Positions 1 to 64,000 of a stretch of 64,000 bases of DNA are shown here, one piece after another. Origin of the DNA: an uncultured Clostridia bacterium (GTDB lineage Bacteria > Bacillota > Clostridia > Christensenellales > Borkfalkiaceae); contig CANQKF010000002.1 in assembly GCA_947624445.1 (NCBI GenBank), forward strand, positions 1 to 64,000, given 5' to 3'. Below the pieces are notes generated by a model, which saw only the letters and a program-made list of their open reading frames with translations, had not been told where the DNA came from and made no database searches. The number at the start of each line of letters is the position of its first letter. The first letter of the stretch is position 1. A program made the translations under genes and the position numbers.

Positions 1-36
1 CAAAAAAGGGACGAAAAAAATCAAAAGGAGAGAACT

Positions 37-2523
37 ATGAAACGTAACAACAAAACGCTTGCGAAAATCAAGCGCGGATTCACGCTCGTGGAGCTCGTGA
101 TCGTGATCGCCGTCATCGCGATCCTCGCGGCCGTTTTGATCCCGACGTTCATCACCGTGATCGACAACGCGAACAACAGCGCGGATGTGCAGCTCGTGGC
201 GAACATGAACACCATTCTTTCGACCGATTTCGACATCAAGGAGAACGCCACGGCCGAAAACCTGCGCAAAGTGCTCAATGAAAACGGGCTTGCGGGCACC
301 GATCTCGCGACGAAAAACGACGACATGCTCATCGTTTACAACCAAAAAACGAACAAGTTCGAGCGCATGAACCTCAAAAAGACGCTCGATGCGGGCGATA
401 TCGTCATCGCGAATGCGGCCGATGGGAGCAGCTATTTTGCAGTGAATCCCTACGCGCCCGAAGAGATCTTCACAGATTGCATCATCGTGAGCACGGGCGG
501 CAACGCGCTCTCCGAAGCGCTCTACAAGCTGCACAACATTGCGAATAAGGCGGCCGTCGCAGAAAATGCCGACATCTTGAAAAGTGTGGATAAGGGCATT
601 CGCGATAAGCTCCAACCGATCATCAATTCCACGCTCTATGTAGGCAAGAACGCCGAGGGTGAGGCGGCAGAAATGTTCCGCATGGCGATGAGCGATGAAG
701 GCAAACTCTCCGTTTCGGACGCCACCTCCAAGACGATCGACCGCGTTGTGTTCCACGAAGAGTGCACCGAATTGGATTTGCAGGAGTTCGCCGAAAAAAC
801 CAAGGACGCAAATGTGCTTGTCGTTCTTCCCGAGACTTTGGAAACTGCTTCGGCAGAGGATGAAGTACCGTGTGGTGATGCAGTACAATTTGTAGGAAAT
901 ACCGAAATTATCGAAGATAAAGTTCAGAAAGAGAAAATTCAGCAGGATTCCCTTTCAGGCATGCGTGATGCGTTTGCCGAGTTAGAAAATAACAAAGCGG
1001 TGGCAGAGGCCGAAGAAATAAAGGAGTTGGCAAATTATAGCGCGTTCTATTTGGTCGGAACCGCAGCAGAGGCCACGGAACTGAATTATTCAACAAGTCT
1101 TGTTGAACTCATAGATTCGGTGAAAAAAGCGCAGACTTTGAACAAAAATTCAATTACAATTACTTTGAAGTATAATGGATACACGCTCACCAGCGATATC
1201 ACTATTCCCGCAAATGTCACGCTCCTTTTGCCGTATGATAGCGCACAAGATGCAACTCGTGGCGTAGGGGGAGAAGGAACTAAAAATCCAACGCCGGGGT
1301 TCAACGGTACAACGCAATCGGGTCAATACCAACAATCTGTGCGTGGAAATACCGGATTCTGTGATTTGACTGTTAATGTGGATCAAGGGGTGACAATCAC
1401 GAACCTCGGAACGCTGAATATCGGCGGCATCACCTCCGGCGGAAATGGATTGAGTTCGAATCCGTCAAGTACAACTACTGCAAAATATGCGGGGCAAACG
1501 GCATCGGGCTATGCAAGGCTTGTGTTGGGCGACAATGCGAAAATCGTTTCGTCGGGTGCCATTACATCGCTGGGATTCATTGAGGAGAAAACGAAAGACA
1601 ACAATTCGGAAGTGATATTGGAAAAAAATGGCTCCATTAAAATGCCGTTTATTGTTCGTGAACACCGCGGCGGTAATGCTTTTCTAAATATGGTAGGAGG
1701 CATCATGGGGGCATTCAATCCGGATCCCTCAAGCAATCTCAAAACCTCTCCGTTTAACCGTTTTCTTATGGAAAACGTTCATCCAAAACTAACTGTATTC
1801 TATGGTGCGAAGGTTTTGGGGCAAGCGAACCTCCATACGGGGAAACCTAATCAAGATAATCAAACAGATATTACGCTTATCGGCAATAATGATGTCAGTT
1901 TAATTAAGTTGGAAGAGAACGCTAAAGCTATTGCGAAGTTTGATAGCGGCACCGCCGTTACAGACCTTGAGATCAAAGGTAGCATGTCGTTAAATTCGCT
2001 GTCATTAGAAATCGACGCCATGATTGCAAAGTTTAATATGCGCACTAAGGCTGTCTTTTTCCCGCTCTCGTGGTACTATCATGTTACATTGAGCCCGTTT
2101 GAAGATGGCAAGCCTGCGATAGTTAATGCGACTGCGCAAAAGATCAAACTTCTTCCCGGGGCTTCCCTCACAGTGGGTGAAAATGTCACCATGAATGCAA
2201 GTGAGCTTGTAGTATATCAAGGTGGGGTTTTTAGCGGAATCTATGATTCAGGTGGAGACTACGAGAAGAACACAGAAGCAACCTTCACTGTCAACGGTAC
2301 ACTCATCGCCAATAAATTAGCAGGTACTGTTTTGACTACGGGTAGCAATGCAAATCTTGAAGTAAAAGGGGAAGTAACTATTGCTACACAAGAAGTTTCA
2401 AGTAGTTCGAGCTCGAGCGTATCATACAAAGACATTACAACCACTCTCACGTTAGCGGGCGTCGAAACGCCGCAAACGGGCACATATGTTTCCGAAGGCG
2501 GCACGTGGCAGAAACAATCATAA
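37..2523 (+). CDS. Oversized type IV prepilin-like surface protein
   Basis: An 828-aa protein with a class III/type IV prepilin N-terminus: a basic leader, then a G^FTLVELVIVIAVIAILA signature (G14/F15, Glu at mature position 5) and a hydrophobic helix. The prepilin peptidase encoded at 9974 should cleave and N-methylate it for assembly into a pilus or pseudopilus. Pilins are normally 120-200 aa, so about 650 residues of extra globular domain follow the helix. That part is Ser/Thr/Asn/Gly-rich and beta-rich, with passages resembling beta-helix or adhesin folds (repeated V-T-N-L-G and T-V-N-G-T runs), and it ends in a Ser-rich linker and a short tail. The start is set by AAAAGGAGAG eight bases upstream. 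Base composition drops visibly after about position 840. The N-terminal call is secure; an adhesin role for the rest is inference. Confidence 0.85.
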   Translation: MKRNNKTLAKIKRGFTLVELVIVIAVIAILAAVLIPTFITVIDNANNSADVQLVANMNTILSTDFDIKENATAENLRKVLNENGLAGTDLATKNDDMLIVYNQKTNKFERMNLKKTLDAGDIVIANAADGSSYFAVNPYAPEEIFTDCIIVSTGGNALSEALYKLHNIANKAAVAENADILKSVDKGIRDKLQPIINSTLYVGKNAEGEAAEMFRMAMSDEGKLSVSDATSKTIDRVVFHEECTELDLQEFAEKTKDANVLVVLPETLETASAEDEVPCGDAVQFVGNTEIIEDKVQKEKIQQDSLSGMRDAFAELENNKAVAEAEEIKELANYSAFYLVGTAAEATELNYSTSLVELIDSVKKAQTLNKNSITITLKYNGYTLTSDITIPANVTLLLPYDSAQDATRGVGGEGTKNPTPGFNGTTQSGQYQQSVRGNTGFCDLTVNVDQGVTITNLGTLNIGGITSGGNGLSSNPSSTTTAKYAGQTASGYARLVLGDNAKIVSSGAITSLGFIEEKTKDNNSEVILEKNGSIKMPFIVREHRGGNAFLNMVGGIMGAFNPDPSSNLKTSPFNRFLMENVHPKLTVFYGAKVLGQANLHTGKPNQDNQTDITLIGNNDVSLIKLEENAKAIAKFDSGTAVTDLEIKGSMSLNSLSLEIDAMIAKFNMRTKAVFFPLSWYYHVTLSPFEDGKPAIVNATAQKIKLLPGASLTVGENVTMNASELVVYQGGVFSGIYDSGGDYEKNTEATFTVNGTLIANKLAGTVLTTGSNANLEVKGEVTIATQEVSSSSSSSVSYKDITTTLTLAGVETPQTGTYVSEGGTWQKQS

Positions 2524-2530
2524 CGGCGGA

Positions 2531-2552
2531 ATATCGACATACGTCCCCCCAC
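2531..2552 (-). repeat. Dispersed GGGGGACGTAT motif, copy 1
   Basis: Minus strand reads GTGGGGGGACGTATGTCGATAT. It lies just after the pilin stop and abuts the terminator. Six related copies occur in the window (9282, 13853, 16102, 17806, 20886, 57340). Confidence 0.5.
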
Positions 2553-2576
2553 AAACCCCCTGGTTTCAGGGGGTTT
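2553..2576 (+). terminator. Intrinsic terminator of the 828-aa pilin gene
   Basis: A perfect 10-bp stem (AAACCCCCTG / CAGGGGGTTT) with a GTTT loop lies 30 nt after the stop codon. The trailing T run is short. Confidence 0.75.
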
Positions 2577-2677
2577 CGTCGGTGCAAGCGGCGCCGTCCG
2601 CCCCCCGTATCCGTGCAAAAAAGCGGGGCGTGGCGCGAAGATTCTCCCCGCGGCGCAAAAATTCTTTGTTGAAACAG

Positions 2678-2706
2678 TTGACTTTTCTGAATGCGCACGG
2701 TATAAT
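2678..2706 (+). promoter_or_regulatory. SigA-type promoter of the ABC transporter operon
   Basis: TTGACT (2678-2683), 17-bp spacer, TATAAT (2701-2706). Transcription should start near 2713, leaving a leader of about 190 nt. Confidence 0.8.
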
Positions 2707-2712
2707 GGACCA

Positions 2713-2901
2713 TAGAGGCGGTGCGCGCGGAGCACAGGCGCGCGGTTGCGGCAGGCGTCCGATCGCCACGGCAGGCCTCGTCCCGTAAAATTTGATCCCG
2801 AAAAGCGCCCCCGGCGAAGGTTCGTCGGGGGCGTAGTTTGAAGGAGGGCCTGCGGGGCCGCGGGAGAGAGTACATAGAGAAAATCAAGGAGAACGATTCG
2901 G
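2713..2901 (+). other. Long structured 5' leader before the ABC operon
   Basis: The stretch 2524-2901 holds no convincing gene. Its 3' half would be transcribed as a GC-rich leader of about 190 nt. It contains a 12-bp hairpin at 2806-2833 (CGCCCCCG / CGGGGGCG plus an inner CGA/TCG) close to the SD of the ATPase gene (AAGGAG at 2886). No known riboswitch class was recognised. Confidence 0.35.
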
Positions 2902-3621
2902 ATGAATGCAATCGAGATCAAGGATTTCACGGAAGTTTATTCGGGCGGCGTGAAGGCCGTGGACGGCGTTTCGTTCGATGTGCCCGAGGGGGAGATCTTC
3001 GGGTTCATCGGCAAGAACGGCGCGGGGAAATCGACGACCATCAAGTGCCTTACGGGGCAGCTGCCGATCACGGAGGGGACGATCAGCGTGTTCGGCGCGG
3101 ACGTGGCGAAGGCGCCGCTCGAGGCGAAGAAGCGCATCGGATACTGTCCCGACGACCATGCTGTTTACGAAGCGATGACGGGCAGGCAATACGTGAACTT
3201 CATCGCGGACGTGTTCCGCGTGGGGGAGGAGCGCAAGGAGCGGATCGAGAAGCTCGTGGAGCGGTTCGGCATCGGCTACGCCTTCGATAGGTTCACGGGG
3301 ACGTATTCGCACGGCATGAAGCAGAAGATCTGCCTCATCGCCTCGCTCGTGCACGCGCCCGGGCTGTGGGTGCTCGATGAGCCGCTGACGGGGCTCGACG
3401 TCGCGATGGTGCAGGAAGTGAAGGAAGCGATGCAGGAGCACAAGCGGGGGGGCGGCACGGTGTTTTTCTCCTCGCACAATCTCGACGTGGTGCAGAAGAT
3501 CTGCGACCGCGCGGCGTTTATCCACAAGGGGAAGCTCGTGGAGGTCATCGACCTGAAAACATTCGGCGGATCGCTCGAAGCGCACTTCTTCGAAGTCACG
3601 AAGGAGCTCGACCGGCAATGA
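2902..3621 (+). CDS. ABC transporter ATP-binding protein
   Basis: A 239-aa nucleotide-binding subunit that would drive ATP-powered transport with the permease encoded next. Visible motifs: Walker A GKNGAGKST (residues 37-45), a signature motif in the non-canonical form YSHGMKQ (135-141), Walker B LWVLDE (155-160) and H-loop SSH at 190-192. Length and motifs fit the ABC-2 exporter ATPases (CcmA/NatA type). The start at 2902 has AAGGAG ten bases upstream. The stop overlaps the next start in ATGA, so translation is coupled. The operon also carries a secreted protein and lies between pilin genes, so export of a surface or pilus-related substrate is possible but unproven. Confidence 0.9.
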   Translation: MNAIEIKDFTEVYSGGVKAVDGVSFDVPEGEIFGFIGKNGAGKSTTIKCLTGQLPITEGTISVFGADVAKAPLEAKKRIGYCPDDHAVYEAMTGRQYVNFIADVFRVGEERKERIEKLVERFGIGYAFDRFTGTYSHGMKQKICLIASLVHAPGLWVLDEPLTGLDVAMVQEVKEAMQEHKRGGGTVFFSSHNLDVVQKICDRAAFIHKGKLVEVIDLKTFGGSLEAHFFEVTKELDRQ

Positions 3622-5168
3622 ATTTATTCGGACTTCTCTTGAAAAAAGAATTGGTCGGGCTGCGGACCCGCCGCCGCAACGTGCTCGGCTCGGTCCTCGG
3701 GATCCTGACGGTGGCGCTCGTGATGGCGGCGTTCGTCTATCTCTTCTTGCAGCTCCACCAAAGATTCCTCAAACTCGGGATCTCGGTGGAGATCCTCGCG
3801 ATTTTCCTGTGCGCGGTGTTTGTGCTCTCCGTCGTGCTCTCCTTCAACAAGGCGGACAAGATGATGTTCTCGGCGGACGACAAGGAGATCACGCGGCCCC
3901 TGCCGCTCGACCCCTACACGGTGATCTTGAGCAAGGCGGCGGCGCTCTTCCTCTACGAACTCTTCGCCGTGGGGGCGATGTCGCTCCCGCTGCTCATCGC
4001 CTTCGGCATCTCCGCGGGGGCGGGCGTGGGCTTTTATTTCAGGATGTTGCTGTGCGTCGTCGTGATGGCGCTCGCCGTGACGGCGGTCGCGCTCCTCGTC
4101 TCGCCCGTCTTTCATAAGATCAAGGAATTTTTGTTGAGCCGCGGGCCGCTGCTCCTGATCGGCTCGCTGGTCTTCGTCGGCTTGCTGTTCTTCGGCTACA
4201 AATACCTGCTCGACCTCATCATCGGGCTCATCCGCGACCGCAGGCTGCAATTCGTGTTCAACTCCACGATGGTGGCGGGCATCCGCACGGCGGCGCGGTA
4301 TCTCGTGTTCTCGTCCTCCGTGGCGCTGTTCGCGGAAGGGGGGAACCTGTGGCGGATCTTTGTGTGCATTGCCGTGATCGCGGGCGTGCTTGCGGGCGGA
4401 TTTTTCCTCGCGGTGAAGCTCTATTGCAGCCCCGCGCGGGAGCATGCGCCGCGCAACAAGCGCTCGGCGGATAGGCAGCATTCCGTCGTGGGGGCGCTGC
4501 TCTTCAAGGAGATCAACGAACTCGTGCGCACGCCGGGATATATGTTCTCGTATCTCTCGATCGTGCTCTCGCTGCCCGCACTCACCTACCTTACGATGGG
4601 CGTTTTGCAGGAGGTCGTGGCGCAGATGCTCACTTCGGCGTTCGTCGGGCCCTTCACGCTGCTCGTCGTGGTGCTGTATTCCACCATTTCCAACACGTTC
4701 GCGGGCGACGCCGTTTCCCGCGAGGGGAACAAGCTCTCGATCGTCAAGACGATCCCCGTCCCGTTCGGGCTGCAGATCGGCGTCAAACTGCTGCTCGCGC
4801 TCGGCATTGCGGCGTTCGCGATCGTCATCACCGTCGTCGTTCTCATCGCGACGGGCACGCTCAGCGCCCTCGAAGGCGTTTTGATCCTGCTCACGGCGCT
4901 CTTTTCCGCCGCGGGTTCCATCATCGGGATGCTCAACAACGATCTCGGCGGAATGGACGCCGAACGCAACACGTCGCGGGCGGTCGTGCGGTCCTTCCTG
5001 TTCTCGGTGCTGCTCGGCGCGGCGGCGATCGGGTTCACCTTCCTGTTGAAGGAGGCCTCGGGCCCGATGCTCGTCTATAGCGTGCCGCTCATCTTTTCGG
5101 CGCTCTACTGCGGCATCGTGGCGTTCAGATATTTCAAAACCATGGAGAGGAAGATCAAACTGTTATGA
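3618..5168 (+). CDS. ABC-2 type transporter permease
   Basis: A 516-aa polytopic membrane protein with a cytoplasmic N-terminus followed by about twelve hydrophobic segments in two halves, separated by a charged stretch near residues 270-290. This matches the 'putative ABC transporter permease subunit' families that pair with NatA/CcmA-like ATPases. It overlaps the ATPase gene by four bases at its start and the secreted-protein gene by four bases at its end (ATGA in both cases), so the three genes form one tight unit. No substrate can be read from the sequence. Confidence 0.8.
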   Translation: MNLFGLLLKKELVGLRTRRRNVLGSVLGILTVALVMAAFVYLFLQLHQRFLKLGISVEILAIFLCAVFVLSVVLSFNKADKMMFSADDKEITRPLPLDPYTVILSKAAALFLYELFAVGAMSLPLLIAFGISAGAGVGFYFRMLLCVVVMALAVTAVALLVSPVFHKIKEFLLSRGPLLLIGSLVFVGLLFFGYKYLLDLIIGLIRDRRLQFVFNSTMVAGIRTAARYLVFSSSVALFAEGGNLWRIFVCIAVIAGVLAGGFFLAVKLYCSPAREHAPRNKRSADRQHSVVGALLFKEINELVRTPGYMFSYLSIVLSLPALTYLTMGVLQEVVAQMLTSAFVGPFTLLVVVLYSTISNTFAGDAVSREGNKLSIVKTIPVPFGLQIGVKLLLALGIAAFAIVITVVVLIATGTLSALEGVLILLTALFSAAGSIIGMLNNDLGGMDAERNTSRAVVRSFLFSVLLGAAAIGFTFLLKEASGPMLVYSVPLIFSALYCGIVAFRYFKTMERKIKLL

Positions 5169-7237
5169 AAAAGAGAATTTTGGCGATCATGCTCGTGCTC
5201 CCGCTTCTCGTGGCGTTTGCGGCGATGGGATTTACCAAACTGATCTCTCTCACCGTTCCGCAGATGCCCGAGGACATCAAGATCGAGTACGAGGCGAACG
5301 AAGCATTTGAATTCGAATCCTTCGGACAGACGATGGAGCTGAAGGGGATGGTCATCCCCGAAACTTCAGCCGCGTCCCTCGTGTGGAGTTCCTCCAACAA
5401 CGAGGTCGCCGCCATCGACGGCACGACGCTCACCTTCCTCTCCGAGGGGACGACGACGATCTCGGCTTCGCTCCCCGACGGCTCCTTCCGCAAGTCCTTC
5501 GAGGCGATGCTCATGGTCTCGGGCGATACGCCCAAATATATCAAGGCGAACTATGCCACGCCCACCGAAAAGGGGGATACTGTGGTCGGTCTTTTGGATT
5601 TTACCGACGCTCTTTCGGGGGGTGAGACCAAGGGGCACACCGAGGTCATCAACGTCTCCGTTTTGCCCTCCAAGGCGTCGCAGGAGATCACGGTGGAGGG
5701 GCTGCCCGCGGGCACTTACTCCGTCGACGGCGCAAAGCTCTCCTTCACGCCCAAAGAGGTCGGCGTCTACACGGCAAAGATCTCGAGCGCGGAAAAGCCC
5801 GAGATCTTTGGCGAGCTCCGCTTCGAGGTGAAGGACTGCGTCAACGTCTATTCCTACGAAGATCTCCTCCGCGCGACCAACAAGTCGGAGAACGGCACGG
5901 CGATGGCGCTGCGGGTCAACCTCGAGAGCGAGGCCAACCTCGGCAGGGCCAACAGTCGCCACCTCGCCTACGCCTCGGGCGCGCCCTACGACTATGTGAC
6001 TTTCGACTCCACCTACGATACCAACTTCCTCAAAAACAGCAAGATGAGCACCATGCTGAAGGTGGCGATCGTGTTCAAGTCCGATGTCTATGGCAACGGC
6101 CACACCCTCAACCTGCACGACTTCGCCTATCCCTCCGAATACGCCCCCGATACGGGCATCGCGATCCCGGGGCTCAACGACGTCTTTGCGGCCGATCCGC
6201 TCGCATTCGTCATCGCGGCGGGGCTCACGGTGTCGGGGCAGGGCAATGTGGGCTTCATGGCGGAGGAGGGCGTCACGCTCGATAACGTCGTCCTCAAAAA
6301 CTGCAACAACGTGAGCGACCTCTCCAACCTGAACTATGTGGGCACGGTGCTCGAGGTCGTGGGCGACAACGTGACGGTGAAGAACTCCACCGTGCAGAAC
6401 GGCAGAACGGTCGTGCGGTCCTTCTCCAATAAGGGGCTCATGATCGAGAACTGCATCCTCGCCTATGCCCGCGAGTTCATCTACAAGCAGGGGAGCAATC
6501 AGTTCGTCTATCCCACGCAGAAGAGCGACCTCGGCGAATGGAACGAGAACGCCAAGCCGTGGGACGAGGCGAAGAAGGACCTCTTCGACCCCGACAGGAT
6601 CCCCGAAGCCGCCAAAGAGGGGGACAGCACCGCGACGATCAAGGATACGAGCTTCTACACGAGCGGCATCTTCTGCATCGGCATGGATACCCACTTCGCG
6701 GGCGAACTGCTCTACAAGTGGATCGGGAGCAACAAGGATAACCTCAAAAACCTTGCGGCGACGAGCTACAGGAGCGTGCTCGATCTCGAGGGCGATATCA
6801 AGTTCTACGATTGGAAGATCGCCTCGAACATGGATAGCTCCACCCTCGTGAGCGGGGACTATGAGGGGAGCGGTTTCACGCTCGATATCTACAATCTGCT
6901 CAAACGCTACGATGAGACCAAGGGCGGCGGCACCGTCATCAAGAAGGTGAACGGGGTCGATTACGTGCACGGCGGCATCGCGTTCTTCGGCGGCGGCAAC
7001 AATTTGAGCGACGTGTTCCTCAACGGCGAGAGCGTGAAGGCGACGACGGCGGGCGGCGGCATCAACAACGACGTCTACACCAGCCTCAGCGTTGCCCTCA
7101 CCGATACGACCATCTTCTCGGGCTCGCTGCAGGGGATGTTCCACCTCGCCGCGGGCGACGGGCCCTTCTATTTCTGCATCTACCGCAACACCTACGAGGG
7201 CGTCGGCATCGCCGATACGCCCTTCGCGTCCGCCTGA
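5165..7237 (+). CDS. Secreted Big_2/beta-helix-like protein
   Basis: A 690-aa protein with a signal peptide or N-terminal anchor (hydrophobic residues 5-25 after MKKR). Residues of about 30-115 read as a bacterial Ig-like (Big_2) domain, including LVWSSSNNEVAAIDG and a following EGTTTISAS strand. A second beta-sandwich segment follows (about 130-220). Residues of about 225-690 are rich in short strands with N-G and V-x-N-x-T turns, as in right-handed beta-helix proteins (for example NVVLKN, VTVKNSTVQNGR). No LPXTG, lipobox or other anchor is seen. It is translationally coupled to the permease gene, so this transporter may export or support it. Confidence 0.65.
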   Translation: MKKRILAIMLVLPLLVAFAAMGFTKLISLTVPQMPEDIKIEYEANEAFEFESFGQTMELKGMVIPETSAASLVWSSSNNEVAAIDGTTLTFLSEGTTTISASLPDGSFRKSFEAMLMVSGDTPKYIKANYATPTEKGDTVVGLLDFTDALSGGETKGHTEVINVSVLPSKASQEITVEGLPAGTYSVDGAKLSFTPKEVGVYTAKISSAEKPEIFGELRFEVKDCVNVYSYEDLLRATNKSENGTAMALRVNLESEANLGRANSRHLAYASGAPYDYVTFDSTYDTNFLKNSKMSTMLKVAIVFKSDVYGNGHTLNLHDFAYPSEYAPDTGIAIPGLNDVFAADPLAFVIAAGLTVSGQGNVGFMAEEGVTLDNVVLKNCNNVSDLSNLNYVGTVLEVVGDNVTVKNSTVQNGRTVVRSFSNKGLMIENCILAYAREFIYKQGSNQFVYPTQKSDLGEWNENAKPWDEAKKDLFDPDRIPEAAKEGDSTATIKDTSFYTSGIFCIGMDTHFAGELLYKWIGSNKDNLKNLAATSYRSVLDLEGDIKFYDWKIASNMDSSTLVSGDYEGSGFTLDIYNLLKRYDETKGGGTVIKKVNGVDYVHGGIAFFGGGNNLSDVFLNGESVKATTAGGGINNDVYTSLSVALTDTTIFSGSLQGMFHLAAGDGPFYFCIYRNTYEGVGIADTPFASA

Positions 7238-7315
7238 AGGGGCACGCGGAAAGGGGTTGCACCACAGAGATCCCGCACGGATTGGGCTTGGCGGGGTCTC
7301 GAATTTTGTCCTGCG

Positions 7316-7356
7316 CCGCCCGCCGCGCGCAAACGTTTTTTGCGCGCGGCGGGCGG
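7316..7356 (+). terminator. Large hairpin, probable terminator of the ABC/secreted-protein operon
   Basis: A perfect 18-bp inverted repeat: arms 7316-7333 and 7339-7356, loop CGTTT. The T-rich part lies at the loop, not after the stem, so a role as a simple intrinsic terminator is likely but not certain. Confidence 0.55.
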
Positions 7357-7444
7357 ATCTCGGGAATTTCTGCGTTTTCTGCGGATTTTTCCGCATAATA
7401 AGTCCGTAAGCGGCTTTCAGTTTTGTAAAACCCCGTGATTTTTC

Positions 7445-7473
7445 TTGCATTTGACGGCGGTTTGTGATAAAAT
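7445..7473 (+). promoter_or_regulatory. Probable promoter of the pilus assembly operon
   Basis: TTGCAT (7445-7450), 17-bp spacer, TAAAAT (7468-7473), with an extended -10 TG at 7465-7466. The -35 match is weak; the extended -10 compensates. Confidence 0.5.
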
Positions 7474-7592
7474 AGTGACAAATGTGGTCGAAAAGGGGAC
7501 GCGCGCACGCGTAACCTGCGCCCAAAGGCAGTCCGCGGCGTCTCGCGGTGCGATTTGCGCCGAAGCGGCGCGGCCGCAACATGAATGGGAAT

Positions 7593-8081
7593 ATGAAACC
7601 TTGCACCAAACAACCGAATCCGCGCAACCGCGGCTTCACGCTCGTCGAGCTCTCGATCGCGATCGTCCTCATCGCGCTCGTCGGGCTCCTCGGGGTCACC
7701 GTCACCCTGCTCGCGACCCGCTCGCAGGGCAGATTCCGCCTCGACGCGCGCAGCCAGACGGAGCTCTCGCGCACGGAGACCCTCTTCAAGGATTGGCTGA
7801 TGCGCTTCGATTCATCGGAGTATACGCTCACCGTCTCGCCCGAGAAGAGGGACACGATCACCGCGACTGCGACCTCGGGAACGGAGTACACGATGAAATT
7901 CCAAAACGGCGTGCTCACCTGCATGACGGGCGAGGGGGAGACGACCGAGGCGCTGGAAGCGGTCGAAAGCGTCGCGTTTTCGGCCTCGGGGAAGATTTTC
8001 TGCTGCGAGGTCAAGCTGCGGCAAGAAAGCGAGCCCTTCAAGATCCTCTACACGATGCGGGCGGCAAACGTCCCCGCCTGA
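7593..8081 (+). CDS. Minor prepilin / pseudopilin
   Basis: A 162-aa protein with a prepilin leader ending in a G^FTLVELSIAIVLIALVGLLG signature (Glu5 present) and a small C-terminal domain of short strands. It is a probable minor pilin or pseudopilin assembled by PilB/PilC. The start is uncertain. In-frame ATGs exist at 7548, 7581 and 7593. None has a strong SD, though GGGA precedes 7593, and the conserved leader needs no more than that start. It is the first gene of a tightly packed operon reaching to pilB. Confidence 0.8.
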   Translation: MKPCTKQPNPRNRGFTLVELSIAIVLIALVGLLGVTVTLLATRSQGRFRLDARSQTELSRTETLFKDWLMRFDSSEYTLTVSPEKRDTITATATSGTEYTMKFQNGVLTCMTGEGETTEALEAVESVAFSASGKIFCCEVKLRQESEPFKILYTMRAANVPA

Positions 8082-8092
8082 CGGAGTAAACT

Positions 8093-9079
8093 ATGAACAA
8101 CATCATTTTCACGATCGACGAAAAAGAAAGCAAACTGAAATTGATCTACAAGAAGAACGACGCGGCGATGCACCAATCGTTCCGTCTCGAGCCCGAAGAG
8201 CTCGGCGAGGGCGTCCCCAACTACGAGGCGATCTTTTCGCGCACGCTCAACGAGTTTTTCCGCACGCAGAAGATCGGCGGCACCAAGCTCATCTATGTGC
8301 TGCCCGATAAATATGTGTTTTACGACTACATCGAGACGCCCACGATCTTCGGCAAGCGCCAGCAGGATATCCTCCGCCTCGAGCTCGCCACGCGGTTCCC
8401 CATGCAGGGCACGTTCAAGACCGTGCTCGTCCCCATCGAGAAGGAGAAGGGCAAGGTGACCTGCGTCGCCTACATGGCGAAGAATCCGCACCTCATCGCC
8501 ATCCACAACGCGTTGAAGCGCTTCCGTTTCACGTCCCATATCGTCACCTTCGAATCGGCGATGATCGCGAACGCCTTCCTGAACTGCGATCCGCCGCGCA
8601 AAAACACGCAGGTGATGTATGCCGCGATCCTCGAGGAGACGACGAAAGTCGTCGTCGTCAAGGAGGGGCAGCTGCTCTTCTTCACCGAGATCCCCTACGG
8701 GATGAACGTGGGCGCGATGAAGGAAAAATCCATCACAGCCCCCGCCGTTTTGCATCCCGCGGCGCCCGATCCCGATCAGCAGGACGCCCTCGGCGAGGCG
8801 CTGCGGCCGCCCATCCGCAAGGGTCCGACGGACAACAACCGCTTCCTTTTGCGCACGCTCGGGGAGATGTTCGATATCGTCTCAACGCGCTATCACATGA
8901 ACCGCCTTGCGCTCAAATACTGCATCGACGACGCCGCGGCGGATACCTTCGCGCGCAGCGCCATGGTGGCGCGCATGGAGATGAAGCGCGTCAAGCTCCA
9001 GAACCTTACGGGCACGCACGCCTTCGAACTGAACGGCGCGTGCTTCAAAAAAATCTACTATAAAGGGTTGCTTCTGTGA
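8093..9079 (+). CDS. PilM-like pilus assembly protein
   Basis: A 328-aa cytoplasmic protein without signal peptide or membrane helix. It opens with a beta-strand/turn pattern resembling an actin-like fold (IIFTIDEKESKLKLIYKK) and has a middle section with an IYVLPDKYVFYDYI strand pair and an ESAMIANAF helix, as in PilM/SHS2-type proteins. Together with its place between two prepilin genes, this suggests it links the ATPase platform to the inner-membrane pilus complex. No PilN or PilO follows, which is atypical. Its stop overlaps the next start (TGATG). Family assignment is from pattern and context, not strong motifs. Confidence 0.5.
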   Translation: MNNIIFTIDEKESKLKLIYKKNDAAMHQSFRLEPEELGEGVPNYEAIFSRTLNEFFRTQKIGGTKLIYVLPDKYVFYDYIETPTIFGKRQQDILRLELATRFPMQGTFKTVLVPIEKEKGKVTCVAYMAKNPHLIAIHNALKRFRFTSHIVTFESAMIANAFLNCDPPRKNTQVMYAAILEETTKVVVVKEGQLLFFTEIPYGMNVGAMKEKSITAPAVLHPAAPDPDQQDALGEALRPPIRKGPTDNNRFLLRTLGEMFDIVSTRYHMNRLALKYCIDDAAADTFARSAMVARMEMKRVKLQNLTGTHAFELNGACFKKIYYKGLLL

Positions 9080-9552
9080 TGAGGTCCAAAAGGAACGGAT
9101 TTACGATCGTGGAGGTGGTGATTTCGCTCGCGGTGATCGCCATCGTGTCGCTCACGGCGACGTCCATCATCCTCTCCGGGATCAAAATTCAAAAGAATGC
9201 CCACGACGAATTTTTTGCCGTCAACCTGTGCGAAAATTCGGTGGCGATCTTCCGCGCGGCTGCCGATGACAAGGAAAACGCGGGGGACGTATATAGTTCT
9301 TTTCAAAAAAACATGGAAGATTTGCTCGGAATAACACTTTCGGGCACATACGATAGCACCGGCGCCGGCTACGAAGAGGAGACCTATTTCAGCGCCGAAC
9401 GCAAGCCGAATGCGGACGCGGACGGCGCGGCGTATTCGTGCAAGCTCTCGCTCCAAGAGGAGAGCGGGGTTTTGAAGTTCTCCGTGCAAGTCTCCGCGGG
9501 CAGCAAACTGCTGTGCGAGATGGCGTATTCCATGGTGGGAGGCGCGGCATGA
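9079..9552 (+). CDS. Minor prepilin
   Basis: A 157-aa prepilin with a short basic leader (MRSKRNG) and a G^FTIVEVVISLAVIAIVSL signature, Glu5 present, followed by a small acidic domain. Two starts are possible: GTG at 9076 or ATG at 9079. The ATG is preferred because it overlaps the pilM-like stop in the usual TGATG arrangement. The dispersed GGGGGACGTATATA motif lies inside this gene at 9282 and encodes G-D-V-Y-S in frame. The gene ends in an ATGA overlap with the following gene. Confidence 0.8.
   Translation: MRSKRNGFTIVEVVISLAVIAIVSLTATSIILSGIKIQKNAHDEFFAVNLCENSVAIFRAAADDKENAGDVYSSFQKNMEDLLGITLSGTYDSTGAGYEEETYFSAERKPNADADGAAYSCKLSLQEESGVLKFSVQVSAGSKLLCEMAYSMVGGAA
9282..9300 (+). repeat. 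Dispersed GGGGGACGTAT motif, copy 2 (inside a pilin gene)
   Basis: GGGGGACGTATATAGTTCT, followed by TTTTC. It is read in frame in the minor prepilin gene. Confidence 0.5.
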
Positions 9553-9977
9553 AAAAGGGGAACAGAGGGGCGGCATTGGCGTATACGATCATGCTTATGC
9601 TCATCGTCTTTTCGGTCTGCACGATGGTCCTCACGATCATGCTTGCGCGGGTCACCGAGACCGACCTCTATGCGCGGAACGCCGAACGGGAGCGCGTCTG
9701 CGCGCAGATCGGCGAGATTTTCCGCGAAACGAAGGGCGAGCACGACGGCGGCGCGGAATCCAAATTTTTTACAACGCTTGAGACCCGCGGGCTCGACGTA
9801 ACAATTTCGGGCGAGACGTGGACGGTAACTTCGGGGAAAACGACCTATCGGCTGGCATTCTCCGCGGACGGCGGAAATAATACGCTCACCGTTTCGAGCG
9901 CGGGCGGCAGCGAATATCTGCGCGTGCGCCTCGATAGCGACGGAAAAATTACGGCGTGGACGAAGGGTGCGGCATGA
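9549..9977 (+). CDS. PilX-like minor pilin / small membrane protein
   Basis: A 142-aa protein beginning MKKGNRGAALAYTIMLM, then a long hydrophobic helix. The 'basic-G-A-A-L-x-x-x' opening resembles PilX-class minor pilins, which lack the GFTLxE consensus. The C-terminal domain is a small beta-rich fold (TVTSGKTTYRLAF, LTVSSAGGSEYLRVRL). The ATG at 9549 overlaps the upstream stop (ATGA) and is chosen over earlier in-frame starts, which would lie inside the prepilin gene. The stop overlaps the prepilin peptidase start. Function is inferred from context and the N-terminus. Confidence 0.6.
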   Translation: MKKGNRGAALAYTIMLMLIVFSVCTMVLTIMLARVTETDLYARNAERERVCAQIGEIFRETKGEHDGGAESKFFTTLETRGLDVTISGETWTVTSGKTTYRLAFSADGGNNTLTVSSAGGSEYLRVRLDSDGKITAWTKGAA

Positions 9978-10789
9978 ACGGCACGGTCGAGATCGTTTCG
10001 GACGTCTTTCTCGCCCTCATCGGGCTGTGCATCGGCAGTTTTTTGAATGTGCTCATCTATCGGCTGCCGCTCGGCATGAACATCGCCTCGCCGCCCTCCC
10101 ATTGCCCCAAGTGCAACGCGAAGATCAAGTGGTACGATAACATTCCCCTTGTCTCCTACCTCGTCTTGGGCGGGAAGTGCAGGGTATGCAAAGAAAAGAT
10201 CCCGTTCCGCTACTTTTTCGTGGAACTCGCCAATTTGCTTTTGTGGGTCGCCGTGCTGGCGCTCTTCGACCTCTCGGTGTATTCGGTGGCATATGCGCTG
10301 CTCTCCTCCGTGCTGCTCGCGATCGTCTTTATCGACGCCGAGCACCAGATCATCCCCGATTCGCTGAACCTTACGGTGGCGATCCTCGGGGTCGCCGTCA
10401 CGGTGTACAGCGTCTTTTTCCCCGCGATCACGGGCCGCATCGGCAGCAACGAGGTGCTCTGGTGGGAGCATCTCGCGGGCGGCGCGGGCGCGGCGGCGCT
10501 CTTCCTCGCGATTTACTTCCTCTACAGGCTGATCCGCAAAAAGGAGGGGCTGGGCGGCGGCGACATCAAGCTCATCGGCGCCCTCGGGCTGGTGCTCGGA
10601 TACCGTTCGGTGCTGCTCTGCATCGGCGCCTCGGCGGTTCTTGCCTGCATCTATCTTCTGATCATGAAGATTGCGGGGAAGCTCGACCCTGCGAAGCCCT
10701 TCGCGTTCGGTCCGTTCCTCGCGGCGGCGGCGTATCTGTGCATGCTGTTCGGGAACGACCTCATCGGGCTGTATTTGCGTTTGTTTTAA
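9974..10789 (+). CDS. pilD: Prepilin peptidase / N-methyltransferase (A24 family)
   Basis: A 271-aa polytopic aspartic protease that cleaves prepilin leaders after Gly and methylates the new N-terminus. Visible: the N-terminal domain with two CxxC pairs (CPKC and CRVC, zinc-binding type), a first catalytic Asp in FIDAEHQIIPD (about residue 120) and a second in the GGGDIKLIGA motif (GxGD, about residue 197), with about eight membrane helices. The ATG at 9974 overlaps the upstream stop and is preferred over a GTG-like start six codons earlier. Its substrates are most likely the prepilins at 37, 7593 and 9079. Confidence 0.93.
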   Translation: MNGTVEIVSDVFLALIGLCIGSFLNVLIYRLPLGMNIASPPSHCPKCNAKIKWYDNIPLVSYLVLGGKCRVCKEKIPFRYFFVELANLLLWVAVLALFDLSVYSVAYALLSSVLLAIVFIDAEHQIIPDSLNLTVAILGVAVTVYSVFFPAITGRIGSNEVLWWEHLAGGAGAAALFLAIYFLYRLIRKKEGLGGGDIKLIGALGLVLGYRSVLLCIGASAVLACIYLLIMKIAGKLDPAKPFAFGPFLAAAAYLCMLFGNDLIGLYLRLF

Positions 10790-10798
10790 GGAGTCACT

Positions 10799-12025
10799 AT
10801 GGCAGATAAAAACGAAGTAAAGAAATATAAGTACACCGCGATCGACGTCAACAGCAAGAAGTCGACCGGCGTGCTGCTTGCCGCGAACGAGAACGAACTC
10901 CGCAAGATGTTGGTCGAATCCAACCTGTATCTCGTCAACTGCAAGGTCGTCAACGACAACGCCGTCTCCTTCTTCTCCGTCCAGAGCAGGGTGAAGATGC
11001 GGGAGATCACGACGTTTGCGAACGAATTCGCGATCATGATCACGGCGGGCATCTCCATCATCGAGGCCCTCGATACCCTGCGCAACCAATCCTATTCCCC
11101 GCTGTTCAAGCGCATTCTGGGCGTGGTGCACGACGACGTGCGCGCGGGCATGCTCCTCAGCGACGCCTTCGCGCGGCACAAAAAGACGTTCCCCGAGCTC
11201 TTCGTCAGCATGACGTACGTCGGGGAAGTCAGCGGCTCGCTCGACGCCATCCTGCGGGAGCTCGCGGATTACTATGAAAAGGACGATAAGATCAAGCGCA
11301 AGGCGAAGAGCGCCATGGTCTATCCCGCGGTGCTGCTCGTGATCACGCTGGGCGTGCTCGTCCTTCTCGTCACGGTGATCATCCCTACGTTCAACAAGAC
11401 GCTTTCCCAATTCGATATCCCGATGCCCTGGCTCACGCTGGCCATCCTTGCGATCAGCGATTTCGTCACGACGCACTGGATCATCCTATTGATCGCGCTC
11501 GGCGTGCTCGTTCTGGTGCTGTTCATCGCCTTCCGCTTCGAATCGGTGAAATACGCGTGGGATACGATCAAGGCGAAATTGCCCGTCGTGGGGAAGGTGA
11601 CCGAGAGTTTGGTCTCGGCGCGCTTCGCCCGCGGGTTCGGCACCCTCGTCGCGAGCGGCGAGGACGTCATCAAATCCCTCGAGATCATGAGCGGCATCCT
11701 CGGCAACCGCTACTATCAGCGCAAATTCCTGAAGGCGTATATCGATATCCGTGAGGGGCACAGCATCTCCGAAGCCCTCCATAACCACAAAGTGTTCCCC
11801 GAGATCCTGATCCAGATGATCGCCGTCGGCGAAAAGACGGGCTCGCTGGACAGTGTTTTGCGGAGAACGACGGGGTATTTCGACGACCGCGTGGAGAGCT
11901 CGCTCACCCGCATGACCTCGCTGTTGGAACCCATGATGATCATCTTCATGGGCATCGTCGTCGCGCTGATCGTCCTTTCCGTGTTCTTGCCGATGCTCAG
12001 CATCATCAGTACAATGGGAGCTTAA
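10799..12025 (+). CDS. pilC: PilC/GspF inner-membrane platform protein
   Basis: A 408-aa integral membrane protein of the T2SS/T4P GspF family, which forms the platform that couples the PilB ATPase to pilin insertion. It has two GspF cytoplasmic helical domains (about 60-190 and 265-390), each followed by a hydrophobic segment, with a third membrane helix near the C-terminus. The family phrase FVSMTYVGEVSGSLDAIL and its repeat ILIQMIAVGEKTGSLDSVL are clear. SD AAGGAG precedes the ATG at 10799. pilB starts five bases after its stop. Confidence 0.93.
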   Translation: MADKNEVKKYKYTAIDVNSKKSTGVLLAANENELRKMLVESNLYLVNCKVVNDNAVSFFSVQSRVKMREITTFANEFAIMITAGISIIEALDTLRNQSYSPLFKRILGVVHDDVRAGMLLSDAFARHKKTFPELFVSMTYVGEVSGSLDAILRELADYYEKDDKIKRKAKSAMVYPAVLLVITLGVLVLLVTVIIPTFNKTLSQFDIPMPWLTLAILAISDFVTTHWIILLIALGVLVLVLFIAFRFESVKYAWDTIKAKLPVVGKVTESLVSARFARGFGTLVASGEDVIKSLEIMSGILGNRYYQRKFLKAYIDIREGHSISEALHNHKVFPEILIQMIAVGEKTGSLDSVLRRTTGYFDDRVESSLTRMTSLLEPMMIIFMGIVVALIVLSVFLPMLSIISTMGA

Positions 12026-12029
12026 GAGA

Positions 12030-13688
12030 ATGTATAAGAATGAAATCATCAGAGAATTCCTCATCCGGGGATACATCGACCGCGAACAGGCGGAGCGCGT
12101 CTCCGAGCAATGCGCGGAGGAGGGCGATCCCGTACGGACGATCATTGCATCGGAGTACTGTACGGCGGAGGACGCCCTCAAAGTGATGGGCGAATACTAC
12201 GGGCTGCCCGTGAGCCACATGGATTCCCTCGTGATCGAAAGCGCCGTGCTCGAACACATCTCGCGGAACACGGCGTTGCAGAACAAATTCCTGCCCATCG
12301 CGATGAAGGACGGCGTTCTTACGGTCGCGATCTGCGATCCGTTGGATTTCGTCGCGCTGTCCGCCATCAAATCCATCTATACGGGCGAGGTCTGCTTCAT
12401 TCTCGTCGATAAGGATCAGCTCATCGCCAAGATCCAATCGCTCGCCGCGACCAATTCCACCACCAACGTGCTGCGCGACATCAACGAGACCGCGGCGAAC
12501 GGGGGGGAGGAGACCTCGGCGGACATCGAGGAGATCCAGAACGCGCCCGCCGTCAAGCTCGTCGATTTGCTGCTGAACGAGGCCATTCTCTACCGCGCGA
12601 GCGATATCCACATCGAGCCCTACGAGAAGAGCGTCCGCGTGCGCTACCGTATCGACGGTTCGCTCGTCGACCGCGCGAAGTTCACCGTTGAATCCTATCC
12701 CGCCATCTGCGCGCGCCTGAAGATCCTCTCGGGCATCAACATCGCCGAGCGGCGCATCCCGCAGGACGGGCGCATCAATCTGACGATCCAGGATACGGAC
12801 TACGACTTCCGCGTCTCCACGCTGCCCACGGTGTACGGCGAAAAGTTCGCCATCCGTATCCTCGATAAGAGCGCCTTCAACTTCACCCGCACCGAGCTCG
12901 GCTTCACCGAACAGGAGAATGCCGTCGTCGACCGCATTCTGGCGCACCCCTACGGCATCGTGCTTTTGACGGGCCCCACGGGCTGCGGAAAATCCACCAC
13001 GCTCTATTCCTTCCTGAAGGAACTCAACAAAGACGACGTGAACATCGTCACCGTCGAGGACCCCGTGGAGTACACCCTGCACGGCATCAACCAGACGCAG
13101 GTGAACACCAAGGCCAACCTCACGTTCGCGGCCGCCCTGCGCAGCATCCTGCGCCAGGACCCCAACATCATCATGATCGGCGAGATCCGCGACGAAGAGA
13201 CGGCGCAGATCGCGATCCGCGCGGCGATCACGGGGCACCTCGTGTTCTCCACCCTGCACACCAACGACGCGCCCGGCTCCATCAACCGCCTCATCGACAT
13301 GGGCGTCGAGCCCTACCTCGTCGCCGACGCGGTGGTGGGCGTCATCACCCAGCGCCTCGTGAAGCGGCTGTGCCCGCAGTGCAAGACGGCTGCGCTCACC
13401 ACGCCCGCGGAAATGGCGATGCTCAAATTGGACAAGCCCGTCGAGATATATCATCCCAACGGCTGCCCCTTCTGCAACAACACGGGGTACAGAGGGCGCA
13501 CCGCCGTGCATGAGATCATGTATATGAACGACAAACTGCGCAACGCCATCAACGATAAGACGTATCTCGAAAACCTGCGCGATCTCTCCGTGGAGAACGG
13601 CATGGTGCCGCTCTGGAACGCCTGCTGCGCGCTCGTGCTCGACGGCGTGACGAGCGTCAACGAACTCATGGCGCTCTTCAACGAGTGA
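12030..13688 (+). CDS. pilB: Pilus extension ATPase PilB/GspE
   Basis: A 552-aa AAA+-like secretion ATPase that powers pilin assembly. Domains in order: an N-terminal MshEN/GspE-N domain (about 1-130), a linker, and the C-terminal ATPase. It has Walker A GPTGCGKST (about 314-322), Asp/His-box phrases, Walker B IIMIGEIRDEETAQ (about 380-392) and the zinc-binding CxxC pairs CPQC and CPFC (about 448 and 479). Length is typical. SD GGGAG lies just upstream. No PilT-type retraction ATPase is encoded in the window, so this could be a non-retracting competence- or secretion-type pilus. Confidence 0.95.
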   Translation: MYKNEIIREFLIRGYIDREQAERVSEQCAEEGDPVRTIIASEYCTAEDALKVMGEYYGLPVSHMDSLVIESAVLEHISRNTALQNKFLPIAMKDGVLTVAICDPLDFVALSAIKSIYTGEVCFILVDKDQLIAKIQSLAATNSTTNVLRDINETAANGGEETSADIEEIQNAPAVKLVDLLLNEAILYRASDIHIEPYEKSVRVRYRIDGSLVDRAKFTVESYPAICARLKILSGINIAERRIPQDGRINLTIQDTDYDFRVSTLPTVYGEKFAIRILDKSAFNFTRTELGFTEQENAVVDRILAHPYGIVLLTGPTGCGKSTTLYSFLKELNKDDVNIVTVEDPVEYTLHGINQTQVNTKANLTFAAALRSILRQDPNIIMIGEIRDEETAQIAIRAAITGHLVFSTLHTNDAPGSINRLIDMGVEPYLVADAVVGVITQRLVKRLCPQCKTAALTTPAEMAMLKLDKPVEIYHPNGCPFCNNTGYRGRTAVHEIMYMNDKLRNAINDKTYLENLRDLSVENGMVPLWNACCALVLDGVTSVNELMALFNE

Positions 13689-13710
13689 GCGGAAGGGAAT
13701 TTCATACGGA

Positions 13711-13738
13711 AAAAAGGGAGCGGCGAAGCTCCCTTTTT
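13711..13738 (+). terminator. Intrinsic terminator after pilB
   Basis: An 11-bp stem AAAAAGGGAGC / GCTCCCTTTTT with loop GGCGAA. The A/T ends make it effective in both directions, so it can also serve the convergent mmcQ-like gene. Confidence 0.9.
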
Positions 13739-13852
13739 GCATGCCTTGATCCTGTTTTTTCTCGCTCTGCGCGATGCCCTGCCGCGCAGAGCGGCGTCCC
13801 GTGTGCGCGCGGATCGGCGCCCCGTGCCGCGCCGCCAAGACAGCGGAAGCGA

Positions 13853-13872
13853 GGGGACGTAGGTCGTTTTTT
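13853..13872 (+). repeat. Dispersed GGGGACGTA motif, copy 3
   Basis: GGGGACGTAGGTCGTTTTTT, directly abutting the 3' end of the mmcQ-like gene. Confidence 0.45.
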
Positions 13873-14520
13873 CTATTTTGCGCGTTCGTAGCTCAACGCG
13901 ATGCGCTGCATGAGCTCCTCGTGCGGGATACTTCCGTCGAGCACGGCGGTCAACCAGTGCCGCTTGTTCATGTGGTAGCCGGGGAAGTAGCGCACCCCGT
14001 CCGAAAGCGCGGCGATCTCCTCCTCGGTGGCGCGCACGTCGAGGATCGCGATGTTCGCGCCGCCCTGCCGCCCGAGCTTGTTTTCGGCGACGGTGAGCAG
14101 CGCGCCGAACCATTTTCCCGTGTCCTTCCGCCGCAGTACGGCGTCCTCGGGGAACTTTTCCCAGAGAAATTCTGGCTCTGCGCCGTATGTTTTGCGCACT
14201 TCTTCGCAGAGCCTGCGCGCCGCGGCGCCGCCGAAGTCTGCCGAAAAACAGCGCGCCGCGATCTCCGCGAGCAGCGCGGAATATTCCGCCCGCACCTGCC
14301 CCACAAAGGTGCCCTGCGCCGCCTCGACGAGGTGCAGCACATAGGGCTCGCCCGTCGCGCACTCGAGGGTGGTCGTCTTTACGCCGCCCCCAACTTCCAC
14401 CGTGACGAGGAATTCGCCGTCGACGATGGGTCGGGTGACGACATAGCCGTCGCCCCGCCGTTCGAAGCCGTAGGCGAGCAGTTTTTCGGGGATCGGAACA
14501 CGTCTTTCAAAGGGATCCAT
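13873..14520 (-). CDS. MmcQ/YjbR family protein
   Basis: A 215-aa protein whose C-terminal half (about 105-215) shows MmcQ/YjbR features: KWFGALLTVAENKLG, NIAILDVRATEEEI, then YHMNKRHWLTAVLDGSIP followed by an SYERAK end. This CyaY-like family is often called DNA-binding, but its role is unclear. The N-terminal about 95 residues form an extra domain found in longer members. ATG 14520 is preceded by TATAAT only six bases upstream and has no SD, so the mRNA is probably leaderless. It is a lone minus-strand gene, convergent with the pilus operon. Confidence 0.8.
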   Translation of the reverse strand: MDPFERRVPIPEKLLAYGFERRGDGYVVTRPIVDGEFLVTVEVGGGVKTTTLECATGEPYVLHLVEAAQGTFVGQVRAEYSALLAEIAARCFSADFGGAAARRLCEEVRKTYGAEPEFLWEKFPEDAVLRRKDTGKWFGALLTVAENKLGRQGGANIAILDVRATEEEIAALSDGVRYFPGYHMNKRHWLTAVLDGSIPHEELMQRIALSYERAK

Positions 14521-14526
14521 GGCTGT

Positions 14527-14555
14527 ATTATATCAGACCCGCTCCGCCCATGCAA
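14527..14555 (-). promoter_or_regulatory. Promoter of the mmcQ-like gene, predicted leaderless
   Basis: On the minus strand: TTGCAT (14555-14550), 17-bp spacer, TATAAT (14532-14527), then ACAGCC and the ATG. Transcription would start at or within a base of the start codon. Confidence 0.75.
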
Positions 14556-14692
14556 GCGGATTTCTGCGGTTTTGCGCAAAAAAGTGGGGGGATGCTGTGA
14601 TTTTTTGCGCGACGGACCCCTTCCGCGCGGAAGTTTTTCGGTGCGGGCGGGCAAATCTTCTGCGCGCGGGAGAGACAGCTGCGATCAAACGC

Positions 14693-14722
14693 TTGACATT
14701 CCGCGCGCGGATGCGGTATAAT
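14693..14722 (+). promoter_or_regulatory. Consensus SigA promoter
   Basis: TTGACA (14693-14698), 18-bp spacer, TATAAT (14717-14722). It drives the 14750 gene and probably the iron-sulfur/thioredoxin fusion. Confidence 0.9.
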
Positions 14723-14749
14723 GACAAAAAACACACAGGGAGGGCAACG

Positions 14750-15565
14750 ATGGATCATGCGGAACGCGGGTTCAGGATCCGCACGGCATACGGCATTTTT
14801 CTTGCGGCGTTCACCGTCGTTTTCGGCGCCCTCTTTTTGATCGCGGTCTCCGAGATCTATTTCGCGGGGACGGAGACGGCGATGTATTCGCGGGAGATCG
14901 TGGGCGCGCACTTGCGGCGGCTGGCGGTCCCCGCCATTCTCTGGGCGATCGCGGTGGCCCTCGGGTTCGTCGTCACCGTGTTGCTCCCCGCCCGCGAAAG
15001 GCGCAAATCGCCCGACGCGCGCAGGGCGTACCGCCGTCTCCGCAGGCGCATGCCGTCGGGGGAGAGCGCGGAATTTCTCGCCGCGCGCGCCGAACTCAAA
15101 AAGACCGAACTTTTGCGCGGGATCGCGTGGGGCGTGTGCGCGGCATTCGGCATGATCGCCGCGATCGTGAGCGCCGTCTATCTCTTCAACGCCGCGCATT
15201 TCACCGCCGCCGACCCCAAGGCCGAGATCAAGGCGGTCATCATCCACGTGGTGCCGTGGATCGGGGCGGCATTCCTGCTGTGCTGCGGCGCGGTGATCCT
15301 CGAATCCGCGCTCGCGGGGCGGGAACTTGCGCAGATGAAGCGTCTCCTCGTGCTCGGGCGGGGGGCTCCCGTTGCGGCGCAGTCGCCCGCGGCCCTGAAA
15401 AAGACGCGGGAGATCCTCGCCTCGGAGCGGTTCATCTTTGCCATGCGCCTCGTTGTGCTCGCGCTCGGGCTGACCTTTTTCATTCTCGGGATCGTGAACG
15501 GCGGGCAGCAGGACGTGCTCTTCAAGGCGATCAATATCTGTACGGAGTGCATCGGGCTCGGTTGA
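14750..15565 (+). CDS. Four-helix membrane protein of unknown function
   Basis: A 271-aa protein with four clear hydrophobic segments (about 14-36, 58-80, 123-147, 162-185) plus one near the C-terminus (about 235-255). A basic, Arg-rich cytoplasmic loop lies between helices 2 and 3. No recognised family. The start at 14750 has SD GGGAGG. It lies 46 bp upstream of the iron-sulfur/thioredoxin gene under a consensus promoter, so a part in the same redox process is likely. Two Cys pairs occur (ALLCCGA-type and ICTEC at the C-terminus). Confidence 0.7.
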   Translation: MDHAERGFRIRTAYGIFLAAFTVVFGALFLIAVSEIYFAGTETAMYSREIVGAHLRRLAVPAILWAIAVALGFVVTVLLPARERRKSPDARRAYRRLRRRMPSGESAEFLAARAELKKTELLRGIAWGVCAAFGMIAAIVSAVYLFNAAHFTAADPKAEIKAVIIHVVPWIGAAFLLCCGAVILESALAGRELAQMKRLLVLGRGAPVAAQSPAALKKTREILASERFIFAMRLVVLALGLTFFILGIVNGGQQDVLFKAINICTECIGLG

Positions 15566-15611
15566 GCTTGGGCGCGCCGCCCTTCGGAATCTGCAAAGGA
15601 GGAACGCAGCG

Positions 15612-17771
15612 ATGTCGCGGGACTACCTCATCTTCATCGTGCTGATGTCGCTCATCGGGCTGCTCATGGCGGTCGCGGTGATTTTGGCGTGCCTCATCGC
15701 GCGGCCCGCAAAGCCCGCGTCCCCGCAGAAGAAGGGGTTCAAGGCGTGGTGGGCGGCGCATAAGCCCACGAAGCGCCGTCTGATCCAGGTCTACTGCGCG
15801 CTGCTCTTCAATGCGAACATCAAGGGCATCGCGACGGGGAACATCTTCAAGGGCGCGACGAAGAACTTCTGCGTGCCCGGCATGAACTGCTATTCCTGCC
15901 CCGCGGCGGTGGGCGCCTGCCCGCTCGGCTCCCTCCAGAATGCCTTTGCCGAATCGGGCACCCGCGCGCCCTACTATGTGATCGGCATCCTGCTCCTCTT
16001 CTGCCTGATCTTCGCGCGGACGATCTGCGGGTTCTTCTGTCCCGTCGGGCTCGGGCAGGATCTGCTCTACAAGATCCGCACCCCCAAAGTCAAAAAAAGT
16101 CGGGGGACGTATGTGTTTTCTTACCTGAAATACGTCCTGCTCGCGGTGTTCGTCGTCATCATTCCGCTGATGTACGGCGTCTTTGCAAAGACGGCGATCC
16201 CCGCCTTCTGCAAATACATCTGCCCCGCGGGGACCTTCGGCGGCGCCGTGCTGCTCCTCATCCACCCCGAGAACGCCTCGATGTTCGGCATGCTCGGCGG
16301 GCTCTTCACATGGAAGTTCGCCGTGCTCGTCGTGGTCGTCGTCGGGTGCATCTTCTTCTACCGTTTCTTCTGCCGTTTCCTCTGCCCGCTCGGGGCACTC
16401 TACGGCCTCTTCAACCGCATCGCGCTGTTCGGCGTGAAGCTCGATAAGAACAAGTGTACCGATTGCGGACTGTGCATCGAGCACTGCAAGATGGATATCC
16501 GCCATGTCGGCGACCACGAGTGCATCAACTGCGGCGAGTGCATTGCGATCTGCCCCGCGAAGGCGATCTCGTGGAAGGGCTCCAAGCTCTTCGTGCATGC
16601 AAACGCCGTCTCCGCGCCCGCCGCCGAGGAAAACGCGCTCTCTCACCTTGCAACGGCCGAAGCAGCCGAGGCGCCCGAAGTCCGCGCTTCCGTTGCGGGC
16701 TCCGCCGCACCTGCACCCGCCGCGGGCGGTCCCACGGTTGCCATAAACGGTCCCGCGGCTGCCGCGAACAGCTCCGCACCCGCCGCAAACGGCGCAGGAA
16801 CGCGCGCGAAGAGCAAGCGCGGGGCGGGATTTTGGATGCGGGTCGCGGCATGGGCGTTGGCGCTCGCCGTGCTCGTCGGCGCGCTCGTCTATTACAATTT
16901 TATCGACGGACGTACCCCGCCTTCTCCGCCCGTCTCCACCGAATATTGCTTCGCGGTGGGCAATGAGCGCGGGGAGGGAGGCGTTGTCTCCTTCACTCTG
17001 CAGGGCGAGGGGGAACACGGCATCGTCACGTTCCTTTCGGGGGAAGGCACCGCGGAGGATCCCTACCGCGTCTCCGAACTTTACGGGCGCTACGACGTCG
17101 TTGTCTCCGCGGACGCGCTCACCTACTTTTCCGCGACGGTGCGGGAGGAATGCGCGGTCACGGTCGCGGCGGAGGGAGATCTATATCTCGACGTGTTCTG
17201 GCGGAACGCGGCGGGAGAAGCGATGTACGTCTACCGCTATTCGGCGGTCGAGCCCGCCTTCACGCTCTCGCCCTCGCCCGAGGGCGGGCAGCAGTTCTCG
17301 GGCAACCGCGTCGGCGATCTCTGCTACGACTTCTCGCTCGGGCTCGTGATGGAGGAGGGGCAGTTCACCCTCTCCGCACAGCGCGGGAAGATCGTCCTCA
17401 TCAACTTCTGGGCGACATGGTGCGGCCCCTGCGTCACCGAGCTCCCCGAGTTCGAGCGCATCAAGGAGAAATACGGGGACATGGTGGAGGTCGTCGCCAT
17501 CCACAGCGCCTTCATCACCGCGCCCGTGAAGGAGTTCATCGAGAACAAGGAGGATGCCTACGATCCCTCCCGCACATGGAAGGATTGGCAGATCCGCTTT
17601 GCGCAGGATACGGGCAGCGGGCTCGACAGCGAGGTCTACACCCTGCTCGGGGGCAGGAACGGCGCCTATCCGCGCACGCTCGTCCTCGACGGCGAGGGCA
17701 AGATCCGCTACATCTTCCCCGGCAGCGCGACGTACGCGGCGCTCGAAGCGCAGGTCGAAGCGCTGTTATAA
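15612..17771 (+). CDS. Membrane 4Fe-4S (NapH/CcoG-like) protein fused to TlpA-like thioredoxin
   Basis: A 719-aa fusion. N-terminal half: polytopic NapH/CcoG-like electron carrier with Cys clusters (CYSC, CGFFCP, CKYICP, CRFLCPLG) between membrane helices, then two ferredoxin-type 4Fe-4S sites, CTDCGLCIEHC (about 281-291) and CINCGECIAICP (about 304-315). An Ala/Pro-rich linker (about 335-400) and one membrane helix (about 405-428) follow. The C-terminal extracytoplasmic part holds a beta domain and then a TlpA/ResA-like thioredoxin with active site WCGPC (Cys about 604 and 607). The layout suggests that reducing power is carried across the membrane and handed to an outward-facing disulfide reductase. 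SD AAAGGAGG sets the start. A dispersed motif copy lies in frame at 16102. Confidence 0.85.
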   Translation: MSRDYLIFIVLMSLIGLLMAVAVILACLIARPAKPASPQKKGFKAWWAAHKPTKRRLIQVYCALLFNANIKGIATGNIFKGATKNFCVPGMNCYSCPAAVGACPLGSLQNAFAESGTRAPYYVIGILLLFCLIFARTICGFFCPVGLGQDLLYKIRTPKVKKSRGTYVFSYLKYVLLAVFVVIIPLMYGVFAKTAIPAFCKYICPAGTFGGAVLLLIHPENASMFGMLGGLFTWKFAVLVVVVVGCIFFYRFFCRFLCPLGALYGLFNRIALFGVKLDKNKCTDCGLCIEHCKMDIRHVGDHECINCGECIAICPAKAISWKGSKLFVHANAVSAPAAEENALSHLATAEAAEAPEVRASVAGSAAPAPAAGGPTVAINGPAAAANSSAPAANGAGTRAKSKRGAGFWMRVAAWALALAVLVGALVYYNFIDGRTPPSPPVSTEYCFAVGNERGEGGVVSFTLQGEGEHGIVTFLSGEGTAEDPYRVSELYGRYDVVVSADALTYFSATVREECAVTVAAEGDLYLDVFWRNAAGEAMYVYRYSAVEPAFTLSPSPEGGQQFSGNRVGDLCYDFSLGLVMEEGQFTLSAQRGKIVLINFWATWCGPCVTELPEFERIKEKYGDMVEVVAIHSAFITAPVKEFIENKEDAYDPSRTWKDWQIRFAQDTGSGLDSEVYTLLGGRNGAYPRTLVLDGEGKIRYIFPGSATYAALEAQVEALL
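16102..16120 (+). repeat. Dispersed GGGGGACGTAT motif, copy 4 (inside the Fe-S fusion gene)
   Basis: GGGGGACGTATGTGTTTTC, read in frame as part of S-R-G-T-Y-V-F-S. Confidence 0.45.
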
Positions 17772-17805
17772 CGGCCGCGGATCTTCCCCGCCCCGCCGCT
17801 ACAAC

Positions 17806-17826
17806 GGGGGACGTATATCGATCTTT
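17806..17826 (+). repeat. Dispersed GGGGGACGTAT motif, copy 5
   Basis: GGGGGACGTATATCGATCTTT, between the fusion-gene stop and its terminator. Confidence 0.5.
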
Positions 17827-17839
17827 CCGAAAAAACAAT

Positions 17840-17868
17840 AAACCGTCCGAACCGATTTCGGGCGGTTT
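17840..17868 (+). terminator. Intrinsic terminator after the Fe-S/thioredoxin gene
   Basis: A 12-bp stem AAACCGTCCGAA / TTCGGGCGGTTT (one G-T pair), loop CCGAT, followed by TTCCTTTT. Confidence 0.85.
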
Positions 17869-18003
17869 TTCCTTTTGAAGCAGTGGATGCGTTCGAGGCC
17901 GCGGCGGAAATTTCTTCGCTTCGCGGGATGGGGGAGCGATTTTCGCACCCCGCGCCCCGCATAAATTTTCCACGCTTGCACACATTGCGCATAGGAGGAA
18001 ATT

Positions 18004-18747
18004 ATGAAGAAAGTTTTGTTGGCAGCGGCGCTTTCGGTCGCCATTGCCGCTGCGGCGGCAGGCGGCGCGGTATTCACGTCCGCGCGCCGTTCCCTGCCTG
18101 AGGCGCCCGCCACGGAGTGCGCGGTCGAGGCCGCTGTTCTTCGGCAGGGCAGCAGAGGAAACGAGGTCAAGGAGGTCCAGCGCCGTCTCAAGAATTGGGG
18201 ATACTATTCGGGTTCGGTCGATGGGATCTTCGGCGCCGCGACGAAGAAGGCGGTCATCGCCTTCCAGAAGAAGAACGGGCTCACGCCGGACGGCGTCGTC
18301 GGAAAGGCGACCTATGCCGCGCTCGGCATGAACGCTTCCTACAACGCGTTGCAGGGCGGCTCGGTCTCCTCGAACCAAGGCAGTTCGAATTACACATCTT
18401 CCGATCTCTATCTTCTCGCGAAGGCGATCTACGCGGAGGGCAGAGGGGAGAGCTACACGGGGCAGGTGGCGATCGGTGCGGTCATCATGAATCGCGTCAA
18501 GAGCCCTTCCTTCCCCAACACCGTCTCGGGCGTCATCTACCAGAAGGGCGCTTTCACGGCGGTCACGGACGGACAGATCAACCTCGAACCCAACCAGACG
18601 GCGTATAACGCCGCCCGCGACGCGATGAACGGCTGGGATCCGACGTACGGGTGCCTCTATTATTACAACCCCGCCGTCGCGACGAGTTCATGGATCTTCA
18701 ACCGCAAGACGGTGACGGTCATCGGCAAGCATGTCTTTGCCATTTAA
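18004..18747 (+). CDS. sleB: Spore cortex-lytic enzyme SleB
   Basis: A 247-aa exported hydrolase. It has a signal peptide (residues 1-25) and a peptidoglycan-binding domain (about 45-105: LRQGSRGNEVKEVQRRL, GIFGAATKKAVIAFQ). The C-terminal SleB/hydrolase_2 lytic transglycosylase domain (about 128-247) has catalytic-region phrase AIYAEGRGESYTGQVAIGAV. It degrades muramic-delta-lactam cortex during germination. It is followed ten bases on by ypeB, its usual partner. SD AGGAGG precedes ATG 18004. The upstream GCATAA...CACATTG arrangement may be a weak SigG-type promoter, but the match is poor. Confidence 0.95.
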   Translation: MKKVLLAAALSVAIAAAAAGGAVFTSARRSLPEAPATECAVEAAVLRQGSRGNEVKEVQRRLKNWGYYSGSVDGIFGAATKKAVIAFQKKNGLTPDGVVGKATYAALGMNASYNALQGGSVSSNQGSSNYTSSDLYLLAKAIYAEGRGESYTGQVAIGAVIMNRVKSPSFPNTVSGVIYQKGAFTAVTDGQINLEPNQTAYNAARDAMNGWDPTYGCLYYYNPAVATSSWIFNRKTVTVIGKHVFAI

Positions 18748-18757
18748 GGAGGGAGCG

Positions 18758-20791
18758 ATGAAAAAGACAATCGGAAAGAATGTCTCCAGCGGCGCCGAAA
18801 AGGTGGAGCGCGTGGAGGAAACCCGTGTGACGCCCGAGGGCGTCGACAGCAAGACGGCGCCTGCGGCCAAACCCGCGGCGAAAAAGACGGGCACGGCGAA
18901 GCGCACGGCGGAAAAACCGCGCACCGCGGGCAGAGCGAAGTCTGCTTCCGCGGCAAAGACGGCGGGCAAGGCCGAGCGCGCGAAGAAGAAGGAAGCGGCC
19001 GCGGCGGACCGCAGAGTCGAGGCGGCGAAGCTCCGCGCCGAAAAGAAGAAGGCGAAGGCGGAGAAAAAGACGGCGGTCAAGACCGCCAAGCTCGAGAAGC
19101 GGGCGCAGATCAAGGCCAAAAAGCTCGAAAAGCGGCAGGCGATCGCCGAGAAGAAGCTCGCGCGGCGGGAAGCCATCGCCAAGAAGAAGGCCGACCGCGC
19201 CGCAAAGCGGGAGGAGCGGAAGGCGGAGCTCAAGGAAAAGCGCGTCGAGAAGCGCGCGGAGCGCATCGCCCGCAGGGAGATGCTCCGTCACGAATCCAAG
19301 GCCGAGAAGCGGCAGCGGATCGCCCGAGAAAAGAAGGAAAAGCGCGCGGCGCATGCAAAGCGGGCGGAGGCGCGCGATAAGGCGCGGTCCGAGCGCAGGG
19401 CGGCGCGGGAGAACGCGCGGGTACGCAAGGCGGAGGACCGCAAGCACCGCCGCGAACAGCGCACCGAACGCAAACAGCACGCCCCCGGCTTCGGCGGCTG
19501 GCTGGCGGCGGTCATCTCCCTCGGCACGGCGTGCCTCGTGCTCGCCACCATCGTCACCGCGGGCGCATTCCGCATGAACGACATCCGCGTCGCGAGCGAA
19601 AACGGCTACCGTTCCACCCTGTTCGAGATGGTCTCGGTCTCCGAGGAGCTCGACGACAACCTCGGCAAGCTGCGCGTCTCCGCAGGCGCGGACGAACAGC
19701 GGCAGTTGCTCACGGATATCCTCGTCGACGCCGCCCTCATGGAGAGCGCGCTCGAAAAGATCCCCGTGGACGCCGAGACGGGCACGGACATCTCCGCCTT
19801 CGTCAACCGCACGGGCGCCTATGCGCGGATGCTGCTCTCCCGCATCGCCGCGGGCGGCACGCTCACCGCGAAGGAGAAAGAGGCGGTCGCTTCGCTCTAT
19901 GAGATCAACGATAAGCTCTACGGCGAGCTCAACGACCTCGTTTCGACGATGACGGAGAAGGATTTCACCGCCTTTCTGACGGGCAAGGGAACGATGCAGG
20001 ACCGCCTCGGCGAGATCGCGGGCGGCACAAGGAAACAGCCCGAGGAGACCGATTCGCCCTTCCTCGGCGAGGGGAACGTCGGCGAAAACCGCCTCGCGGG
20101 GCGCGAAGAGATCACCTCTTCGGAGGCGGAGGAGCGCGTGCGGCAGTACTTCGAGGGCTACCACATCCGCGACGTCCGCTACACGGGCGAGACGGTCGCG
20201 CGCGACATCGCCTGCTACAACTTCCTGCTCACCGATGAGAACGACCTCGAGATCTTTGCCGAGGTCACCAAGAGCGGCGAGCTCGCCTTCTTCGACACCT
20301 ACGAGGAGTGCGCGACCAAGAACTTCGATCTCGCCTCCTGCGACGCGATCGCCCGCGAATATCTCAAGAGCATCGGCATCGAGGGCGTCGAGGCGGTGTG
20401 GCGTTCGGACGGCGGCATGATCGCCAACCTCACCTACACCACGGTGCAAGAGGGCGTCCGCATCTATCCCGAGATCCTGCTCGTGCGCGTGTGCGAGGAG
20501 AAAGGGAGGGTCGTCGGCATGGACGCGAGGGGGTACCTGCTCAACCGTTCCGAGCGCAGTTTTGCGGCAGAGCTCTCCGAAGAGGAGGCGCGCGATCTGC
20601 TCGCGGACGGGCTCGAACCCTACGCCGTGCATCTCGCCGTCGTTCCCGTGCACGGGCAGGAGCGGCTCGCCTACGAATTCGCCTGCAACTACGGGGAAGA
20701 GGAGTTCATCGTCTACCTCGACGCGAATACGGGAGCGGAAGTGCGCATTTTCCGCGTCCGTGCGGGCGCCCGCGGGAGCTACCTGCGCTAA
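18758..20791 (+). CDS. ypeB: Germination protein YpeB with a long basic N-terminal extension
   Basis: A 677-aa protein. The C-terminal about 410 residues are YpeB: a membrane helix (about 246-268), then RVASENGYRSTLFEMVSV and the paired PepSY-like domains with conserved GYLLNRSER and YEFACNYGEEEF phrases. YpeB stabilises and localises SleB in the spore. Usual YpeB is about 450 aa with the helix at the extreme N-terminus. Here about 243 residues of Lys/Ala/Arg/Glu-rich low-complexity, probably helical sequence precede it and should lie on the cytoplasmic side. The ATG at 18758 has SD AAGGAGG. It is an operon with sleB. Confidence 0.92.
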   Translation: MKKTIGKNVSSGAEKVERVEETRVTPEGVDSKTAPAAKPAAKKTGTAKRTAEKPRTAGRAKSASAAKTAGKAERAKKKEAAAADRRVEAAKLRAEKKKAKAEKKTAVKTAKLEKRAQIKAKKLEKRQAIAEKKLARREAIAKKKADRAAKREERKAELKEKRVEKRAERIARREMLRHESKAEKRQRIAREKKEKRAAHAKRAEARDKARSERRAARENARVRKAEDRKHRREQRTERKQHAPGFGGWLAAVISLGTACLVLATIVTAGAFRMNDIRVASENGYRSTLFEMVSVSEELDDNLGKLRVSAGADEQRQLLTDILVDAALMESALEKIPVDAETGTDISAFVNRTGAYARMLLSRIAAGGTLTAKEKEAVASLYEINDKLYGELNDLVSTMTEKDFTAFLTGKGTMQDRLGEIAGGTRKQPEETDSPFLGEGNVGENRLAGREEITSSEAEERVRQYFEGYHIRDVRYTGETVARDIACYNFLLTDENDLEIFAEVTKSGELAFFDTYEECATKNFDLASCDAIAREYLKSIGIEGVEAVWRSDGGMIANLTYTTVQEGVRIYPEILLVRVCEEKGRVVGMDARGYLLNRSERSFAAELSEEEARDLLADGLEPYAVHLAVVPVHGQERLAYEFACNYGEEEFIVYLDANTGAEVRIFRVRAGARGSYLR

Positions 20792-20820
20792 AACAAGCAT
20801 ACGATTTCAGGATAAAAAAC

Positions 20821-20850
20821 GCCGCCCTGTGCCGTTCGGCACAGGGCGGC
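20821..20850 (+). terminator. Terminator of sleB-ypeB
   Basis: A perfect 13-bp stem GCCGCCCTGTGCC / GGCACAGGGCGGC with a GTTC loop, preceded by A6. It also lies downstream of the convergent spoIIE. Confidence 0.85.
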
Positions 20851-20885
20851 AAATTGTTGTATCGCGCGGCGCGGAGGTTCGGAAA

Positions 20886-20906
20886 GTGGGGGGACGTATA
20901 TCGAAA
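20886..20906 (+). repeat. Dispersed GGGGGACGTAT motif, copy 6
   Basis: GTGGGGGGACGTATATCGAAA, between the ypeB terminator and the 3' end of spoIIE. Confidence 0.5.
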
Positions 20907-20956
20907 AACGCCCTTTTCCCGCATTTTCCGCATGGCGTGCGGCGTACTTTTTTCGG

Positions 20957-23224
20957 CTACGCGCTCTTCGCGAGCTTCACGGTGACGACGGTCATATCGT
21001 CCTCCGCCCGTCCGCGGAACCGCCGCAGGGCTTCGTGCAAGATCTCCTCGGCGAGGGACTGCGGGTTGAGCGGATGCAGCTTGGAGAGATAGTTGCACAG
21101 CTCGGCGGAGGAGCCGAACGCCGTCGAGATCCCGTCGCTCATGAAGATCAGAAAGTCGTCCTCCTTCATCTCGACGCGCAGACAGGCGGGGCGGATGGCG
21201 TCGAGCACCCCGATGGGGAGGGATTCCCCCTCGAGCACCTGCAAGGTCTCGCCCGAGAGCACGAAGCCGGGCGGCGAGCCGATCTTCACGACGTCCGCGA
21301 TGCCCGAATCGAGGTCGAAGGCGGCGAGGTCCAAACAGGCGAAGCGCTCGTCCGAGGAGAAGGCGAGCAGGTTGTTCACGGTCGAGAGCACCGTCTCGGA
21401 GGGCATCCGCGCCTTGTAGAAGCTCTCGAGGAGGGTGAGCGTGCGGTCGGAGATCCGCCGCGCCTCTTCGCCGCTGCCCATGCCGTCCGAGAGGGCGACG
21501 ATGAACCTCCGCTCGTCGATTTTGAGGATGGAATGGGTGTCCCCGCTCGCGAGTTCGCCCTCCTTGGGGCGGGAGGCGATGCCGAACGCCGCGTCGAAAT
21601 CGGGGCGCTTTTTGAGCACGAAACAGGCGCGGTCGGCCGTGAGCGGAAGTTTTTCGGAGAGCGAGAGGGGGACGCCGAGCGTCTCGCTCGCGATCTTTGC
21701 GACGCGCGCCCCGCTCACCTTGCTCTCGAGCGTCGCGGTCGCCGTGAAGGATTCACCCTCCCCGTAGAGAAAGATCTCCGAGCTCAAAAGGCCGTCCTTT
21801 GCGAGCGCCTCCGCGAGGAGATGCTCCTCCTCGGAAAAGGAGAATTCGGCGCTCTGCTCGAGGGCGATGTTCCGCAGGATCTCGCTGATGCCGTGCGCCT
21901 GTTGGGCGAGGAGCATCCGCCCCTGCCGCGCCGATTCGAGTTCGAGCGCCACGTGGCGGTAGTCGGCGAGGTGTTGATTGAGCGCGAACAGCAGCCCCGC
22001 GGTGTTCACGCAGCCGTGGTTGAGCTCGGTGGGAACGTCGATAAGATCCACACGTCCCTTGGCTTTTCCCACGGCGATGAGCTTATCCATCTGTTCGTAG
22101 ATGCCCTCCGCCGCGCAGACTTTGCGGTTGCGGCAGTTCGTACACAGGCTCCCCTTGAGCTTTTCGCGGAGCTTGGAGACGTCGGTATCCGCGGGTTTTT
22201 GGGTATCGAAGGAGTTCTCGATCTCGCGGAAGAGAGAGGAGACCTCGTAGAGCTGTTCCCCGACGGCGCGGCGGTTGCGGTTGATGGCGATGCGCGGCAG
22301 GGCGGTCTCGCGGTAAAAGAGGAGACTCTTGCGCGCGCGGCGGAGCGCCCGTTCGGGGACGCACATGACCGCCACGGCGGGCACAAGACAGGAGAGCAGC
22401 GTAAATAAAATGGGGACGCCCCCCTGCATATAGACGCCTTCGAAGTACATCGCGCCCGCGAAGGCGACAAAGAGCGCGAGGGCGGCGGCGATCCTGCCGT
22501 AGGGGACGAGCATGAGCGCGGCACAGGCGAAGATGGCGTATTCCGCGAGCGGGACGACGGAGAGCCGCATCACGCAGAGGGGGAGCGCCAGCACGACGGC
22601 GAAGGGAACGCACACGGCGCTCCGGAAGAGCACCGCGGCGGCGAGCAGCGCAAAGAGGGAGACGGCGAAGAACGCCTCGGTCCCGAGCGCGGCGTAGAGC
22701 CCCATGCCCGCAAAGAGCCAGATCGACGCGATCTCCGCGAGTTCGCCCGCGGTGAGACGGGAGCGGAAGGCGCGGAACAGGATCGCCGAGAGCCCGCCTT
22801 CGAACAGCATGCAGAGCATCACCGAAAAGCCCGCAAGGATCACCTTCTGGAGGAGGGGCGTGAGCGGTAAGGCATACCCCGTATGTGGAAAAATCAAGAT
22901 GAACGGCACCTGTGCGCAGACGGCGTAGATCGCCCGTTCGAAGCCTGCTTTGCGCCGCAGACGGCCGTAGACGCTCCACACCACGACGCAGATCGCCGCT
23001 TGCAGCGCGGCGGAGAGGGTCGCGCCGATTGAGACGGCCGCGACGGAGGCGGCAAGGTATGCCCCGCCGAGCAGCAAGGGATTCCCGCCCGCGACGAGGG
23101 CGGCATAGAAGAGGGGAAAGGCGAGGGGCTCCCGCTGCGGCAGGGCAAAATTCAGGAAAACCATTGCCGCCGCGATCGCAAGATACCTGATCGCCGCGGT
23201 GGAAGAGATCTTCGGTCTTTTCAT
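20957..23224 (-). CDS. spoIIE: Stage II sporulation protein E (PP2C phosphatase)
   Basis: A 755-aa phosphatase that dephosphorylates SpoIIAA to activate SigF in the forespore and interacts with FtsZ. The N-terminal about 320 residues hold about ten membrane helices. A central regulatory region includes a CxxC-type NCRNRKVC. The C-terminal PP2C domain has ALSDGMGSGEEA (about 575), LIFMSDGIST and AEDDMTVV. The start at 23224 is chosen for SD AAAGGAG; the frame stays open upstream to 23482 but that extension contains a terminator hairpin. A TATAAT and a Spo0A box lie just upstream. It is convergent with ypeB. Confidence 0.95.
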   Translation of the reverse strand: MKRPKISSTAAIRYLAIAAAMVFLNFALPQREPLAFPLFYAALVAGGNPLLLGGAYLAASVAAVSIGATLSAALQAAICVVVWSVYGRLRRKAGFERAIYAVCAQVPFILIFPHTGYALPLTPLLQKVILAGFSVMLCMLFEGGLSAILFRAFRSRLTAGELAEIASIWLFAGMGLYAALGTEAFFAVSLFALLAAAVLFRSAVCVPFAVVLALPLCVMRLSVVPLAEYAIFACAALMLVPYGRIAAALALFVAFAGAMYFEGVYMQGGVPILFTLLSCLVPAVAVMCVPERALRRARKSLLFYRETALPRIAINRNRRAVGEQLYEVSSLFREIENSFDTQKPADTDVSKLREKLKGSLCTNCRNRKVCAAEGIYEQMDKLIAVGKAKGRVDLIDVPTELNHGCVNTAGLLFALNQHLADYRHVALELESARQGRMLLAQQAHGISEILRNIALEQSAEFSFSEEEHLLAEALAKDGLLSSEIFLYGEGESFTATATLESKVSGARVAKIASETLGVPLSLSEKLPLTADRACFVLKKRPDFDAAFGIASRPKEGELASGDTHSILKIDERRFIVALSDGMGSGEEARRISDRTLTLLESFYKARMPSETVLSTVNNLLAFSSDERFACLDLAAFDLDSGIADVVKIGSPPGFVLSGETLQVLEGESLPIGVLDAIRPACLRVEMKEDDFLIFMSDGISTAFGSSAELCNYLSKLHPLNPQSLAEEILHEALRRFRGRAEDDMTVVTVKLAKSA

Positions 23225-23243
23225 GATGCGCTCCTTTCGCACC

Positions 23244-23249
23244 ATTATA
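23244..23249 (-). promoter_or_regulatory. -10 box of the spoIIE promoter
   Basis: TATAAT on the minus strand, 19 bases before the ATG. No SigA -35 lies at the right distance (CCTGCC instead), as expected for an activator-dependent promoter. The mRNA would begin at or just before the SD. Confidence 0.7.
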
Positions 23250-23289
23250 GAGGATCCCGCGGGGGAGGCAGGCGGAAGATCGGTCTTAC

Positions 23290-23298
23290 TTTGTCGAA
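23290..23298 (+). promoter_or_regulatory. Spo0A box upstream of spoIIE
   Basis: TTTGTCGAA, a full match to the 0A-box consensus, centred about 57 bp upstream of the predicted spoIIE start point and in reverse orientation to the gene. Activation of spoIIE by Spo0A is established in Bacillus. Confidence 0.65.
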
Positions 23299-23336
23299 AA
23301 AACAAAAAAGCGGGGCGCGCTTTCCCGCGTGCCCCC
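23297..23336 (-). terminator. Intrinsic terminator upstream of spoIIE
   Basis: On the minus strand, a GGGGC-A-CGC / GCG-C-GCCCC stem (one mismatch) with a short loop, followed by TTTTTTGTTTTTT. It ends the transcript started at about 23724 before it reaches spoIIE. Confidence 0.8.
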
Positions 23337-23344
23337 GGAAACAT

Positions 23345-23368
23345 GACCCCGCGCAACCGCACGGGGTC
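23345..23368 (-). other. Hairpin ahead of the terminator
   Basis: GACCCCGTGC / GCGCGGGGTC, a 10-bp stem with one T-G pair and a GGTT loop, on the minus strand just before the 23336 terminator. It has no T run, so it is not a terminator itself; it may fold as part of the small transcript. Confidence 0.5.
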
Positions 23369-23485
23369 CTTTCTGACATTTAGTTGTAGAGGGGGTACCG
23401 TTTCTTTCGATGGTTCCTTCTCTCTTTGGGGAACGCCCCTGCGCGGGATCCGTGGATCTATTTCCGCGCCCTTACGGAACATCGC

Positions 23486-23518
23486 TTATGTTTCCGCCCC
23501 TTTCATAAAGTGGTACAT
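23486..23518 (-). CDS. Micro-ORF 2 (10 aa)
   Basis: Encodes MYHFMKGAET. SD AAGGAGG (23533-23527) sits eight bases before the ATG, as good as any in the window. Its last residues (KGAE) recur at the start of the next frame (MFRKGAEI from 23482). No recognised family; translation is predicted from the SD only. Confidence 0.45.
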   Translation of the reverse strand: MYHFMKGAET

Positions 23519-23533
23519 CGGTGTGTCCTCCTT

Positions 23534-23566
23534 CTACTTGATCTTCAAGCCTTGGAAGTGTTTCAT
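23534..23566 (-). CDS. Micro-ORF 1 (10 aa)
   Basis: Encodes MKHFQGLKIK. SD GGAGG (23579-23575) sits eight bases before the ATG. The stop codon directly abuts the SD of micro-ORF 2, giving a two-cistron layout. No recognised family. Confidence 0.45.
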   Translation of the reverse strand: MKHFQGLKIK

Positions 23567-23730
23567 ATCGCGTACCTCCGATATGATGTTTTTGCGGCGA
23601 TCTTTTGACTTTTGAAGAACTTTTCCGTCCCTTTCTCAAGTGTCCTGTGTCAGGCTTACCTGTCCATCGGAGTATCCCGCCTTTGTTTGAAAGCAACTTT
23701 TTTTGTGAGCTACTTTCTTTTTCTAGCTTT

Positions 23731-23758
23731 ATTATAGCATAGAATTCGGATCTGTCAA
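23731..23758 (-). promoter_or_regulatory. Strong consensus promoter of the micro-ORF transcript
   Basis: Minus strand TTGACA (23758-23753), 16-bp spacer, TATAAT (23736-23731), with an extended -10 (TGCTATAAT). Confidence 0.85.
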
Positions 23759-23848
23759 GAGGTTTCGGAAAAATTTTCGAAAAAAAATTTTGCGGGCGGT
23801 CTGCACCCGCGGTTTCTGCCCGCGCGCACCGGTTTGCGGCCTCTTTGT

Positions 23849-23891
23849 GCGCCCGCGCTCCGCGCGCGGGAGGGGCGCGGAGCGCGGGCGC
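23849..23891 (-). terminator. Hairpin at the end of the ger operon
   Basis: A perfect 17-bp GC-rich inverted repeat (23849-23865 / 23875-23891) starting four bases after the gerAC stop. No T run follows on the minus strand, so the termination mechanism is uncertain. Confidence 0.6.
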
Positions 23892-23894
23892 AGG

Positions 23895-25088
23895 TCATTT
23901 CATCGATTTGAGTTCGATCTTGGGCAGCGGACGGACCGCGGGGAGCAGGGCGTCTTTCCACTTCGCGTACTCTTTGAGCGAACGGCGGTAGAGGGTGCGC
24001 TGGAGCATGAAGAGATCGCATCCGGCGTCCTTGGCCGTCGTCCAGAGCTTTTCCACGTGCTCCGTGAGCAGCTGTTTCACGTTCCCGAGGATCTCGGGGC
24101 TCACGCTGTCGGAGGCGATGTCCGAGATGGAGGCGCTCACGCCGCGGCAGCACAGGCGCAGGGTGAGCGAGAGGGAGAGCTCGGCGGTGGGCGCGTTGTT
24201 CATTTTGAGCGCGACGCCGCCCTTGTTCCGCACGACGGTCAGCGTGACGGCCTTCTCGCCGTCGGTAGCGTTGAGGGTCCCCGAGAACACCTTCCCGCGC
24301 AGCAGGCTGAATGCGAAGGTCTCCTCGCGGGAGAGGAGGGCGACCATCTTCCCCTTCTTGAAGAGCGCCGTCTCCTCGGCGCTGTACACTTTCTGGCTCT
24401 CTTCGCCGCCGTTTGCGCCGCTTCCGCCTCCGCTTTCGCTGTCCCCGCCCGCGCTCTGCCCGCCCTGCTGTTCCGTCATGCGGATGTAGGGCAAAAAGCC
24501 GCTCTCCGAGACGCCGTAGTATCCGATCGCGAAGTCCTTCAGGGTGGAGACGGCGACCATGCCCGATTTTTGCGCCGCGTCCGAGAAGAGTTTTTCGATG
24601 GCGAGGGAGGAGGCGTCGTCGATGGCGCTTGCCGAGGAGATGAGCTCGCCCGCCTTCCCCTCGCACACGGCGAGCAGACAGGAATCGGGCATGTAGTCGT
24701 TGCGGAGAAAGTAGTTGAGGTGGGAGATGATGTCCTCGCCCTTCGCCGCCGCTTCGCCGATGACGATGAGATCGCAAAAGACGAGCTTGGGCACCCAGCC
24801 CGTCTTGGCGAAGATGAGGGAGATGCAGTCGGAGACGGTCTCGCCCTCCGCCTCGATCTCCACGGAGGAAGTGCCGCCCGTGGTGCGGTCGCTGCCCTTG
24901 GGCACGGCGATCTGCGCCGTCACCGAAAATCCGTTCTCCGTCTTGTCGATGCCCGCGGCGAGGATGATTGCCGTCTTTTGGATATCCACGAGCCCGAAGT
25001 CGTTGGAGAAGAAGGCAAACACGACGATCGCCGCGAGGATCAGATAAATTTTCATGGGGAGCGTATGCAAAAATTTACGGAATTTCAC
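23895..25088 (-). CDS. gerAC: Ger(x)C family germinant receptor subunit
   Basis: A 397-aa subunit C of a GerA-type germinant receptor in the spore inner membrane. It has an N-terminal hydrophobic segment (about 12-30), then the family opening VDIQKTAIILAAGIDKTENGF and the later three-domain pattern. GerAC proteins are normally lipoproteins with a lipobox Cys before this point. Here the region reads VVFAFFSNDFGLVDIQ with no Cys, so the protein may be held by an uncleaved helix. A Gly/Ser-rich insert lies near residues 205-225. It starts at a GTG with SD AGGAGG and overlaps gerAB by 14 bases. Last gene of the operon. Confidence 0.88.
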   Translation of the reverse strand: MKFRKFLHTLPMKIYLILAAIVVFAFFSNDFGLVDIQKTAIILAAGIDKTENGFSVTAQIAVPKGSDRTTGGTSSVEIEAEGETVSDCISLIFAKTGWVPKLVFCDLIVIGEAAAKGEDIISHLNYFLRNDYMPDSCLLAVCEGKAGELISSASAIDDASSLAIEKLFSDAAQKSGMVAVSTLKDFAIGYYGVSESGFLPYIRMTEQQGGQSAGGDSESGGGSGANGGEESQKVYSAEETALFKKGKMVALLSREETFAFSLLRGKVFSGTLNATDGEKAVTLTVVRNKGGVALKMNNAPTAELSLSLTLRLCCRGVSASISDIASDSVSPEILGNVKQLLTEHVEKLWTTAKDAGCDLFMLQRTLYRRSLKEYAKWKDALLPAVRPLPKIELKSMK

Positions 25089-26148
25089 GGCGTTTCCTCC
25101 TGAGCAGAAGCATGAGCGCGGGCACGAGCACCGAGAAGAGGGGGAAGATCCAGAAGAGCTGTTTCCCGACCGCGCCGAGCACCTCGGTGAAGCGGTAATC
25201 GGTGCATTGGGAGACGACCAGAAGCGCCGCGCAGACGGCGACGGAGAAGATCGTCGGAAGATAGCGCCGCCTGCCGTACGCCTGCAACAGGCATTCGACG
25301 CCCGCCTGCAGGGGCAGCGCGCAGTAGAACGCCATCACGAGGGAGAGCAGGAAGATGAAGAGGTAGTCGATGCGCCCGAGCGTCGAGATGCCCGAGAAGA
25401 ACTTGGAGGTCGCCGTGAAGGCGAAGAGTTGGTTGGTCGCCGTCTCCTGGAAGATCCCGTAGAAGATGCCCGCGAAGAGGATGACCGCCGCCCCGCCCGC
25501 GAGGTAGCACAGCGTCCCCTTGAGGGCGAGATGCTTCTTGTAGTCGAACGTCCCGAGGAAGGGGAGGATAAACGCGGCGTCGTAGAACCAGCCGAAGCCG
25601 TTGCGGAAGGCGGTGAGGATGCCCTTCGCCCCCGAGGCAAAGGCGGGGGAGAGGGCGGCGAGATCTGCGCTGCCCGCCGAGAGGATGAAGATGCCCGCAA
25701 GCCCCGCGATCGCGATGGGCGCCAGAAGATCGCACACCTGCCCGCTCGAGGCGAGGGGCTTGGAGGCGATGAACGCCGCGAACAGGAAGAAGGGCGAGAA
25801 GGAGACGAGGGAGGGCAGGGTATCGTAAAACACGCTCTGCACGAGCAGTTTCTGTTCGAGCAGCGGAAGGAGCGCCGCGAAGAACAGGAAGAGGGCGTAG
25901 ATGTTCATGAACACCTTCGCCGCGATCTTCCCGAAGGTGTTTGCGAGCAGTTCGGAAAAGTTCATCCCCCGCTTTGCGAGCAGCAGCGCGCAAAAGACGG
26001 CGCCCGCCTGCAAGAGGTAGTGCATGGCAAAGGGGAAGAGCAGGTCGTTCCCCGCGGCCTCCGCGAGGCGCGCGGGCAGCAGGATGAGCTTTCCGACGGG
26101 CGCCACGCAGGCAAGGAAAAAGAGCACCTGCCGGGTAGAGATCTTCAT
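25075..26148 (-). CDS. gerAB: GerAB/ArcD/ProY family germinant receptor subunit
   Basis: A 357-aa polytopic protein of the APC superfamily spore-germination transporters, with about ten membrane helices. It begins KISTRQVLFFLACVAPVGK, as in GerAB members. This subunit is thought to bind the small-molecule germinant and to pass the signal to GerAA. The ATG at 26148 overlaps the gerAA stop in ATGA and has SD AAGGAGG. The specific germinant cannot be read from the sequence. Confidence 0.92.
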   Translation of the reverse strand: MKISTRQVLFFLACVAPVGKLILLPARLAEAAGNDLLFPFAMHYLLQAGAVFCALLLAKRGMNFSELLANTFGKIAAKVFMNIYALFLFFAALLPLLEQKLLVQSVFYDTLPSLVSFSPFFLFAAFIASKPLASSGQVCDLLAPIAIAGLAGIFILSAGSADLAALSPAFASGAKGILTAFRNGFGWFYDAAFILPFLGTFDYKKHLALKGTLCYLAGGAAVILFAGIFYGIFQETATNQLFAFTATSKFFSGISTLGRIDYLFIFLLSLVMAFYCALPLQAGVECLLQAYGRRRYLPTIFSVAVCAALLVVSQCTDYRFTEVLGAVGKQLFWIFPLFSVLVPALMLLLRRKRREIP

Positions 26149-27575
26149 TTCAGCCTCCTTTTGTTGGGACTTTTGAGGACGTTGGGGCGGATCTTCAGCG
26201 ATCCGAGGTTGAATTTCACGAGGCTGTCCTTGAGTTCCCGCCGCGCGAAGGGCGCGAACGGGGCGACGAGCGGCACCCCGAAGTTGACCGTCGTCACGAG
26301 GTAGACGAGCAAGAACGCCGTCGCGAGGATGACGCCGTAGGGCCCGATGCTCCCCGCGATGAGCAGCATGGCGAGCCGCAGAACGCTCGTCTGCTCGATG
26401 AGGTTGGGCACGGCGTAGAGCCCGATGCCCGAGAAGGCGATGATGATGATCGCGGGCGTCGAAACGAAGCCCGCCGAGACGGCGGTCTCCCCGAGTACGA
26501 GCGCCCCCACGACGGAGAGCGCCATGCCGACGTATTTGGGCATGCGGATGGAGGCCTCGTTGAGCACCTCGAGCACAAAGAGCACGAGCAGCATCTCGAG
26601 GGAGGGCGAGAAGGGGATATCGCGGATGCTCCCCGCGATCGTGAGCAGCAGTTTGACGGGGAACAGCTGTAATTTATAGAGCTGGGCGGAGACGTAGAAG
26701 GCGGGCAGATAGATGGCGACGACGAGCGCGAGCAGCCGCAGAATGCGCGTGAACGACGCGCGGTAGGGGGGCACGAAGTAATCCTCGCTCGATTGGAAGT
26801 CCTCGATGAGCATGTAGGGGAGGGTGAGCGCGATGGGGGAGCCGTCCACGAGCAGCCCGAGCCTGCCCTCCGCGATCTTCGCCGCGAAGATATCGGGCTT
26901 TTCGGTCGTACCCACCTGCTTCACGAGCGAATAGGGGCGCGTGGAGAGGAAATGGGTGAGATAGGAGCTATCGGGGATGATGTCGATGTCGATCTCCGAG
27001 AGCTTTTTCTTGACCTCCTCCACCGTCGCTGCGGGGGTGGTGCCCTCGAGCCAGCAGATGGCGACGTTCGTCTTGGAGCGCCTGCCGATCTCGACCGTCT
27101 CGATGCGCAGTTCGCCCGTCTTGAACCTACGCCGCACGAGGGAGGTGTTCGTCTTGACATCCTCGATGAAGCCCTCGCGGGGGCCCTTCACGGCGACGTC
27201 CGTCGAGGGCTCGGCGATGGCGCGCGTGAACACTTTTTTGGTGCCCACGACGATGCCCGCGTCCATGCCCTCGAAGAGCAGCACGGGGTTGCCCGCGAGC
27301 ACCTCCGCCGCGAGATTTTCGAGGGCGGGCTCGATCTTCGTCTCGGGCGAAGTGAGCCGCTTTGCGATCTCCGCCGCGGACGGGGGGCCGTCGTAGGAGA
27401 GCAGGGCGCGGATGACCTGCTCGCCGAGCAGATCCTTATCGGTGATGGGGTCCGCAAAGACGCAGACGAACCCGATCCGCTGCGCCGCGAAGCCAAAGGT
27501 GAGGATATCCTCCGCGGGCAGGAGCTTTTTGAGGGCGTCTTTGGTCTTTTCAAGGTCGCCCGTAACATGTTTCAT
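26145..27575 (-). CDS. gerAA: GerAA family germinant receptor subunit
   Basis: A 476-aa subunit A. It has an N-terminal cytoplasmic half with family phrases (NVAICWLEGT, IIPDSSYLTHFLS, GLLVDGSPIALTLPYMLIEDFQSSEDYF) and a C-terminal half with about five membrane helices and PNLIEQTSVLRLAMLLIAGSIG. It oligomerises into the ion channel of the germinant receptor. ATG 27575 gives the usual length (about 480 aa). There is no SD, but a SigG-like promoter ends five bases upstream, so the mRNA is probably leaderless. The frame is open upstream to 27869, but that sequence is low-complexity and not GerAA-like. Confidence 0.92.
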   Translation of the reverse strand: MKHVTGDLEKTKDALKKLLPAEDILTFGFAAQRIGFVCVFADPITDKDLLGEQVIRALLSYDGPPSAAEIAKRLTSPETKIEPALENLAAEVLAGNPVLLFEGMDAGIVVGTKKVFTRAIAEPSTDVAVKGPREGFIEDVKTNTSLVRRRFKTGELRIETVEIGRRSKTNVAICWLEGTTPAATVEEVKKKLSEIDIDIIPDSSYLTHFLSTRPYSLVKQVGTTEKPDIFAAKIAEGRLGLLVDGSPIALTLPYMLIEDFQSSEDYFVPPYRASFTRILRLLALVVAIYLPAFYVSAQLYKLQLFPVKLLLTIAGSIRDIPFSPSLEMLLVLFVLEVLNEASIRMPKYVGMALSVVGALVLGETAVSAGFVSTPAIIIIAFSGIGLYAVPNLIEQTSVLRLAMLLIAGSIGPYGVILATAFLLVYLVTTVNFGVPLVAPFAPFARRELKDSLVKFNLGSLKIRPNVLKSPNKRRLK

Positions 27576-27580
27576 ACAAG

Positions 27581-27610
27581 GAGTATGCCGCGCCGCGGAA
27601 GTTCTATGCA
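27581..27610 (-). promoter_or_regulatory. SigG-type forespore promoter of the ger operon
   Basis: Minus strand TGCATA (27610-27605), 17-bp spacer, CATACTC (27587-27581), close to the SigG consensus (TGMATA / CATAMTA). The predicted start coincides with the gerAA ATG. Confidence 0.65.
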
Positions 27611-27732
27611 GCGCCGCTCCGCCCGCCCTTCCCGATGAGAATATACCGTATGCCCGCCGCCCGTCCGCCCCGCCCCGTCCGCCTCTTCCATAACGTGGAA
27701 TTATGCCACCTGCGGGAAAATGGGCGGCGGCC

Positions 27733-27770
27733 GCGCGCGGGGCGGGGCCCGCGCGCCCCGCCCCGCGCGC
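27733..27770. other. Perfect 16-bp GC hairpin
   Basis: Arms 27733-27748 and 27755-27770, loop CCGCGC. There is no adjacent T run on either strand. It may insulate the divergent units. Confidence 0.5.
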
Positions 27771-27948
27771 AGGCGGAAAACAATGGCGAAAAAAGCGGCC
27801 TGCGCGCTTTCTGTTGCAATGTTGCCTTTTTTGTGAGTTTTGTGCGATTTCCGTGTCGACTTTGTTCATCTATAATTTTTTCTTATAGTAGGTATTTGTA
27901 TAAAATATGGCAAAACCCCGTATAAATCTATAATTTCCGCGCGTTTCG

Positions 27949-27979
27949 TTTGACAGATTTTCGCCGCGCGTTGTATAAT
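27949..27979 (+). promoter_or_regulatory. Promoter of the giant BspA-like gene
   Basis: TTGACA (27949-27954), 19-bp spacer, TATAAT (27974-27979). It resembles the promoter at 37649 over about 75 bp. Confidence 0.8.
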
Positions 27980-28012
27980 TACTATAGATTCATAAAAAAA
28001 GGAGCAGTTTGT

Positions 28013-31000
28013 ATGAAGCGCAGATTTTTGTTGATCGTTTGTCTGATCTTCGCTTTCATGGGTGCGATGGCGTTCGTCGCCGGATGCACCGACCCCGAGA
28101 ACGAGACTCCTTCCGCGGAAGTCGGAGAATACTACTACGACGCCGGCGGGACGGAATATCTTCTCACGCTGAAAACGGGCAAGAAGTTCACGCTCGCGAT
28201 GGGCGCCGACAATAAGTCGGGCACCTACACGCTCGAGGGTGAAGCGCTTACCTTGAATTATTCGGAGGGCGATCCCGCGCTCGCGAGCTATGCGGGCAAT
28301 TCGATCTCGCTGCCCTACGGCGATACGACCTACAACTTCCTGAAAAAGGTCGACTTCACCGTAAAATTCGAGACGGACGGCGGGAGCCGGATCGCGGACG
28401 TCACCGTGCTGAACGGCAAGACGATCTCGGCGCCCGACGATCCCGAGAAGGCGGGGAGCGTGTTTGTCGGCTGGTATACCGATAATACTCACCGCAACGC
28501 CTTCTATTTCAGCCAGCCCGTGAAGGATAACCTCACGCTCTATGCGCTCTTCGTCGAGAAGCTCGATCCCGAGTTTACGGCGCGGTTCGATCTCAACTAT
28601 GAGGACGCAGAGGCGGAGAAGGCCCCCGCGCCGCAGGAGACGGCGGGCCGCAGACTCTATCGACTTCCGACGCCCGAGCGCGACGGCGCGACGTTCGTCG
28701 GCTGGTACGTGAGCCACTTCGCGGACAGCACCAAACTTACATATGAGTACACCGATCAGGTTCTCGCAGAGAACGTGACGCTCTATGCCGTTTGGGAAGA
28801 GGACGGCGCACCCGTCGTTTCGGTCACCGAAGCGGGCGTTGCCGTGCGCGCAAGCGGCGCGAACAACAGTTTCAACATCAAGATCACCGCACCCGACGGT
28901 TCCGTCAAGGAAGAGCAGCAGTCGGGCAACGGCACCCTCGCATACGACTTTGCGGGCGGCGACGCGGGCGAATATACCGTCGAAGTCACTCTGAACGGCA
29001 AGTCCGTCACGCGGTATTATAACAATAAGGCGCTCGCACGCGTATCCGTATTTACGGTCGAGGGCTCGCTCCTCATGTTCAACGCCGTCGAGAACGCGCA
29101 GAACTATAAGCTCACCGTGCTCTGCGGGAGCGAATCGCACGAGCACAACGATATCGACCTCCGCACGCAGACGAGCTGGTCGTTCGCAAATTGCGATATG
29201 CGTGAGGGCGGGATCGCATTCACCGTCACGGCGTCGGGCGAAGGGTATCTTCCCTCCACGTCCGAGACCTTCTACTTCACGCGCACCCTCGATCAGGTCG
29301 CGAACCTCGCCATCGACAAGGAGACCGAGTCCGTCACTTGGGACGCGGTTGAAAAGGCGACGGGGTATTTCGTCGAGATCAAGAAGGGCACGGAGACCCT
29401 TTACAGCGAGAACATCGGCGACGTATGTTCCTTCGACTTCAAGCCCTACGGCGCAGGCGAATACCGGATCACGGTGCAGCCCTATGCGCGCGGCTGGTCG
29501 CAGCCCGAAGCTGCCGTGCTCGCCTACACCAAGACGCGCAGCGCCACGCCCGCGAATGTGCGGATCGAAGGCTCCTCGATCGTTTGGGACGCCATCGAAG
29601 GCGTAAATGAATACGAAATCGAATTCGACGGCCAGAAGCAGACCGTCACGGGGACCTCGTTCGACTACGAGAGCGTCGCCGCAGGCAAGACGTCGTTCAC
29701 CTTCCGCGTCCGCGCGAAGGGCAGCTCGGAGGACGTCAGCTCCCTTTGGTCGGATGCGATCACCTTCCGCAGTGGTTCGCTGGACGAGATCCGCTACAGC
29801 GCAGGCAAGGTCAGCTGGGATCCCCTCACGGGCGTTTCCGGCTATGAGATCACCGTGGGCGACGCAGCGCCCGTCACGGTGCGCGGCTCGGAGACGAGCT
29901 ATGCCGTCACCTTCACGCAGAAGGGCAAGGTCGTCATCTCCGTGAGCGCGATCTTCGAGGACGGCGGCGTCTCCACGCCCGTGACGACGACGGTGGACGT
30001 CTATGCGCTCGAATTCAACATCGAGGGCGCCGAGGCCATCGCGCCGCAGTACTATGCGGACGGCGATCCGCTCGCCCTTCCCCAGTCGCCCACCCGCTAC
30101 GGCTACAACTTCGGCGGTTGGTACACCGCGCCCGGCGGCCCCAACGGCGAAGGCAATTCCTACGACAGCGAGCGGTATTTCAACGGAAATTCCGATCGTT
30201 CGCTCTACGCATATTGGAGCCCCAAGCTCATCAACATCAACTTCAACCTCGGCAGATTCGGCGATACGGCCGATTGGGAAGCCCGTAAGATCACGGGGCA
30301 AGCGGTCCTGTTCGGTTCCGAATTTACCCTTCCCGTGCCCGAGAGCACAGACCCGACCCGCAGATTCGAGGCATGGCACCTCGATTCCGACGCCGGCCTG
30401 TCCATCACCGATTTCCAGGGCAAAGGCAAGGCGTTCACGACGGAAATGGAGGGGGGCGTTACCGTTTATGCGTCCTACCAGGTGCTGTACGTGTTCGAGG
30501 AAGTCGAGGGCGGTTACAGCGTCTCGAGAGGCCCCGCGATGGACTACGTGACCGAGGCAAGGATCCCCGCATACTATCGGAACCAGCCCGTCACGCAGAT
30601 CGGCGACTTCTCCAAGTGCGCGCTGCTTGAACGGCTCTACATCCCCGATACCGTGATCATCATCAACCTCGGTACCACGGCGGTCGCCTTCTCCGGCTGC
30701 ACCAAACTGAACTGGTGCGAGATCTACGAAGTCGAGGGCAACACCGCAGAGAAAGTGTTCTCCTCTCAAAACGGCGTCCTCATGCGCAAGAACAGTGCCT
30801 CGGGCGATCTCGAGCTCCGCTATGTTCCCTATGGCATGACGGGCGTGCTCAATGTTCCCGAAGGCGTTACGACCATCGTCGAGGGCGCATATTACACGAG
30901 ATCCAACATTGGTTCGGGCAGCGATACCAGCGGCGGCATCGAGCGGGTGAACATCCCCTCGAGCGTCACCTCGGTCGCACGCGGCGCCTTCGCGTTCTGC

Positions 31001-34000
31001 TCCTCGCTCCGCGAAGTCTACTTCGAGCCCGATGGCTCCAAGACCGATCTCAAGCCGCTCACCATCGACCCGATGATGATCTCCAATAACGGCAAGTATG
31101 TCCTCTATGAGAACCAGAGCGTCTATGCGAGCAACGGTTCCTACCTCACGAAGATCACCCTGCCCAAGCGCATTGCGGATACCTTCACGGCGGATACGCT
31201 CGGTCTGTTCCGCAGCCTCACCACGATCGAGATCGAAGAGGGCGGCGCGCTCAGCATGGAAGGCGGGCTCGTCATCCGCGACAAGGGCGCAGAGGGCAAG
31301 GAAGTCGTCTTTGCCACCCCGCGCGACGGCGACGTGGAACAGATCAAGAACTTTGTCATCCCCGCAGGCGTCAACTCGATCGGCGAGAAGGCGTTCTACT
31401 ACAACACCACGGTGCGCAACATCACCATCCCCAACTGGGTCACGAAGATCGGCGCGCACGCCTTTGAGGGCTGCTATCTTGTCGAGACCCTCAAGTTCGA
31501 GGGCACCGAGACCGACCAGGATCTCTCGGTCGGCGACCGCGCATTCTATTTCTACTACGGCCGCAAGTATAAGCCCGAATCGGGCACCACGTCGGATAGT
31601 TCGATCCCGTCGTCGAACAGCAAGGTCACCGAGCTCATCCTGCCCGCCAACCTCGTTGCCATCGGCGAGCAGAGCTTCGGCGAGATGTCCCAGCTCAAGG
31701 ATGTCACCGTCAACGCCGCGCGGACGCAGCTCAACTACAGCGAAGGCGCCTTCAACAACAGGTCCAACAGCGCCTATGTCCAGACGGTAAGGCTCGGCCC
31801 GAGCTGCCCGATGTTCGATGTCTCGGGCGTGTTCGGCAACGCCGTGAAGCAGGTCATCGTCGATGATCAGAACCCTTACTATTCGACCGATGAACAGGGC
31901 GTGCTCTTCGCAAAGGACGCGATCGATCCCAGCAAGCGCTCCATCGCCTTCTTCCCGACGGCGTTCGAGGGTGCCTACACGATCCCCGAAGATATCTTCG
32001 AGATCCCCGCGAGCTGCTTTGCCCGCCGCACGAACCTCACGGGCATCACGCTCCACAGCAAGATCACCAAGATCGGCGACCAGGCATTCTACCTCTGCAC
32101 GTCGCTGAAAGACGTCACCTTCGTTGCGACGCCCGACGGGGAGGAACCCGTTGAGCTCACGATCGGCGCAAGCGCATTCTACGGCTGCGACGAGATCGTC
32201 ACGCTCAGCCTGCCCGAACGCGTCAAGACGCTCGGCGCCTCCGTGTTCAAGAGCTGCACCTCGCTCACCGAGCTCGTGCTTCCCGCCTCCCTCGAGAAGA
32301 TCGAGGCGACGACGACGGGCCTCACGGTCGGCGCGATCGACGCATTCGACGACTGCGATTCCCTCTCCAAACTCACCGTAGCAGAGGGCAGCAAGTACTT
32401 TGCGACGGACGGCGGCGTGCTCTATGCGCTCAAGGGCGTCTATAAGGATGCCGAGACCAAAGAGATCGAATACGTTCCCTATGAACTCATCTACTGCCCT
32501 GTGGGCGTCAGCGGAACGGTCAAGATCCCCGGGTCTGTCCACATCGTCGATAAGTATGCCTTCAACCACACCGATAAGGTGCAGGAGATCGTCTTTGAGA
32601 ACACCAAGGAATATCTTGCGCCCGGTACGCCCACCGAGGAAGAGCCCGATCCCGCAGACGAGACCATCCCCGCAGAGATCGAGGTCCTCGAGAATGCCTT
32701 CTACTACTGCGGCGGCTTGACGAAAGTCACCTTCGGGCACGGTCTCAAGACGATGCGCACGAGAATATTCTACTCGTGCAACAAGCTCGACACCGTGACG
32801 ATCTCCAACACCGTCACGAGCATCCAGCCCGATGTGTTCTACGTCGGCGTGAACTCCAGCAGCCTTGCGCACATCTACTTCGAGGACGGCGGCAACGATC
32901 CGCTCCGCATCGAGGACGGCACTCAGACGACCTCGGGCACCGGTCCCGTCGATACTTACTACCACGGCGCCTTCGGCAACCTCGATAAGCTCGAAGAGAT
33001 CGAGTTCCCGAGCCGCCTCGCCTACCTCGGCAACAACGCCTTCCGTATGGATTCGCCCGGTTCCAGCATAGGCAAGAGCTCGAGTCTCGCCACCATCAAG
33101 TTCAAGGATCTGAAGGAAGGCTCGACCCTCGAGATCGGCACCTACGTGTTCTACGGCGCGCCGCTCACCGGCGAAGTCAAACTTCCCGAAGGCCTCACCA
33201 AGATCGGCAACTACGCTTTCTACCTTGTCTCCGCACGCGACAACGGCGCCAAGATCTCCCTGCCTTCGACGGTCGAAACGATCGGCGGCAACGCATTCAG
33301 CAACAGACACTTCGCGGATGAGTTCGTCATCCCCGCGTCGGTCACGAGCATCGGCGTCTCCGCATTCAGCCAGACCGCGGCGCGGGCGACTTCGACGACG
33401 AAGGTCGTCATCGCCGACAACAGCCAGCTCGAATCCATCGGCAACGGCGCCTTCTCGAGCTTCGTGAACGTCACGAGCTTTGAGTTCAGCAAGAACGTCA
33501 ACGCGCAGGGCGAAGTCGCCGCTGCGGCGGAGACGGAGAACCGCGCCCTCCTCACCTTGGGTTCGGCCATCTTCAGCGGCATGACGAAACTTCAGTCTAT
33601 CGTGCTGCCCTCCAACCTCAAGGTCATCGGCGCCAACGAGTTCAGCGGGCTCACGAGTCTCTCCTCCATCACGTGGGAGGATCCCGATCACAGCGCGATC
33701 GAATCCATCGGCACCTCCGCCTTCTCGCGGACGGCGATCGAGCGGTTCGACTTCCCGACGACGTATGCCTCCGCGGGCACCATCAAACTTGACGCGAACC
33801 TCTTCATGTTCTGCAACAAGCTGACCACGGTCTCGCTCTCGGCTTCCATCAGCGACGTCAACAACGTATTCACGGGCTGCAGCGCATTGCAGACGATCGA
33901 GATTTCCGACGATAACACCTATCTCTCGAGCCGGCCGCCCATCGTCTACAACAAAGAGGGCAACATCGTCAAGTTCGTGTGCGGCGCCTACAACAAGGAC

Positions 34001-37000
34001 AACGGCATCTTCCAGATCCCCGAAGGCGGTACCGAGATCGGCGGCGGCGCGTTCAACGCGCAGACGGAGATCGTCGAGATCAGGATCCCCGCGTCCGTCC
34101 AGAAGATCGGCGACAATGCCTTCGCGAACTGCGTCAGCCTCAAGAGAGTCGTCTTTGCGAAGGGCAGCGTGCTCCAGGAGATCGGCAAGGCGGCATTCTT
34201 GAACTGCTCTTCCCTCGAATCCATCAACCTCGAGGATTGCAACTCGCTCACGACGCTCGGCGCAGGCACGAGCTCGGACGGCGGCGTGTTCGCAGGCTGC
34301 AAGAACCTCAAATCGTTGAAGTTCGGCTCCGCGCTCACGACGATCGGCAGCTACCAGTTCGAGGACCACTCCTATGTCGAAGAAGTCGATTTCTCGGCGT
34401 GCGGACAGCTCCAGGAACTCCCGAGCTACCTCTTCCAGGATAACATCTATATCAAGTCCGTGAAGTTCCCGTCCTCGATCACCTTCTTCGGCGGCACCTA
34501 CACGTTCGATGGCTGCACCAACCTCTCGCGCATCAACTCCGACGAAGAGGGGACCATCGACCTCAGCGGCCTCACGAACCTTCAGTACTTGTATTCCTCC
34601 GCGAAGCCCGCCGCGAGCTTCAAGCCCGAGACCTCGACGGGCACCACCTACACCTTCCAGGATTGCACGTCGATCAAGAAGGTGATCTTGCCCGAGAGCC
34701 TCGAATTCATCGGCGGTTCCGCGTTCAAGAACTGCACGAGCCTCACCGAGATCGTTGGCCTCGAGAACGTGATCGGCCTTGCGAGCAGCTCCATCTTCCA
34801 GAATACCGGGCTCACCTCGGTCACGATCGGCTCCGGCGTCAAGACGCTCGGCTCCTCGCTCTTCCAGGGCTGCGCCCAGCTCACCTCCATCACCTTCGAG
34901 GCGCCCGAGAACTTCTCGACGCTTCCCGGAAGCCTTATCAGGGATTGCACGTCGCTCACGGAATTCGACCTCACGCAGTTCGAAAACGTCACGTCGCTCA
35001 ACACCTACATCTTCTCCGGCTCGGGCGTGAAGAAGGTCGACCTCTCGTCCTTCAAGACGATCAAGTCGCTCCCGAACTACTTGTTCTGGAACTGCACCGA
35101 GCTCGAGGAAGTCATCCTTCCCAAGGCGGACGACGGCGCCGTGCTCAACTACCTCGGCACCTACACCTTCCAGGGCTGCACCAAGCTCTCCAAGATCAAC
35201 TCCGATGAAGCGGGGACCTTCGATCTCTCCGGGATCAGCCTCACCCTCATCGGTACCTCTGCGACGGCGGCTTCCACCACCGGCAAGGCCTACACCTTCG
35301 ATGGCTGCGAAGCGCTCAAGAAGGTCATCCTTCCCGAGAAGTGCACCAAGCTCGCAGGCTGGGTATTCAGCAACTGCCCGAACCTCACCGACATCAACTT
35401 CGATCAGCTCGTGCAGATCGGTACCTACGCATTCTCGAACACGGGCTTCAGCTCCCTCGTCATTCCCAAGACGGTCACGAGCTGGGCGGAAGGCGCGTTC
35501 ATGTACTGCGAGAAGCTCACCCGCGTTCAGCTTGCTTCGGGCTTCACCTCCCTCGGCTCCAAGTGGATCTTCGCGGAGTGCCCGAATCTCGCCGAAGTCG
35601 TCGTCCCGACGTCGATCACCCACCTCGGCACCTACACGTTCCAGAACGACGTGAACCTCACGCGGATCATCGCGAGCGACAAGACGGAGACCGATCTCGA
35701 AGTCGACCTTCTCTCGGATCCCGTCGGCACCTTCGATTTCAGCAAGGCGACCAAGCTCACGCGGCTCTCCTCGGGCGCGACGACGGCAGTCAGCTCCTCG
35801 ACGGATTCCTACGTGTTCGCGGGTTGCCTCGGGCTCAAGGAATTCAAGGCCTCCGCGTCGCTCGTGCAGGTCGCAGGCTATGCCTTCGACGGCTGCGCAA
35901 ATCTTCAGTCCTTCGACTTCTCGAACCTCACCAACCTCGGGCGCTATGCCTTCCGCGGCACGGGCATCACAGAAGTCAAGTTCGGCGATAAGCTCTCGAC
36001 GAGCGTGTACTACGCACCGTTCCAGGATTGCGAGAATCTCACCAAGATCACGGTCCCGACGGGCAACACCAACGTGAAGTTCGAAAACGGCATGCTCCTC
36101 AACGCCAAGACGAACGCCGTCATCATGGCGATCCCCAACTTGATCCTCACGAGCGAGGACGGGACGCTCACCATCAGCGATGAGACGACGTTCTCGAGCA
36201 ACGCCTTCCAGGGCGGCTTCAACGGCGTCACCAAGCTCGATCTCTCGAAGCTCACGATCACCTCGATCCCGACCTACGCCTTTGCGGATGCGGGCTTCAA
36301 GCAAGTCGTGCTTCCCGCAACGGTCACCTCGATCGGCACCTACGCCTTCTCGAACTCCGCGCTCGAATCGATCGACTTCAACGGCGCGAAGGTCACCTCG
36401 ATCGGCAACTATGCCTTCCAGGGCACCGCGCTCACCGAGTTCACCGTCCCGAATACGGTCACCTCGCTCGGCTACGGCACGTTCTACAACTGCAAGCAGC
36501 TCCAAACCGTCACCTTTGAGGACGGCGCGCCCGAGGGTGCGGAAGAGGAGACGCTCGTCACGATCGGCGCAGGCGGCAGCAGCGCGCCCAAGAACGACGG
36601 CAGCAGCGAGACCCGCGGCGTATTCGAGGATAGCAGCGTGCAGAAGGTCGTGTTCCACCGCGTTGCCAAAGTGCCCGTCCGCGGATTCGCCAACGCGAAG
36701 TCCCTCAAGGAAATCGAATACGGCGATGAGGTCAACGAGATCGGCGGCTACTACACCTTCTACGGGTGCGAGAGCTACACCTCGCTCAGAGTCCCCGATA
36801 CCGTCACGACGATCGGCGCCTATGCGTTCGCGTACTCCTGCTTCACGGAGGTCACGATCCCCGGCACGGTCACCTCGATGAGCTCCTACTCGTTTGCGGA
36901 TAGCAAGGTCGTCACCGTCACGTTCGAAAAGGGCGATCCCGAAGCGCCGCTTCCCACGACGATGTACAACACCTTCCGTGAATGTGCGGATCTCAAGAAC

Positions 37001-37381
37001 GTCGACCTCGGCAACCGTTTCACGGTGCTCGCCTACGACTTCTTCACCGACTGCGTCTCGCTCGAAACGCTCGTCATCCCCGAAGGCGTCACCGAGTTCA
37101 CCGGCCTCTGCTTGGGCTGCATCAAGCTCTCCTCGCTCACCCTTCCCGAGAGCCTCACGACGATCGGCGCCACCCGCCACAACTTCGAGAATACGCCGAG
37201 CCTCAAGAACATCGTCATTCCCGCGAACGTGAACAGCATCAACAAGGACGCGTTCGCCGGCATGACGAAGGATCAGACGGTCACCTTCAAGAACACGCGT
37301 TTCTCGCTCGTGCAGTCGATCAACAGCGCGCTCTTCATCGCGAATTCCGACGCGAACTTCGTGTTCGAGCCCCTCGCATAA
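28013..37381 (+). CDS. Giant BspA-type leucine-rich-repeat lipoprotein (3122 aa)
   Basis: A lipoprotein signal ends in the lipobox FVAGC (Cys about 24), so the protein should be anchored on the outer face of the membrane. Order: a small N-terminal domain (about 30-110); InlB B-type repeats (about 115-265, W-Y motifs FVGWYTD, FVGWYVS); fibronectin-like domains (about 270-665); another InlB-type repeat (FGGWYTA). About 2200 residues of BspA/LRR_5 repeats follow, with the pattern 'I-x-x-x-A-F-x-x-C-x-x-L-x-x-I-x-L-P', to the C-terminus. Around residues 2150-2640 a longer unit (TYTF-x-G-C ... FDLSG ... YTF-x-C) recurs three times. Such proteins act as adhesins or mucin/host-surface binders in other species. 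SD AAAGGAG precedes ATG 28013. Confidence 0.9.
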   Translation: MKRRFLLIVCLIFAFMGAMAFVAGCTDPENETPSAEVGEYYYDAGGTEYLLTLKTGKKFTLAMGADNKSGTYTLEGEALTLNYSEGDPALASYAGNSISLPYGDTTYNFLKKVDFTVKFETDGGSRIADVTVLNGKTISAPDDPEKAGSVFVGWYTDNTHRNAFYFSQPVKDNLTLYALFVEKLDPEFTARFDLNYEDAEAEKAPAPQETAGRRLYRLPTPERDGATFVGWYVSHFADSTKLTYEYTDQVLAENVTLYAVWEEDGAPVVSVTEAGVAVRASGANNSFNIKITAPDGSVKEEQQSGNGTLAYDFAGGDAGEYTVEVTLNGKSVTRYYNNKALARVSVFTVEGSLLMFNAVENAQNYKLTVLCGSESHEHNDIDLRTQTSWSFANCDMREGGIAFTVTASGEGYLPSTSETFYFTRTLDQVANLAIDKETESVTWDAVEKATGYFVEIKKGTETLYSENIGDVCSFDFKPYGAGEYRITVQPYARGWSQPEAAVLAYTKTRSATPANVRIEGSSIVWDAIEGVNEYEIEFDGQKQTVTGTSFDYESVAAGKTSFTFRVRAKGSSEDVSSLWSDAITFRSGSLDEIRYSAGKVSWDPLTGVSGYEITVGDAAPVTVRGSETSYAVTFTQKGKVVISVSAIFEDGGVSTPVTTTVDVYALEFNIEGAEAIAPQYYADGDPLALPQSPTRYGYNFGGWYTAPGGPNGEGNSYDSERYFNGNSDRSLYAYWSPKLININFNLGRFGDTADWEARKITGQAVLFGSEFTLPVPESTDPTRRFEAWHLDSDAGLSITDFQGKGKAFTTEMEGGVTVYASYQVLYVFEEVEGGYSVSRGPAMDYVTEARIPAYYRNQPVTQIGDFSKCALLERLYIPDTVIIINLGTTAVAFSGCTKLNWCEIYEVEGNTAEKVFSSQNGVLMRKNSASGDLELRYVPYGMTGVLNVPEGVTTIVEGAYYTRSNIGSGSDTSGGIERVNIPSSVTSVARGAFAFCSSLREVYFEPDGSKTDLKPLTIDPMMISNNGKYVLYENQSVYASNGSYLTKITLPKRIADTFTADTLGLFRSLTTIEIEEGGALSMEGGLVIRDKGAEGKEVVFATPRDGDVEQIKNFVIPAGVNSIGEKAFYYNTTVRNITIPNWVTKIGAHAFEGCYLVETLKFEGTETDQDLSVGDRAFYFYYGRKYKPESGTTSDSSIPSSNSKVTELILPANLVAIGEQSFGEMSQLKDVTVNAARTQLNYSEGAFNNRSNSAYVQTVRLGPSCPMFDVSGVFGNAVKQVIVDDQNPYYSTDEQGVLFAKDAIDPSKRSIAFFPTAFEGAYTIPEDIFEIPASCFARRTNLTGITLHSKITKIGDQAFYLCTSLKDVTFVATPDGEEPVELTIGASAFYGCDEIVTLSLPERVKTLGASVFKSCTSLTELVLPASLEKIEATTTGLTVGAIDAFDDCDSLSKLTVAEGSKYFATDGGVLYALKGVYKDAETKEIEYVPYELIYCPVGVSGTVKIPGSVHIVDKYAFNHTDKVQEIVFENTKEYLAPGTPTEEEPDPADETIPAEIEVLENAFYYCGGLTKVTFGHGLKTMRTRIFYSCNKLDTVTISNTVTSIQPDVFYVGVNSSSLAHIYFEDGGNDPLRIEDGTQTTSGTGPVDTYYHGAFGNLDKLEEIEFPSRLAYLGNNAFRMDSPGSSIGKSSSLATIKFKDLKEGSTLEIGTYVFYGAPLTGEVKLPEGLTKIGNYAFYLVSARDNGAKISLPSTVETIGGNAFSNRHFADEFVIPASVTSIGVSAFSQTAARATSTTKVVIADNSQLESIGNGAFSSFVNVTSFEFSKNVNAQGEVAAAAETENRALLTLGSAIFSGMTKLQSIVLPSNLKVIGANEFSGLTSLSSITWEDPDHSAIESIGTSAFSRTAIERFDFPTTYASAGTIKLDANLFMFCNKLTTVSLSASISDVNNVFTGCSALQTIEISDDNTYLSSRPPIVYNKEGNIVKFVCGAYNKDNGIFQIPEGGTEIGGGAFNAQTEIVEIRIPASVQKIGDNAFANCVSLKRVVFAKGSVLQEIGKAAFLNCSSLESINLEDCNSLTTLGAGTSSDGGVFAGCKNLKSLKFGSALTTIGSYQFEDHSYVEEVDFSACGQLQELPSYLFQDNIYIKSVKFPSSITFFGGTYTFDGCTNLSRINSDEEGTIDLSGLTNLQYLYSSAKPAASFKPETSTGTTYTFQDCTSIKKVILPESLEFIGGSAFKNCTSLTEIVGLENVIGLASSSIFQNTGLTSVTIGSGVKTLGSSLFQGCAQLTSITFEAPENFSTLPGSLIRDCTSLTEFDLTQFENVTSLNTYIFSGSGVKKVDLSSFKTIKSLPNYLFWNCTELEEVILPKADDGAVLNYLGTYTFQGCTKLSKINSDEAGTFDLSGISLTLIGTSATAASTTGKAYTFDGCEALKKVILPEKCTKLAGWVFSNCPNLTDINFDQLVQIGTYAFSNTGFSSLVIPKTVTSWAEGAFMYCEKLTRVQLASGFTSLGSKWIFAECPNLAEVVVPTSITHLGTYTFQNDVNLTRIIASDKTETDLEVDLLSDPVGTFDFSKATKLTRLSSGATTAVSSSTDSYVFAGCLGLKEFKASASLVQVAGYAFDGCANLQSFDFSNLTNLGRYAFRGTGITEVKFGDKLSTSVYYAPFQDCENLTKITVPTGNTNVKFENGMLLNAKTNAVIMAIPNLILTSEDGTLTISDETTFSSNAFQGGFNGVTKLDLSKLTITSIPTYAFADAGFKQVVLPATVTSIGTYAFSNSALESIDFNGAKVTSIGNYAFQGTALTEFTVPNTVTSLGYGTFYNCKQLQTVTFEDGAPEGAEEETLVTIGAGGSSAPKNDGSSETRGVFEDSSVQKVVFHRVAKVPVRGFANAKSLKEIEYGDEVNEIGGYYTFYGCESYTSLRVPDTVTTIGAYAFAYSCFTEVTIPGTVTSMSSYSFADSKVVTVTFEKGDPEAPLPTTMYNTFRECADLKNVDLGNRFTVLAYDFFTDCVSLETLVIPEGVTEFTGLCLGCIKLSSLTLPESLTTIGATRHNFENTPSLKNIVIPANVNSINKDAFAGMTKDQTVTFKNTRFSLVQSINSALFIANSDANFVFEPLA

Positions 37382-37445
37382 AGCCCGTCGCGGCACTGCC
37401 CGACCCGCTTTCGGGAAAAATTTCCCAAAAATCAGCGTAAAAAGT

Positions 37446-37475
37446 CCTCCGCGGCAGCAAAATCTGCCGTGGAGG
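37446..37475 (+). terminator. Probable terminator of the BspA gene
   Basis: A 12-bp stem CCTCCGCGGCAG / CTGCCGTGGAGG (one G-T pair), loop CAAAAT. The T run downstream is weak. Confidence 0.6.
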
Positions 37476-37648
37476 CAAACGCTTATTTTCAAAACAATGA
37501 AATCGTGCCGCATTGTCTGCGGAATCGTGTAAAATAAGGATATATGATTTTTTCGCCATATAATCTATACTTATACAAAGTATTCGAAGATAATATGGAT
37601 AAATTATGCGAAAAAGCCGCATAGATCGCTATTTCATGCGTATTTTGT

Positions 37649-37678
37649 TTGACAGACTTTCGGGAAACGATGTATAAT
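37649..37678 (+). promoter_or_regulatory. Promoter of the MoxR/VWA operon
   Basis: TTGACA (37649-37654), 18-bp spacer, TATAAT (37673-37678). The surrounding sequence resembles that at 27949. Confidence 0.88.
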
Positions 37679-37705
37679 TAGAGTAATCAAAAAGGAGGAA
37701 CTACC

Positions 37706-38908
37706 ATGAATCAGAACTTGTTTCGGAAGTATCACAACAAGCTCGTCCGCGAGAGTATTTTGAAGGCTTGCCTTTGCGGGCTTCTCATTGGTTGCGGCGC
37801 GCTCACTGTCACCGTGCTCCTCTCGTGGCTGTTTGCGTTCAAAGCGGGGCTCTTTCTCGGGCTCGGGCTCTTCGCCGTGCTCACCGCTGGCTCCGCATGC
37901 CTCTTATACCGCTTCAAATTCCGCCCGACGACCCGCGCGATCGCAAAGCGCGTCGATGAACTCGGGCTTGAAGAGCGGCTTCTCACCATGGTCGAGCTCG
38001 AAAACGACGATAGCTACATGGCGAAGCTGCAGCGCGAGGACGCCCAGAGGGCGATGTCGCGCATCGATCCCATCCTGCTCAAAGTGGCGGTCTCCGTCTC
38101 GCTCATCGTGGCGGTCGCCGCGGTCGGTATCTGCGGCGCGGGCATGACGGCGGTCGGCTCGCTCTACTATGCCGACGCGATCCCGAGCGGCGTCGAACTG
38201 CTCGAGAAGAAGCCTGCGGTCCACACCTTCCAGCGCACCTATTCGGTCTATCGGCCCTACGTCAACGACGAAACCGTCTACGGCCGCGTGGTGGAGTATG
38301 AGAGGTACGTCGAGCTCCAGACCTCCAAGGAGGAGGCGCTGAAGGAGCTTTTCGGCGCGATGTCGGGCGATGGAGAGACTTCGGCCAAAGATTCGCTCAC
38401 CTATTCGATCGAGGAGCACGGCAATGCGCCCGCGATCCTCGCGCTCCCTGCGGCGGGCTACACCTTCGTCGGCTGGTCCGACGGCGTGACGACCCCCTTG
38501 CGCACCGATTTCGACGTCACCTATTCCTGCGAAGTCAAGGCGGTGTTCGAGCCGGCCTTGAACGGCATCGAACCCGATTTGGTCATGCAGAATCCGCAGG
38601 ACGACGAAGATAACGACGAGGATGTCCCCGCGCCCCCGAGCAACACGCCGCAGCCTCCCATGCCCGAAAAACCCAACGATAAAGATCATTCGCGGGACGA
38701 GAGCAACCAGCAGATCAACGACGGCGAGACCTACTACGGCGACGAACTCGGCGGTTCGCGGGAAGATGCTTCCAGCCGCTTCGATCAGGACGGCAACATC
38801 CCCGACAACATGAAGGACCTCGCGGGGGACTATTACGACGGCATCGACAAGGGCTCGGGCGGCGGCTCGGGCAGCGGAGAGAGCGGTGGAGAGAGCGGCG
38901 GAAATTGA
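37706..38908 (+). CDS. Membrane protein heading the MoxR/VWA operon
   Basis: A 400-aa protein with two N-terminal membrane helices (about 20-65), a short amphipathic segment (RAIAKRVDELGLEERLLTMVE) and a third helix (about 124-150), then an extracytoplasmic part. That part contains an InlB-like module (LPAAGYTFVGWSDG) and ends in an Asp/Pro/Gly-rich tail of about 110 residues. The early helix-helix-cytoplasmic layout resembles DUF4175-like proteins seen in Bat/MoxR clusters, but the family was not confirmed. SD AAGGAGG precedes the ATG. It is probably the membrane partner of the MoxR system. Confidence 0.65.
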   Translation: MNQNLFRKYHNKLVRESILKACLCGLLIGCGALTVTVLLSWLFAFKAGLFLGLGLFAVLTAGSACLLYRFKFRPTTRAIAKRVDELGLEERLLTMVELENDDSYMAKLQREDAQRAMSRIDPILLKVAVSVSLIVAVAAVGICGAGMTAVGSLYYADAIPSGVELLEKKPAVHTFQRTYSVYRPYVNDETVYGRVVEYERYVELQTSKEEALKELFGAMSGDGETSAKDSLTYSIEEHGNAPAILALPAAGYTFVGWSDGVTTPLRTDFDVTYSCEVKAVFEPALNGIEPDLVMQNPQDDEDNDEDVPAPPSNTPQPPMPEKPNDKDHSRDESNQQINDGETYYGDELGGSREDASSRFDQDGNIPDNMKDLAGDYYDGIDKGSGGGSGSGESGGESGGN

Positions 38909-38962
38909 CGCCCCCGCCCCGCGGATATCCAAACGGCAATTCGGAAAAATAAGGATAAAGAC

Positions 38963-39961
38963 ATGGTAACAGAAAACGACATCAAGCAGTTCAGTCAGCA
39001 GTGCAAAGAGATCTTCGAACAGATCGCCCGCGACGTGATCGGGCAAGAGCCCGTCGTGCAGGGCACCGTGATCGCGATGATCGCAGGGGGCAACGTCCTT
39101 CTCGAAGGCGTCCCCGGCGTCGGGAAGACCCGTCTTGTGCGCACCCTCGGCAGAGTTTTCGATCTGCCTTTCTCGCGGATCCAGTTCACGCCCGACCTCA
39201 TGCCGGCGGACGTCACGGGGACGAACATCATCGTGAAGGACGACGAGGGCAACTCGAAGTTCAGCTTCCAGCCCGGTCCCGTCTTTGCGAACATCGTCCT
39301 CGCCGATGAGATCAACCGCGCGACGCCCAAAACGCAGTCGGCGCTCCTCGAAGCGATGCAGGAGCACACCGTCACGGTCATGGGCGTCTCGAGAAAGCTC
39401 GCCGAGCCGTTCTTCGTCCTCGCGACGCAGAACCCCATCGAGCAGGACGGCACCTATCCGCTTCCCGAAGCGCAGATGGACCGCTTCATGTTCAAGTTGC
39501 TCGTGCCCAATCCCAGCCTCGATGAGCTCATGCAGATCGTCAGCATGACGCAAAAGACGATGGCGGAAGTCGCGGATACGGTCTGCACGGGCGAAGCGCT
39601 CCTGCAGATGCGCGCGACGGCGAACCAGATCCCCGTCGCCGAGGAAGTGCTGCGCTATGCGATGATCCTCACTTCGGCGACCCATCCCGACAGCGAATGC
39701 GCGACCGAGACGTCCAAGAAGTATGTGCGCGTCGGCGCCTCGCCCCGTGCGGGCCAGGCGCTCATCTCGGCGGCAAAGGTCATGGCGCTCATCAAGGGGA
39801 GATTCAACGTCTCCTACTCCGATCTCAACGAGCTCGCATATCCCGTTCTGCGCCACCGCATCAAGCTCAATTTCGAGGCGGTCGCGGAGCGCATCCCTGC
39901 GGACGAGATCATCCGCATGATCATCGGCGAAGTCGAAAAGAAGTACAAGAAACAGCTCTGA
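38963..39961 (+). CDS. MoxR family AAA+ ATPase
   Basis: A 332-aa AAA+ ATPase of the MoxR group. Walker A GVPGVGKT (residues 49-56), Walker B IVLADEINRA (111-120), sensor region FFVLATQNPIEQDGTYPLPEAQ and the C-terminal lid domain are all present. MoxR proteins act as chaperones that activate or insert metal centres or assemble complexes together with VWA-domain partners, which are encoded directly downstream. Its length is normal for the family. It starts 54 bp after the preceding stop, with a modest SD (AAGGA). Confidence 0.95.
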   Translation: MVTENDIKQFSQQCKEIFEQIARDVIGQEPVVQGTVIAMIAGGNVLLEGVPGVGKTRLVRTLGRVFDLPFSRIQFTPDLMPADVTGTNIIVKDDEGNSKFSFQPGPVFANIVLADEINRATPKTQSALLEAMQEHTVTVMGVSRKLAEPFFVLATQNPIEQDGTYPLPEAQMDRFMFKLLVPNPSLDELMQIVSMTQKTMAEVADTVCTGEALLQMRATANQIPVAEEVLRYAMILTSATHPDSECATETSKKYVRVGASPRAGQALISAAKVMALIKGRFNVSYSDLNELAYPVLRHRIKLNFEAVAERIPADEIIRMIIGEVEKKYKKQL

Positions 39962-39974
39962 GAAAGGGTAACGG

Positions 39975-40874
39975 ATGAAGATCACTTGCTTGAACGATGC
40001 TTTTTTCAGCCGTCTTGAAACACTTTCTTTGAATCTGCGTTCCAATCTCGCGGGGTACTTCGGAGGCAAACATTTCGTCAAGACGTACGGACAGACCGTC
40101 GAATTCGCGGACTTCAGAGAATACCAGCTCGGCGACGACATCCGCCGTATCGACTGGAATCTCTTCAGCCGGTTTGAAAAATATTTCCTGCGCCTCTTCA
40201 CCGATGAACGGCAGATGCAGGTGCAGGTCTTTCTCGATTGCTCGGGGTCGATGGGAAAAGAGACCCCCGGGAAGGCATCCTATGCCGTCGCGGCGGCCGC
40301 CGCGCTCGGCTTTCTTGCCGTACAGAGCATGGATAAACTCACCTTCCGCTTCATGCGGGGCAACGTCTCCGAGAATCCGTTCGGCACCATCGTCGGCAAG
40401 AATGCGTTCTTCCGCGCGATGGGCGCCCTGCAGGATCTGCAATTCGATGGGGACGTCGACATCGAGACCTGCGTGACGCAGGTCACCGATACGGGCGACA
40501 ACAACGGGATCACCGTGATCATCTCCGACTTTTTCACCGAGAGCGATTGGAAAAAGGCGGTGGATTATCTCGTCTACAAGAAGCGGCAGGTGCTCCTGCT
40601 GCAAGTCCTCACCCCCGATGAGATCGAGCCCGCCTACGACGGGCGCGTCCATATGCTCGATTCCGAAGCCGTCGACGTATCCGACCCCAAGAACATGAAG
40701 CTCACCATCACGCGCGGCATGCAAAAGGCATACGCGGAGGCGCTCGAGGAATACATGGAAGAAATGCGCGCCTTCTGCGCAAAGCGCGGCGTGGGGATCA
40801 TTTCCGTATCCACGGAGCGTCCCATCGAACAGGTTCTGTTCGGGGAACTGCTCAAGACAGGTATCATGTCATGA
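39975..40874 (+). CDS. DUF58 domain protein
   Basis: A 299-aa soluble protein with the DUF58 signature in its N-terminal half (FADFREYQLGDDIRRIDW, about 43-60) and a VWA-like fold with MIDAS motif DCSGSM (about 86-91). DUF58 proteins almost always follow moxR and are presumed MoxR adaptors. SD AAAGGGT lies upstream. The stop overlaps the next start. Confidence 0.93.
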   Translation: MKITCLNDAFFSRLETLSLNLRSNLAGYFGGKHFVKTYGQTVEFADFREYQLGDDIRRIDWNLFSRFEKYFLRLFTDERQMQVQVFLDCSGSMGKETPGKASYAVAAAAALGFLAVQSMDKLTFRFMRGNVSENPFGTIVGKNAFFRAMGALQDLQFDGDVDIETCVTQVTDTGDNNGITVIISDFFTESDWKKAVDYLVYKKRQVLLLQVLTPDEIEPAYDGRVHMLDSEAVDVSDPKNMKLTITRGMQKAYAEALEEYMEEMRAFCAKRGVGIISVSTERPIEQVLFGELLKTGIMS

Positions 40875-42880
40875 TGAAGCTATTGCTCCCGCTCGGCTTG
40901 TTGGGACTGCTCGGCATCCTTGCACTCATCATCATCTACATCATCAAGCCGAACTATCAAACGAAGCATCTCTCCTCCACCTTCGTGTGGGGGTTGAGTT
41001 TGAAAAAGAGGCGGCGGGTCCCGATCTCGAGGATCAGGAACCTGCTGGTTTTCCTGTGCCAGATCCTGATCCTCACGGGGATCGGGCTCATTCTCGCGCA
41101 GCCCGTCATCTTCCACGAGAACGAAGCGGATAAGACGGACGTCGTCGTCATCGTCGATTGCTCGGCGAGCATGCGCGCCGAATGGAACGGGCAGACCCGC
41201 TTCGAGCGCGCGGTCGAAAGGGCGCGCACACAGTGCAACACGGTCATGGGAGCGGGCGGATACGTCACGCTCATTTTGGCGAATGAAACGCCGCAAGTTC
41301 TGGGGAGCAGGGTCTCGATGGCGAACCGCTCGCGGCTCAACGACGAATTCCGCAAGATCGAGGACGCGATCGACCAAGAAAAGGGGAATACCGATGGTAT
41401 TTTCGACGAAGAGACCCGCGCCTACCTCTGCTCCTACGGCATTGCGAATATCTCCGATGCGCTCGAGCTCTCCAAGGACGTCCTCAGCAACAATCCCAAT
41501 GCGTCGGTCGTGCTCTACACGGATACGGACTACATCGCGCCCGGGCGGGTGGATGTCATCAACGTCGCGGAGAAGGGCTCTGCCGATCAGAGAGGGGAGT
41601 GGAACGCCGCGATCCTGAACGCGGAGGCCGACCTGCAGGACGGCTACTACACGCTCACGGTCGACGTCGCCTGCTACGGCATGGACCAGCTCAACCTCGG
41701 GCTGGAAGTCACCGTCAACAATCCCAACACCTACGACGCGACCGAAACGGCCGCGCCCATCGTGATTTCCACGCAAGTGGCGTGCTCCCGCGACCGCGAG
41801 AAGCGCGTTATCTTTTGCGTGAACCGCGGCACCGAGACCGACGCCACCGAATACGTCGAATACGGCACAGGGCAGTCCTTTTTCAGCTATTCCTCCATCC
41901 ATATCCGCGTCACTGCCGACGATATCGACAGCTACACCGCCGACGACAACTTCTATCTCTACGGCGGGCAGAAGGAAGTGGTGCGCGTGGAATACGCGTC
42001 GACGCTGCCCAATCCCTTTGTGAACACCGCGCTCGAGACCATCCAGCGCGCGCTCGCCGAGCGGTGGGACATCCAGATCACCGAGGTGCAGCAGGGCGTC
42101 GCTCCCGCCTACACGGGCTTTGATTTCTATGTCTTTGAGCATTTCAGCCCCAACGAGATCCCCGTGGACGGCGTCGTGTTCCTGCTCGATCCCGCCGATG
42201 TCCCGATCACCACGGGGCTCAGCATTTTGGGGCAGAAAACATACACGCAGGCGCAGTTCCTCGAGAGCGGCGCCGCGAGCCCCGTCACCGATCTGCTCAG
42301 CGCCAGCCTGATCTCGGTGACGCGCATCAACCAGATGCGCTATTCCTCGGACTACGAGGTCCTCTGGTCGTGCAATACCGATCCCGTCCTGCTCGTGCGC
42401 AACGAGGGCGCGGAGAAGCTCGCCATTCTGAATTTCAGCGTGCACTATTCGAACATCGTCACGCTTCCCGAGTGGAGCTTCCTCTGGTATAATCTCTTCA
42501 ACTATTTCTTCCCGCCCACGGTGGAGGGGAATGCCTTCGAGGTCTATAAGGAGATCCCCGTCAACGCGCGCGGGGATCGGGTGAATTATTCGGGGCAGGC
42601 GGATCCGCTCACGGTGTTCCCCACCGTGGTGATCCCCACGCAGCCGGGCACGTACACCTTCGATCTCGTGACCTATTTCGGCAAGAAATCGCAGACGAGC
42701 GTCTTTGTCAAGACGCCCGCCTCCGAGAGCAATATATTCAGCGTGGAGGACGGGCTCGACGATCCCTACGGCACCTGGGAATTTTCCGATAGCTACGACG
42801 ACCTCATCCTGTGGTTTGCCGCCGCGCTGCTTGCCTTCCTGTTCCTCGAATATTGGCTGCAGGGCAGGCAGGCGAAGTGA
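40871..42880 (+). CDS. BatA-like VWA membrane protein
   Basis: A 669-aa protein. It has an N-terminal membrane helix (about 3-25), a charged loop, a second helix (about 56-78) and then a VWA domain with intact MIDAS VDCSASM (about 94-100). A long extracytoplasmic beta-rich region follows, with a C-terminal membrane helix near 640-662 and a short basic tail. This is the BatA N-terminal domain plus VWA architecture seen in Bat operons. Start is ATG 40871 or the adjacent in-frame ATG at 40874; the first overlaps the DUF58 stop. It likely presents or folds client proteins on the outer face with the MoxR machine. Confidence 0.85.
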   Translation: MMKLLLPLGLLGLLGILALIIIYIIKPNYQTKHLSSTFVWGLSLKKRRRVPISRIRNLLVFLCQILILTGIGLILAQPVIFHENEADKTDVVVIVDCSASMRAEWNGQTRFERAVERARTQCNTVMGAGGYVTLILANETPQVLGSRVSMANRSRLNDEFRKIEDAIDQEKGNTDGIFDEETRAYLCSYGIANISDALELSKDVLSNNPNASVVLYTDTDYIAPGRVDVINVAEKGSADQRGEWNAAILNAEADLQDGYYTLTVDVACYGMDQLNLGLEVTVNNPNTYDATETAAPIVISTQVACSRDREKRVIFCVNRGTETDATEYVEYGTGQSFFSYSSIHIRVTADDIDSYTADDNFYLYGGQKEVVRVEYASTLPNPFVNTALETIQRALAERWDIQITEVQQGVAPAYTGFDFYVFEHFSPNEIPVDGVVFLLDPADVPITTGLSILGQKTYTQAQFLESGAASPVTDLLSASLISVTRINQMRYSSDYEVLWSCNTDPVLLVRNEGAEKLAILNFSVHYSNIVTLPEWSFLWYNLFNYFFPPTVEGNAFEVYKEIPVNARGDRVNYSGQADPLTVFPTVVIPTQPGTYTFDLVTYFGKKSQTSVFVKTPASESNIFSVEDGLDDPYGTWEFSDSYDDLILWFAAALLAFLFLEYWLQGRQAK

Positions 42881-42888
42881 GGTGAGAG

Positions 42889-45726
42889 ATGCATAATTTC
42901 CGTATTACATTTTTACATCCCTGGCTGTTGCTTCTCATCATCCCCGCGATCGCGCTCACGCTTCTCCCGTATTTCCTTTTGAACAAGCGCTACCGCAGAA
43001 CGCGCAACCGCATCATCTCGATGGTGCTGCACTGCGTCGTCATGGCGCTCGTGATCTCCGTGCTCGCGGGCATCTCGATCAACTATCAGGTCGCCAACCT
43101 CGAAAACGAAGTGATTTTCCTCGTCGATGTCTCCGCAACGCAGGAGGACGTCGCGCAGCGCCGCGATGAATTCGTCAATCAGGCGCTCATCGAGGGCAGT
43201 TTCGACGGGTTCAAGATGGGCGTCGTGCTGTTCGGCTTCACGCAGGAATACGCCGCGCCGTTCTCCTACGAGGCGGAGGAGCTCTACAACAACTATCTCG
43301 CGGCAATTTTGCCCGATACTTCGGCGACGGACATCGCCGCCGCGCTCAGGTACGTCGCGCCGCTCTTCGAATATCCCGAGACGGCGAAGATCGTGCTCGT
43401 GAGCGACGGGGGGGAGACCGATGAGGACGCGCTCGAAGCCGTCCGCACCATCTCCGCGCAGGGCACCCGCGTCGACACCGTGTATCTCGCGGGCGGGTTC
43501 GAGAACGACACCGTGCGGGTCACCGACATCATCTTCCCCGATTTCCATATCGACGCCGATAAGCCCTTCACGCTCTCGGCGCAGCTCGAGGCTCCGCCCG
43601 CAAGCGGAAACGAACAGCACAACGTCACGTTCTACGATAACGGCATGGAGATCGCTACGCAGACCGTCACGATCGCGGGCGGCGTGCAGCTCGTTCCCTT
43701 CGAGCACACCTTCACCGAGAGCGGGCTCCACGAGATCACGATGGAGGTCAGCGAGGACGGCGACGGCGTCGGCGAGAACAACTCCTATAAGGCGTATGTC
43801 TACGTCGAGAGCTTCACGAAAGTGCTCATTCTCAACAGCGAGACGGGGGCTTCGGCGGCGATCGAGGGCGTTCTCGCTTCGGCGGAGGACGTGAAATACG
43901 ACGTCACGACGATGCTCATCAACGAGGAGAACCTCCCGCGCACCGTCGACGGGCTCCGCGCCTACGATCAGATCATTCTGAACAACATCGCCGCCTCGGA
44001 TATGCCCGAGGGCTTCGATGAAGCGCTCTATTCCTATGTCAACGACTTTGGCGGCGGCGTGTTCACGACGGGCGGCGACGACGCCGCGGGCGGCGCCCAT
44101 GCCTACAACCGCGCCGAACTCTCGGACAAGGGGGCGGAATCGACGATGTACGACGACCTGCTCCCCGTCGAAGTCATCAACTACACCCCCCCGGTCGGCG
44201 TGTTCTTCATCGTCGACGTCTCGGGGTCCATGGCCTCGATCCAGCCCGACGGCAAGAGCAAGCTCGAATGGGCGAAGGAGGGCCTCATCTCGACCTTCGA
44301 CGCCCTCACCGACCGCGACTTCATCGGCATCATGACGCTCGCCTCGGTCTACGGCACCGTGCTTCCGCTCACGCCGCGCACGCGGGAGGACGTCATCCGC
44401 GAAGCCATCCGCGGGATCAACGGCAGCGGCGGCACCGAATTCGCGCCCGCGGTCGACCGCGCGGGCTTCGCCCTCAAGACGGAGCAGCGCATCGATAAGC
44501 GGCACATCGTCCTCATCACCGACGGCGAACCCGCCGACGACGAGGCCTTCCTCGAACTCGTCGATTCCTATTCGAAGGAGGACGGGATCACCTTCTCGCT
44601 GTTTTTGATCGGTCCCGAAAACGAGCTGTGCCGCCAGCTCGAGGCGCACGGCGGCAAAGTGCACGCCGTGCCTTCCGAAGTGGACTTCATCCAGGCGATC
44701 ACGAACGACCTTCTCGCCGACGAGATCAAGGAAGTCGAGGAGCGGGAGTTCCATCCCCGCGTCGCGAACACGCTTTCGGTCGTCGTCAGCGGCGTCGCAT
44801 ACGGCGGCGTGGAGGGGGAGAGCGACCGCGCCATGACGGCGACCCTCGGCGGCTTCTACGGCACCAGAAAGAAGTCGAGCGCAGACGTCATCCTCGAAGG
44901 GGAATTCGAAGTTCCCATCTATGCGCAGTGGAAGCTCGGCAAAGGCATGGTGGGCAGTTTCCTGTGCGATTTGGGCGGCAAGTGGTCCTCGGCGTTCCTC
45001 GATGACGCCGACGGAAGGAAGTTGCTGCTCAATGCGATCGCCAACCTCATGCCCATCGAAAACATCCGCGCGCGCAACATCGAATACAGCTTCACGGAAG
45101 AAAACTATATCAATCAGTTGAGCGTCGCGCCCAAGACGCCGCTCGGCAACGGCGAAAAGATCACGGGGCGGATCGTCTATACCGATCCCGCGACCCGCGA
45201 GGAGATCGAAGTCCCGCTCGACGGCAGCGGCAACCGCGAAAACTGCTATGTCACGCTCGCGCTCGACGCCGCTTCGGGCTATTCCCGTTGCGATTTCGTC
45301 ATCAAGGAAGGGGGGCTCTACCGCATCGTTTTGGAGCGCCGCGACGGGGAGAACAACGTCGTCGAGGGCGATACGATCGAATTCTACAAGGCGTTCTCCT
45401 ATTCCAAGGAATACGGCGAAGCGACCGAGGAGGACGTCGTTGCGCCCGATCCCGAGGTATTCCTCGCCTCGATCGCGCGCAGGACCAACGGCAGCGCCGT
45501 CAGCGTGAGCGAGCCGTGGGAGATCTTCTCGGACTTCATCACCGATCTCGATTTCACCTTCGATCCCCGCTGGATCTTCATGATCGCCGCGATGGTGCTC
45601 TTCCTGCTCGATATCGCGGTGCGCAAGTTCAAGTTCAAGTGGATCCATGAGATCGTGCGCGAACGCAGAGAGGAAAGAGAAAAACGGAACGGGATCGTTT
45701 CGGGGCAGAAAGGAGGAAAACCGTGA
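42889..45726 (+). CDS. Double-VWA / GATase1-like membrane protein
   Basis: A 945-aa protein. It has two N-terminal helices (about 8-30 and 42-64) and a first VWA-like domain with a degenerate MIDAS (LVDVSATQ, about 82). A beta domain and a glutamine-amidotransferase-like domain (VLILNSETGAS ... GGGVFTTGGDDAAGG, no nucleophile Cys at the elbow) follow. Then comes a second VWA with intact MIDAS VDVSGSM (about 442-448) and TDGEP, a further beta region, and a C-terminal membrane helix (about 890-910) with a basic tail. It matches the GATase/VWA proteins found in MoxR clusters. It is the last machine component before two lipoprotein genes; its stop overlaps the GTG start of the next gene. Confidence 0.85.
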   Translation: MHNFRITFLHPWLLLLIIPAIALTLLPYFLLNKRYRRTRNRIISMVLHCVVMALVISVLAGISINYQVANLENEVIFLVDVSATQEDVAQRRDEFVNQALIEGSFDGFKMGVVLFGFTQEYAAPFSYEAEELYNNYLAAILPDTSATDIAAALRYVAPLFEYPETAKIVLVSDGGETDEDALEAVRTISAQGTRVDTVYLAGGFENDTVRVTDIIFPDFHIDADKPFTLSAQLEAPPASGNEQHNVTFYDNGMEIATQTVTIAGGVQLVPFEHTFTESGLHEITMEVSEDGDGVGENNSYKAYVYVESFTKVLILNSETGASAAIEGVLASAEDVKYDVTTMLINEENLPRTVDGLRAYDQIILNNIAASDMPEGFDEALYSYVNDFGGGVFTTGGDDAAGGAHAYNRAELSDKGAESTMYDDLLPVEVINYTPPVGVFFIVDVSGSMASIQPDGKSKLEWAKEGLISTFDALTDRDFIGIMTLASVYGTVLPLTPRTREDVIREAIRGINGSGGTEFAPAVDRAGFALKTEQRIDKRHIVLITDGEPADDEAFLELVDSYSKEDGITFSLFLIGPENELCRQLEAHGGKVHAVPSEVDFIQAITNDLLADEIKEVEEREFHPRVANTLSVVVSGVAYGGVEGESDRAMTATLGGFYGTRKKSSADVILEGEFEVPIYAQWKLGKGMVGSFLCDLGGKWSSAFLDDADGRKLLLNAIANLMPIENIRARNIEYSFTEENYINQLSVAPKTPLGNGEKITGRIVYTDPATREEIEVPLDGSGNRENCYVTLALDAASGYSRCDFVIKEGGLYRIVLERRDGENNVVEGDTIEFYKAFSYSKEYGEATEEDVVAPDPEVFLASIARRTNGSAVSVSEPWEIFSDFITDLDFTFDPRWIFMIAAMVLFLLDIAVRKFKFKWIHEIVRERREEREKRNGIVSGQKGGKP

Positions 45727-48700
45727 AAAAACTCAAAACGTTGATGGTCGTCCTTCTCTCCGCGCTGCTGCTCTTGCTCCCCGCAGGGTGCAGCGGAAAG
45801 CTCGAGACGCCCGTCGGCTTCTATCTCGATGAGAACGATACGCTCATGTGGAGCGACGTCCCGAACGCGCGCAGCTACCGCGTCGAGATCACGCCCGCAG
45901 ACGGTACGCCGTTCCCGGTCGTCACCGTGCACCGCGCGAGCTACACGCTCTCGGGGGATTCGATGGCGGTGGGGGACTACACGATCCGCGTGATGGCGGT
46001 GGGGGGCAACAAGAATTCCCTCTCTTCGGATTGGTCGGAACCGCAGCCCTACCGCAAGGAGGAGAACTACGGGCTCCTCTATCGGCTGATCGACGGCGGA
46101 ACGGCATACGAAGTCTACCGCATCGGCAGCAGCAAGGCGCAGCCGGATGAGCCCTACGAGGTGAGGATCGGACCGACGTACGGCACCGACATCGGGTCCA
46201 CCAACCGCAAAAAGCCCGTCACCCGCATCGCGGAGAAAGCGCTCCGCGCAGGGCGGGACATCACGAGCATCTATATCGACGACAGCGTGCGGGAGATCGG
46301 CAGCGAAGCCTTCGCGAACTGCACCAAGCTCACGTCCGTGCGCCTGCCCGAACATCTGAAATCGCTGGGCTACGCCGCCTTCCAGGGCTGCGGCGCGCTC
46401 ACGACGATCGAGAACCTCGAGACGGCGGAGTTCACCGAAATCGGAAGGCTCACCTTCGCATATTGCAGGAGCCTGCCCTCCGTCGAATTGCCCGAGGGCA
46501 TCACGTATATCGATTCCAACGCCTTCTATGCCTGCGAGGCGATCACGGATCTTCAGCTTCCCGCCGCGCTCACGGAGATCGGATCCTCCGCATTCTCCGC
46601 GATGACGTCGCTCGCGCGCGTCGGATTCGGCGCCAAGATCGCAACGATCGGCAATGCGGCGTTCTCGGGGGATAAGGCCCTCGAAACGCTCGAATTCGCC
46701 CCCCTCGAAGGGGAGCTCGAGATCGGCGAGACCGCGTTCTCCGCGACGGGATTCAAGAACGTCGCGCTCCCCGCGCAGACGACCGAAATCGGCGCGGGCG
46801 CCTTCATGAATTGCGCCGACCTCGCCGGGATCACGATCCCCGAGACCGTGACGGACATCGGCTATCAGGCATTTTTGGGTTGCGGTTTCCTCAAAACGCA
46901 GAACAACGCCAAGGGGCTCTACTATGCCGATCATTGGCTGGTCGGCGTCTCGGAGGAAGTGAAGCCCACGCTCACTGAGATCGACACGGGCGATTTCCGC
47001 GAGGGGACCGTCGGCATCGCGAGCGGCGCGCTGAACGCTTGTCCCTCGCTCATCAACGTCGACAGCATTCCCGATGGCGTCATCTATCTCGGCGACTACG
47101 GCTTTTCGAACTGCCCGCAGCTCACGAAGGTCATCACGCAGGACAACAGCCTCGTCTATGTGGGCGATTATGCGTTCGCGGCGTGCCCGATCCTCAGCAA
47201 CGTGCAGTTCGGGAACGGGCTCAAAAGCATCGGCAACTACGCCTTCTACGGCTGCGCGATGCTCAACAACAACCTCAACAATCCCGACGTGCTTGTGCCC
47301 AACTCCGTCGAGCATATCGGCATCCAGGCCTTCCTCGATACGGGGCTCGCCGAACGGCCCGAAGGGGGCATCATCTATGCGAACAACTGGGCCGTCGGGC
47401 ATTCGGGGCGGGTCCCGCGGGCCGCGACGCTCCGCGAAGATACGCGCGGCATCAGCGATTACGCGTTCTATCCGCTGGATGGCGACGACGACTGCCTGGA
47501 AGTCACGGGCTTTGCGAACATGAATCGGGTCGTCTACATCGGCGCGGGCGCCTTCTGCAGATGCGAATCGCTCACTTCCGTTTCGTTCAGCCGCGACCTG
47601 CGCGTCATCAACCCGTATGCGTTCGCCTACTGCTCCTCGCTCGTGGGCGCCAACTTCCCGTCGCGGCTCACCCGCATCGGCCACTACGCCTTCATGGGCT
47701 GCACCGAGCTGCTCGGCATCGACCTCAGCAACACCGAAGTGCAGACCGTGGATCCCTACGCCTTCTACAACTGCGAATGGGCTTCGGAGATCAAGCTCGG
47801 GGAATCCCTCGAAACGATCGGCACGCGCGCCTTCTTCAACATCGGCCACACGACGGAGCTCACGATCCCCGACAGCGTGACTTCGATCGGCGCCTTCGCC
47901 TTTGCATACGGCGACCTCGTGGGCGATGACGCTTGGATGATGGAATCGCAGTTGCATTCAAGCCTTACCGATCTCACCATCGGCGAGAATGTGACTTCGA
48001 TCGGCGAGGGCGCCTTCCGCAACAACACACGGCTCGTCTCCGTGGAGATCCCCGATAGCGTGACCTCCATCGGCGCGCAGGCGTTCTACAACTGCACCGG
48101 CCTTTCCGAGGTGAAGTTCGGCGCCGCGGTGGAGACGATCGGAAGATATGCCTTCTCGCACACCGCATTGCAGGAGATCTCCATCCCCGCCACGGTGAAG
48201 TCCATCGACGATTTCGCCTTTGCGGATACGAAACTTTCGGGCGCGTTCATCCCCGCGACGGTCGAAACGCTCGGCAGCCACGTGTTCTACAACGATCCGT
48301 CGTTCTCGGCGTATATCGAGGCGACTTCCCGCTCCGAGGGCTGGAATATCGACTGGAATTCCGGCTTCCGCCCCGTGTTCTGGGGGAGCGCCCTCGATGA
48401 AACGGGCAGCTATGTGGGATCGGTCGTCACGGGCGGCGATTATGCGCCGCAAGCGGGCGGAACGGCGAGAGGGGGCATCGAGAACGACTACATGCTCGTC
48501 ACGATCGCAGGTCCCGTGCGCGCGGGTTACGAATTCCTCGGCTGGGCGACTTCGCCCAACGCGACGGAGCCCCTCTATGGGGCAAAGGACCAGGCCGCGC
48601 TCACTGCCCTGCCCGCAGGGACCCGCCTCTACACCGTGTGGAAAGTCCGCGAAGAGGAGGGCGGCGGCAGCACGACGCCTCCCGAGGACGCTGGGGATAC

Positions 48701-48842
48701 GGGCACAACGGGGGATACAGGTGCGGAGGAAATATGGCTCGGGGAATGGCCCAAAACCTACCTCGGGACCTTGGGCGCTCTTCCGCCCGATCCCGTAGCG
48801 ATGCAGGCCCCCGCATTCGTGTGGCCCGTGCCGCTCATCTGA
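45723..48842 (+). CDS. BspA-type leucine-rich-repeat lipoprotein (1039 aa)
   Basis: The signal peptide ends in lipobox LPAGC (Cys about 23). A fibronectin-like domain (about 30-110: DTLMWSDVPNARSYRVEI) follows, then about 700 residues of BspA/LRR_5 repeats (I-G-x-x-A-F-x-x-C-x-x-L). A C-terminal InlB-type module (AGYEFLGWATSPNATEPLYG) ends in a Gly/Thr/Asp-rich tail. The GTG start at 45723 overlaps the VWA gene stop and has a strong SD (AAAGGAGG), so it is translationally coupled to the MoxR/VWA machine. It is probably an adhesin-like surface protein. Confidence 0.9.
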   Translation: MKKLKTLMVVLLSALLLLLPAGCSGKLETPVGFYLDENDTLMWSDVPNARSYRVEITPADGTPFPVVTVHRASYTLSGDSMAVGDYTIRVMAVGGNKNSLSSDWSEPQPYRKEENYGLLYRLIDGGTAYEVYRIGSSKAQPDEPYEVRIGPTYGTDIGSTNRKKPVTRIAEKALRAGRDITSIYIDDSVREIGSEAFANCTKLTSVRLPEHLKSLGYAAFQGCGALTTIENLETAEFTEIGRLTFAYCRSLPSVELPEGITYIDSNAFYACEAITDLQLPAALTEIGSSAFSAMTSLARVGFGAKIATIGNAAFSGDKALETLEFAPLEGELEIGETAFSATGFKNVALPAQTTEIGAGAFMNCADLAGITIPETVTDIGYQAFLGCGFLKTQNNAKGLYYADHWLVGVSEEVKPTLTEIDTGDFREGTVGIASGALNACPSLINVDSIPDGVIYLGDYGFSNCPQLTKVITQDNSLVYVGDYAFAACPILSNVQFGNGLKSIGNYAFYGCAMLNNNLNNPDVLVPNSVEHIGIQAFLDTGLAERPEGGIIYANNWAVGHSGRVPRAATLREDTRGISDYAFYPLDGDDDCLEVTGFANMNRVVYIGAGAFCRCESLTSVSFSRDLRVINPYAFAYCSSLVGANFPSRLTRIGHYAFMGCTELLGIDLSNTEVQTVDPYAFYNCEWASEIKLGESLETIGTRAFFNIGHTTELTIPDSVTSIGAFAFAYGDLVGDDAWMMESQLHSSLTDLTIGENVTSIGEGAFRNNTRLVSVEIPDSVTSIGAQAFYNCTGLSEVKFGAAVETIGRYAFSHTALQEISIPATVKSIDDFAFADTKLSGAFIPATVETLGSHVFYNDPSFSAYIEATSRSEGWNIDWNSGFRPVFWGSALDETGSYVGSVVTGGDYAPQAGGTARGGIENDYMLVTIAGPVRAGYEFLGWATSPNATEPLYGAKDQAALTALPAGTRLYTVWKVREEEGGGSTTPPEDAGDTGTTGDTGAEEIWLGEWPKTYLGTLGALPPDPVAMQAPAFVWPVPLI

Positions 48843-48916
48843 AATCACAGTCGTTTCGCCGCGGCGCGGCCCGGGTTCGGGCGGCCGCGTGAATGAAATC
48901 TCAAGGAGTAACGATC

Positions 48917-51900
48917 ATGAAGAAACTCAAAATGACCTTACTGCTCGTCCTCACATTGGTCGTGAGCGTCGCGTTTGCGGCACTCGCGGGGTGCGGCGAG
49001 AAGGGCGTCCGCCTCACGTTCGATACCCACGGCGCTCCTTCCGTTGCGGAGCAGACGCTTACGAAGGGGGAGGCATACACCCTTCCCGATCCGCCCGTCT
49101 ATGAGGGGTATAGCTTCGAGGGCTGGTATCTCGACGCCAACTATTCGGGATCGCCCGTGACGAACGGCGTCGCCGACAAGGATACGACCTTCCACGCCAA
49201 GTGGGAGCAGATGTATCTCGTCACCCTCGATCTCGGCGGCGGCACGATCGGCGGAAGTTCCGCCGCGCCCAAGATCTACCTCAAAAAGGGCGCCAACATC
49301 GCCGAGGGGTTGCAGGCCTACGTCCCCGTGAAAGCGGGGTATGAGTTCGGCGGCTGGTTCTCGGGCGAGACCGAACTCTCCAAGTCGGCGACGATGACGA
49401 AGAGCGGCATTTCGCTCACGGCGCGCTATAAGGTCGGCTATACCGTGAAGGTGTTCCTGCAAAACCTCACGGACGACAACTACACGGCGGGCGAGGACAT
49501 CACGGGCTTTGCCTATGCGGCGAAGGGCTACACGCCGTCCGTCTCCATGCAGGGCTTCGAGAAGGTCGCGAACGCCAATTCGCTCGAGACCCTCGACCTC
49601 AACGGCGACGATCCCGCGCAGAACGTGTTCCGCTTCTACTTCGACCGCCTCGAACTCGCCGTCGTGCTCGACGCGAACTATCCCGACGGCGACGGAACGG
49701 CGCGGCAGGAGATCACCTTCCGCTACGGCGAAGAGGTGGAACTTCCCACCGACGCATTCAGCTATACGGGCTACATGCTCCGCGGCTGGGCGACCGAGGC
49801 GAACGGCGAAGTTGTCTATGCTTCGCAGACCCTCGACGGACTCATCTACGGCGCGGAGAAGGTCGAGCCCGAACGCTTCACCTTTGCGACGGACACCATG
49901 CTCTTCGCCGTCTGGACGAAGGGCTATACCGACGTGTTCGGCGGCACGGACTGCCTGTATCTGTTCGACGAGAGCGGGCGCGACATCTATCTCGACCGCG
50001 ACGGCAAATACTTCAAGGGCACGTTCACGCCCTCCACGCGGGAATTCTACTTCGTCAACAGCGCGGATACGACCGTCGTCTCGGGCAGGCTCAACACCGA
50101 CGGCACGTTTGTCTACTACAACCCCTCGCTCGAGGACATCACCTTCTCGCTCTACTCCATGCCCGCGGGCGTGCAGGCAGATGAGCGCATCATTCTCGAC
50201 GCCTACAACGGGATCCGCTATGTCGTGACGGGCGGAATGGCTCCAATAGAGTCGAGAGGCACCTATAAATATCAATCGGATACCGGTTTCTATATCGCGA
50301 CGTTCACGAGCGGCGTGCTCGCGAGGCAGACGCTGACGATCCGCCTCGGGACGACGACTTCGGGCGCCAACGTGTTCCTCGTCCGCAATGCCGACGACCT
50401 TGCCTACGGTCAAATGTTGCGCACCTTCGTACAGGACGGCAGGCTCCTCTCCTACACGTCGGCCTACATGCTCTCGCTCGACGGCTTCGGCACCGCGACG
50501 CTCAACCAGGGCACTTCGAATACGTCGCTCTCCTACTATTGGCAGGACGACGTGCTCTACCTGCTCACGAGCACGAGCCTCTACGGTACCTTCAAGACGA
50601 TGCCGTTGCAGAATGGCTACGGTTACATCTACTACAACGCGCAGGAGGTGGGCACCTACACGACTTCCGACAGCGCGACGCTCACCCTCGACGGGCTCTA
50701 TACCGCGACCTACACGTATGGCACCACCTCCGTCACGGGCTTCTATTCCTCGGCTTCCTCCATGTTCGGCAACGGCTACGAGATCGTCACGCTCGTCACC
50801 GAGGACGCGACGACGTACACCTTCCTCACGCATGCGGAGTCGGTCACCACGCCGCCCGAAGAGGAGGGCGGGGACCCCGAAACGCACATCGAGCGCACCT
50901 TTGAGCTCCGCGCAAACGGCTATGCCGAATATCTCTATTGCGGGCTGAACAGCCAGGGTTCGCAGGCGGCGTATTACTCCGCGATGCTCGTCCTCAACGA
51001 GACCGAGGCGGGCAAGGCGACCCTCTACGGCTACAATTCGGCGGGCGAGTACGTCAAGGCGGCGGCGGGCACCTACGAAGAAAAGGATGGCGTCTATTCC
51101 TTCACCGTCACGCAGCAGTTCGAAGTGGACGAGACGAACGCGGAGCTCTACAACACGCCCTACGACGTGAGAAAGATCCGGGCGTGCGTGTTCCGCATCG
51201 GCACGTTCACGATGACGAACGGATCTCTCCAAGTCGCCTATTGGCTCTCCGTCACCCTCGAGAACGAACAGCCCACCGCGCTCGACGTGCAATTCACCGC
51301 GGAAAACGGCGATACGCTCTCGCTCGTCGCGGGCTTCGCCATCTTTAAGACGACGATCGAAGGCGAGGAATTCGTCGTTGCGGGCAGCTACAGCCAGAGC
51401 GGCAACCGCATCCAGCTCACAGTCTCGCAGGGCAGCCTGTACTTCGAGATCGACGCGGAGCAGCACAGCTTTGTCGTGCTCTCGGGTCTGCTCGGTTCGG
51501 CGGGCGAAAGTTTCGACGGATACGTGCCCGAGGAAGGCGCCACGCTCACCTTCGACGGCAAGGGCAACGCGACCTACACCAAGGGCGAGGAGGAGCCGAT
51601 CGTAGGCACCGCGTCGGATACGGGCGACACGACCGTGTTCGGAACGACGATCTATGAATTCAAGTCGGCGTCGCTTACCTTCCGCTTCCTGCTCGTTTCG
51701 CAGTCCTCGCGGACCTACTTCGCGCGCGAGAACACCACGCTCACGCGGAGCTATACCTCCGAAGAGTACGGCACGCTCACGCTCGACGGCTTCGGCTTCC
51801 GTGCGCGCTATACGAATGCCTATAACACGTCCTTCGACGGCAACTATTCGGTGTCCCAGAACGCCGTCCTCTTCACGACGACCTACCAGGGCGCGGCCGT

Positions 51901-53902
51901 GCGCATCTATTTCGATCTCCAAGCGAACGGATTCACGATGCGCGGCAGCGAGTACGGCACCTATCTGGATTTCAACAACCAGTATGCGGGCGGGCTCGTC
52001 TATGCGCTCGACGGCTACGGCCATCTCACCGTGACCCGCATCGTGCGCAACGACGACGGCTCGAGCACGACCGAGGAGGTCGCCAACAACGGCACCTACA
52101 CCGAGCGGGACGGCGGCTATCTGCTCGTCTACGACGAGGGTTCGACCCACCACGAAGTGTTCGGGCGGCTGAGCGTCTTTTATCTCTCGCAGACTTCGGT
52201 CGTCAACGTATTCATCGTGGAGATGGACAGCGTCACGCGCGTCCTCGTCAACGAGAATGACTTCTCGGTGCTCACGCTCGACGGCTTCGGCAATGCGGTC
52301 TACACCGATGAGCTCGGGCGCAAGGAGAACGGGCAATATGTGCTCGTCACCGATTCGCTGTTCTACTTCGCGACGAACAGCGGCTCGGTCGCAAACATCT
52401 ATCAATACGACTATACAAAGGGCACGGCGACGCCCGTCTCCATGCGCGGCCAGGGCTACTACACCGAGGATCTCGAATCCATGCTGTTCACGCAGTACGG
52501 CTTCATGATCAAGGACGGCACCGAGCGCTACTACTATGGCGTCGTGAACGGCGAAGTGACGATCTACCGTCAGGATCCCGTGGCTTCCCCCGATAAGGTC
52601 AACCAATACGGCTTCATCGAGACGCCCTTCGGCAAGTTCGAAGCGACCAAGCAGTACGAAGGCAAGACCTACTACCTCTCCGACGGCTATTCGATCAACT
52701 TCGCCCGCACCGAGGGCAAGGAGACGGAGTATCCCATCCCCGGCATGCGCTCGGACGGCACGACGTTCTTCTACCTCATCGAAGGGCTCTCCTTCACGCC
52801 CGCGGGCAGTACCTTTGAGGAGACCGCGGTCGTCACCTTGCGGCAGGTGGAATCGCTCGACGCGACCGAAAAGGGCGATCCGCTGACGCAACGGGGCACC
52901 ATCGTCCGCACGCGCAACGAGGACGGCACCTATGCGACCTACGTCGACTTCGCGGGCTACCGCATCGACGTCACGATCTCCTACCACGGCAGCGACGCGA
53001 ACGGCTTCGAGATCGGATCGCTCTCCGCGGTCACCACGGCGTATTCGTTGACTTACCTGCAATATTATCAGCTGTTTGCGACGCTCGGGATCGAGCTTCC
53101 GAACACCTTCGGCGCGGTCGAGATCGTCACGCCGATCACGATCGAGGGCGAGGCGCAGGAGCCCTACCTCACGGCAGACTTCGGCGACCGCGGCGACATC
53201 CCCGATACGTTGAACGCTCCGCTCAAGATCGAGAAGCAGCCCTTCAGGACCGAGAATTCGCTGTTCATCGTGACGATCAAGGGCACCGATCATTACGACT
53301 ACAACTTCTACATCTCCATCTCGCAGACGCAGTTGGGCTACGGCTACACCCTTGTGGCGGCGGCGCGTGTCGAGACCTTCGAGAGCAACGGCTACACGGT
53401 CAGCGTGGAGCGCGTTGTCGCGACGGAGGGCAGCGTTGCGGTCGGCAGCATCCTCTCCATCTCCGTCATGCAGGGCGAGACCGAGATCGAGATCACGGGC
53501 TATCTGACCATCGACGGCACCTACTATCTCATCAGCTACACCCGCGACGATGCGGGGACGATCACCGCGACCAGGTACTTCCTCGTCCAATTCACCGAGA
53601 AGGCGCCCGAAGAAGTCGTCGACGCGCTGACGCTCCCGCCCTTCACGGGCGCGACGGTCACCGTCAAGGACGCCAAGACCTACTACAACGACGACGGTTC
53701 GATGTATGTCGACGTGTTCGAGGATGAGCATAAGATCATCCTGCTCTGCATCGACGCCGCGAGCGGCAGCAGCTACCGCGTGGAGAGCGTCTACGACGCC
53801 GAAACGCAGACCTACACCCTCACGGTCGGAACGCGGAAGTATTCGGTCAAGATCGCAGAGGGCAAGGCGGCCATCGAAGAGATCGTCGAAGCAACCGACT
53901 AA
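48917..53902 (+). CDS. Large InlB/beta-repeat lipoprotein (1661 aa)
   Basis: Lipoprotein signal with lipobox ALAGC (Cys about 24), then three InlB B-type modules (about 28-340; SFEGWYLDA, EFGGWFSG, LRGWATEA). The rest is a long string of beta-rich modules, each with a T-L-D-G-F-G-x-A-x-Y core, for example near residues 516, 588, 875, 954, 1029 and 1118, spaced about 70-90 residues where adjacent. The core recalls lipocalin/YceI-like or self-associating surface repeats, but no family is recognised. ATG 48917 with SD AAGGAG is preferred over an in-frame ATG at 48893. The gene lies 74 bp after the BspA gene, probably in the same operon. Confidence 0.8.
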   Translation: MKKLKMTLLLVLTLVVSVAFAALAGCGEKGVRLTFDTHGAPSVAEQTLTKGEAYTLPDPPVYEGYSFEGWYLDANYSGSPVTNGVADKDTTFHAKWEQMYLVTLDLGGGTIGGSSAAPKIYLKKGANIAEGLQAYVPVKAGYEFGGWFSGETELSKSATMTKSGISLTARYKVGYTVKVFLQNLTDDNYTAGEDITGFAYAAKGYTPSVSMQGFEKVANANSLETLDLNGDDPAQNVFRFYFDRLELAVVLDANYPDGDGTARQEITFRYGEEVELPTDAFSYTGYMLRGWATEANGEVVYASQTLDGLIYGAEKVEPERFTFATDTMLFAVWTKGYTDVFGGTDCLYLFDESGRDIYLDRDGKYFKGTFTPSTREFYFVNSADTTVVSGRLNTDGTFVYYNPSLEDITFSLYSMPAGVQADERIILDAYNGIRYVVTGGMAPIESRGTYKYQSDTGFYIATFTSGVLARQTLTIRLGTTTSGANVFLVRNADDLAYGQMLRTFVQDGRLLSYTSAYMLSLDGFGTATLNQGTSNTSLSYYWQDDVLYLLTSTSLYGTFKTMPLQNGYGYIYYNAQEVGTYTTSDSATLTLDGLYTATYTYGTTSVTGFYSSASSMFGNGYEIVTLVTEDATTYTFLTHAESVTTPPEEEGGDPETHIERTFELRANGYAEYLYCGLNSQGSQAAYYSAMLVLNETEAGKATLYGYNSAGEYVKAAAGTYEEKDGVYSFTVTQQFEVDETNAELYNTPYDVRKIRACVFRIGTFTMTNGSLQVAYWLSVTLENEQPTALDVQFTAENGDTLSLVAGFAIFKTTIEGEEFVVAGSYSQSGNRIQLTVSQGSLYFEIDAEQHSFVVLSGLLGSAGESFDGYVPEEGATLTFDGKGNATYTKGEEEPIVGTASDTGDTTVFGTTIYEFKSASLTFRFLLVSQSSRTYFARENTTLTRSYTSEEYGTLTLDGFGFRARYTNAYNTSFDGNYSVSQNAVLFTTTYQGAAVRIYFDLQANGFTMRGSEYGTYLDFNNQYAGGLVYALDGYGHLTVTRIVRNDDGSSTTEEVANNGTYTERDGGYLLVYDEGSTHHEVFGRLSVFYLSQTSVVNVFIVEMDSVTRVLVNENDFSVLTLDGFGNAVYTDELGRKENGQYVLVTDSLFYFATNSGSVANIYQYDYTKGTATPVSMRGQGYYTEDLESMLFTQYGFMIKDGTERYYYGVVNGEVTIYRQDPVASPDKVNQYGFIETPFGKFEATKQYEGKTYYLSDGYSINFARTEGKETEYPIPGMRSDGTTFFYLIEGLSFTPAGSTFEETAVVTLRQVESLDATEKGDPLTQRGTIVRTRNEDGTYATYVDFAGYRIDVTISYHGSDANGFEIGSLSAVTTAYSLTYLQYYQLFATLGIELPNTFGAVEIVTPITIEGEAQEPYLTADFGDRGDIPDTLNAPLKIEKQPFRTENSLFIVTIKGTDHYDYNFYISISQTQLGYGYTLVAAARVETFESNGYTVSVERVVATEGSVAVGSILSISVMQGETEIEITGYLTIDGTYYLISYTRDDAGTITATRYFLVQFTEKAPEEVVDALTLPPFTGATVTVKDAKTYYNDDGSMYVDVFEDEHKIILLCIDAASGSSYRVESVYDAETQTYTLTVGTRKYSVKIAEGKAAIEEIVEATD

Positions 53903-53920
53903 ACCAAGCGAATGGATCTT

Positions 53921-53948
53921 GCCGCCCGAGGCGTATGCCTCGGGCGGC
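53921..53948 (+). terminator. Terminator of the MoxR/VWA/lipoprotein operon
   Basis: A perfect 12-bp stem GCCGCCCGAGGC / GCCTCGGGCGGC, loop GTAT, followed by ATTCTATAT. Confidence 0.8.
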
Positions 53949-53990
53949 ATTCTATATGCGTTCCATATGCAGCGCTTATGGGTCGTATAA

Positions 53991-55442
<1,452 letters not shown>

Positions 55443-55593
55443 GAAGCGATCTCCGAAAAAATCGAAAAAACAGGCGGATTTTCCCGAAAAAACCATAGAA
55501 AAAGCATTATTTCGATAAATTTCGAAATACAATAGACAGCACATCGGCGAAAAAATCCGCGGCGGTGAGGTATTATTTCCGGGGGAGATACGA

Positions 55594-55599
55594 TATACT
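55594..55599 (+). promoter_or_regulatory. Probable -10 box of the DUF368 gene
   Basis: TATACT, 24 bases before the ATG; the -35 is weak. It lies in the 180-bp gap after gdhA, where no clear terminator is seen. Confidence 0.4.
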
Positions 55600-55622
55600 G
55601 ATAGTGTCTTTCAAGGAGAAAT

Positions 55623-56528
55623 ATGGAACACGTCACCGAACGTTCGGGGCGGGCCGCCGCCTTCTTTGCGGATACGCTGCGCGGCGCCGCGATCGGCGTT
55701 GCGTTCATCATCCCGGGGTTTTCGGGGGGCTCGGTCGCGGCGATCCTCGGCATCTACGAGCGGCTCGTCGGCGCGGTCGCCGATCTGTTCAAGACCTTCC
55801 GCCGCAGCATTTCGACGCTGCTCCCCGTCGCCCTCGGCATGGTGCTCGGCGCCAGCGCGCTGCTTCTGCCCATCCGCTGGGGACTTGCGAAGTTCCCGCT
55901 CGCGACGGTTTCGCTCTTCGTCGGGCTCGCGATCGGCGGACTTCCCGCCGTCAAGGAGCACATCAAGGGGAAGCCGACCGCGCGGAATGGGTTCGCTCTG
56001 GTCGCCGCGGCGCTCTTTGCGGCCTCGCTCGCCTTTCTGCCCGCGGCCTCCCGCCCCGAGGGCTTTTTGTTCCACCTCGACGCGGCGGGCTACATCCTGC
56101 TCTTCTTCGTCGGCATGGCGGGCGCCTGCGCGCTCGTCGTTCCCGGGATCTCGGGTTCGATGCTGCTGCTCATCTTCGGCTACTACGCGCCCCTCATGGA
56201 GCTTTTCACCGATTACCTGCTCTGCGGGCGCGCGGTGGGCACTTGCCTCGCCGTCGTCGGCGTGACGGGGCTGGGGATCCTCTGCGGGTTCTTCCTCGTC
56301 TCGGTGCTGATGCGGGCGCTCTTGAAGCGGTATCCCCGCGCGACGTACTACGCGATCCTCGGCTTCATCGCGGGGTCGGTCGTCGCCGTCTACGCGCCCA
56401 TCCTGAAGCCGCCCGCGCAGATCGTTGACCCGTGGCAGATCGCGGTCTCGGTCGCGCTGCTCACCGCGGGCGTTGCGCTCTCCGCGGGGTTCTACTTCTT
56501 CGCGCGCAGACGCGCCAAGGCAAAATAA
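55623..56528 (+). CDS. DUF368 family membrane protein (PopT-like)
   Basis: A 301-aa polytopic protein with about eight membrane helices and the two inverted-repeat motifs of DUF368, IIPGFSGGSVAAILG (about 30-44) and VVPGISGSMLLLIFG (about 175-189). Members of this family (PopT) translocate undecaprenyl phosphate back across the membrane for cell-wall lipid recycling. That role is established for relatives and inferred here. SD AAGGAG precedes ATG 55623. Confidence 0.88.
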   Translation: MEHVTERSGRAAAFFADTLRGAAIGVAFIIPGFSGGSVAAILGIYERLVGAVADLFKTFRRSISTLLPVALGMVLGASALLLPIRWGLAKFPLATVSLFVGLAIGGLPAVKEHIKGKPTARNGFALVAAALFAASLAFLPAASRPEGFLFHLDAAGYILLFFVGMAGACALVVPGISGSMLLLIFGYYAPLMELFTDYLLCGRAVGTCLAVVGVTGLGILCGFFLVSVLMRALLKRYPRATYYAILGFIAGSVVAVYAPILKPPAQIVDPWQIAVSVALLTAGVALSAGFYFFARRRAKAK

Positions 56529-56538
56529 TCTGGATACG

Positions 56539-56578
56539 ACGGCGCGGCGCCGCCCGAGATCGGGCGGCGCCGCGCCGT
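56539..56578. terminator. Bidirectional hairpin between converging genes
   Basis: A perfect 18-bp stem (56539-56556 / 56561-56578), loop AGAT. It lies between the DUF368 stop and the iron ADH stop. Confidence 0.75.
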
Positions 56579-56593
56579 AGCTTTGCAGATAAA

Positions 56594-57781
56594 CTACGCC
56601 GTCACGCAGCGCAAAATTTGCACGAGCTCTTTTTCGCCGAGGAGCCGCGGCACGGGATAGGGCACCGCCTCGCGCGCCGCCCGCCTTGCGAGCGCGGGTA
56701 GATCGGCTTCCGCGATGGGCAGCGTCTGCGGAATGCCGAGCGTGCGCGAGAGCTGTTCCGTCGCTTCGAGGAAGCGCGCCGCAGCCTCCCGCCGTGGCGC
56801 CGTTGTACCGCAGAAGCCGCAGACGGCCGCGAGCCGCGCGAGTTTTTTCTCCGCCTTTTTGCCGTACGCGCGCAGTACATGCGGCAGAAGCACGGCGCAC
56901 AGTCTCCCGTGGGGGATGCCGTATGCGCCCCCGAGCGCGTGGGCGAGCGCGTGCACATAGCCCACATACGACCGCGTGAAGGCGATCCCCGCGTCCTTCG
57001 CGGCGAGGAGCATCCTGCCGCGCGCCTCGAGGTCGTGTCCCTCGGCGTACGCCTTGGGAAGCCACGCAAATACGTCGTGCACCGCGCGCTCCGCTTCCAT
57101 GCGCGAGGCCGCCGTCGTCGCCCGTCCGAGGTATGCCTCCACCGCGTGCGTCAAAGCGTCCATGCCCGTATCCGCGGTGACAGAGGGCGGCAGAGAGAGG
57201 GTGAGCGCGGGATCGAGCACGCACAGCGCGGGCACGATCTTGAAGGAAAACACGGCGAATTTTTCGTGCGCGGGGCTCGTAAAGACGGCCGCCGCCGTCG
57301 CCTCGCTGCCCGTGCCCGCCGTCGTCGGGATCGCAAGAAGTGGGGGGACGTCCCCATTTATTTTCAGTGCGCCGCGCAGATCCTCGAGGGATTTTTTGGG
57401 GGAAGCGAGCCGCGCGCACACGCCCTTTGCGCAGTCCATGGGGGAGCCGCCCCCGAGCGCGATCACGCAGTCGCACCCTGCGGCGCGGTACCGCGCGAGC
57501 GCCGCTTCGACGCATTCCGTCGTGGGATCGGCGGGGACGTCATCGAAAATTTCGCTTTCGATGCGCGCGGTTCGGAGCGCCGCGGCGAGGGGCGCGTCGA
57601 GCGAGAGCCTGCGCACCGTCTTTCCCGTGACGATGAGCGCCTTCCGCTTGTTTTGCGCCGAGAGCCGGGCTGCGGCCTCGTTATAGCTGCAGACGCGCGG
57701 CGGAACATAGGGGAGGAAGGGCGCGGCGAGCTTCAAAAAGAGATGCACCGTCCGCCGTTTGCATGCGGAAAAAATGTTCAT
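56594..57781 (-). CDS. Iron-containing alcohol dehydrogenase
   Basis: A 395-aa group III (iron) NAD(P)-dependent alcohol dehydrogenase. It has the NAD-binding GGGSPMDCAKG (about 117-127) and TTAGTGSEATAAAV. The metal ligands lie in DTGMDALTHAVEAYL and HALAHALGGAYGIPHG, and the C-terminal helical domain is present. The substrate is unknown; butanol-type or lactaldehyde reductases are close relatives. ATG 57781 lies six bases after TATAAT with no SD, so the mRNA is probably leaderless. The dispersed motif (copy 7) lies inside the gene, where the sense strand encodes N-G-D-V-P-P. Confidence 0.9.
   Translation of the reverse strand: MNIFSACKRRTVHLFLKLAAPFLPYVPPRVCSYNEAAARLSAQNKRKALIVTGKTVRRLSLDAPLAAALRTARIESEIFDDVPADPTTECVEAALARYRAAGCDCVIALGGGSPMDCAKGVCARLASPKKSLEDLRGALKINGDVPPLLAIPTTAGTGSEATAAAVFTSPAHEKFAVFSFKIVPALCVLDPALTLSLPPSVTADTGMDALTHAVEAYLGRATTAASRMEAERAVHDVFAWLPKAYAEGHDLEARGRMLLAAKDAGIAFTRSYVGYVHALAHALGGAYGIPHGRLCAVLLPHVLRAYGKKAEKKLARLAAVCGFCGTTAPRREAAARFLEATEQLSRTLGIPQTLPIAEADLPALARRAAREAVPYPVPRLLGEKELVQILRCVTA
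57340..57365 (+). repeat. Dispersed GGGGGACGT motif, copy 7 (inside the ADH gene)
   Basis: GTGGGGGGACGTCCCC followed by ATTTATTTTC. This is the palindromic variant (GGGGACGTCCCC), antisense to the ADH gene. Confidence 0.4.
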
Positions 57782-57787
57782 GCTACC

Positions 57788-57815
57788 ATTATAGCGCGGT
57801 TTCGATTTTTGTCAA
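57788..57815 (-). promoter_or_regulatory. Promoter of the iron ADH gene, predicted leaderless
   Basis: Minus strand TTGACA (57815-57810), 16-bp spacer, TATAAT (57793-57788), then GGTAGC and the ATG. Confidence 0.8.
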
Positions 57816-57829
57816 CCCGTGCAAATCGC

Positions 57830-57858
57830 TTGCCCAAATCCGCGGCATGTGGTATAAT
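57830..57858 (+). promoter_or_regulatory. Promoter of the ABC-F gene
   Basis: TTGCCC (57830-57835), 17-bp spacer, TATAAT (57853-57858). Divergent from the ADH promoter. Confidence 0.75.
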
Positions 57859-57886
57859 CTCTCCGAACAAATCGGGCGAGGTCAAC

Positions 57887-59467
57887 ATGCTACAGGTCAA
57901 CGGGGTCAGTCTGCAATACGGCAGCAAGAAGCTGTTCGAGGACGTCAACTTAAAATTCACCAAGGGAAATTGCTACGGCATCATCGGCGCGAACGGCGCG
58001 GGGAAGTCCACCTTTTTGAAGGTGCTCTCGGGGGAGATCGAACCCAACAAGGGGGAGGTCGTCCTCGATAAAAACGAGCGCATGAGCGTGCTCGCGCAGA
58101 ACCAGAATAAATACGACTACGAGACGGTCCTGCGCACCGTCATGCTCGGGCACAGGCGGCTCGTCGAGATCATGGATGAAAAGGACGCCCTCTATGCCCA
58201 CGCCGATTTCACCGAAGAGGACGGCGTGCGCGCCTCCGAACTCGAGAGCGAATTCGCGGAGCTCGGCGGCTGGGAGGCGGAGAGCGAAGCCGAGACCCTG
58301 CTCAATGCGCTCGACATCCCGCCCGAGGAGCATTTTCTCACGATGGGCGAGCTCGACGCGAAGAAGAAAGTCAAGGTACTTCTGGCGCAGGCGCTCTTCG
58401 GCAATCCCGACGTCCTCCTTCTCGACGAGCCCACCAACAACCTCGATCTCAAGACGGCGCGCTGGCTGGAAAACTACCTCATGGACTTCGAAAACACGAT
58501 CATCATCGTCTCGCACAACCGCCACTTCCTGAACAGGGTCTGCACGCACATCTGCGACGTCGACTTCGGCAAGATCGACCTCTATCTCGGCAACTACGAC
58601 TTCTGGTATCAGACCTCCCAGCTCATGGCGCGCCAGCAGCGGGACGCCAACAAGAAGGCCGAGCAGCGCGCCGCCGAGCTCAAGGAGTTCATCGCGCGGT
58701 TCGCGGCGAACGCCTCCAAATCGCGGCAGGCGACCTCCCGCAAGAAGGAGCTCGAAAAGCTCACGATCTCCGACTTCAAGCCCTCCCTCCGCAAGTATCC
58801 CTTCATCGAATTCAAGCCCGAGCGGGAGATCGGCAACGATATCCTCATCGTCGAGGGGCTCACCAAGCGCGGCTACTTCGAGAACGTCTCCTTCACCGTG
58901 CAGAAGGGGGATAAGATCGGCGTGATCTCCGAGAAGAGCACCTCCGTCTCCATGCTCTACGACGTGCTCACGGGCAAGGAGCAATCGGACGCGGGCACCG
59001 TGAAGTGGGGAAAGACGATCAACATGTCCTATTTCCCCCTCAACAACGGCGAATACTTCGAGGGGTGCAGCCTCTCCCTCGTGCAGTGGCTTTCGCAGTT
59101 CTCCAAGGATCACTACGAGGAATATCTCCGCGGCTGGCTGGGGCGGATGCTCTTCTCTGGGGAAGAGGCGCTCAAGGAAGCGCAGGTGCTCTCGGGCGGC
59201 GAGAAGGTGCGCTGCATGCTCGCCAAGATGATGCTCGAAGGGGGGAACTTCCTCATCTTCGATGAACCCACCAACCATCTCGATCTCGAATCCATCACCT
59301 CGCTCAACAACGGGCTCACCGCCTTCAAGGGGTGCATGCTGCTCACCTCGCACGACCAGGAGCTCATGAACACCGTCTGCAACCGCATCATGGTGATCGA
59401 CGGCACCAAGACGTTCGATAAGAGCTGCACCTTTGATGCATACGTCGATCTCATCGAGGCGCGCTGA
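57887..59467 (+). CDS. ABC-F family ATPase (YkpA/YbiT-like)
   Basis: A 526-aa protein with two ABC domains in tandem and no membrane segment, as in ribosome-associated ABC-F translation factors. NBD1: Walker A GANGAGKST (about 34-42), a degenerate signature (MGELDAKKKVK) and Walker B LLLDEPTNNLD. A charged linker (about 235-290) follows. NBD2: the Walker A position reads SEKSTSVSM (no Gly-Lys-Ser/Thr, about 349-357), while the signature LSGGEKV (about 434) and LIFDEPTNHLD are intact. In the paired sites, NBD1 Walker A faces the intact signature of NBD2, and both halves of the other site are degenerate. ATG 57887 with SD GAGG. It is a single-gene unit. Confidence 0.92.
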   Translation: MLQVNGVSLQYGSKKLFEDVNLKFTKGNCYGIIGANGAGKSTFLKVLSGEIEPNKGEVVLDKNERMSVLAQNQNKYDYETVLRTVMLGHRRLVEIMDEKDALYAHADFTEEDGVRASELESEFAELGGWEAESEAETLLNALDIPPEEHFLTMGELDAKKKVKVLLAQALFGNPDVLLLDEPTNNLDLKTARWLENYLMDFENTIIIVSHNRHFLNRVCTHICDVDFGKIDLYLGNYDFWYQTSQLMARQQRDANKKAEQRAAELKEFIARFAANASKSRQATSRKKELEKLTISDFKPSLRKYPFIEFKPEREIGNDILIVEGLTKRGYFENVSFTVQKGDKIGVISEKSTSVSMLYDVLTGKEQSDAGTVKWGKTINMSYFPLNNGEYFEGCSLSLVQWLSQFSKDHYEEYLRGWLGRMLFSGEEALKEAQVLSGGEKVRCMLAKMMLEGGNFLIFDEPTNHLDLESITSLNNGLTAFKGCMLLTSHDQELMNTVCNRIMVIDGTKTFDKSCTFDAYVDLIEAR

Positions 59468-59489
59468 CCCTGTTTTCTGCGCTCTTTAT

Positions 59490-59519
59490 GCCGCACCCGC
59501 GCAAGGTGCGGCATTTTTT
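59490..59519 (+). terminator. Intrinsic terminator of the ABC-F gene
   Basis: An 8-bp stem GCCGCACC / GGTGCGGC, loop CGCGCAA, followed by ATTTTTT. Confidence 0.9.
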
Positions 59520-59561
59520 GCGCAAAAAGGGCGGATCTGCCCTGCCGAAAGCGGGCGGAAT

Positions 59562-59576
59562 TTGTCGCATCGACAA
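59562..59576. promoter_or_regulatory. Inverted Spo0A-box-like pair
   Basis: TTGTCG-CAT-CGACAA, two half-sites resembling the 0A box (TTTGTCGAA) facing each other, about 100 bp upstream of the predicted start of the Spo0A-family gene. It suggests autoregulation. Confidence 0.45.
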
Positions 59577-59590
59577 TTTTGTACAAAATT
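59575..59590. promoter_or_regulatory. GTAC palindrome 1, putative operator
   Basis: AATTTTGTACAAAATT, a perfect 16-bp palindrome centred 42 bp from palindrome 2. Confidence 0.6.
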
Positions 59591-59616
59591 CTGCGAATTC
59601 CGTAAAAAATTCTTTG

Positions 59617-59632
59617 ATTTTTGTACAAAAAT
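59617..59632. promoter_or_regulatory. GTAC palindrome 2, putative operator
   Basis: ATTTTTGTACAAAAAT, a perfect 16-bp palindrome abutting the -35 box (59636). Confidence 0.6.
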
Positions 59633-59635
59633 GAC

Positions 59636-59664
59636 TTTACAAATCCGAAAATGTGTTTTATAAT
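59636..59664 (+). promoter_or_regulatory. Promoter of the Spo0A-family gene
   Basis: TTTACA (59636-59641), 17-bp spacer, TATAAT (59659-59664). Confidence 0.85.
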
Positions 59665-59706
59665 GCCTGTACATCCCGAAAAAAAGACAAAAAAGAGGTA
59701 TTTTTC

Positions 59707-60456
59707 ATGAAACGCATTTTGATTCTCGAGAGCAACGAGGCATTCGCAGGGGAACTCAAAGAACACTTTACGCGCAAGGGATACGAGGTCTGCGGCGTGA
59801 CGGGCGACGGGAAAGAGGGGCTCAAACTCCTCGAAAAATGCGCGCCGAACGCTGTGGTGCTCAGTCTCTTTCTCACTTCATGCGACGGGTTCACCGTCCT
59901 CGACGAGGCGCGCGCGGCGGGCAGGAAGGCGGATTTCATCGTGATGGGGAACTTCGCCGACGACAAGATCATCAATCGCGCCATCGCGCTGGGCGCGCGG
60001 TATTACCTCATGAAGCCCGTCTCGGCGGAGCTTGTCGAGGCGCGGGTCGCGGAGATCTCGGCGGAGCTGCCCGTGCAGACGGAGAAGTTCGAGCGCAGGC
60101 GGGCGGGTTCGCTCGACGAGCGCATCTCGGGCATCTTCATCTCCATCGGGATCCCGCCCCACATCAAGGGCTATAACTACCTGCGCGAGGGCATCAAGAT
60201 GGCGGTGAACGATCCGCACATCATCAACAACGTGACGAAGGGGCTCTATCCCATCATCGGGGAGAAGTTCCAGACCTCTGCGAGCAAGGTGGAGCGCGCC
60301 ATCCGCCACGCGATCGAGGTGGCGTGGAACCGCGGGCGGGTCGACGCCGTGAACGCCATCTTCGGGGCGCGCGTCTACATCGGGAGCGAGAAGCCGACGA
60401 ACAGCGAGTTCATCGCGCTCGTTGCGGATAAGCTCATTCTCGAGAGCATGGTTTGA
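59707..60456 (+). CDS. spo0A: Spo0A-family regulator with a non-phosphorylatable receiver
   Basis: A 249-aa response regulator. The C-terminal Spo0A DNA-binding domain (about 140-249) is clearly conserved: IGIPPHIKGYNYLREGIKM, SASKVERAIRHAIEVAWNRG and KPTNSEFIALVADKL. The N-terminal receiver (about 1-120) keeps the fold and the conserved Lys (K103 in LMKP), but the phospho-acceptor Asp is Ser53 (VVLSLFLTSCDG against the usual VLDIIMPHLDG). The switch Thr is Gly81, and the acidic pair reads E8-S9. It should not be switched by the usual phosphorelay. It is not next to spoIVB, the usual spo0A neighbour, so it is probably a paralogue; whether a canonical Spo0A exists elsewhere cannot be told here. 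SD AGAGG, ATG 59707. Confidence 0.88.
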   Translation: MKRILILESNEAFAGELKEHFTRKGYEVCGVTGDGKEGLKLLEKCAPNAVVLSLFLTSCDGFTVLDEARAAGRKADFIVMGNFADDKIINRAIALGARYYLMKPVSAELVEARVAEISAELPVQTEKFERRRAGSLDERISGIFISIGIPPHIKGYNYLREGIKMAVNDPHIINNVTKGLYPIIGEKFQTSASKVERAIRHAIEVAWNRGRVDAVNAIFGARVYIGSEKPTNSEFIALVADKLILESMV

Positions 60457-60472
60457 GGTTTGGTCGCATTTC

Positions 60473-60507
60473 GGGGGGCCGCCGCGCACGCGGGGCTCCC
60501 CGTTTTT
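60473..60507 (+). terminator. Intrinsic terminator of the Spo0A-family gene
   Basis: A GC-rich 12-bp stem (60473-60501) with one bulge and one G-T pair, loop GCAC, followed by GTTTTT. Confidence 0.7.
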
Positions 60508-60604
60508 GCGCCTTGCACGCATGCGCGTGCGGCGCGAATTCGCTTACAGAATACTATGGAAAGAAAAAATAACAAAATCTCACAAAAAAATTGCCGCATT
60601 TTCG

Positions 60605-60633
60605 TTGAAAAATCCGATCGGAAATGTTATACT
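60605..60633 (+). promoter_or_regulatory. ftsK promoter
   Basis: TTGAAA (60605-60610), 17-bp spacer, TATACT (60628-60633) with extended -10 TGT. Confidence 0.75.
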
Positions 60634-60687
60634 GTATGATGAAATCATAGACGTATTCCCCCGTACGGGGGGAGACGGAGGTAAAAC

Positions 60688-63600
60688 GTGAACGGAGTGG
60701 GTCGCGGCGAGAAGGAGAAAAACAAGGAGAGCACGTCCGTCCTGACGAAAGAGACGGTCGGCATGACGATGTTTCTCTTCAGCGTCATTCTCACATTTAT
60801 TTTGGTGACGGGAAAATATGTGTTCGGGGAGGTCGGGCTTGCGATCGCCTCCTTCTTCATCGGGCTTCTGGGATTCTATGCCTATCCCGTGTTCGCCCTG
60901 CTCATCTATACGTCGGTCGCGCTGATCGCAAACAAGCGGTGGATCCCCATCCGCTGGCTGGTCGCCGTGATGCTGCTTTTTGCCGCGGTCTTTTTGATCG
61001 TGCACGAGGCGACGGCGGAGCGCTTTTTCCTCGCGGACGGCGCGGTGCGCACCTACGGGGCCTATCTCTCGGGGTGCTGGAACGCGGCGGCAGGGGGGAT
61101 CGCGGGCGGCACGGGCGGCGGCGTGCTCTTCGGGCTCATCGCCTATCCCGTGCGGCGGTATCTCACCGCGGTGGGCGCCTACGCGCTCTATGCGCTTCTC
61201 ACCCTCACCGCGCTGTTCTTCACGTTGATGCTCACCCCGCTCAAAAAGCGGGTATTCCCTTCGGCTGCCGAGAAGCAGACCAAGAAGAAGGGCACGGGGG
61301 AGGCCAAGCGCCCCAAAAAGGAGAAGAAGCGCCGTAAGGAGCAAGAGGAGGACCCTGTACGGTTCTCCGAGATGCCCGCGCCCGAGCGTCCGCCCATGCC
61401 CGAATCGCCCGAACGCGCCTATGCGGAGACGGCCGCGGCGCCCGAACGGGAGGGCAGAACGGCATACGACATCGCCCGCGAGCGCGCCTATAGTGCGCCG
61501 TACGGCTATGGCTATGGCTACGGCGCCGCGCAAGCCGAACCGCGCTATGCCGACCGCTACGCCCCCGAGCCCGAGCCCGAGCCCGAAGCGCCCGTCTCGG
61601 AGGACATCTTCGCCAATTCGCCCGATTACCGCGGCAATCTCTTTTTCGATCAGTCGTCGGCGTTCAACAGGATCCGCCGCGAGGGGCCGCCCGCCGCGCC
61701 GTCCAAACCCGCGCCGACGGCTTCGAAACCCGCGTCCAAGCCCGTCGCCAAGGCGCCCCAACCCGCAAACAGCGCGCCCGAGAACTACGCGGGCTCCTTC
61801 TCGCGGGCGGCGGAAGCGCCGCGCGCAGGGCTTCCCCGCCGCGTGACGCCCGTCGAACAGCGCCCCATCCAAAACGACGAGATCAACTATCCCGCGCTCT
61901 CCTATCAGCCGCCGTTCAAGCCGTCGGAGGAAAAGCGCGATTATTACAGGAACGACATCCTTCCCGAGACCGCCGAGCGCCCCGCCGCGCCCGAAGCGCC
62001 CGCGGGCGAGACCGACGCCGAGGAGGGCGCGCGCGAATCCATGCGCCGCATGTTCGGCGTCTCGCGCGACAGCCGTGCGCCCGAGGAGCCTTCGCCGCGC
62101 AGTAGCTTCCTCGAAGAGCCCAAGCGGGAAGAGCCCGCACCGCGGAGCAGTTTTCTCGAAGAGCCCAAGCGGGAAGATCCCGCGCCGCGGAGCAGCTTCC
62201 TCGAAGAACCCAAGCGGGAAGAGCCCGCGCCGCGGGTCAGTTTCCTCGAAGAACCCAAGCGGGAAGAGCCTTCGCCGCGGAGCAGTTTTCTCGAAGAACC
62301 CAAGCCCGAGGAGCCCACACAGACGAGCTTCTTCGATCCGCCCAAGCGGGAGTCGCGCGGGAGCTTCCTCGACGCGCCCGAACGGGAGGAGCCGACGCGC
62401 GAACGTTTCCCCGAGGAGCCCAAGCGGGACAACCGCGACGCGCTGCGGGAGTTCTTCGGCGAACCGCCGCGCGAGGAGCCGCGCAGCAGCTTCCTTGAAG
62501 AGCCCAAACGGGAAGAGCCGCGCGAGAGCTTCTTCGAAGAGCCCAAGCGGGAAGAGCCGCGCGAGAGCTTCTTCGAAGAGCCCAAACGCGAAGAGCCGCG
62601 CGAGAGTTTCTTCGAAGAGCCCAAGCGCGAAGAGCCGCGCGAGAGCTTCTTTGAAGAACCCAAGCGGGAACCTACCCGCGGGCGCTCCTCGGCGAACCTC
62701 TTCGACGAAGAGGAGAACTTCGACGATGAGCCGCAGGACCGCGGGGCGAGAGGACTCCGCGAGATCCGCCGCCCTGCGGGGCGGCAAGAGCCCCCCAAAG
62801 AGGAGAAACCGCGCGAAAAGCACATCTATAAGCCCTACGACGCGCCGCCCATCGAGCTTTTCCAGGAGTACGATGAAACGGTGCTCGTCCCGCCCGAGGA
62901 GATCAAGCGCAACACCGATATCATCATCGATACGCTCAAAAACTTCCGCGTCGATACCCAGATCGAGCGGGTCACGAGCGGCGCGACGGTCACCCGCTAC
63001 GACATCGATATCCCCCGCAACGCCTCCATCTCCTCGGTCACCAAGCACTCCGTGGAGATCGCGATGCGCCTGCGCGCGGCGCGCGGCGTGAACATGTACG
63101 CCAACAACGAGGCGGGCGCGATCTCGATCGAGGTCCCCAATGCCCGCCGTGCGACGGTGGGGCTCCGCTCCATTTTGAGCTCCCGCGAGTTCCGCGAGAC
63201 CAAGCCGACCTCCCTCACGTTCGCGATCGGAAAGGACATCGAGGGGCGGTGCGTCTGCGGCGACATCGTGGATATGACGCACATCCTCGTCGCGGGGACG
63301 ACGGGCTCGGGCAAGAGCGTCTGCCTCAACGCGATGATCATCAGCCTCATCTGCAAGTATTCGCCCGAGCAGCTCCGCCTCATCCTCGTCGACCCCAAGC
63401 ACACCGAGTTCACGGCATACGAGGATATCCCGCACCTCATGATCAACGAGATCATCACCGACGCCCCCAAGACGGTCGCCGCGCTCAAATGGGCGGTCGA
63501 GGAGATGGAGCGCCGCTACGTCCTCTTCAAGGATAAGACCCACGAGGGCGGCATGCCCATCCACAAGCTCGACGACTACAACGCCGCGCTCACCGAGGAC

Positions 63601-64000
63601 GAGGAGAAACTGCCCAAGATCGTCATCGTCGTCGATGAGCTCGCCGACCTCATGTCGGTCGCCAAGCAGGATATCGAAGCGCTCATCCAGCGCCTCTCGC
63701 AGAAGGCGCGCGCCGCGGGCATCCACCTCGTGCTCGCCACCCAGCGCCCCTCGACGGACGTCATCACGGGCGTCATCAAGAGCAATTTGCCGACGCGCAT
63801 CGCGCTCTCGGTGAGCTCGGATATCGATTCCCGCGTCATTCTCGACGCCTCGGGCGCCGAAAAGCTGCTCGGCAACGGCGACCTCATCTTCACGATCGGC
63901 GGCTCCGCCCGCGTCCGCGCGCAGGGCGCGTGGATCAGCAATAAGGAGATGAAGGCGGTCATCGACTACACCAAGGAGCACAACGAAAATTACTACGACG
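60688..64000 (+). CDS. ftsK: FtsK/SpoIIIE DNA translocase (partial, cut by window end)
   Basis: At least 1104 codons, open to the window edge. Start is GTG 60688 with SD GGAGG. N-terminal about 200 residues: four membrane helices. Residues of about 200-720: a very long Pro/Glu/Arg-rich linker with two tandem-repeat arrays. Then the FtsK alpha/beta motor: Walker A GTTGSGKS (about 870-877), VDPKHTEFTAY, Walker B IVIVVDELADLM and LATQRPSTDVITG. The motor pumps chromosomal DNA through the division septum or into the forespore. The C-terminal gamma (DNA-reading) domain is outside the window. Usual SpoIIIE is about 790 aa, so the linker is greatly enlarged. Confidence 0.95.
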   Translation, partial: MNGVGRGEKEKNKESTSVLTKETVGMTMFLFSVILTFILVTGKYVFGEVGLAIASFFIGLLGFYAYPVFALLIYTSVALIANKRWIPIRWLVAVMLLFAAVFLIVHEATAERFFLADGAVRTYGAYLSGCWNAAAGGIAGGTGGGVLFGLIAYPVRRYLTAVGAYALYALLTLTALFFTLMLTPLKKRVFPSAAEKQTKKKGTGEAKRPKKEKKRRKEQEEDPVRFSEMPAPERPPMPESPERAYAETAAAPEREGRTAYDIARERAYSAPYGYGYGYGAAQAEPRYADRYAPEPEPEPEAPVSEDIFANSPDYRGNLFFDQSSAFNRIRREGPPAAPSKPAPTASKPASKPVAKAPQPANSAPENYAGSFSRAAEAPRAGLPRRVTPVEQRPIQNDEINYPALSYQPPFKPSEEKRDYYRNDILPETAERPAAPEAPAGETDAEEGARESMRRMFGVSRDSRAPEEPSPRSSFLEEPKREEPAPRSSFLEEPKREDPAPRSSFLEEPKREEPAPRVSFLEEPKREEPSPRSSFLEEPKPEEPTQTSFFDPPKRESRGSFLDAPEREEPTRERFPEEPKRDNRDALREFFGEPPREEPRSSFLEEPKREEPRESFFEEPKREEPRESFFEEPKREEPRESFFEEPKREEPRESFFEEPKREPTRGRSSANLFDEEENFDDEPQDRGARGLREIRRPAGRQEPPKEEKPREKHIYKPYDAPPIELFQEYDETVLVPPEEIKRNTDIIIDTLKNFRVDTQIERVTSGATVTRYDIDIPRNASISSVTKHSVEIAMRLRAARGVNMYANNEAGAISIEVPNARRATVGLRSILSSREFRETKPTSLTFAIGKDIEGRCVCGDIVDMTHILVAGTTGSGKSVCLNAMIISLICKYSPEQLRLILVDPKHTEFTAYEDIPHLMINEIITDAPKTVAALKWAVEEMERRYVLFKDKTHEGGMPIHKLDDYNAALTEDEEKLPKIVIVVDELADLMSVAKQDIEALIQRLSQKARAAGIHLVLATQRPSTDVITGVIKSNLPTRIALSVSSDIDSRVILDASGAEKLLGNGDLIFTIGGSARVRAQGAWISNKEMKAVIDYTKEHNENYYD
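62101..62325 (+). repeat. 45-nt tandem repeats in the ftsK linker
   Basis: Five in-frame units of 15 codons with consensus SSFLEEPKREEPAPR (units at 62101, 62146, 62191, 62236, 62281); the last is diverged. Confidence 0.9.
62485..62679 (+). repeat. 39-nt tandem repeats in the ftsK linker
   Basis: Five in-frame units of 13 codons with consensus ESFFEEPKREEPR (units at 62485, 62524, 62563, 62602, 62641). It is a shortened relative of the 45-nt unit, lacking the A-P pair. Confidence 0.9.

Follow-up and report, generated by a model that had tools for sequence, protein, structure and literature searches.

For bacilli and clostridia alike, the phosphorylation of Spo0A has been named as the key switch into sporulation (PMC3533761, accessible portion). 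The stretch of 64,000 nucleotides of uncultured clostridial DNA analysed in this study (the window) encodes a Spo0A with serine at the position of the phosphorylated aspartate. The locus raises the question of whether such a protein can still act as a sporulation regulator and, if so, what controls it.

Gene identity and receiver residues

The features of the gene and its product were as follows:

59707..60456, plus strand: spo0A, ATG at 59707 and stop at 60454-60456, 249 amino acids, pseudo-receiver and Spo0A_C
59728..59733, plus strand: Glu8-Ser9 at the acidic (metal-binding) pair, from sequence and alignment
59863..59865, plus strand: Ser53, codon AGT, at the phospho-acceptor Asp position, from sequence and alignment to solved Spo0A receivers
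59947..59949, plus strand: Gly81 codon at the switch Thr/Ser, from sequence and alignment
60013..60021, plus strand: Lys103-Pro104-Val105, with Lys and Pro retained and Val as K+2
60124..60435, plus strand: Spo0A_C DNA-binding domain, PF08769, residues 140-243, 130.6 bits (132.9 in a second search)

The product gave a full-length match to the NCBIfam model TIGR02875 (spore_0_A) at 226.4 bits (cut-off 200), and its receiver matched Pfam Response_reg (PF00072) at 50.5 bits over residues 4-114. The Spo0A_C domain was 54-59% identical to solved Spo0A DNA-binding domains, and its recognition helix, SKVERAIRHAIEVAW, was common to nearly all orthologues read. The initial annotation had called the DNA-binding half Spo0A, which the PF08769 and TIGR02875 matches bear out, and had read Ser53, Gly81 and Glu8-Ser9 in the receiver, which the open reading frame, the profile matches and the alignment to solved receivers confirmed. 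Two of the five active-site residues of a receiver remained, the acidic Glu8 and Lys103, and the second acidic residue, the Asp and the Thr/Ser were replaced; the residue set of a canonical phospho-regulated Spo0A (Asp, acidic pair, Thr/Ser and Lys) was broken at S53, S9 and G81. A pseudo-receiver is defined, in the accessible text of PMC12632262, as a receiver missing at least one of the five active-site residues, and the aspartate-less subset as lacking the Asp. The present protein retains the receiver fold and has lost active-site residues including the Asp; it is Spo0A by descent and a pseudo-receiver by definition.

The assembly comprised 1.84 Mb in 68 contigs and was 93.85% complete. A whole-genome search of this assembly yielded one Spo0A_C protein and no second Spo0A, with or without Asp, and three other response regulators matched in the receiver only. 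The suggestion that the protein might be a competitor or antagonist of a canonical Spo0A was therefore rejected, and a search of 101 genus genomes showed no canonical second copy either. The extra full-length copies in those 101 genomes comprised a tandem pair, one gene duplicated almost identically on two contigs, and two divergent Asp paralogues, and the remaining extra Spo0A_C matches were short or partial. The tandem copies (L199, genome G068) lay about 4.8 kb apart, with Ser53 in one and Asn53 in the other. The divergent second Spo0A_C protein of two Gallimonas genomes (L236 in G092, L238 in G019) and of genus g16 (L235) had the acidic pair (DD) and the Asp intact; its beta3-alpha3 region was shortened and its recognition helix differed strongly. 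Four divergent proteins (L234, L235, L236 and L238; Asp in three) were kept out of the counts, and L237 was not matched by the Spo0A_C search. Many other genomes of the order (e.g. G357, G362 and G384) carried extra Spo0A_C matches in open frames of about 110-185 codons with no room for a receiver, which are perhaps stand-alone Spo0A DNA-binding domains.

Distribution of the substitution

The source genome belongs to Candidatus Gallimonas, a genus known from metagenome assemblies in database records: its named GTDB records matched the protein at 79-82% identity, and Borkfalkia excrementavium, a more distant named relative, at 57%. NCBI taxonomy lists Gallimonas under Clostridia incertae sedis and Borkfalkia under Christensenellales; GTDB assigns both to Borkfalkiaceae, order Christensenellales. 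Whole-genome searches gave a Spo0A_C match in 87 of the 101 genus genomes (53 of the 58 good ones) and in 165 of the 174 good family genomes.

Serine at position 53 was conserved in the homologues of sister genomes. Among the 34 genus orthologues with a receiver from whole genomes (own protein included, two genomes contributing two copies each), 33 had Ser and one, the second copy of the tandem pair, had Asn. The 74 distinct Gallimonas proteins from whole genomes and named loci had Ser (71), Asn (2) or Asp (1), and in the sole Asp-bearing protein neither the second acidic residue nor the switch Thr/Ser was present. A protein database search gave 7984 clusters under E 1e-20; the 120 cluster representatives listed, own protein included, had Ser (116), Asn (2), Gly (1) or Asp (1). 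The AGT codon is reliable, as had been claimed, and a read or assembly error is excluded because Ser recurs in same-genus orthologues and in the listed clusters; Asp in sister genomes, the sign that would have pointed to such an error, was confined to that one protein of the 74.

The substitution was also common beyond the genus. In 17 other genera of the family, Asp was absent from 47 of the 65 orthologues read (paralogues omitted), with Gly, Ser, Asn or Glu instead, and was found in genera g2, g15, g17 and g18 and in 12 of the 22 proteins of g8. This variety of residues speaks against one substitute chemistry for the whole family. All five active-site residues were present in none of the 62 family Spo0A on the tree, in 39 of 51 from the rest of the order and in 77 of 98 from the class; even the Asp-bearing proteins of the family each lacked at least one other catalytic residue. 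The second acidic residue was present in 10 of the 62 family proteins (missing in 52) and the Lys in 56. At least 15 switches between Asp and non-Asp were counted on the tree of 211 proteins, at least six of them inside the family; the tree was made by a quick method (LG+G4, trait columns excluded), and weak branches could change these counts. In the rest of the order, the main Spo0A copy had Glu in f10, f19 and f29 and in one protein each of f11 and f28. The class-wide sample had Asp in 94 of 104 proteins, with Glu (5), Asn (2), Gly (1), Ser (1) or Ala (1) in the others; it consisted of the 30 best and 74 further matches from a 148-genome draw, in which 15 genomes had no match, and included three genomes of the same order as the window. 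Six of the 104 with weak C-terminal scores (four Asp, two non-Asp) were dropped from the tree and the residue tally, and L005 (truncated receiver) and an 85-amino-acid fragment in L202 were removed. The loci read were best matches and chosen genera, and the fractions are not population estimates. Judged from these alignments, the change at the receiver is older than the species.

Selection and predicted structure

Over 27 disjoint Gallimonas pairs, one of them a within-genome duplicate, the receiver had a median dN/dS of 0.14 (maximum 0.43) and the DNA-binding part one of 0.047; Asp-bearing relatives provided just three usable pairs (receiver 0, 0.03 and 0.68), too few for comparison. By these ratios, Spo0A is under purifying selection, with a DNA-binding half that is near invariant. 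Residues E8, N10, D60, G61, G81, D86, Y99, Y100, K103 and P104 were invariant in all 74 Gallimonas proteins, and of the other pocket residues N82 was found in 72 and S53 in 71.

An AlphaFold2 model (mean pLDDT 85, pTM 0.52) showed a complete (beta-alpha)5 receiver and Spo0A_C, the orientation of the two domains being uncertain. With this model as query, the top Foldseek matches were Spo0A DNA-binding domains, with phosphorylated Spo0A sixth; VIA-align placed other receivers at the top and phosphorylated Spo0A 16th, within just over one Z unit. The VIA-align scores of the ArlR receivers were 22.0 for the BeF3-bound, 22.0 for the Mg-bound and 21.9 for the free form; since these states score alike, the model is silent on the favoured state.

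The residue at K+2, Val105, was Val in 71 and Ile in 3 of the 74 Gallimonas proteins. Outside the family, K+2 was Val, Ile or Leu in 13 of 14 non-Asp Spo0A (the 14th being a gap), and Phe in 82 of 135 Asp-bearing ones; the contrast of V/I/L/A against Phe between non-Asp and Asp-bearing proteins gave a Fisher p of 7e-7, not corrected for descent. Genus g3 of the family retains Phe. According to the part of PMC12632262 that is accessible, Val at K+2 moves CheY toward active forms, and residues of this type are over-represented in pseudo-receivers.

Promoter and 0A boxes

The 0A box, the binding site of Spo0A, has the sequence TGTCGAA (TTCGACA on the opposite strand). The sites found upstream of spo0A and at spoIIE, a direct target of Spo0A in model species, were as follows:

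59562..59576, no strand assigned: inverted repeat TTGTCG-CAT-CGACAA, 0A-box-like, upstream of spo0A
59577..59588, no strand assigned: palindrome TTTTGTACAAAA, copy 1
59619..59630, no strand assigned: palindrome TTTTGTACAAAA, copy 2, adjoining the -35 element
59636..59664, plus strand: near-consensus sigma-A type spo0A promoter, TTTACA-17-TATAAT
20957..23224, minus strand: spoIIE, PF07228 (101.9 bits) and PF19732 (55.5 bits) over cut-offs, TIGR02865 (265.8 bits) below its cut-off of 490.8
23244..23249, minus strand: TATAAT downstream of the spoIIE 0A box
23292..23298, minus strand: 0A box TTCGACA, starting 74 bases before the spoIIE start

The promoter pattern (TTTACA-N15..19-TATAAT) recurred in 65 of 71 Gallimonas spo0A upstream regions. 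The palindrome TTTTGTACAAAA, repeated between the 0A-like repeat and the spo0A -35 element, was found in 39 of the 71. The exact 0A 7-mer was absent upstream of the window's own spo0A, where one-mismatch sites stood in the inverted repeat instead. An exact box within 250 bases upstream of spo0A was present in 41 of 71 Gallimonas regions (300 shuffles: mean 3.5, maximum 10), in the orientation TTCGACA in 36 and TGTCGAA in 7, some having both, and the control stretch from -400 to -250 had an exact box in 5 of 71. Exact boxes upstream of spo0A were likewise found in 42 of 61 regions from other genera of the family (shuffles 2.6, maximum 7) and 23 of 51 from the rest of the order (shuffles 1.6, maximum 7).

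At spoIIE, an exact box was present in 6 of 8 Gallimonas genomes, own genome included (shuffles 0.25), and in 2 of 18 outside the genus, where it was not enriched (shuffles 0.46, maximum 3). The corresponding counts for Gallimonas and for other genomes, respectively, were 3 of 9 and 3 of 15 at spoIIAA (shuffle maximum 3 in both) and 1 of 6 and 0 of 3 at spoIIGA; the gene starts of the distant target genes are uncertain in these box counts. The box signal is uneven over the targets: in Gallimonas it is clear at spo0A and spoIIE and weak at spoIIAA and spoIIGA. About 463 kb of the genome, in which contig C27 was chosen for spoIIA and C1 partly for sigG, contained 47 exact 0A 7-mers and about 341 script-called genes. 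TTCGACA lay within 150 bases upstream of four called genes, namely spoIIE, spoIIAA, a minD-like gene and a YlmC/YmxH-like gene beside sigG, the last two named by eye. The minD-like gene (L473, G000:C1:144317-145051, minus strand) had its exact box 74 bases upstream, and Spo0A may possibly be linked to division-site choice through this gene.

Kinases and sporulation genes

One HisKA protein was found in the own genome, 1-7 in genomes of the family and 0-29 in other members of the order (52 genomes). HATPase_c had nine matches in the own genome, three of which were histidine kinases, each adjoining its own regulator: OmpR-type on C2, NarL-type on C14 and OmpR-type on C16. Two of the three were identified by Pfam, and that on C16, with the ATPase domain alone visible, was assigned by neighbourhood. 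One of the six other matches was SpoIIAB by position, and a weak match lay on C24 (22.8 bits). No orphan kinase for Spo0A was left over among the three histidine kinases recognised in the 93.85% complete genome, a search that could overlook kinases outside the usual types or encoded in the absent 6%. With four of the 52 genomes left out for an unread Spo0A, the median HisKA count was 2 in non-Asp genomes (n=23) and 5 in Asp genomes (n=25; p 1.4e-4), with p 0.009 inside the family and p 0.018 outside. A tree-based pair test of HisKA count against Asp loss had four usable pairs and gave no support, and kinase loss as the cause of Asp loss was kept as a lead only.

The window also encodes germination genes:

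18004..18747, plus strand: sleB, spore cortex-lytic enzyme, TIGR02869 284.6 bits (cut-off 236.5)
18758..20791, plus strand: ypeB, germination protein, PF14620 (80.2 bits) and PF20769 (72.6 bits) over cut-offs, TIGR02889 183.5 bits, below 303.55
23895..25088, minus strand: gerA-type subunit C, PF25198 (106.4 bits) and PF05504 (53.5 bits) over cut-offs
25075..26148, minus strand: gerA-type subunit B (permease), PF03845 35.3 bits (cut-off 23.4)
26145..27575, minus strand: gerA-type germinant receptor subunit A, PF03323 449.1 bits (cut-off 27), NCBIfam GerXA 267.4 bits, below 850

Elsewhere in the genome, SpoIVA scored 533.3 bits (cut-off 459.9) and SpoVAD, on another contig, 441.3 bits (cut-off 411.8). 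SpoIVA was above cut-off in 51 of 56 genomes, and in the family it was matched in 28 of 29 and above cut-off in 26. SpoIIE was matched in 53 of the 56 genomes and above the NCBIfam cut-off in 4. Two SigF/SigG-type genes were present in the own genome, one following spoIIAA (73.5 bits, cut-off 114.75) and spoIIAB, the other scoring 363.6 bits to the SigG model (cut-off 372) near a spoIIGA-like gene, itself named by eye and position; the SigF cut-off was reached in none of the 56 genomes. CwlD-like and SigH-like proteins of the own genome scored below their cut-offs. Alpha/beta SASPs (PF00269) were found neither in the own genome nor in any of the 26 family genomes searched, a Bacillus subtilis control giving matches, and in the rest of the order they were found in 10 of 26 genomes and missing from 16. 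The 26 family genomes gave no alpha/beta SASP match although SpoIVA and SigF/SigG-type genes remain.

Published assessments of the group, in the portions accessible, were as follows. One predictor gave a non-sporulating call for all but one of 19 Christensenellales MAGs from human samples, which included Borkfalkiaceae (PMC12536801). The gene content of Borkfalki ceftriaxensis led to its annotation as a spore-former (PMC6839795), and Borkfalkiaceae were listed among potential spore-formers in a MAG study (PMC11536998). Sporulation itself is not certain because alpha/beta SASPs were not found in the 26 family genomes and because of the predictor's non-sporulating calls.

Other regions of the window and genome showed a type IV pilus or type II secretion-like cluster at 7548-13688, with a T2SSE/MshEN ATPase at 12030-13688, and a 3122-residue open reading frame with a lipoprotein-like start at 28013-37381. 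A long phage-like gene run, judged by eye, occupied about 1-93 kb of G000:C1 (L466-L470), with a large structural-type open reading frame and ribonucleotide-reductase-like and polymerase-like starts.

Interpretation and alternative explanations

The comparisons above support the view that the canonical phospho-switch is unusable in this Spo0A, which would be intrinsically active or otherwise gated, and that this extends far beyond the own genome. The initial annotation had proposed that the protein must be constitutive, gated by another signal or an antagonist; non-canonical activity or gating stood, with the 74 genus proteins and the absence of a complete active site in all 62 family proteins, and the antagonist was not supported, one Spo0A_C protein being found in the genome. 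The protein is a clade-wide, under-described variant and is probably still a sporulation regulator. The most likely explanation, on sequence evidence, is that this Spo0A, with its pseudo-receiver, works without phosphorylation and continues to drive sporulation under the control of its amount or another input. We give about even credence to the specific form in which this pseudo-receiver, the sole Spo0A found, has kept 0A-box recognition and starts sporulation, the decision being made by the amount of Spo0A and not by a kinase. The receiver could no longer accept a phosphoryl group at the canonical Asp. The protein would be intrinsically able to adopt the active, DNA-binding form, with Val at K+2, where this residue favours the active form of CheY. 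It would still recognise 0A boxes, act on its own gene and start sporulation through spoIIE and probably the spoIIA operon, and the decision would lie in the amount of Spo0A, with promoter and autoregulation setting a threshold. A wider statement, which we rate as somewhat less likely than not, is that this whole family of gut Clostridia and, independently, several other clostridial lineages sporulate without Spo0A phosphorylation. The phosphorelay input would have been lost and the receiver converted to a pseudo-receiver, the decision being made by Spo0A level or by a directly sensed signal, and the spore programme would have changed in further ways, the lack of alpha/beta SASPs being one.

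Rather unlikely, though the strongest of the alternatives, is a pseudo-receiver gated by a small molecule in the remodelled pocket or by a partner on the alpha4-beta5-alpha5 face, which would make Spo0A a direct sensor. The remodelled pocket is kept in Gallimonas (E8, N10, G81, D86 and K103 in all 74, N82 in 72, S53 in 71), more than expected for a site without importance and with a receiver dN/dS of 0.14, and partner or ligand control is discussed for other pseudo-receivers in the accessible part of PMC12632262. However, position 53 is S, G, N, E or D among sister genera, and no partner gene was identified; as the pocket differs in this way, one shared ligand for the family is unlikely.

It is improbable that the sporulation pathway is being lost, with Spo0A a relic or re-employed and the loss of Asp a sign of decay. 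The lack of alpha/beta SASPs in all 26 family genomes, the 1-7 HisKA kinases of the family, the unenriched spoIIE boxes outside Gallimonas (2 of 18) and the predictor's calls for all but one of the Christensenellales MAGs (PMC12536801, accessible part) would agree with such a loss. It is opposed by the retention of Spo0A_C in most good genomes (53 of 58 for the genus, 165 of 174 for the family), the purifying selection on Spo0A, the 0A boxes at spo0A across the family and at spoIIE in Gallimonas, SpoIVA in 28 of 29 family genomes, SleB, YpeB, the GerA receptor and SpoVAD in the own genome, and the spore-forming annotations of Borkfalki ceftriaxensis (PMC6839795) and Borkfalkiaceae (PMC11536998), as far as these sources are accessible.

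Slightly less probable again is a phosphorylation moved to another residue, such as a neighbouring Asp, or Ser53 as the substrate of a Ser/Thr kinase. Ser53 is phosphorylatable and nearly fixed in Gallimonas (71 of 74), and Asp60, the usual Asp of the receiver DG turn, is invariant there, but the Gly, Asn or Glu of related genera cannot be phosphorylated in that way and the second acidic residue is absent from 52 of 62 family Spo0A. An error in the Ser codon, or a canonical second Spo0A in the missing part of the 68-contig, 93.85% complete assembly, has a negligible probability against Ser in 116 of 120 listed clusters and 33 of 34 genus orthologues and no canonical second Spo0A across 101 genus genomes.

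If the phosphorylation-independent reading is true, a family that has lost the phospho-site but kept regulator, boxes and many spore genes would show the switch to be dispensable. The presence of spo0A in a genome would then not imply a phosphorylation-based sporulation decision. The control of pseudo-receivers was called a mystery in a 2025 review (PMC12632262, accessible part), and the family would offer natural replicates for asking how they are controlled.

Comparison with known systems

Aspartate-less receivers as such are well known, and the pseudo-receivers ChxR, HP1043, RitR, GlnR and WhiI resemble the present protein in that a DNA-binding regulator carries a receiver fold with an incomplete five-residue active site (PMC4395418 and PMC12632262, accessible portions). 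A natural Spo0A of this kind is not described in those portions: PMC4395418 mentions Spo0A for an Asp-to-Glu substitution and in its reference list, and PMC12632262 contains no 'Spo0'. In the open-access literature, as far as its text was accessible, no account turned up of a naturally occurring Spo0A that lacks the Asp.

Epulopiscium sp. type B is similar in having Spo0A in a lineage with modified sporulation, where the kinases known from C. acetobutylicum are all missing (PMC3416734, accessible part). Epulopiscium keeps the phosphorylation site, which the same text shows in all six Spo0A aligned, and SASP genes, without gerK receptor genes, whereas the own genome lacks the phospho-site and alpha/beta SASPs and has a gerA-type receptor. 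An Epulopiscium-like viviparity behind the altered Spo0A was set aside because sleB, ypeB, the gerA operon and spoVAD are present here and Epulopiscium retains the phospho-site.

The canonical Spo0A of Bacillus subtilis and Clostridium, whose dimerisation and 0A-box binding rise on phosphorylation, differs from the present protein, in which the phospho-Asp, the second acidic residue and the switch Thr/Ser are replaced and for which no orphan kinase was recognised. The two agree in domain order, recognition helix and TIGR02875 score, in occurring as a single copy at the head of the sporulation genes, and in 0A boxes at spo0A and, within Gallimonas, at spoIIE.
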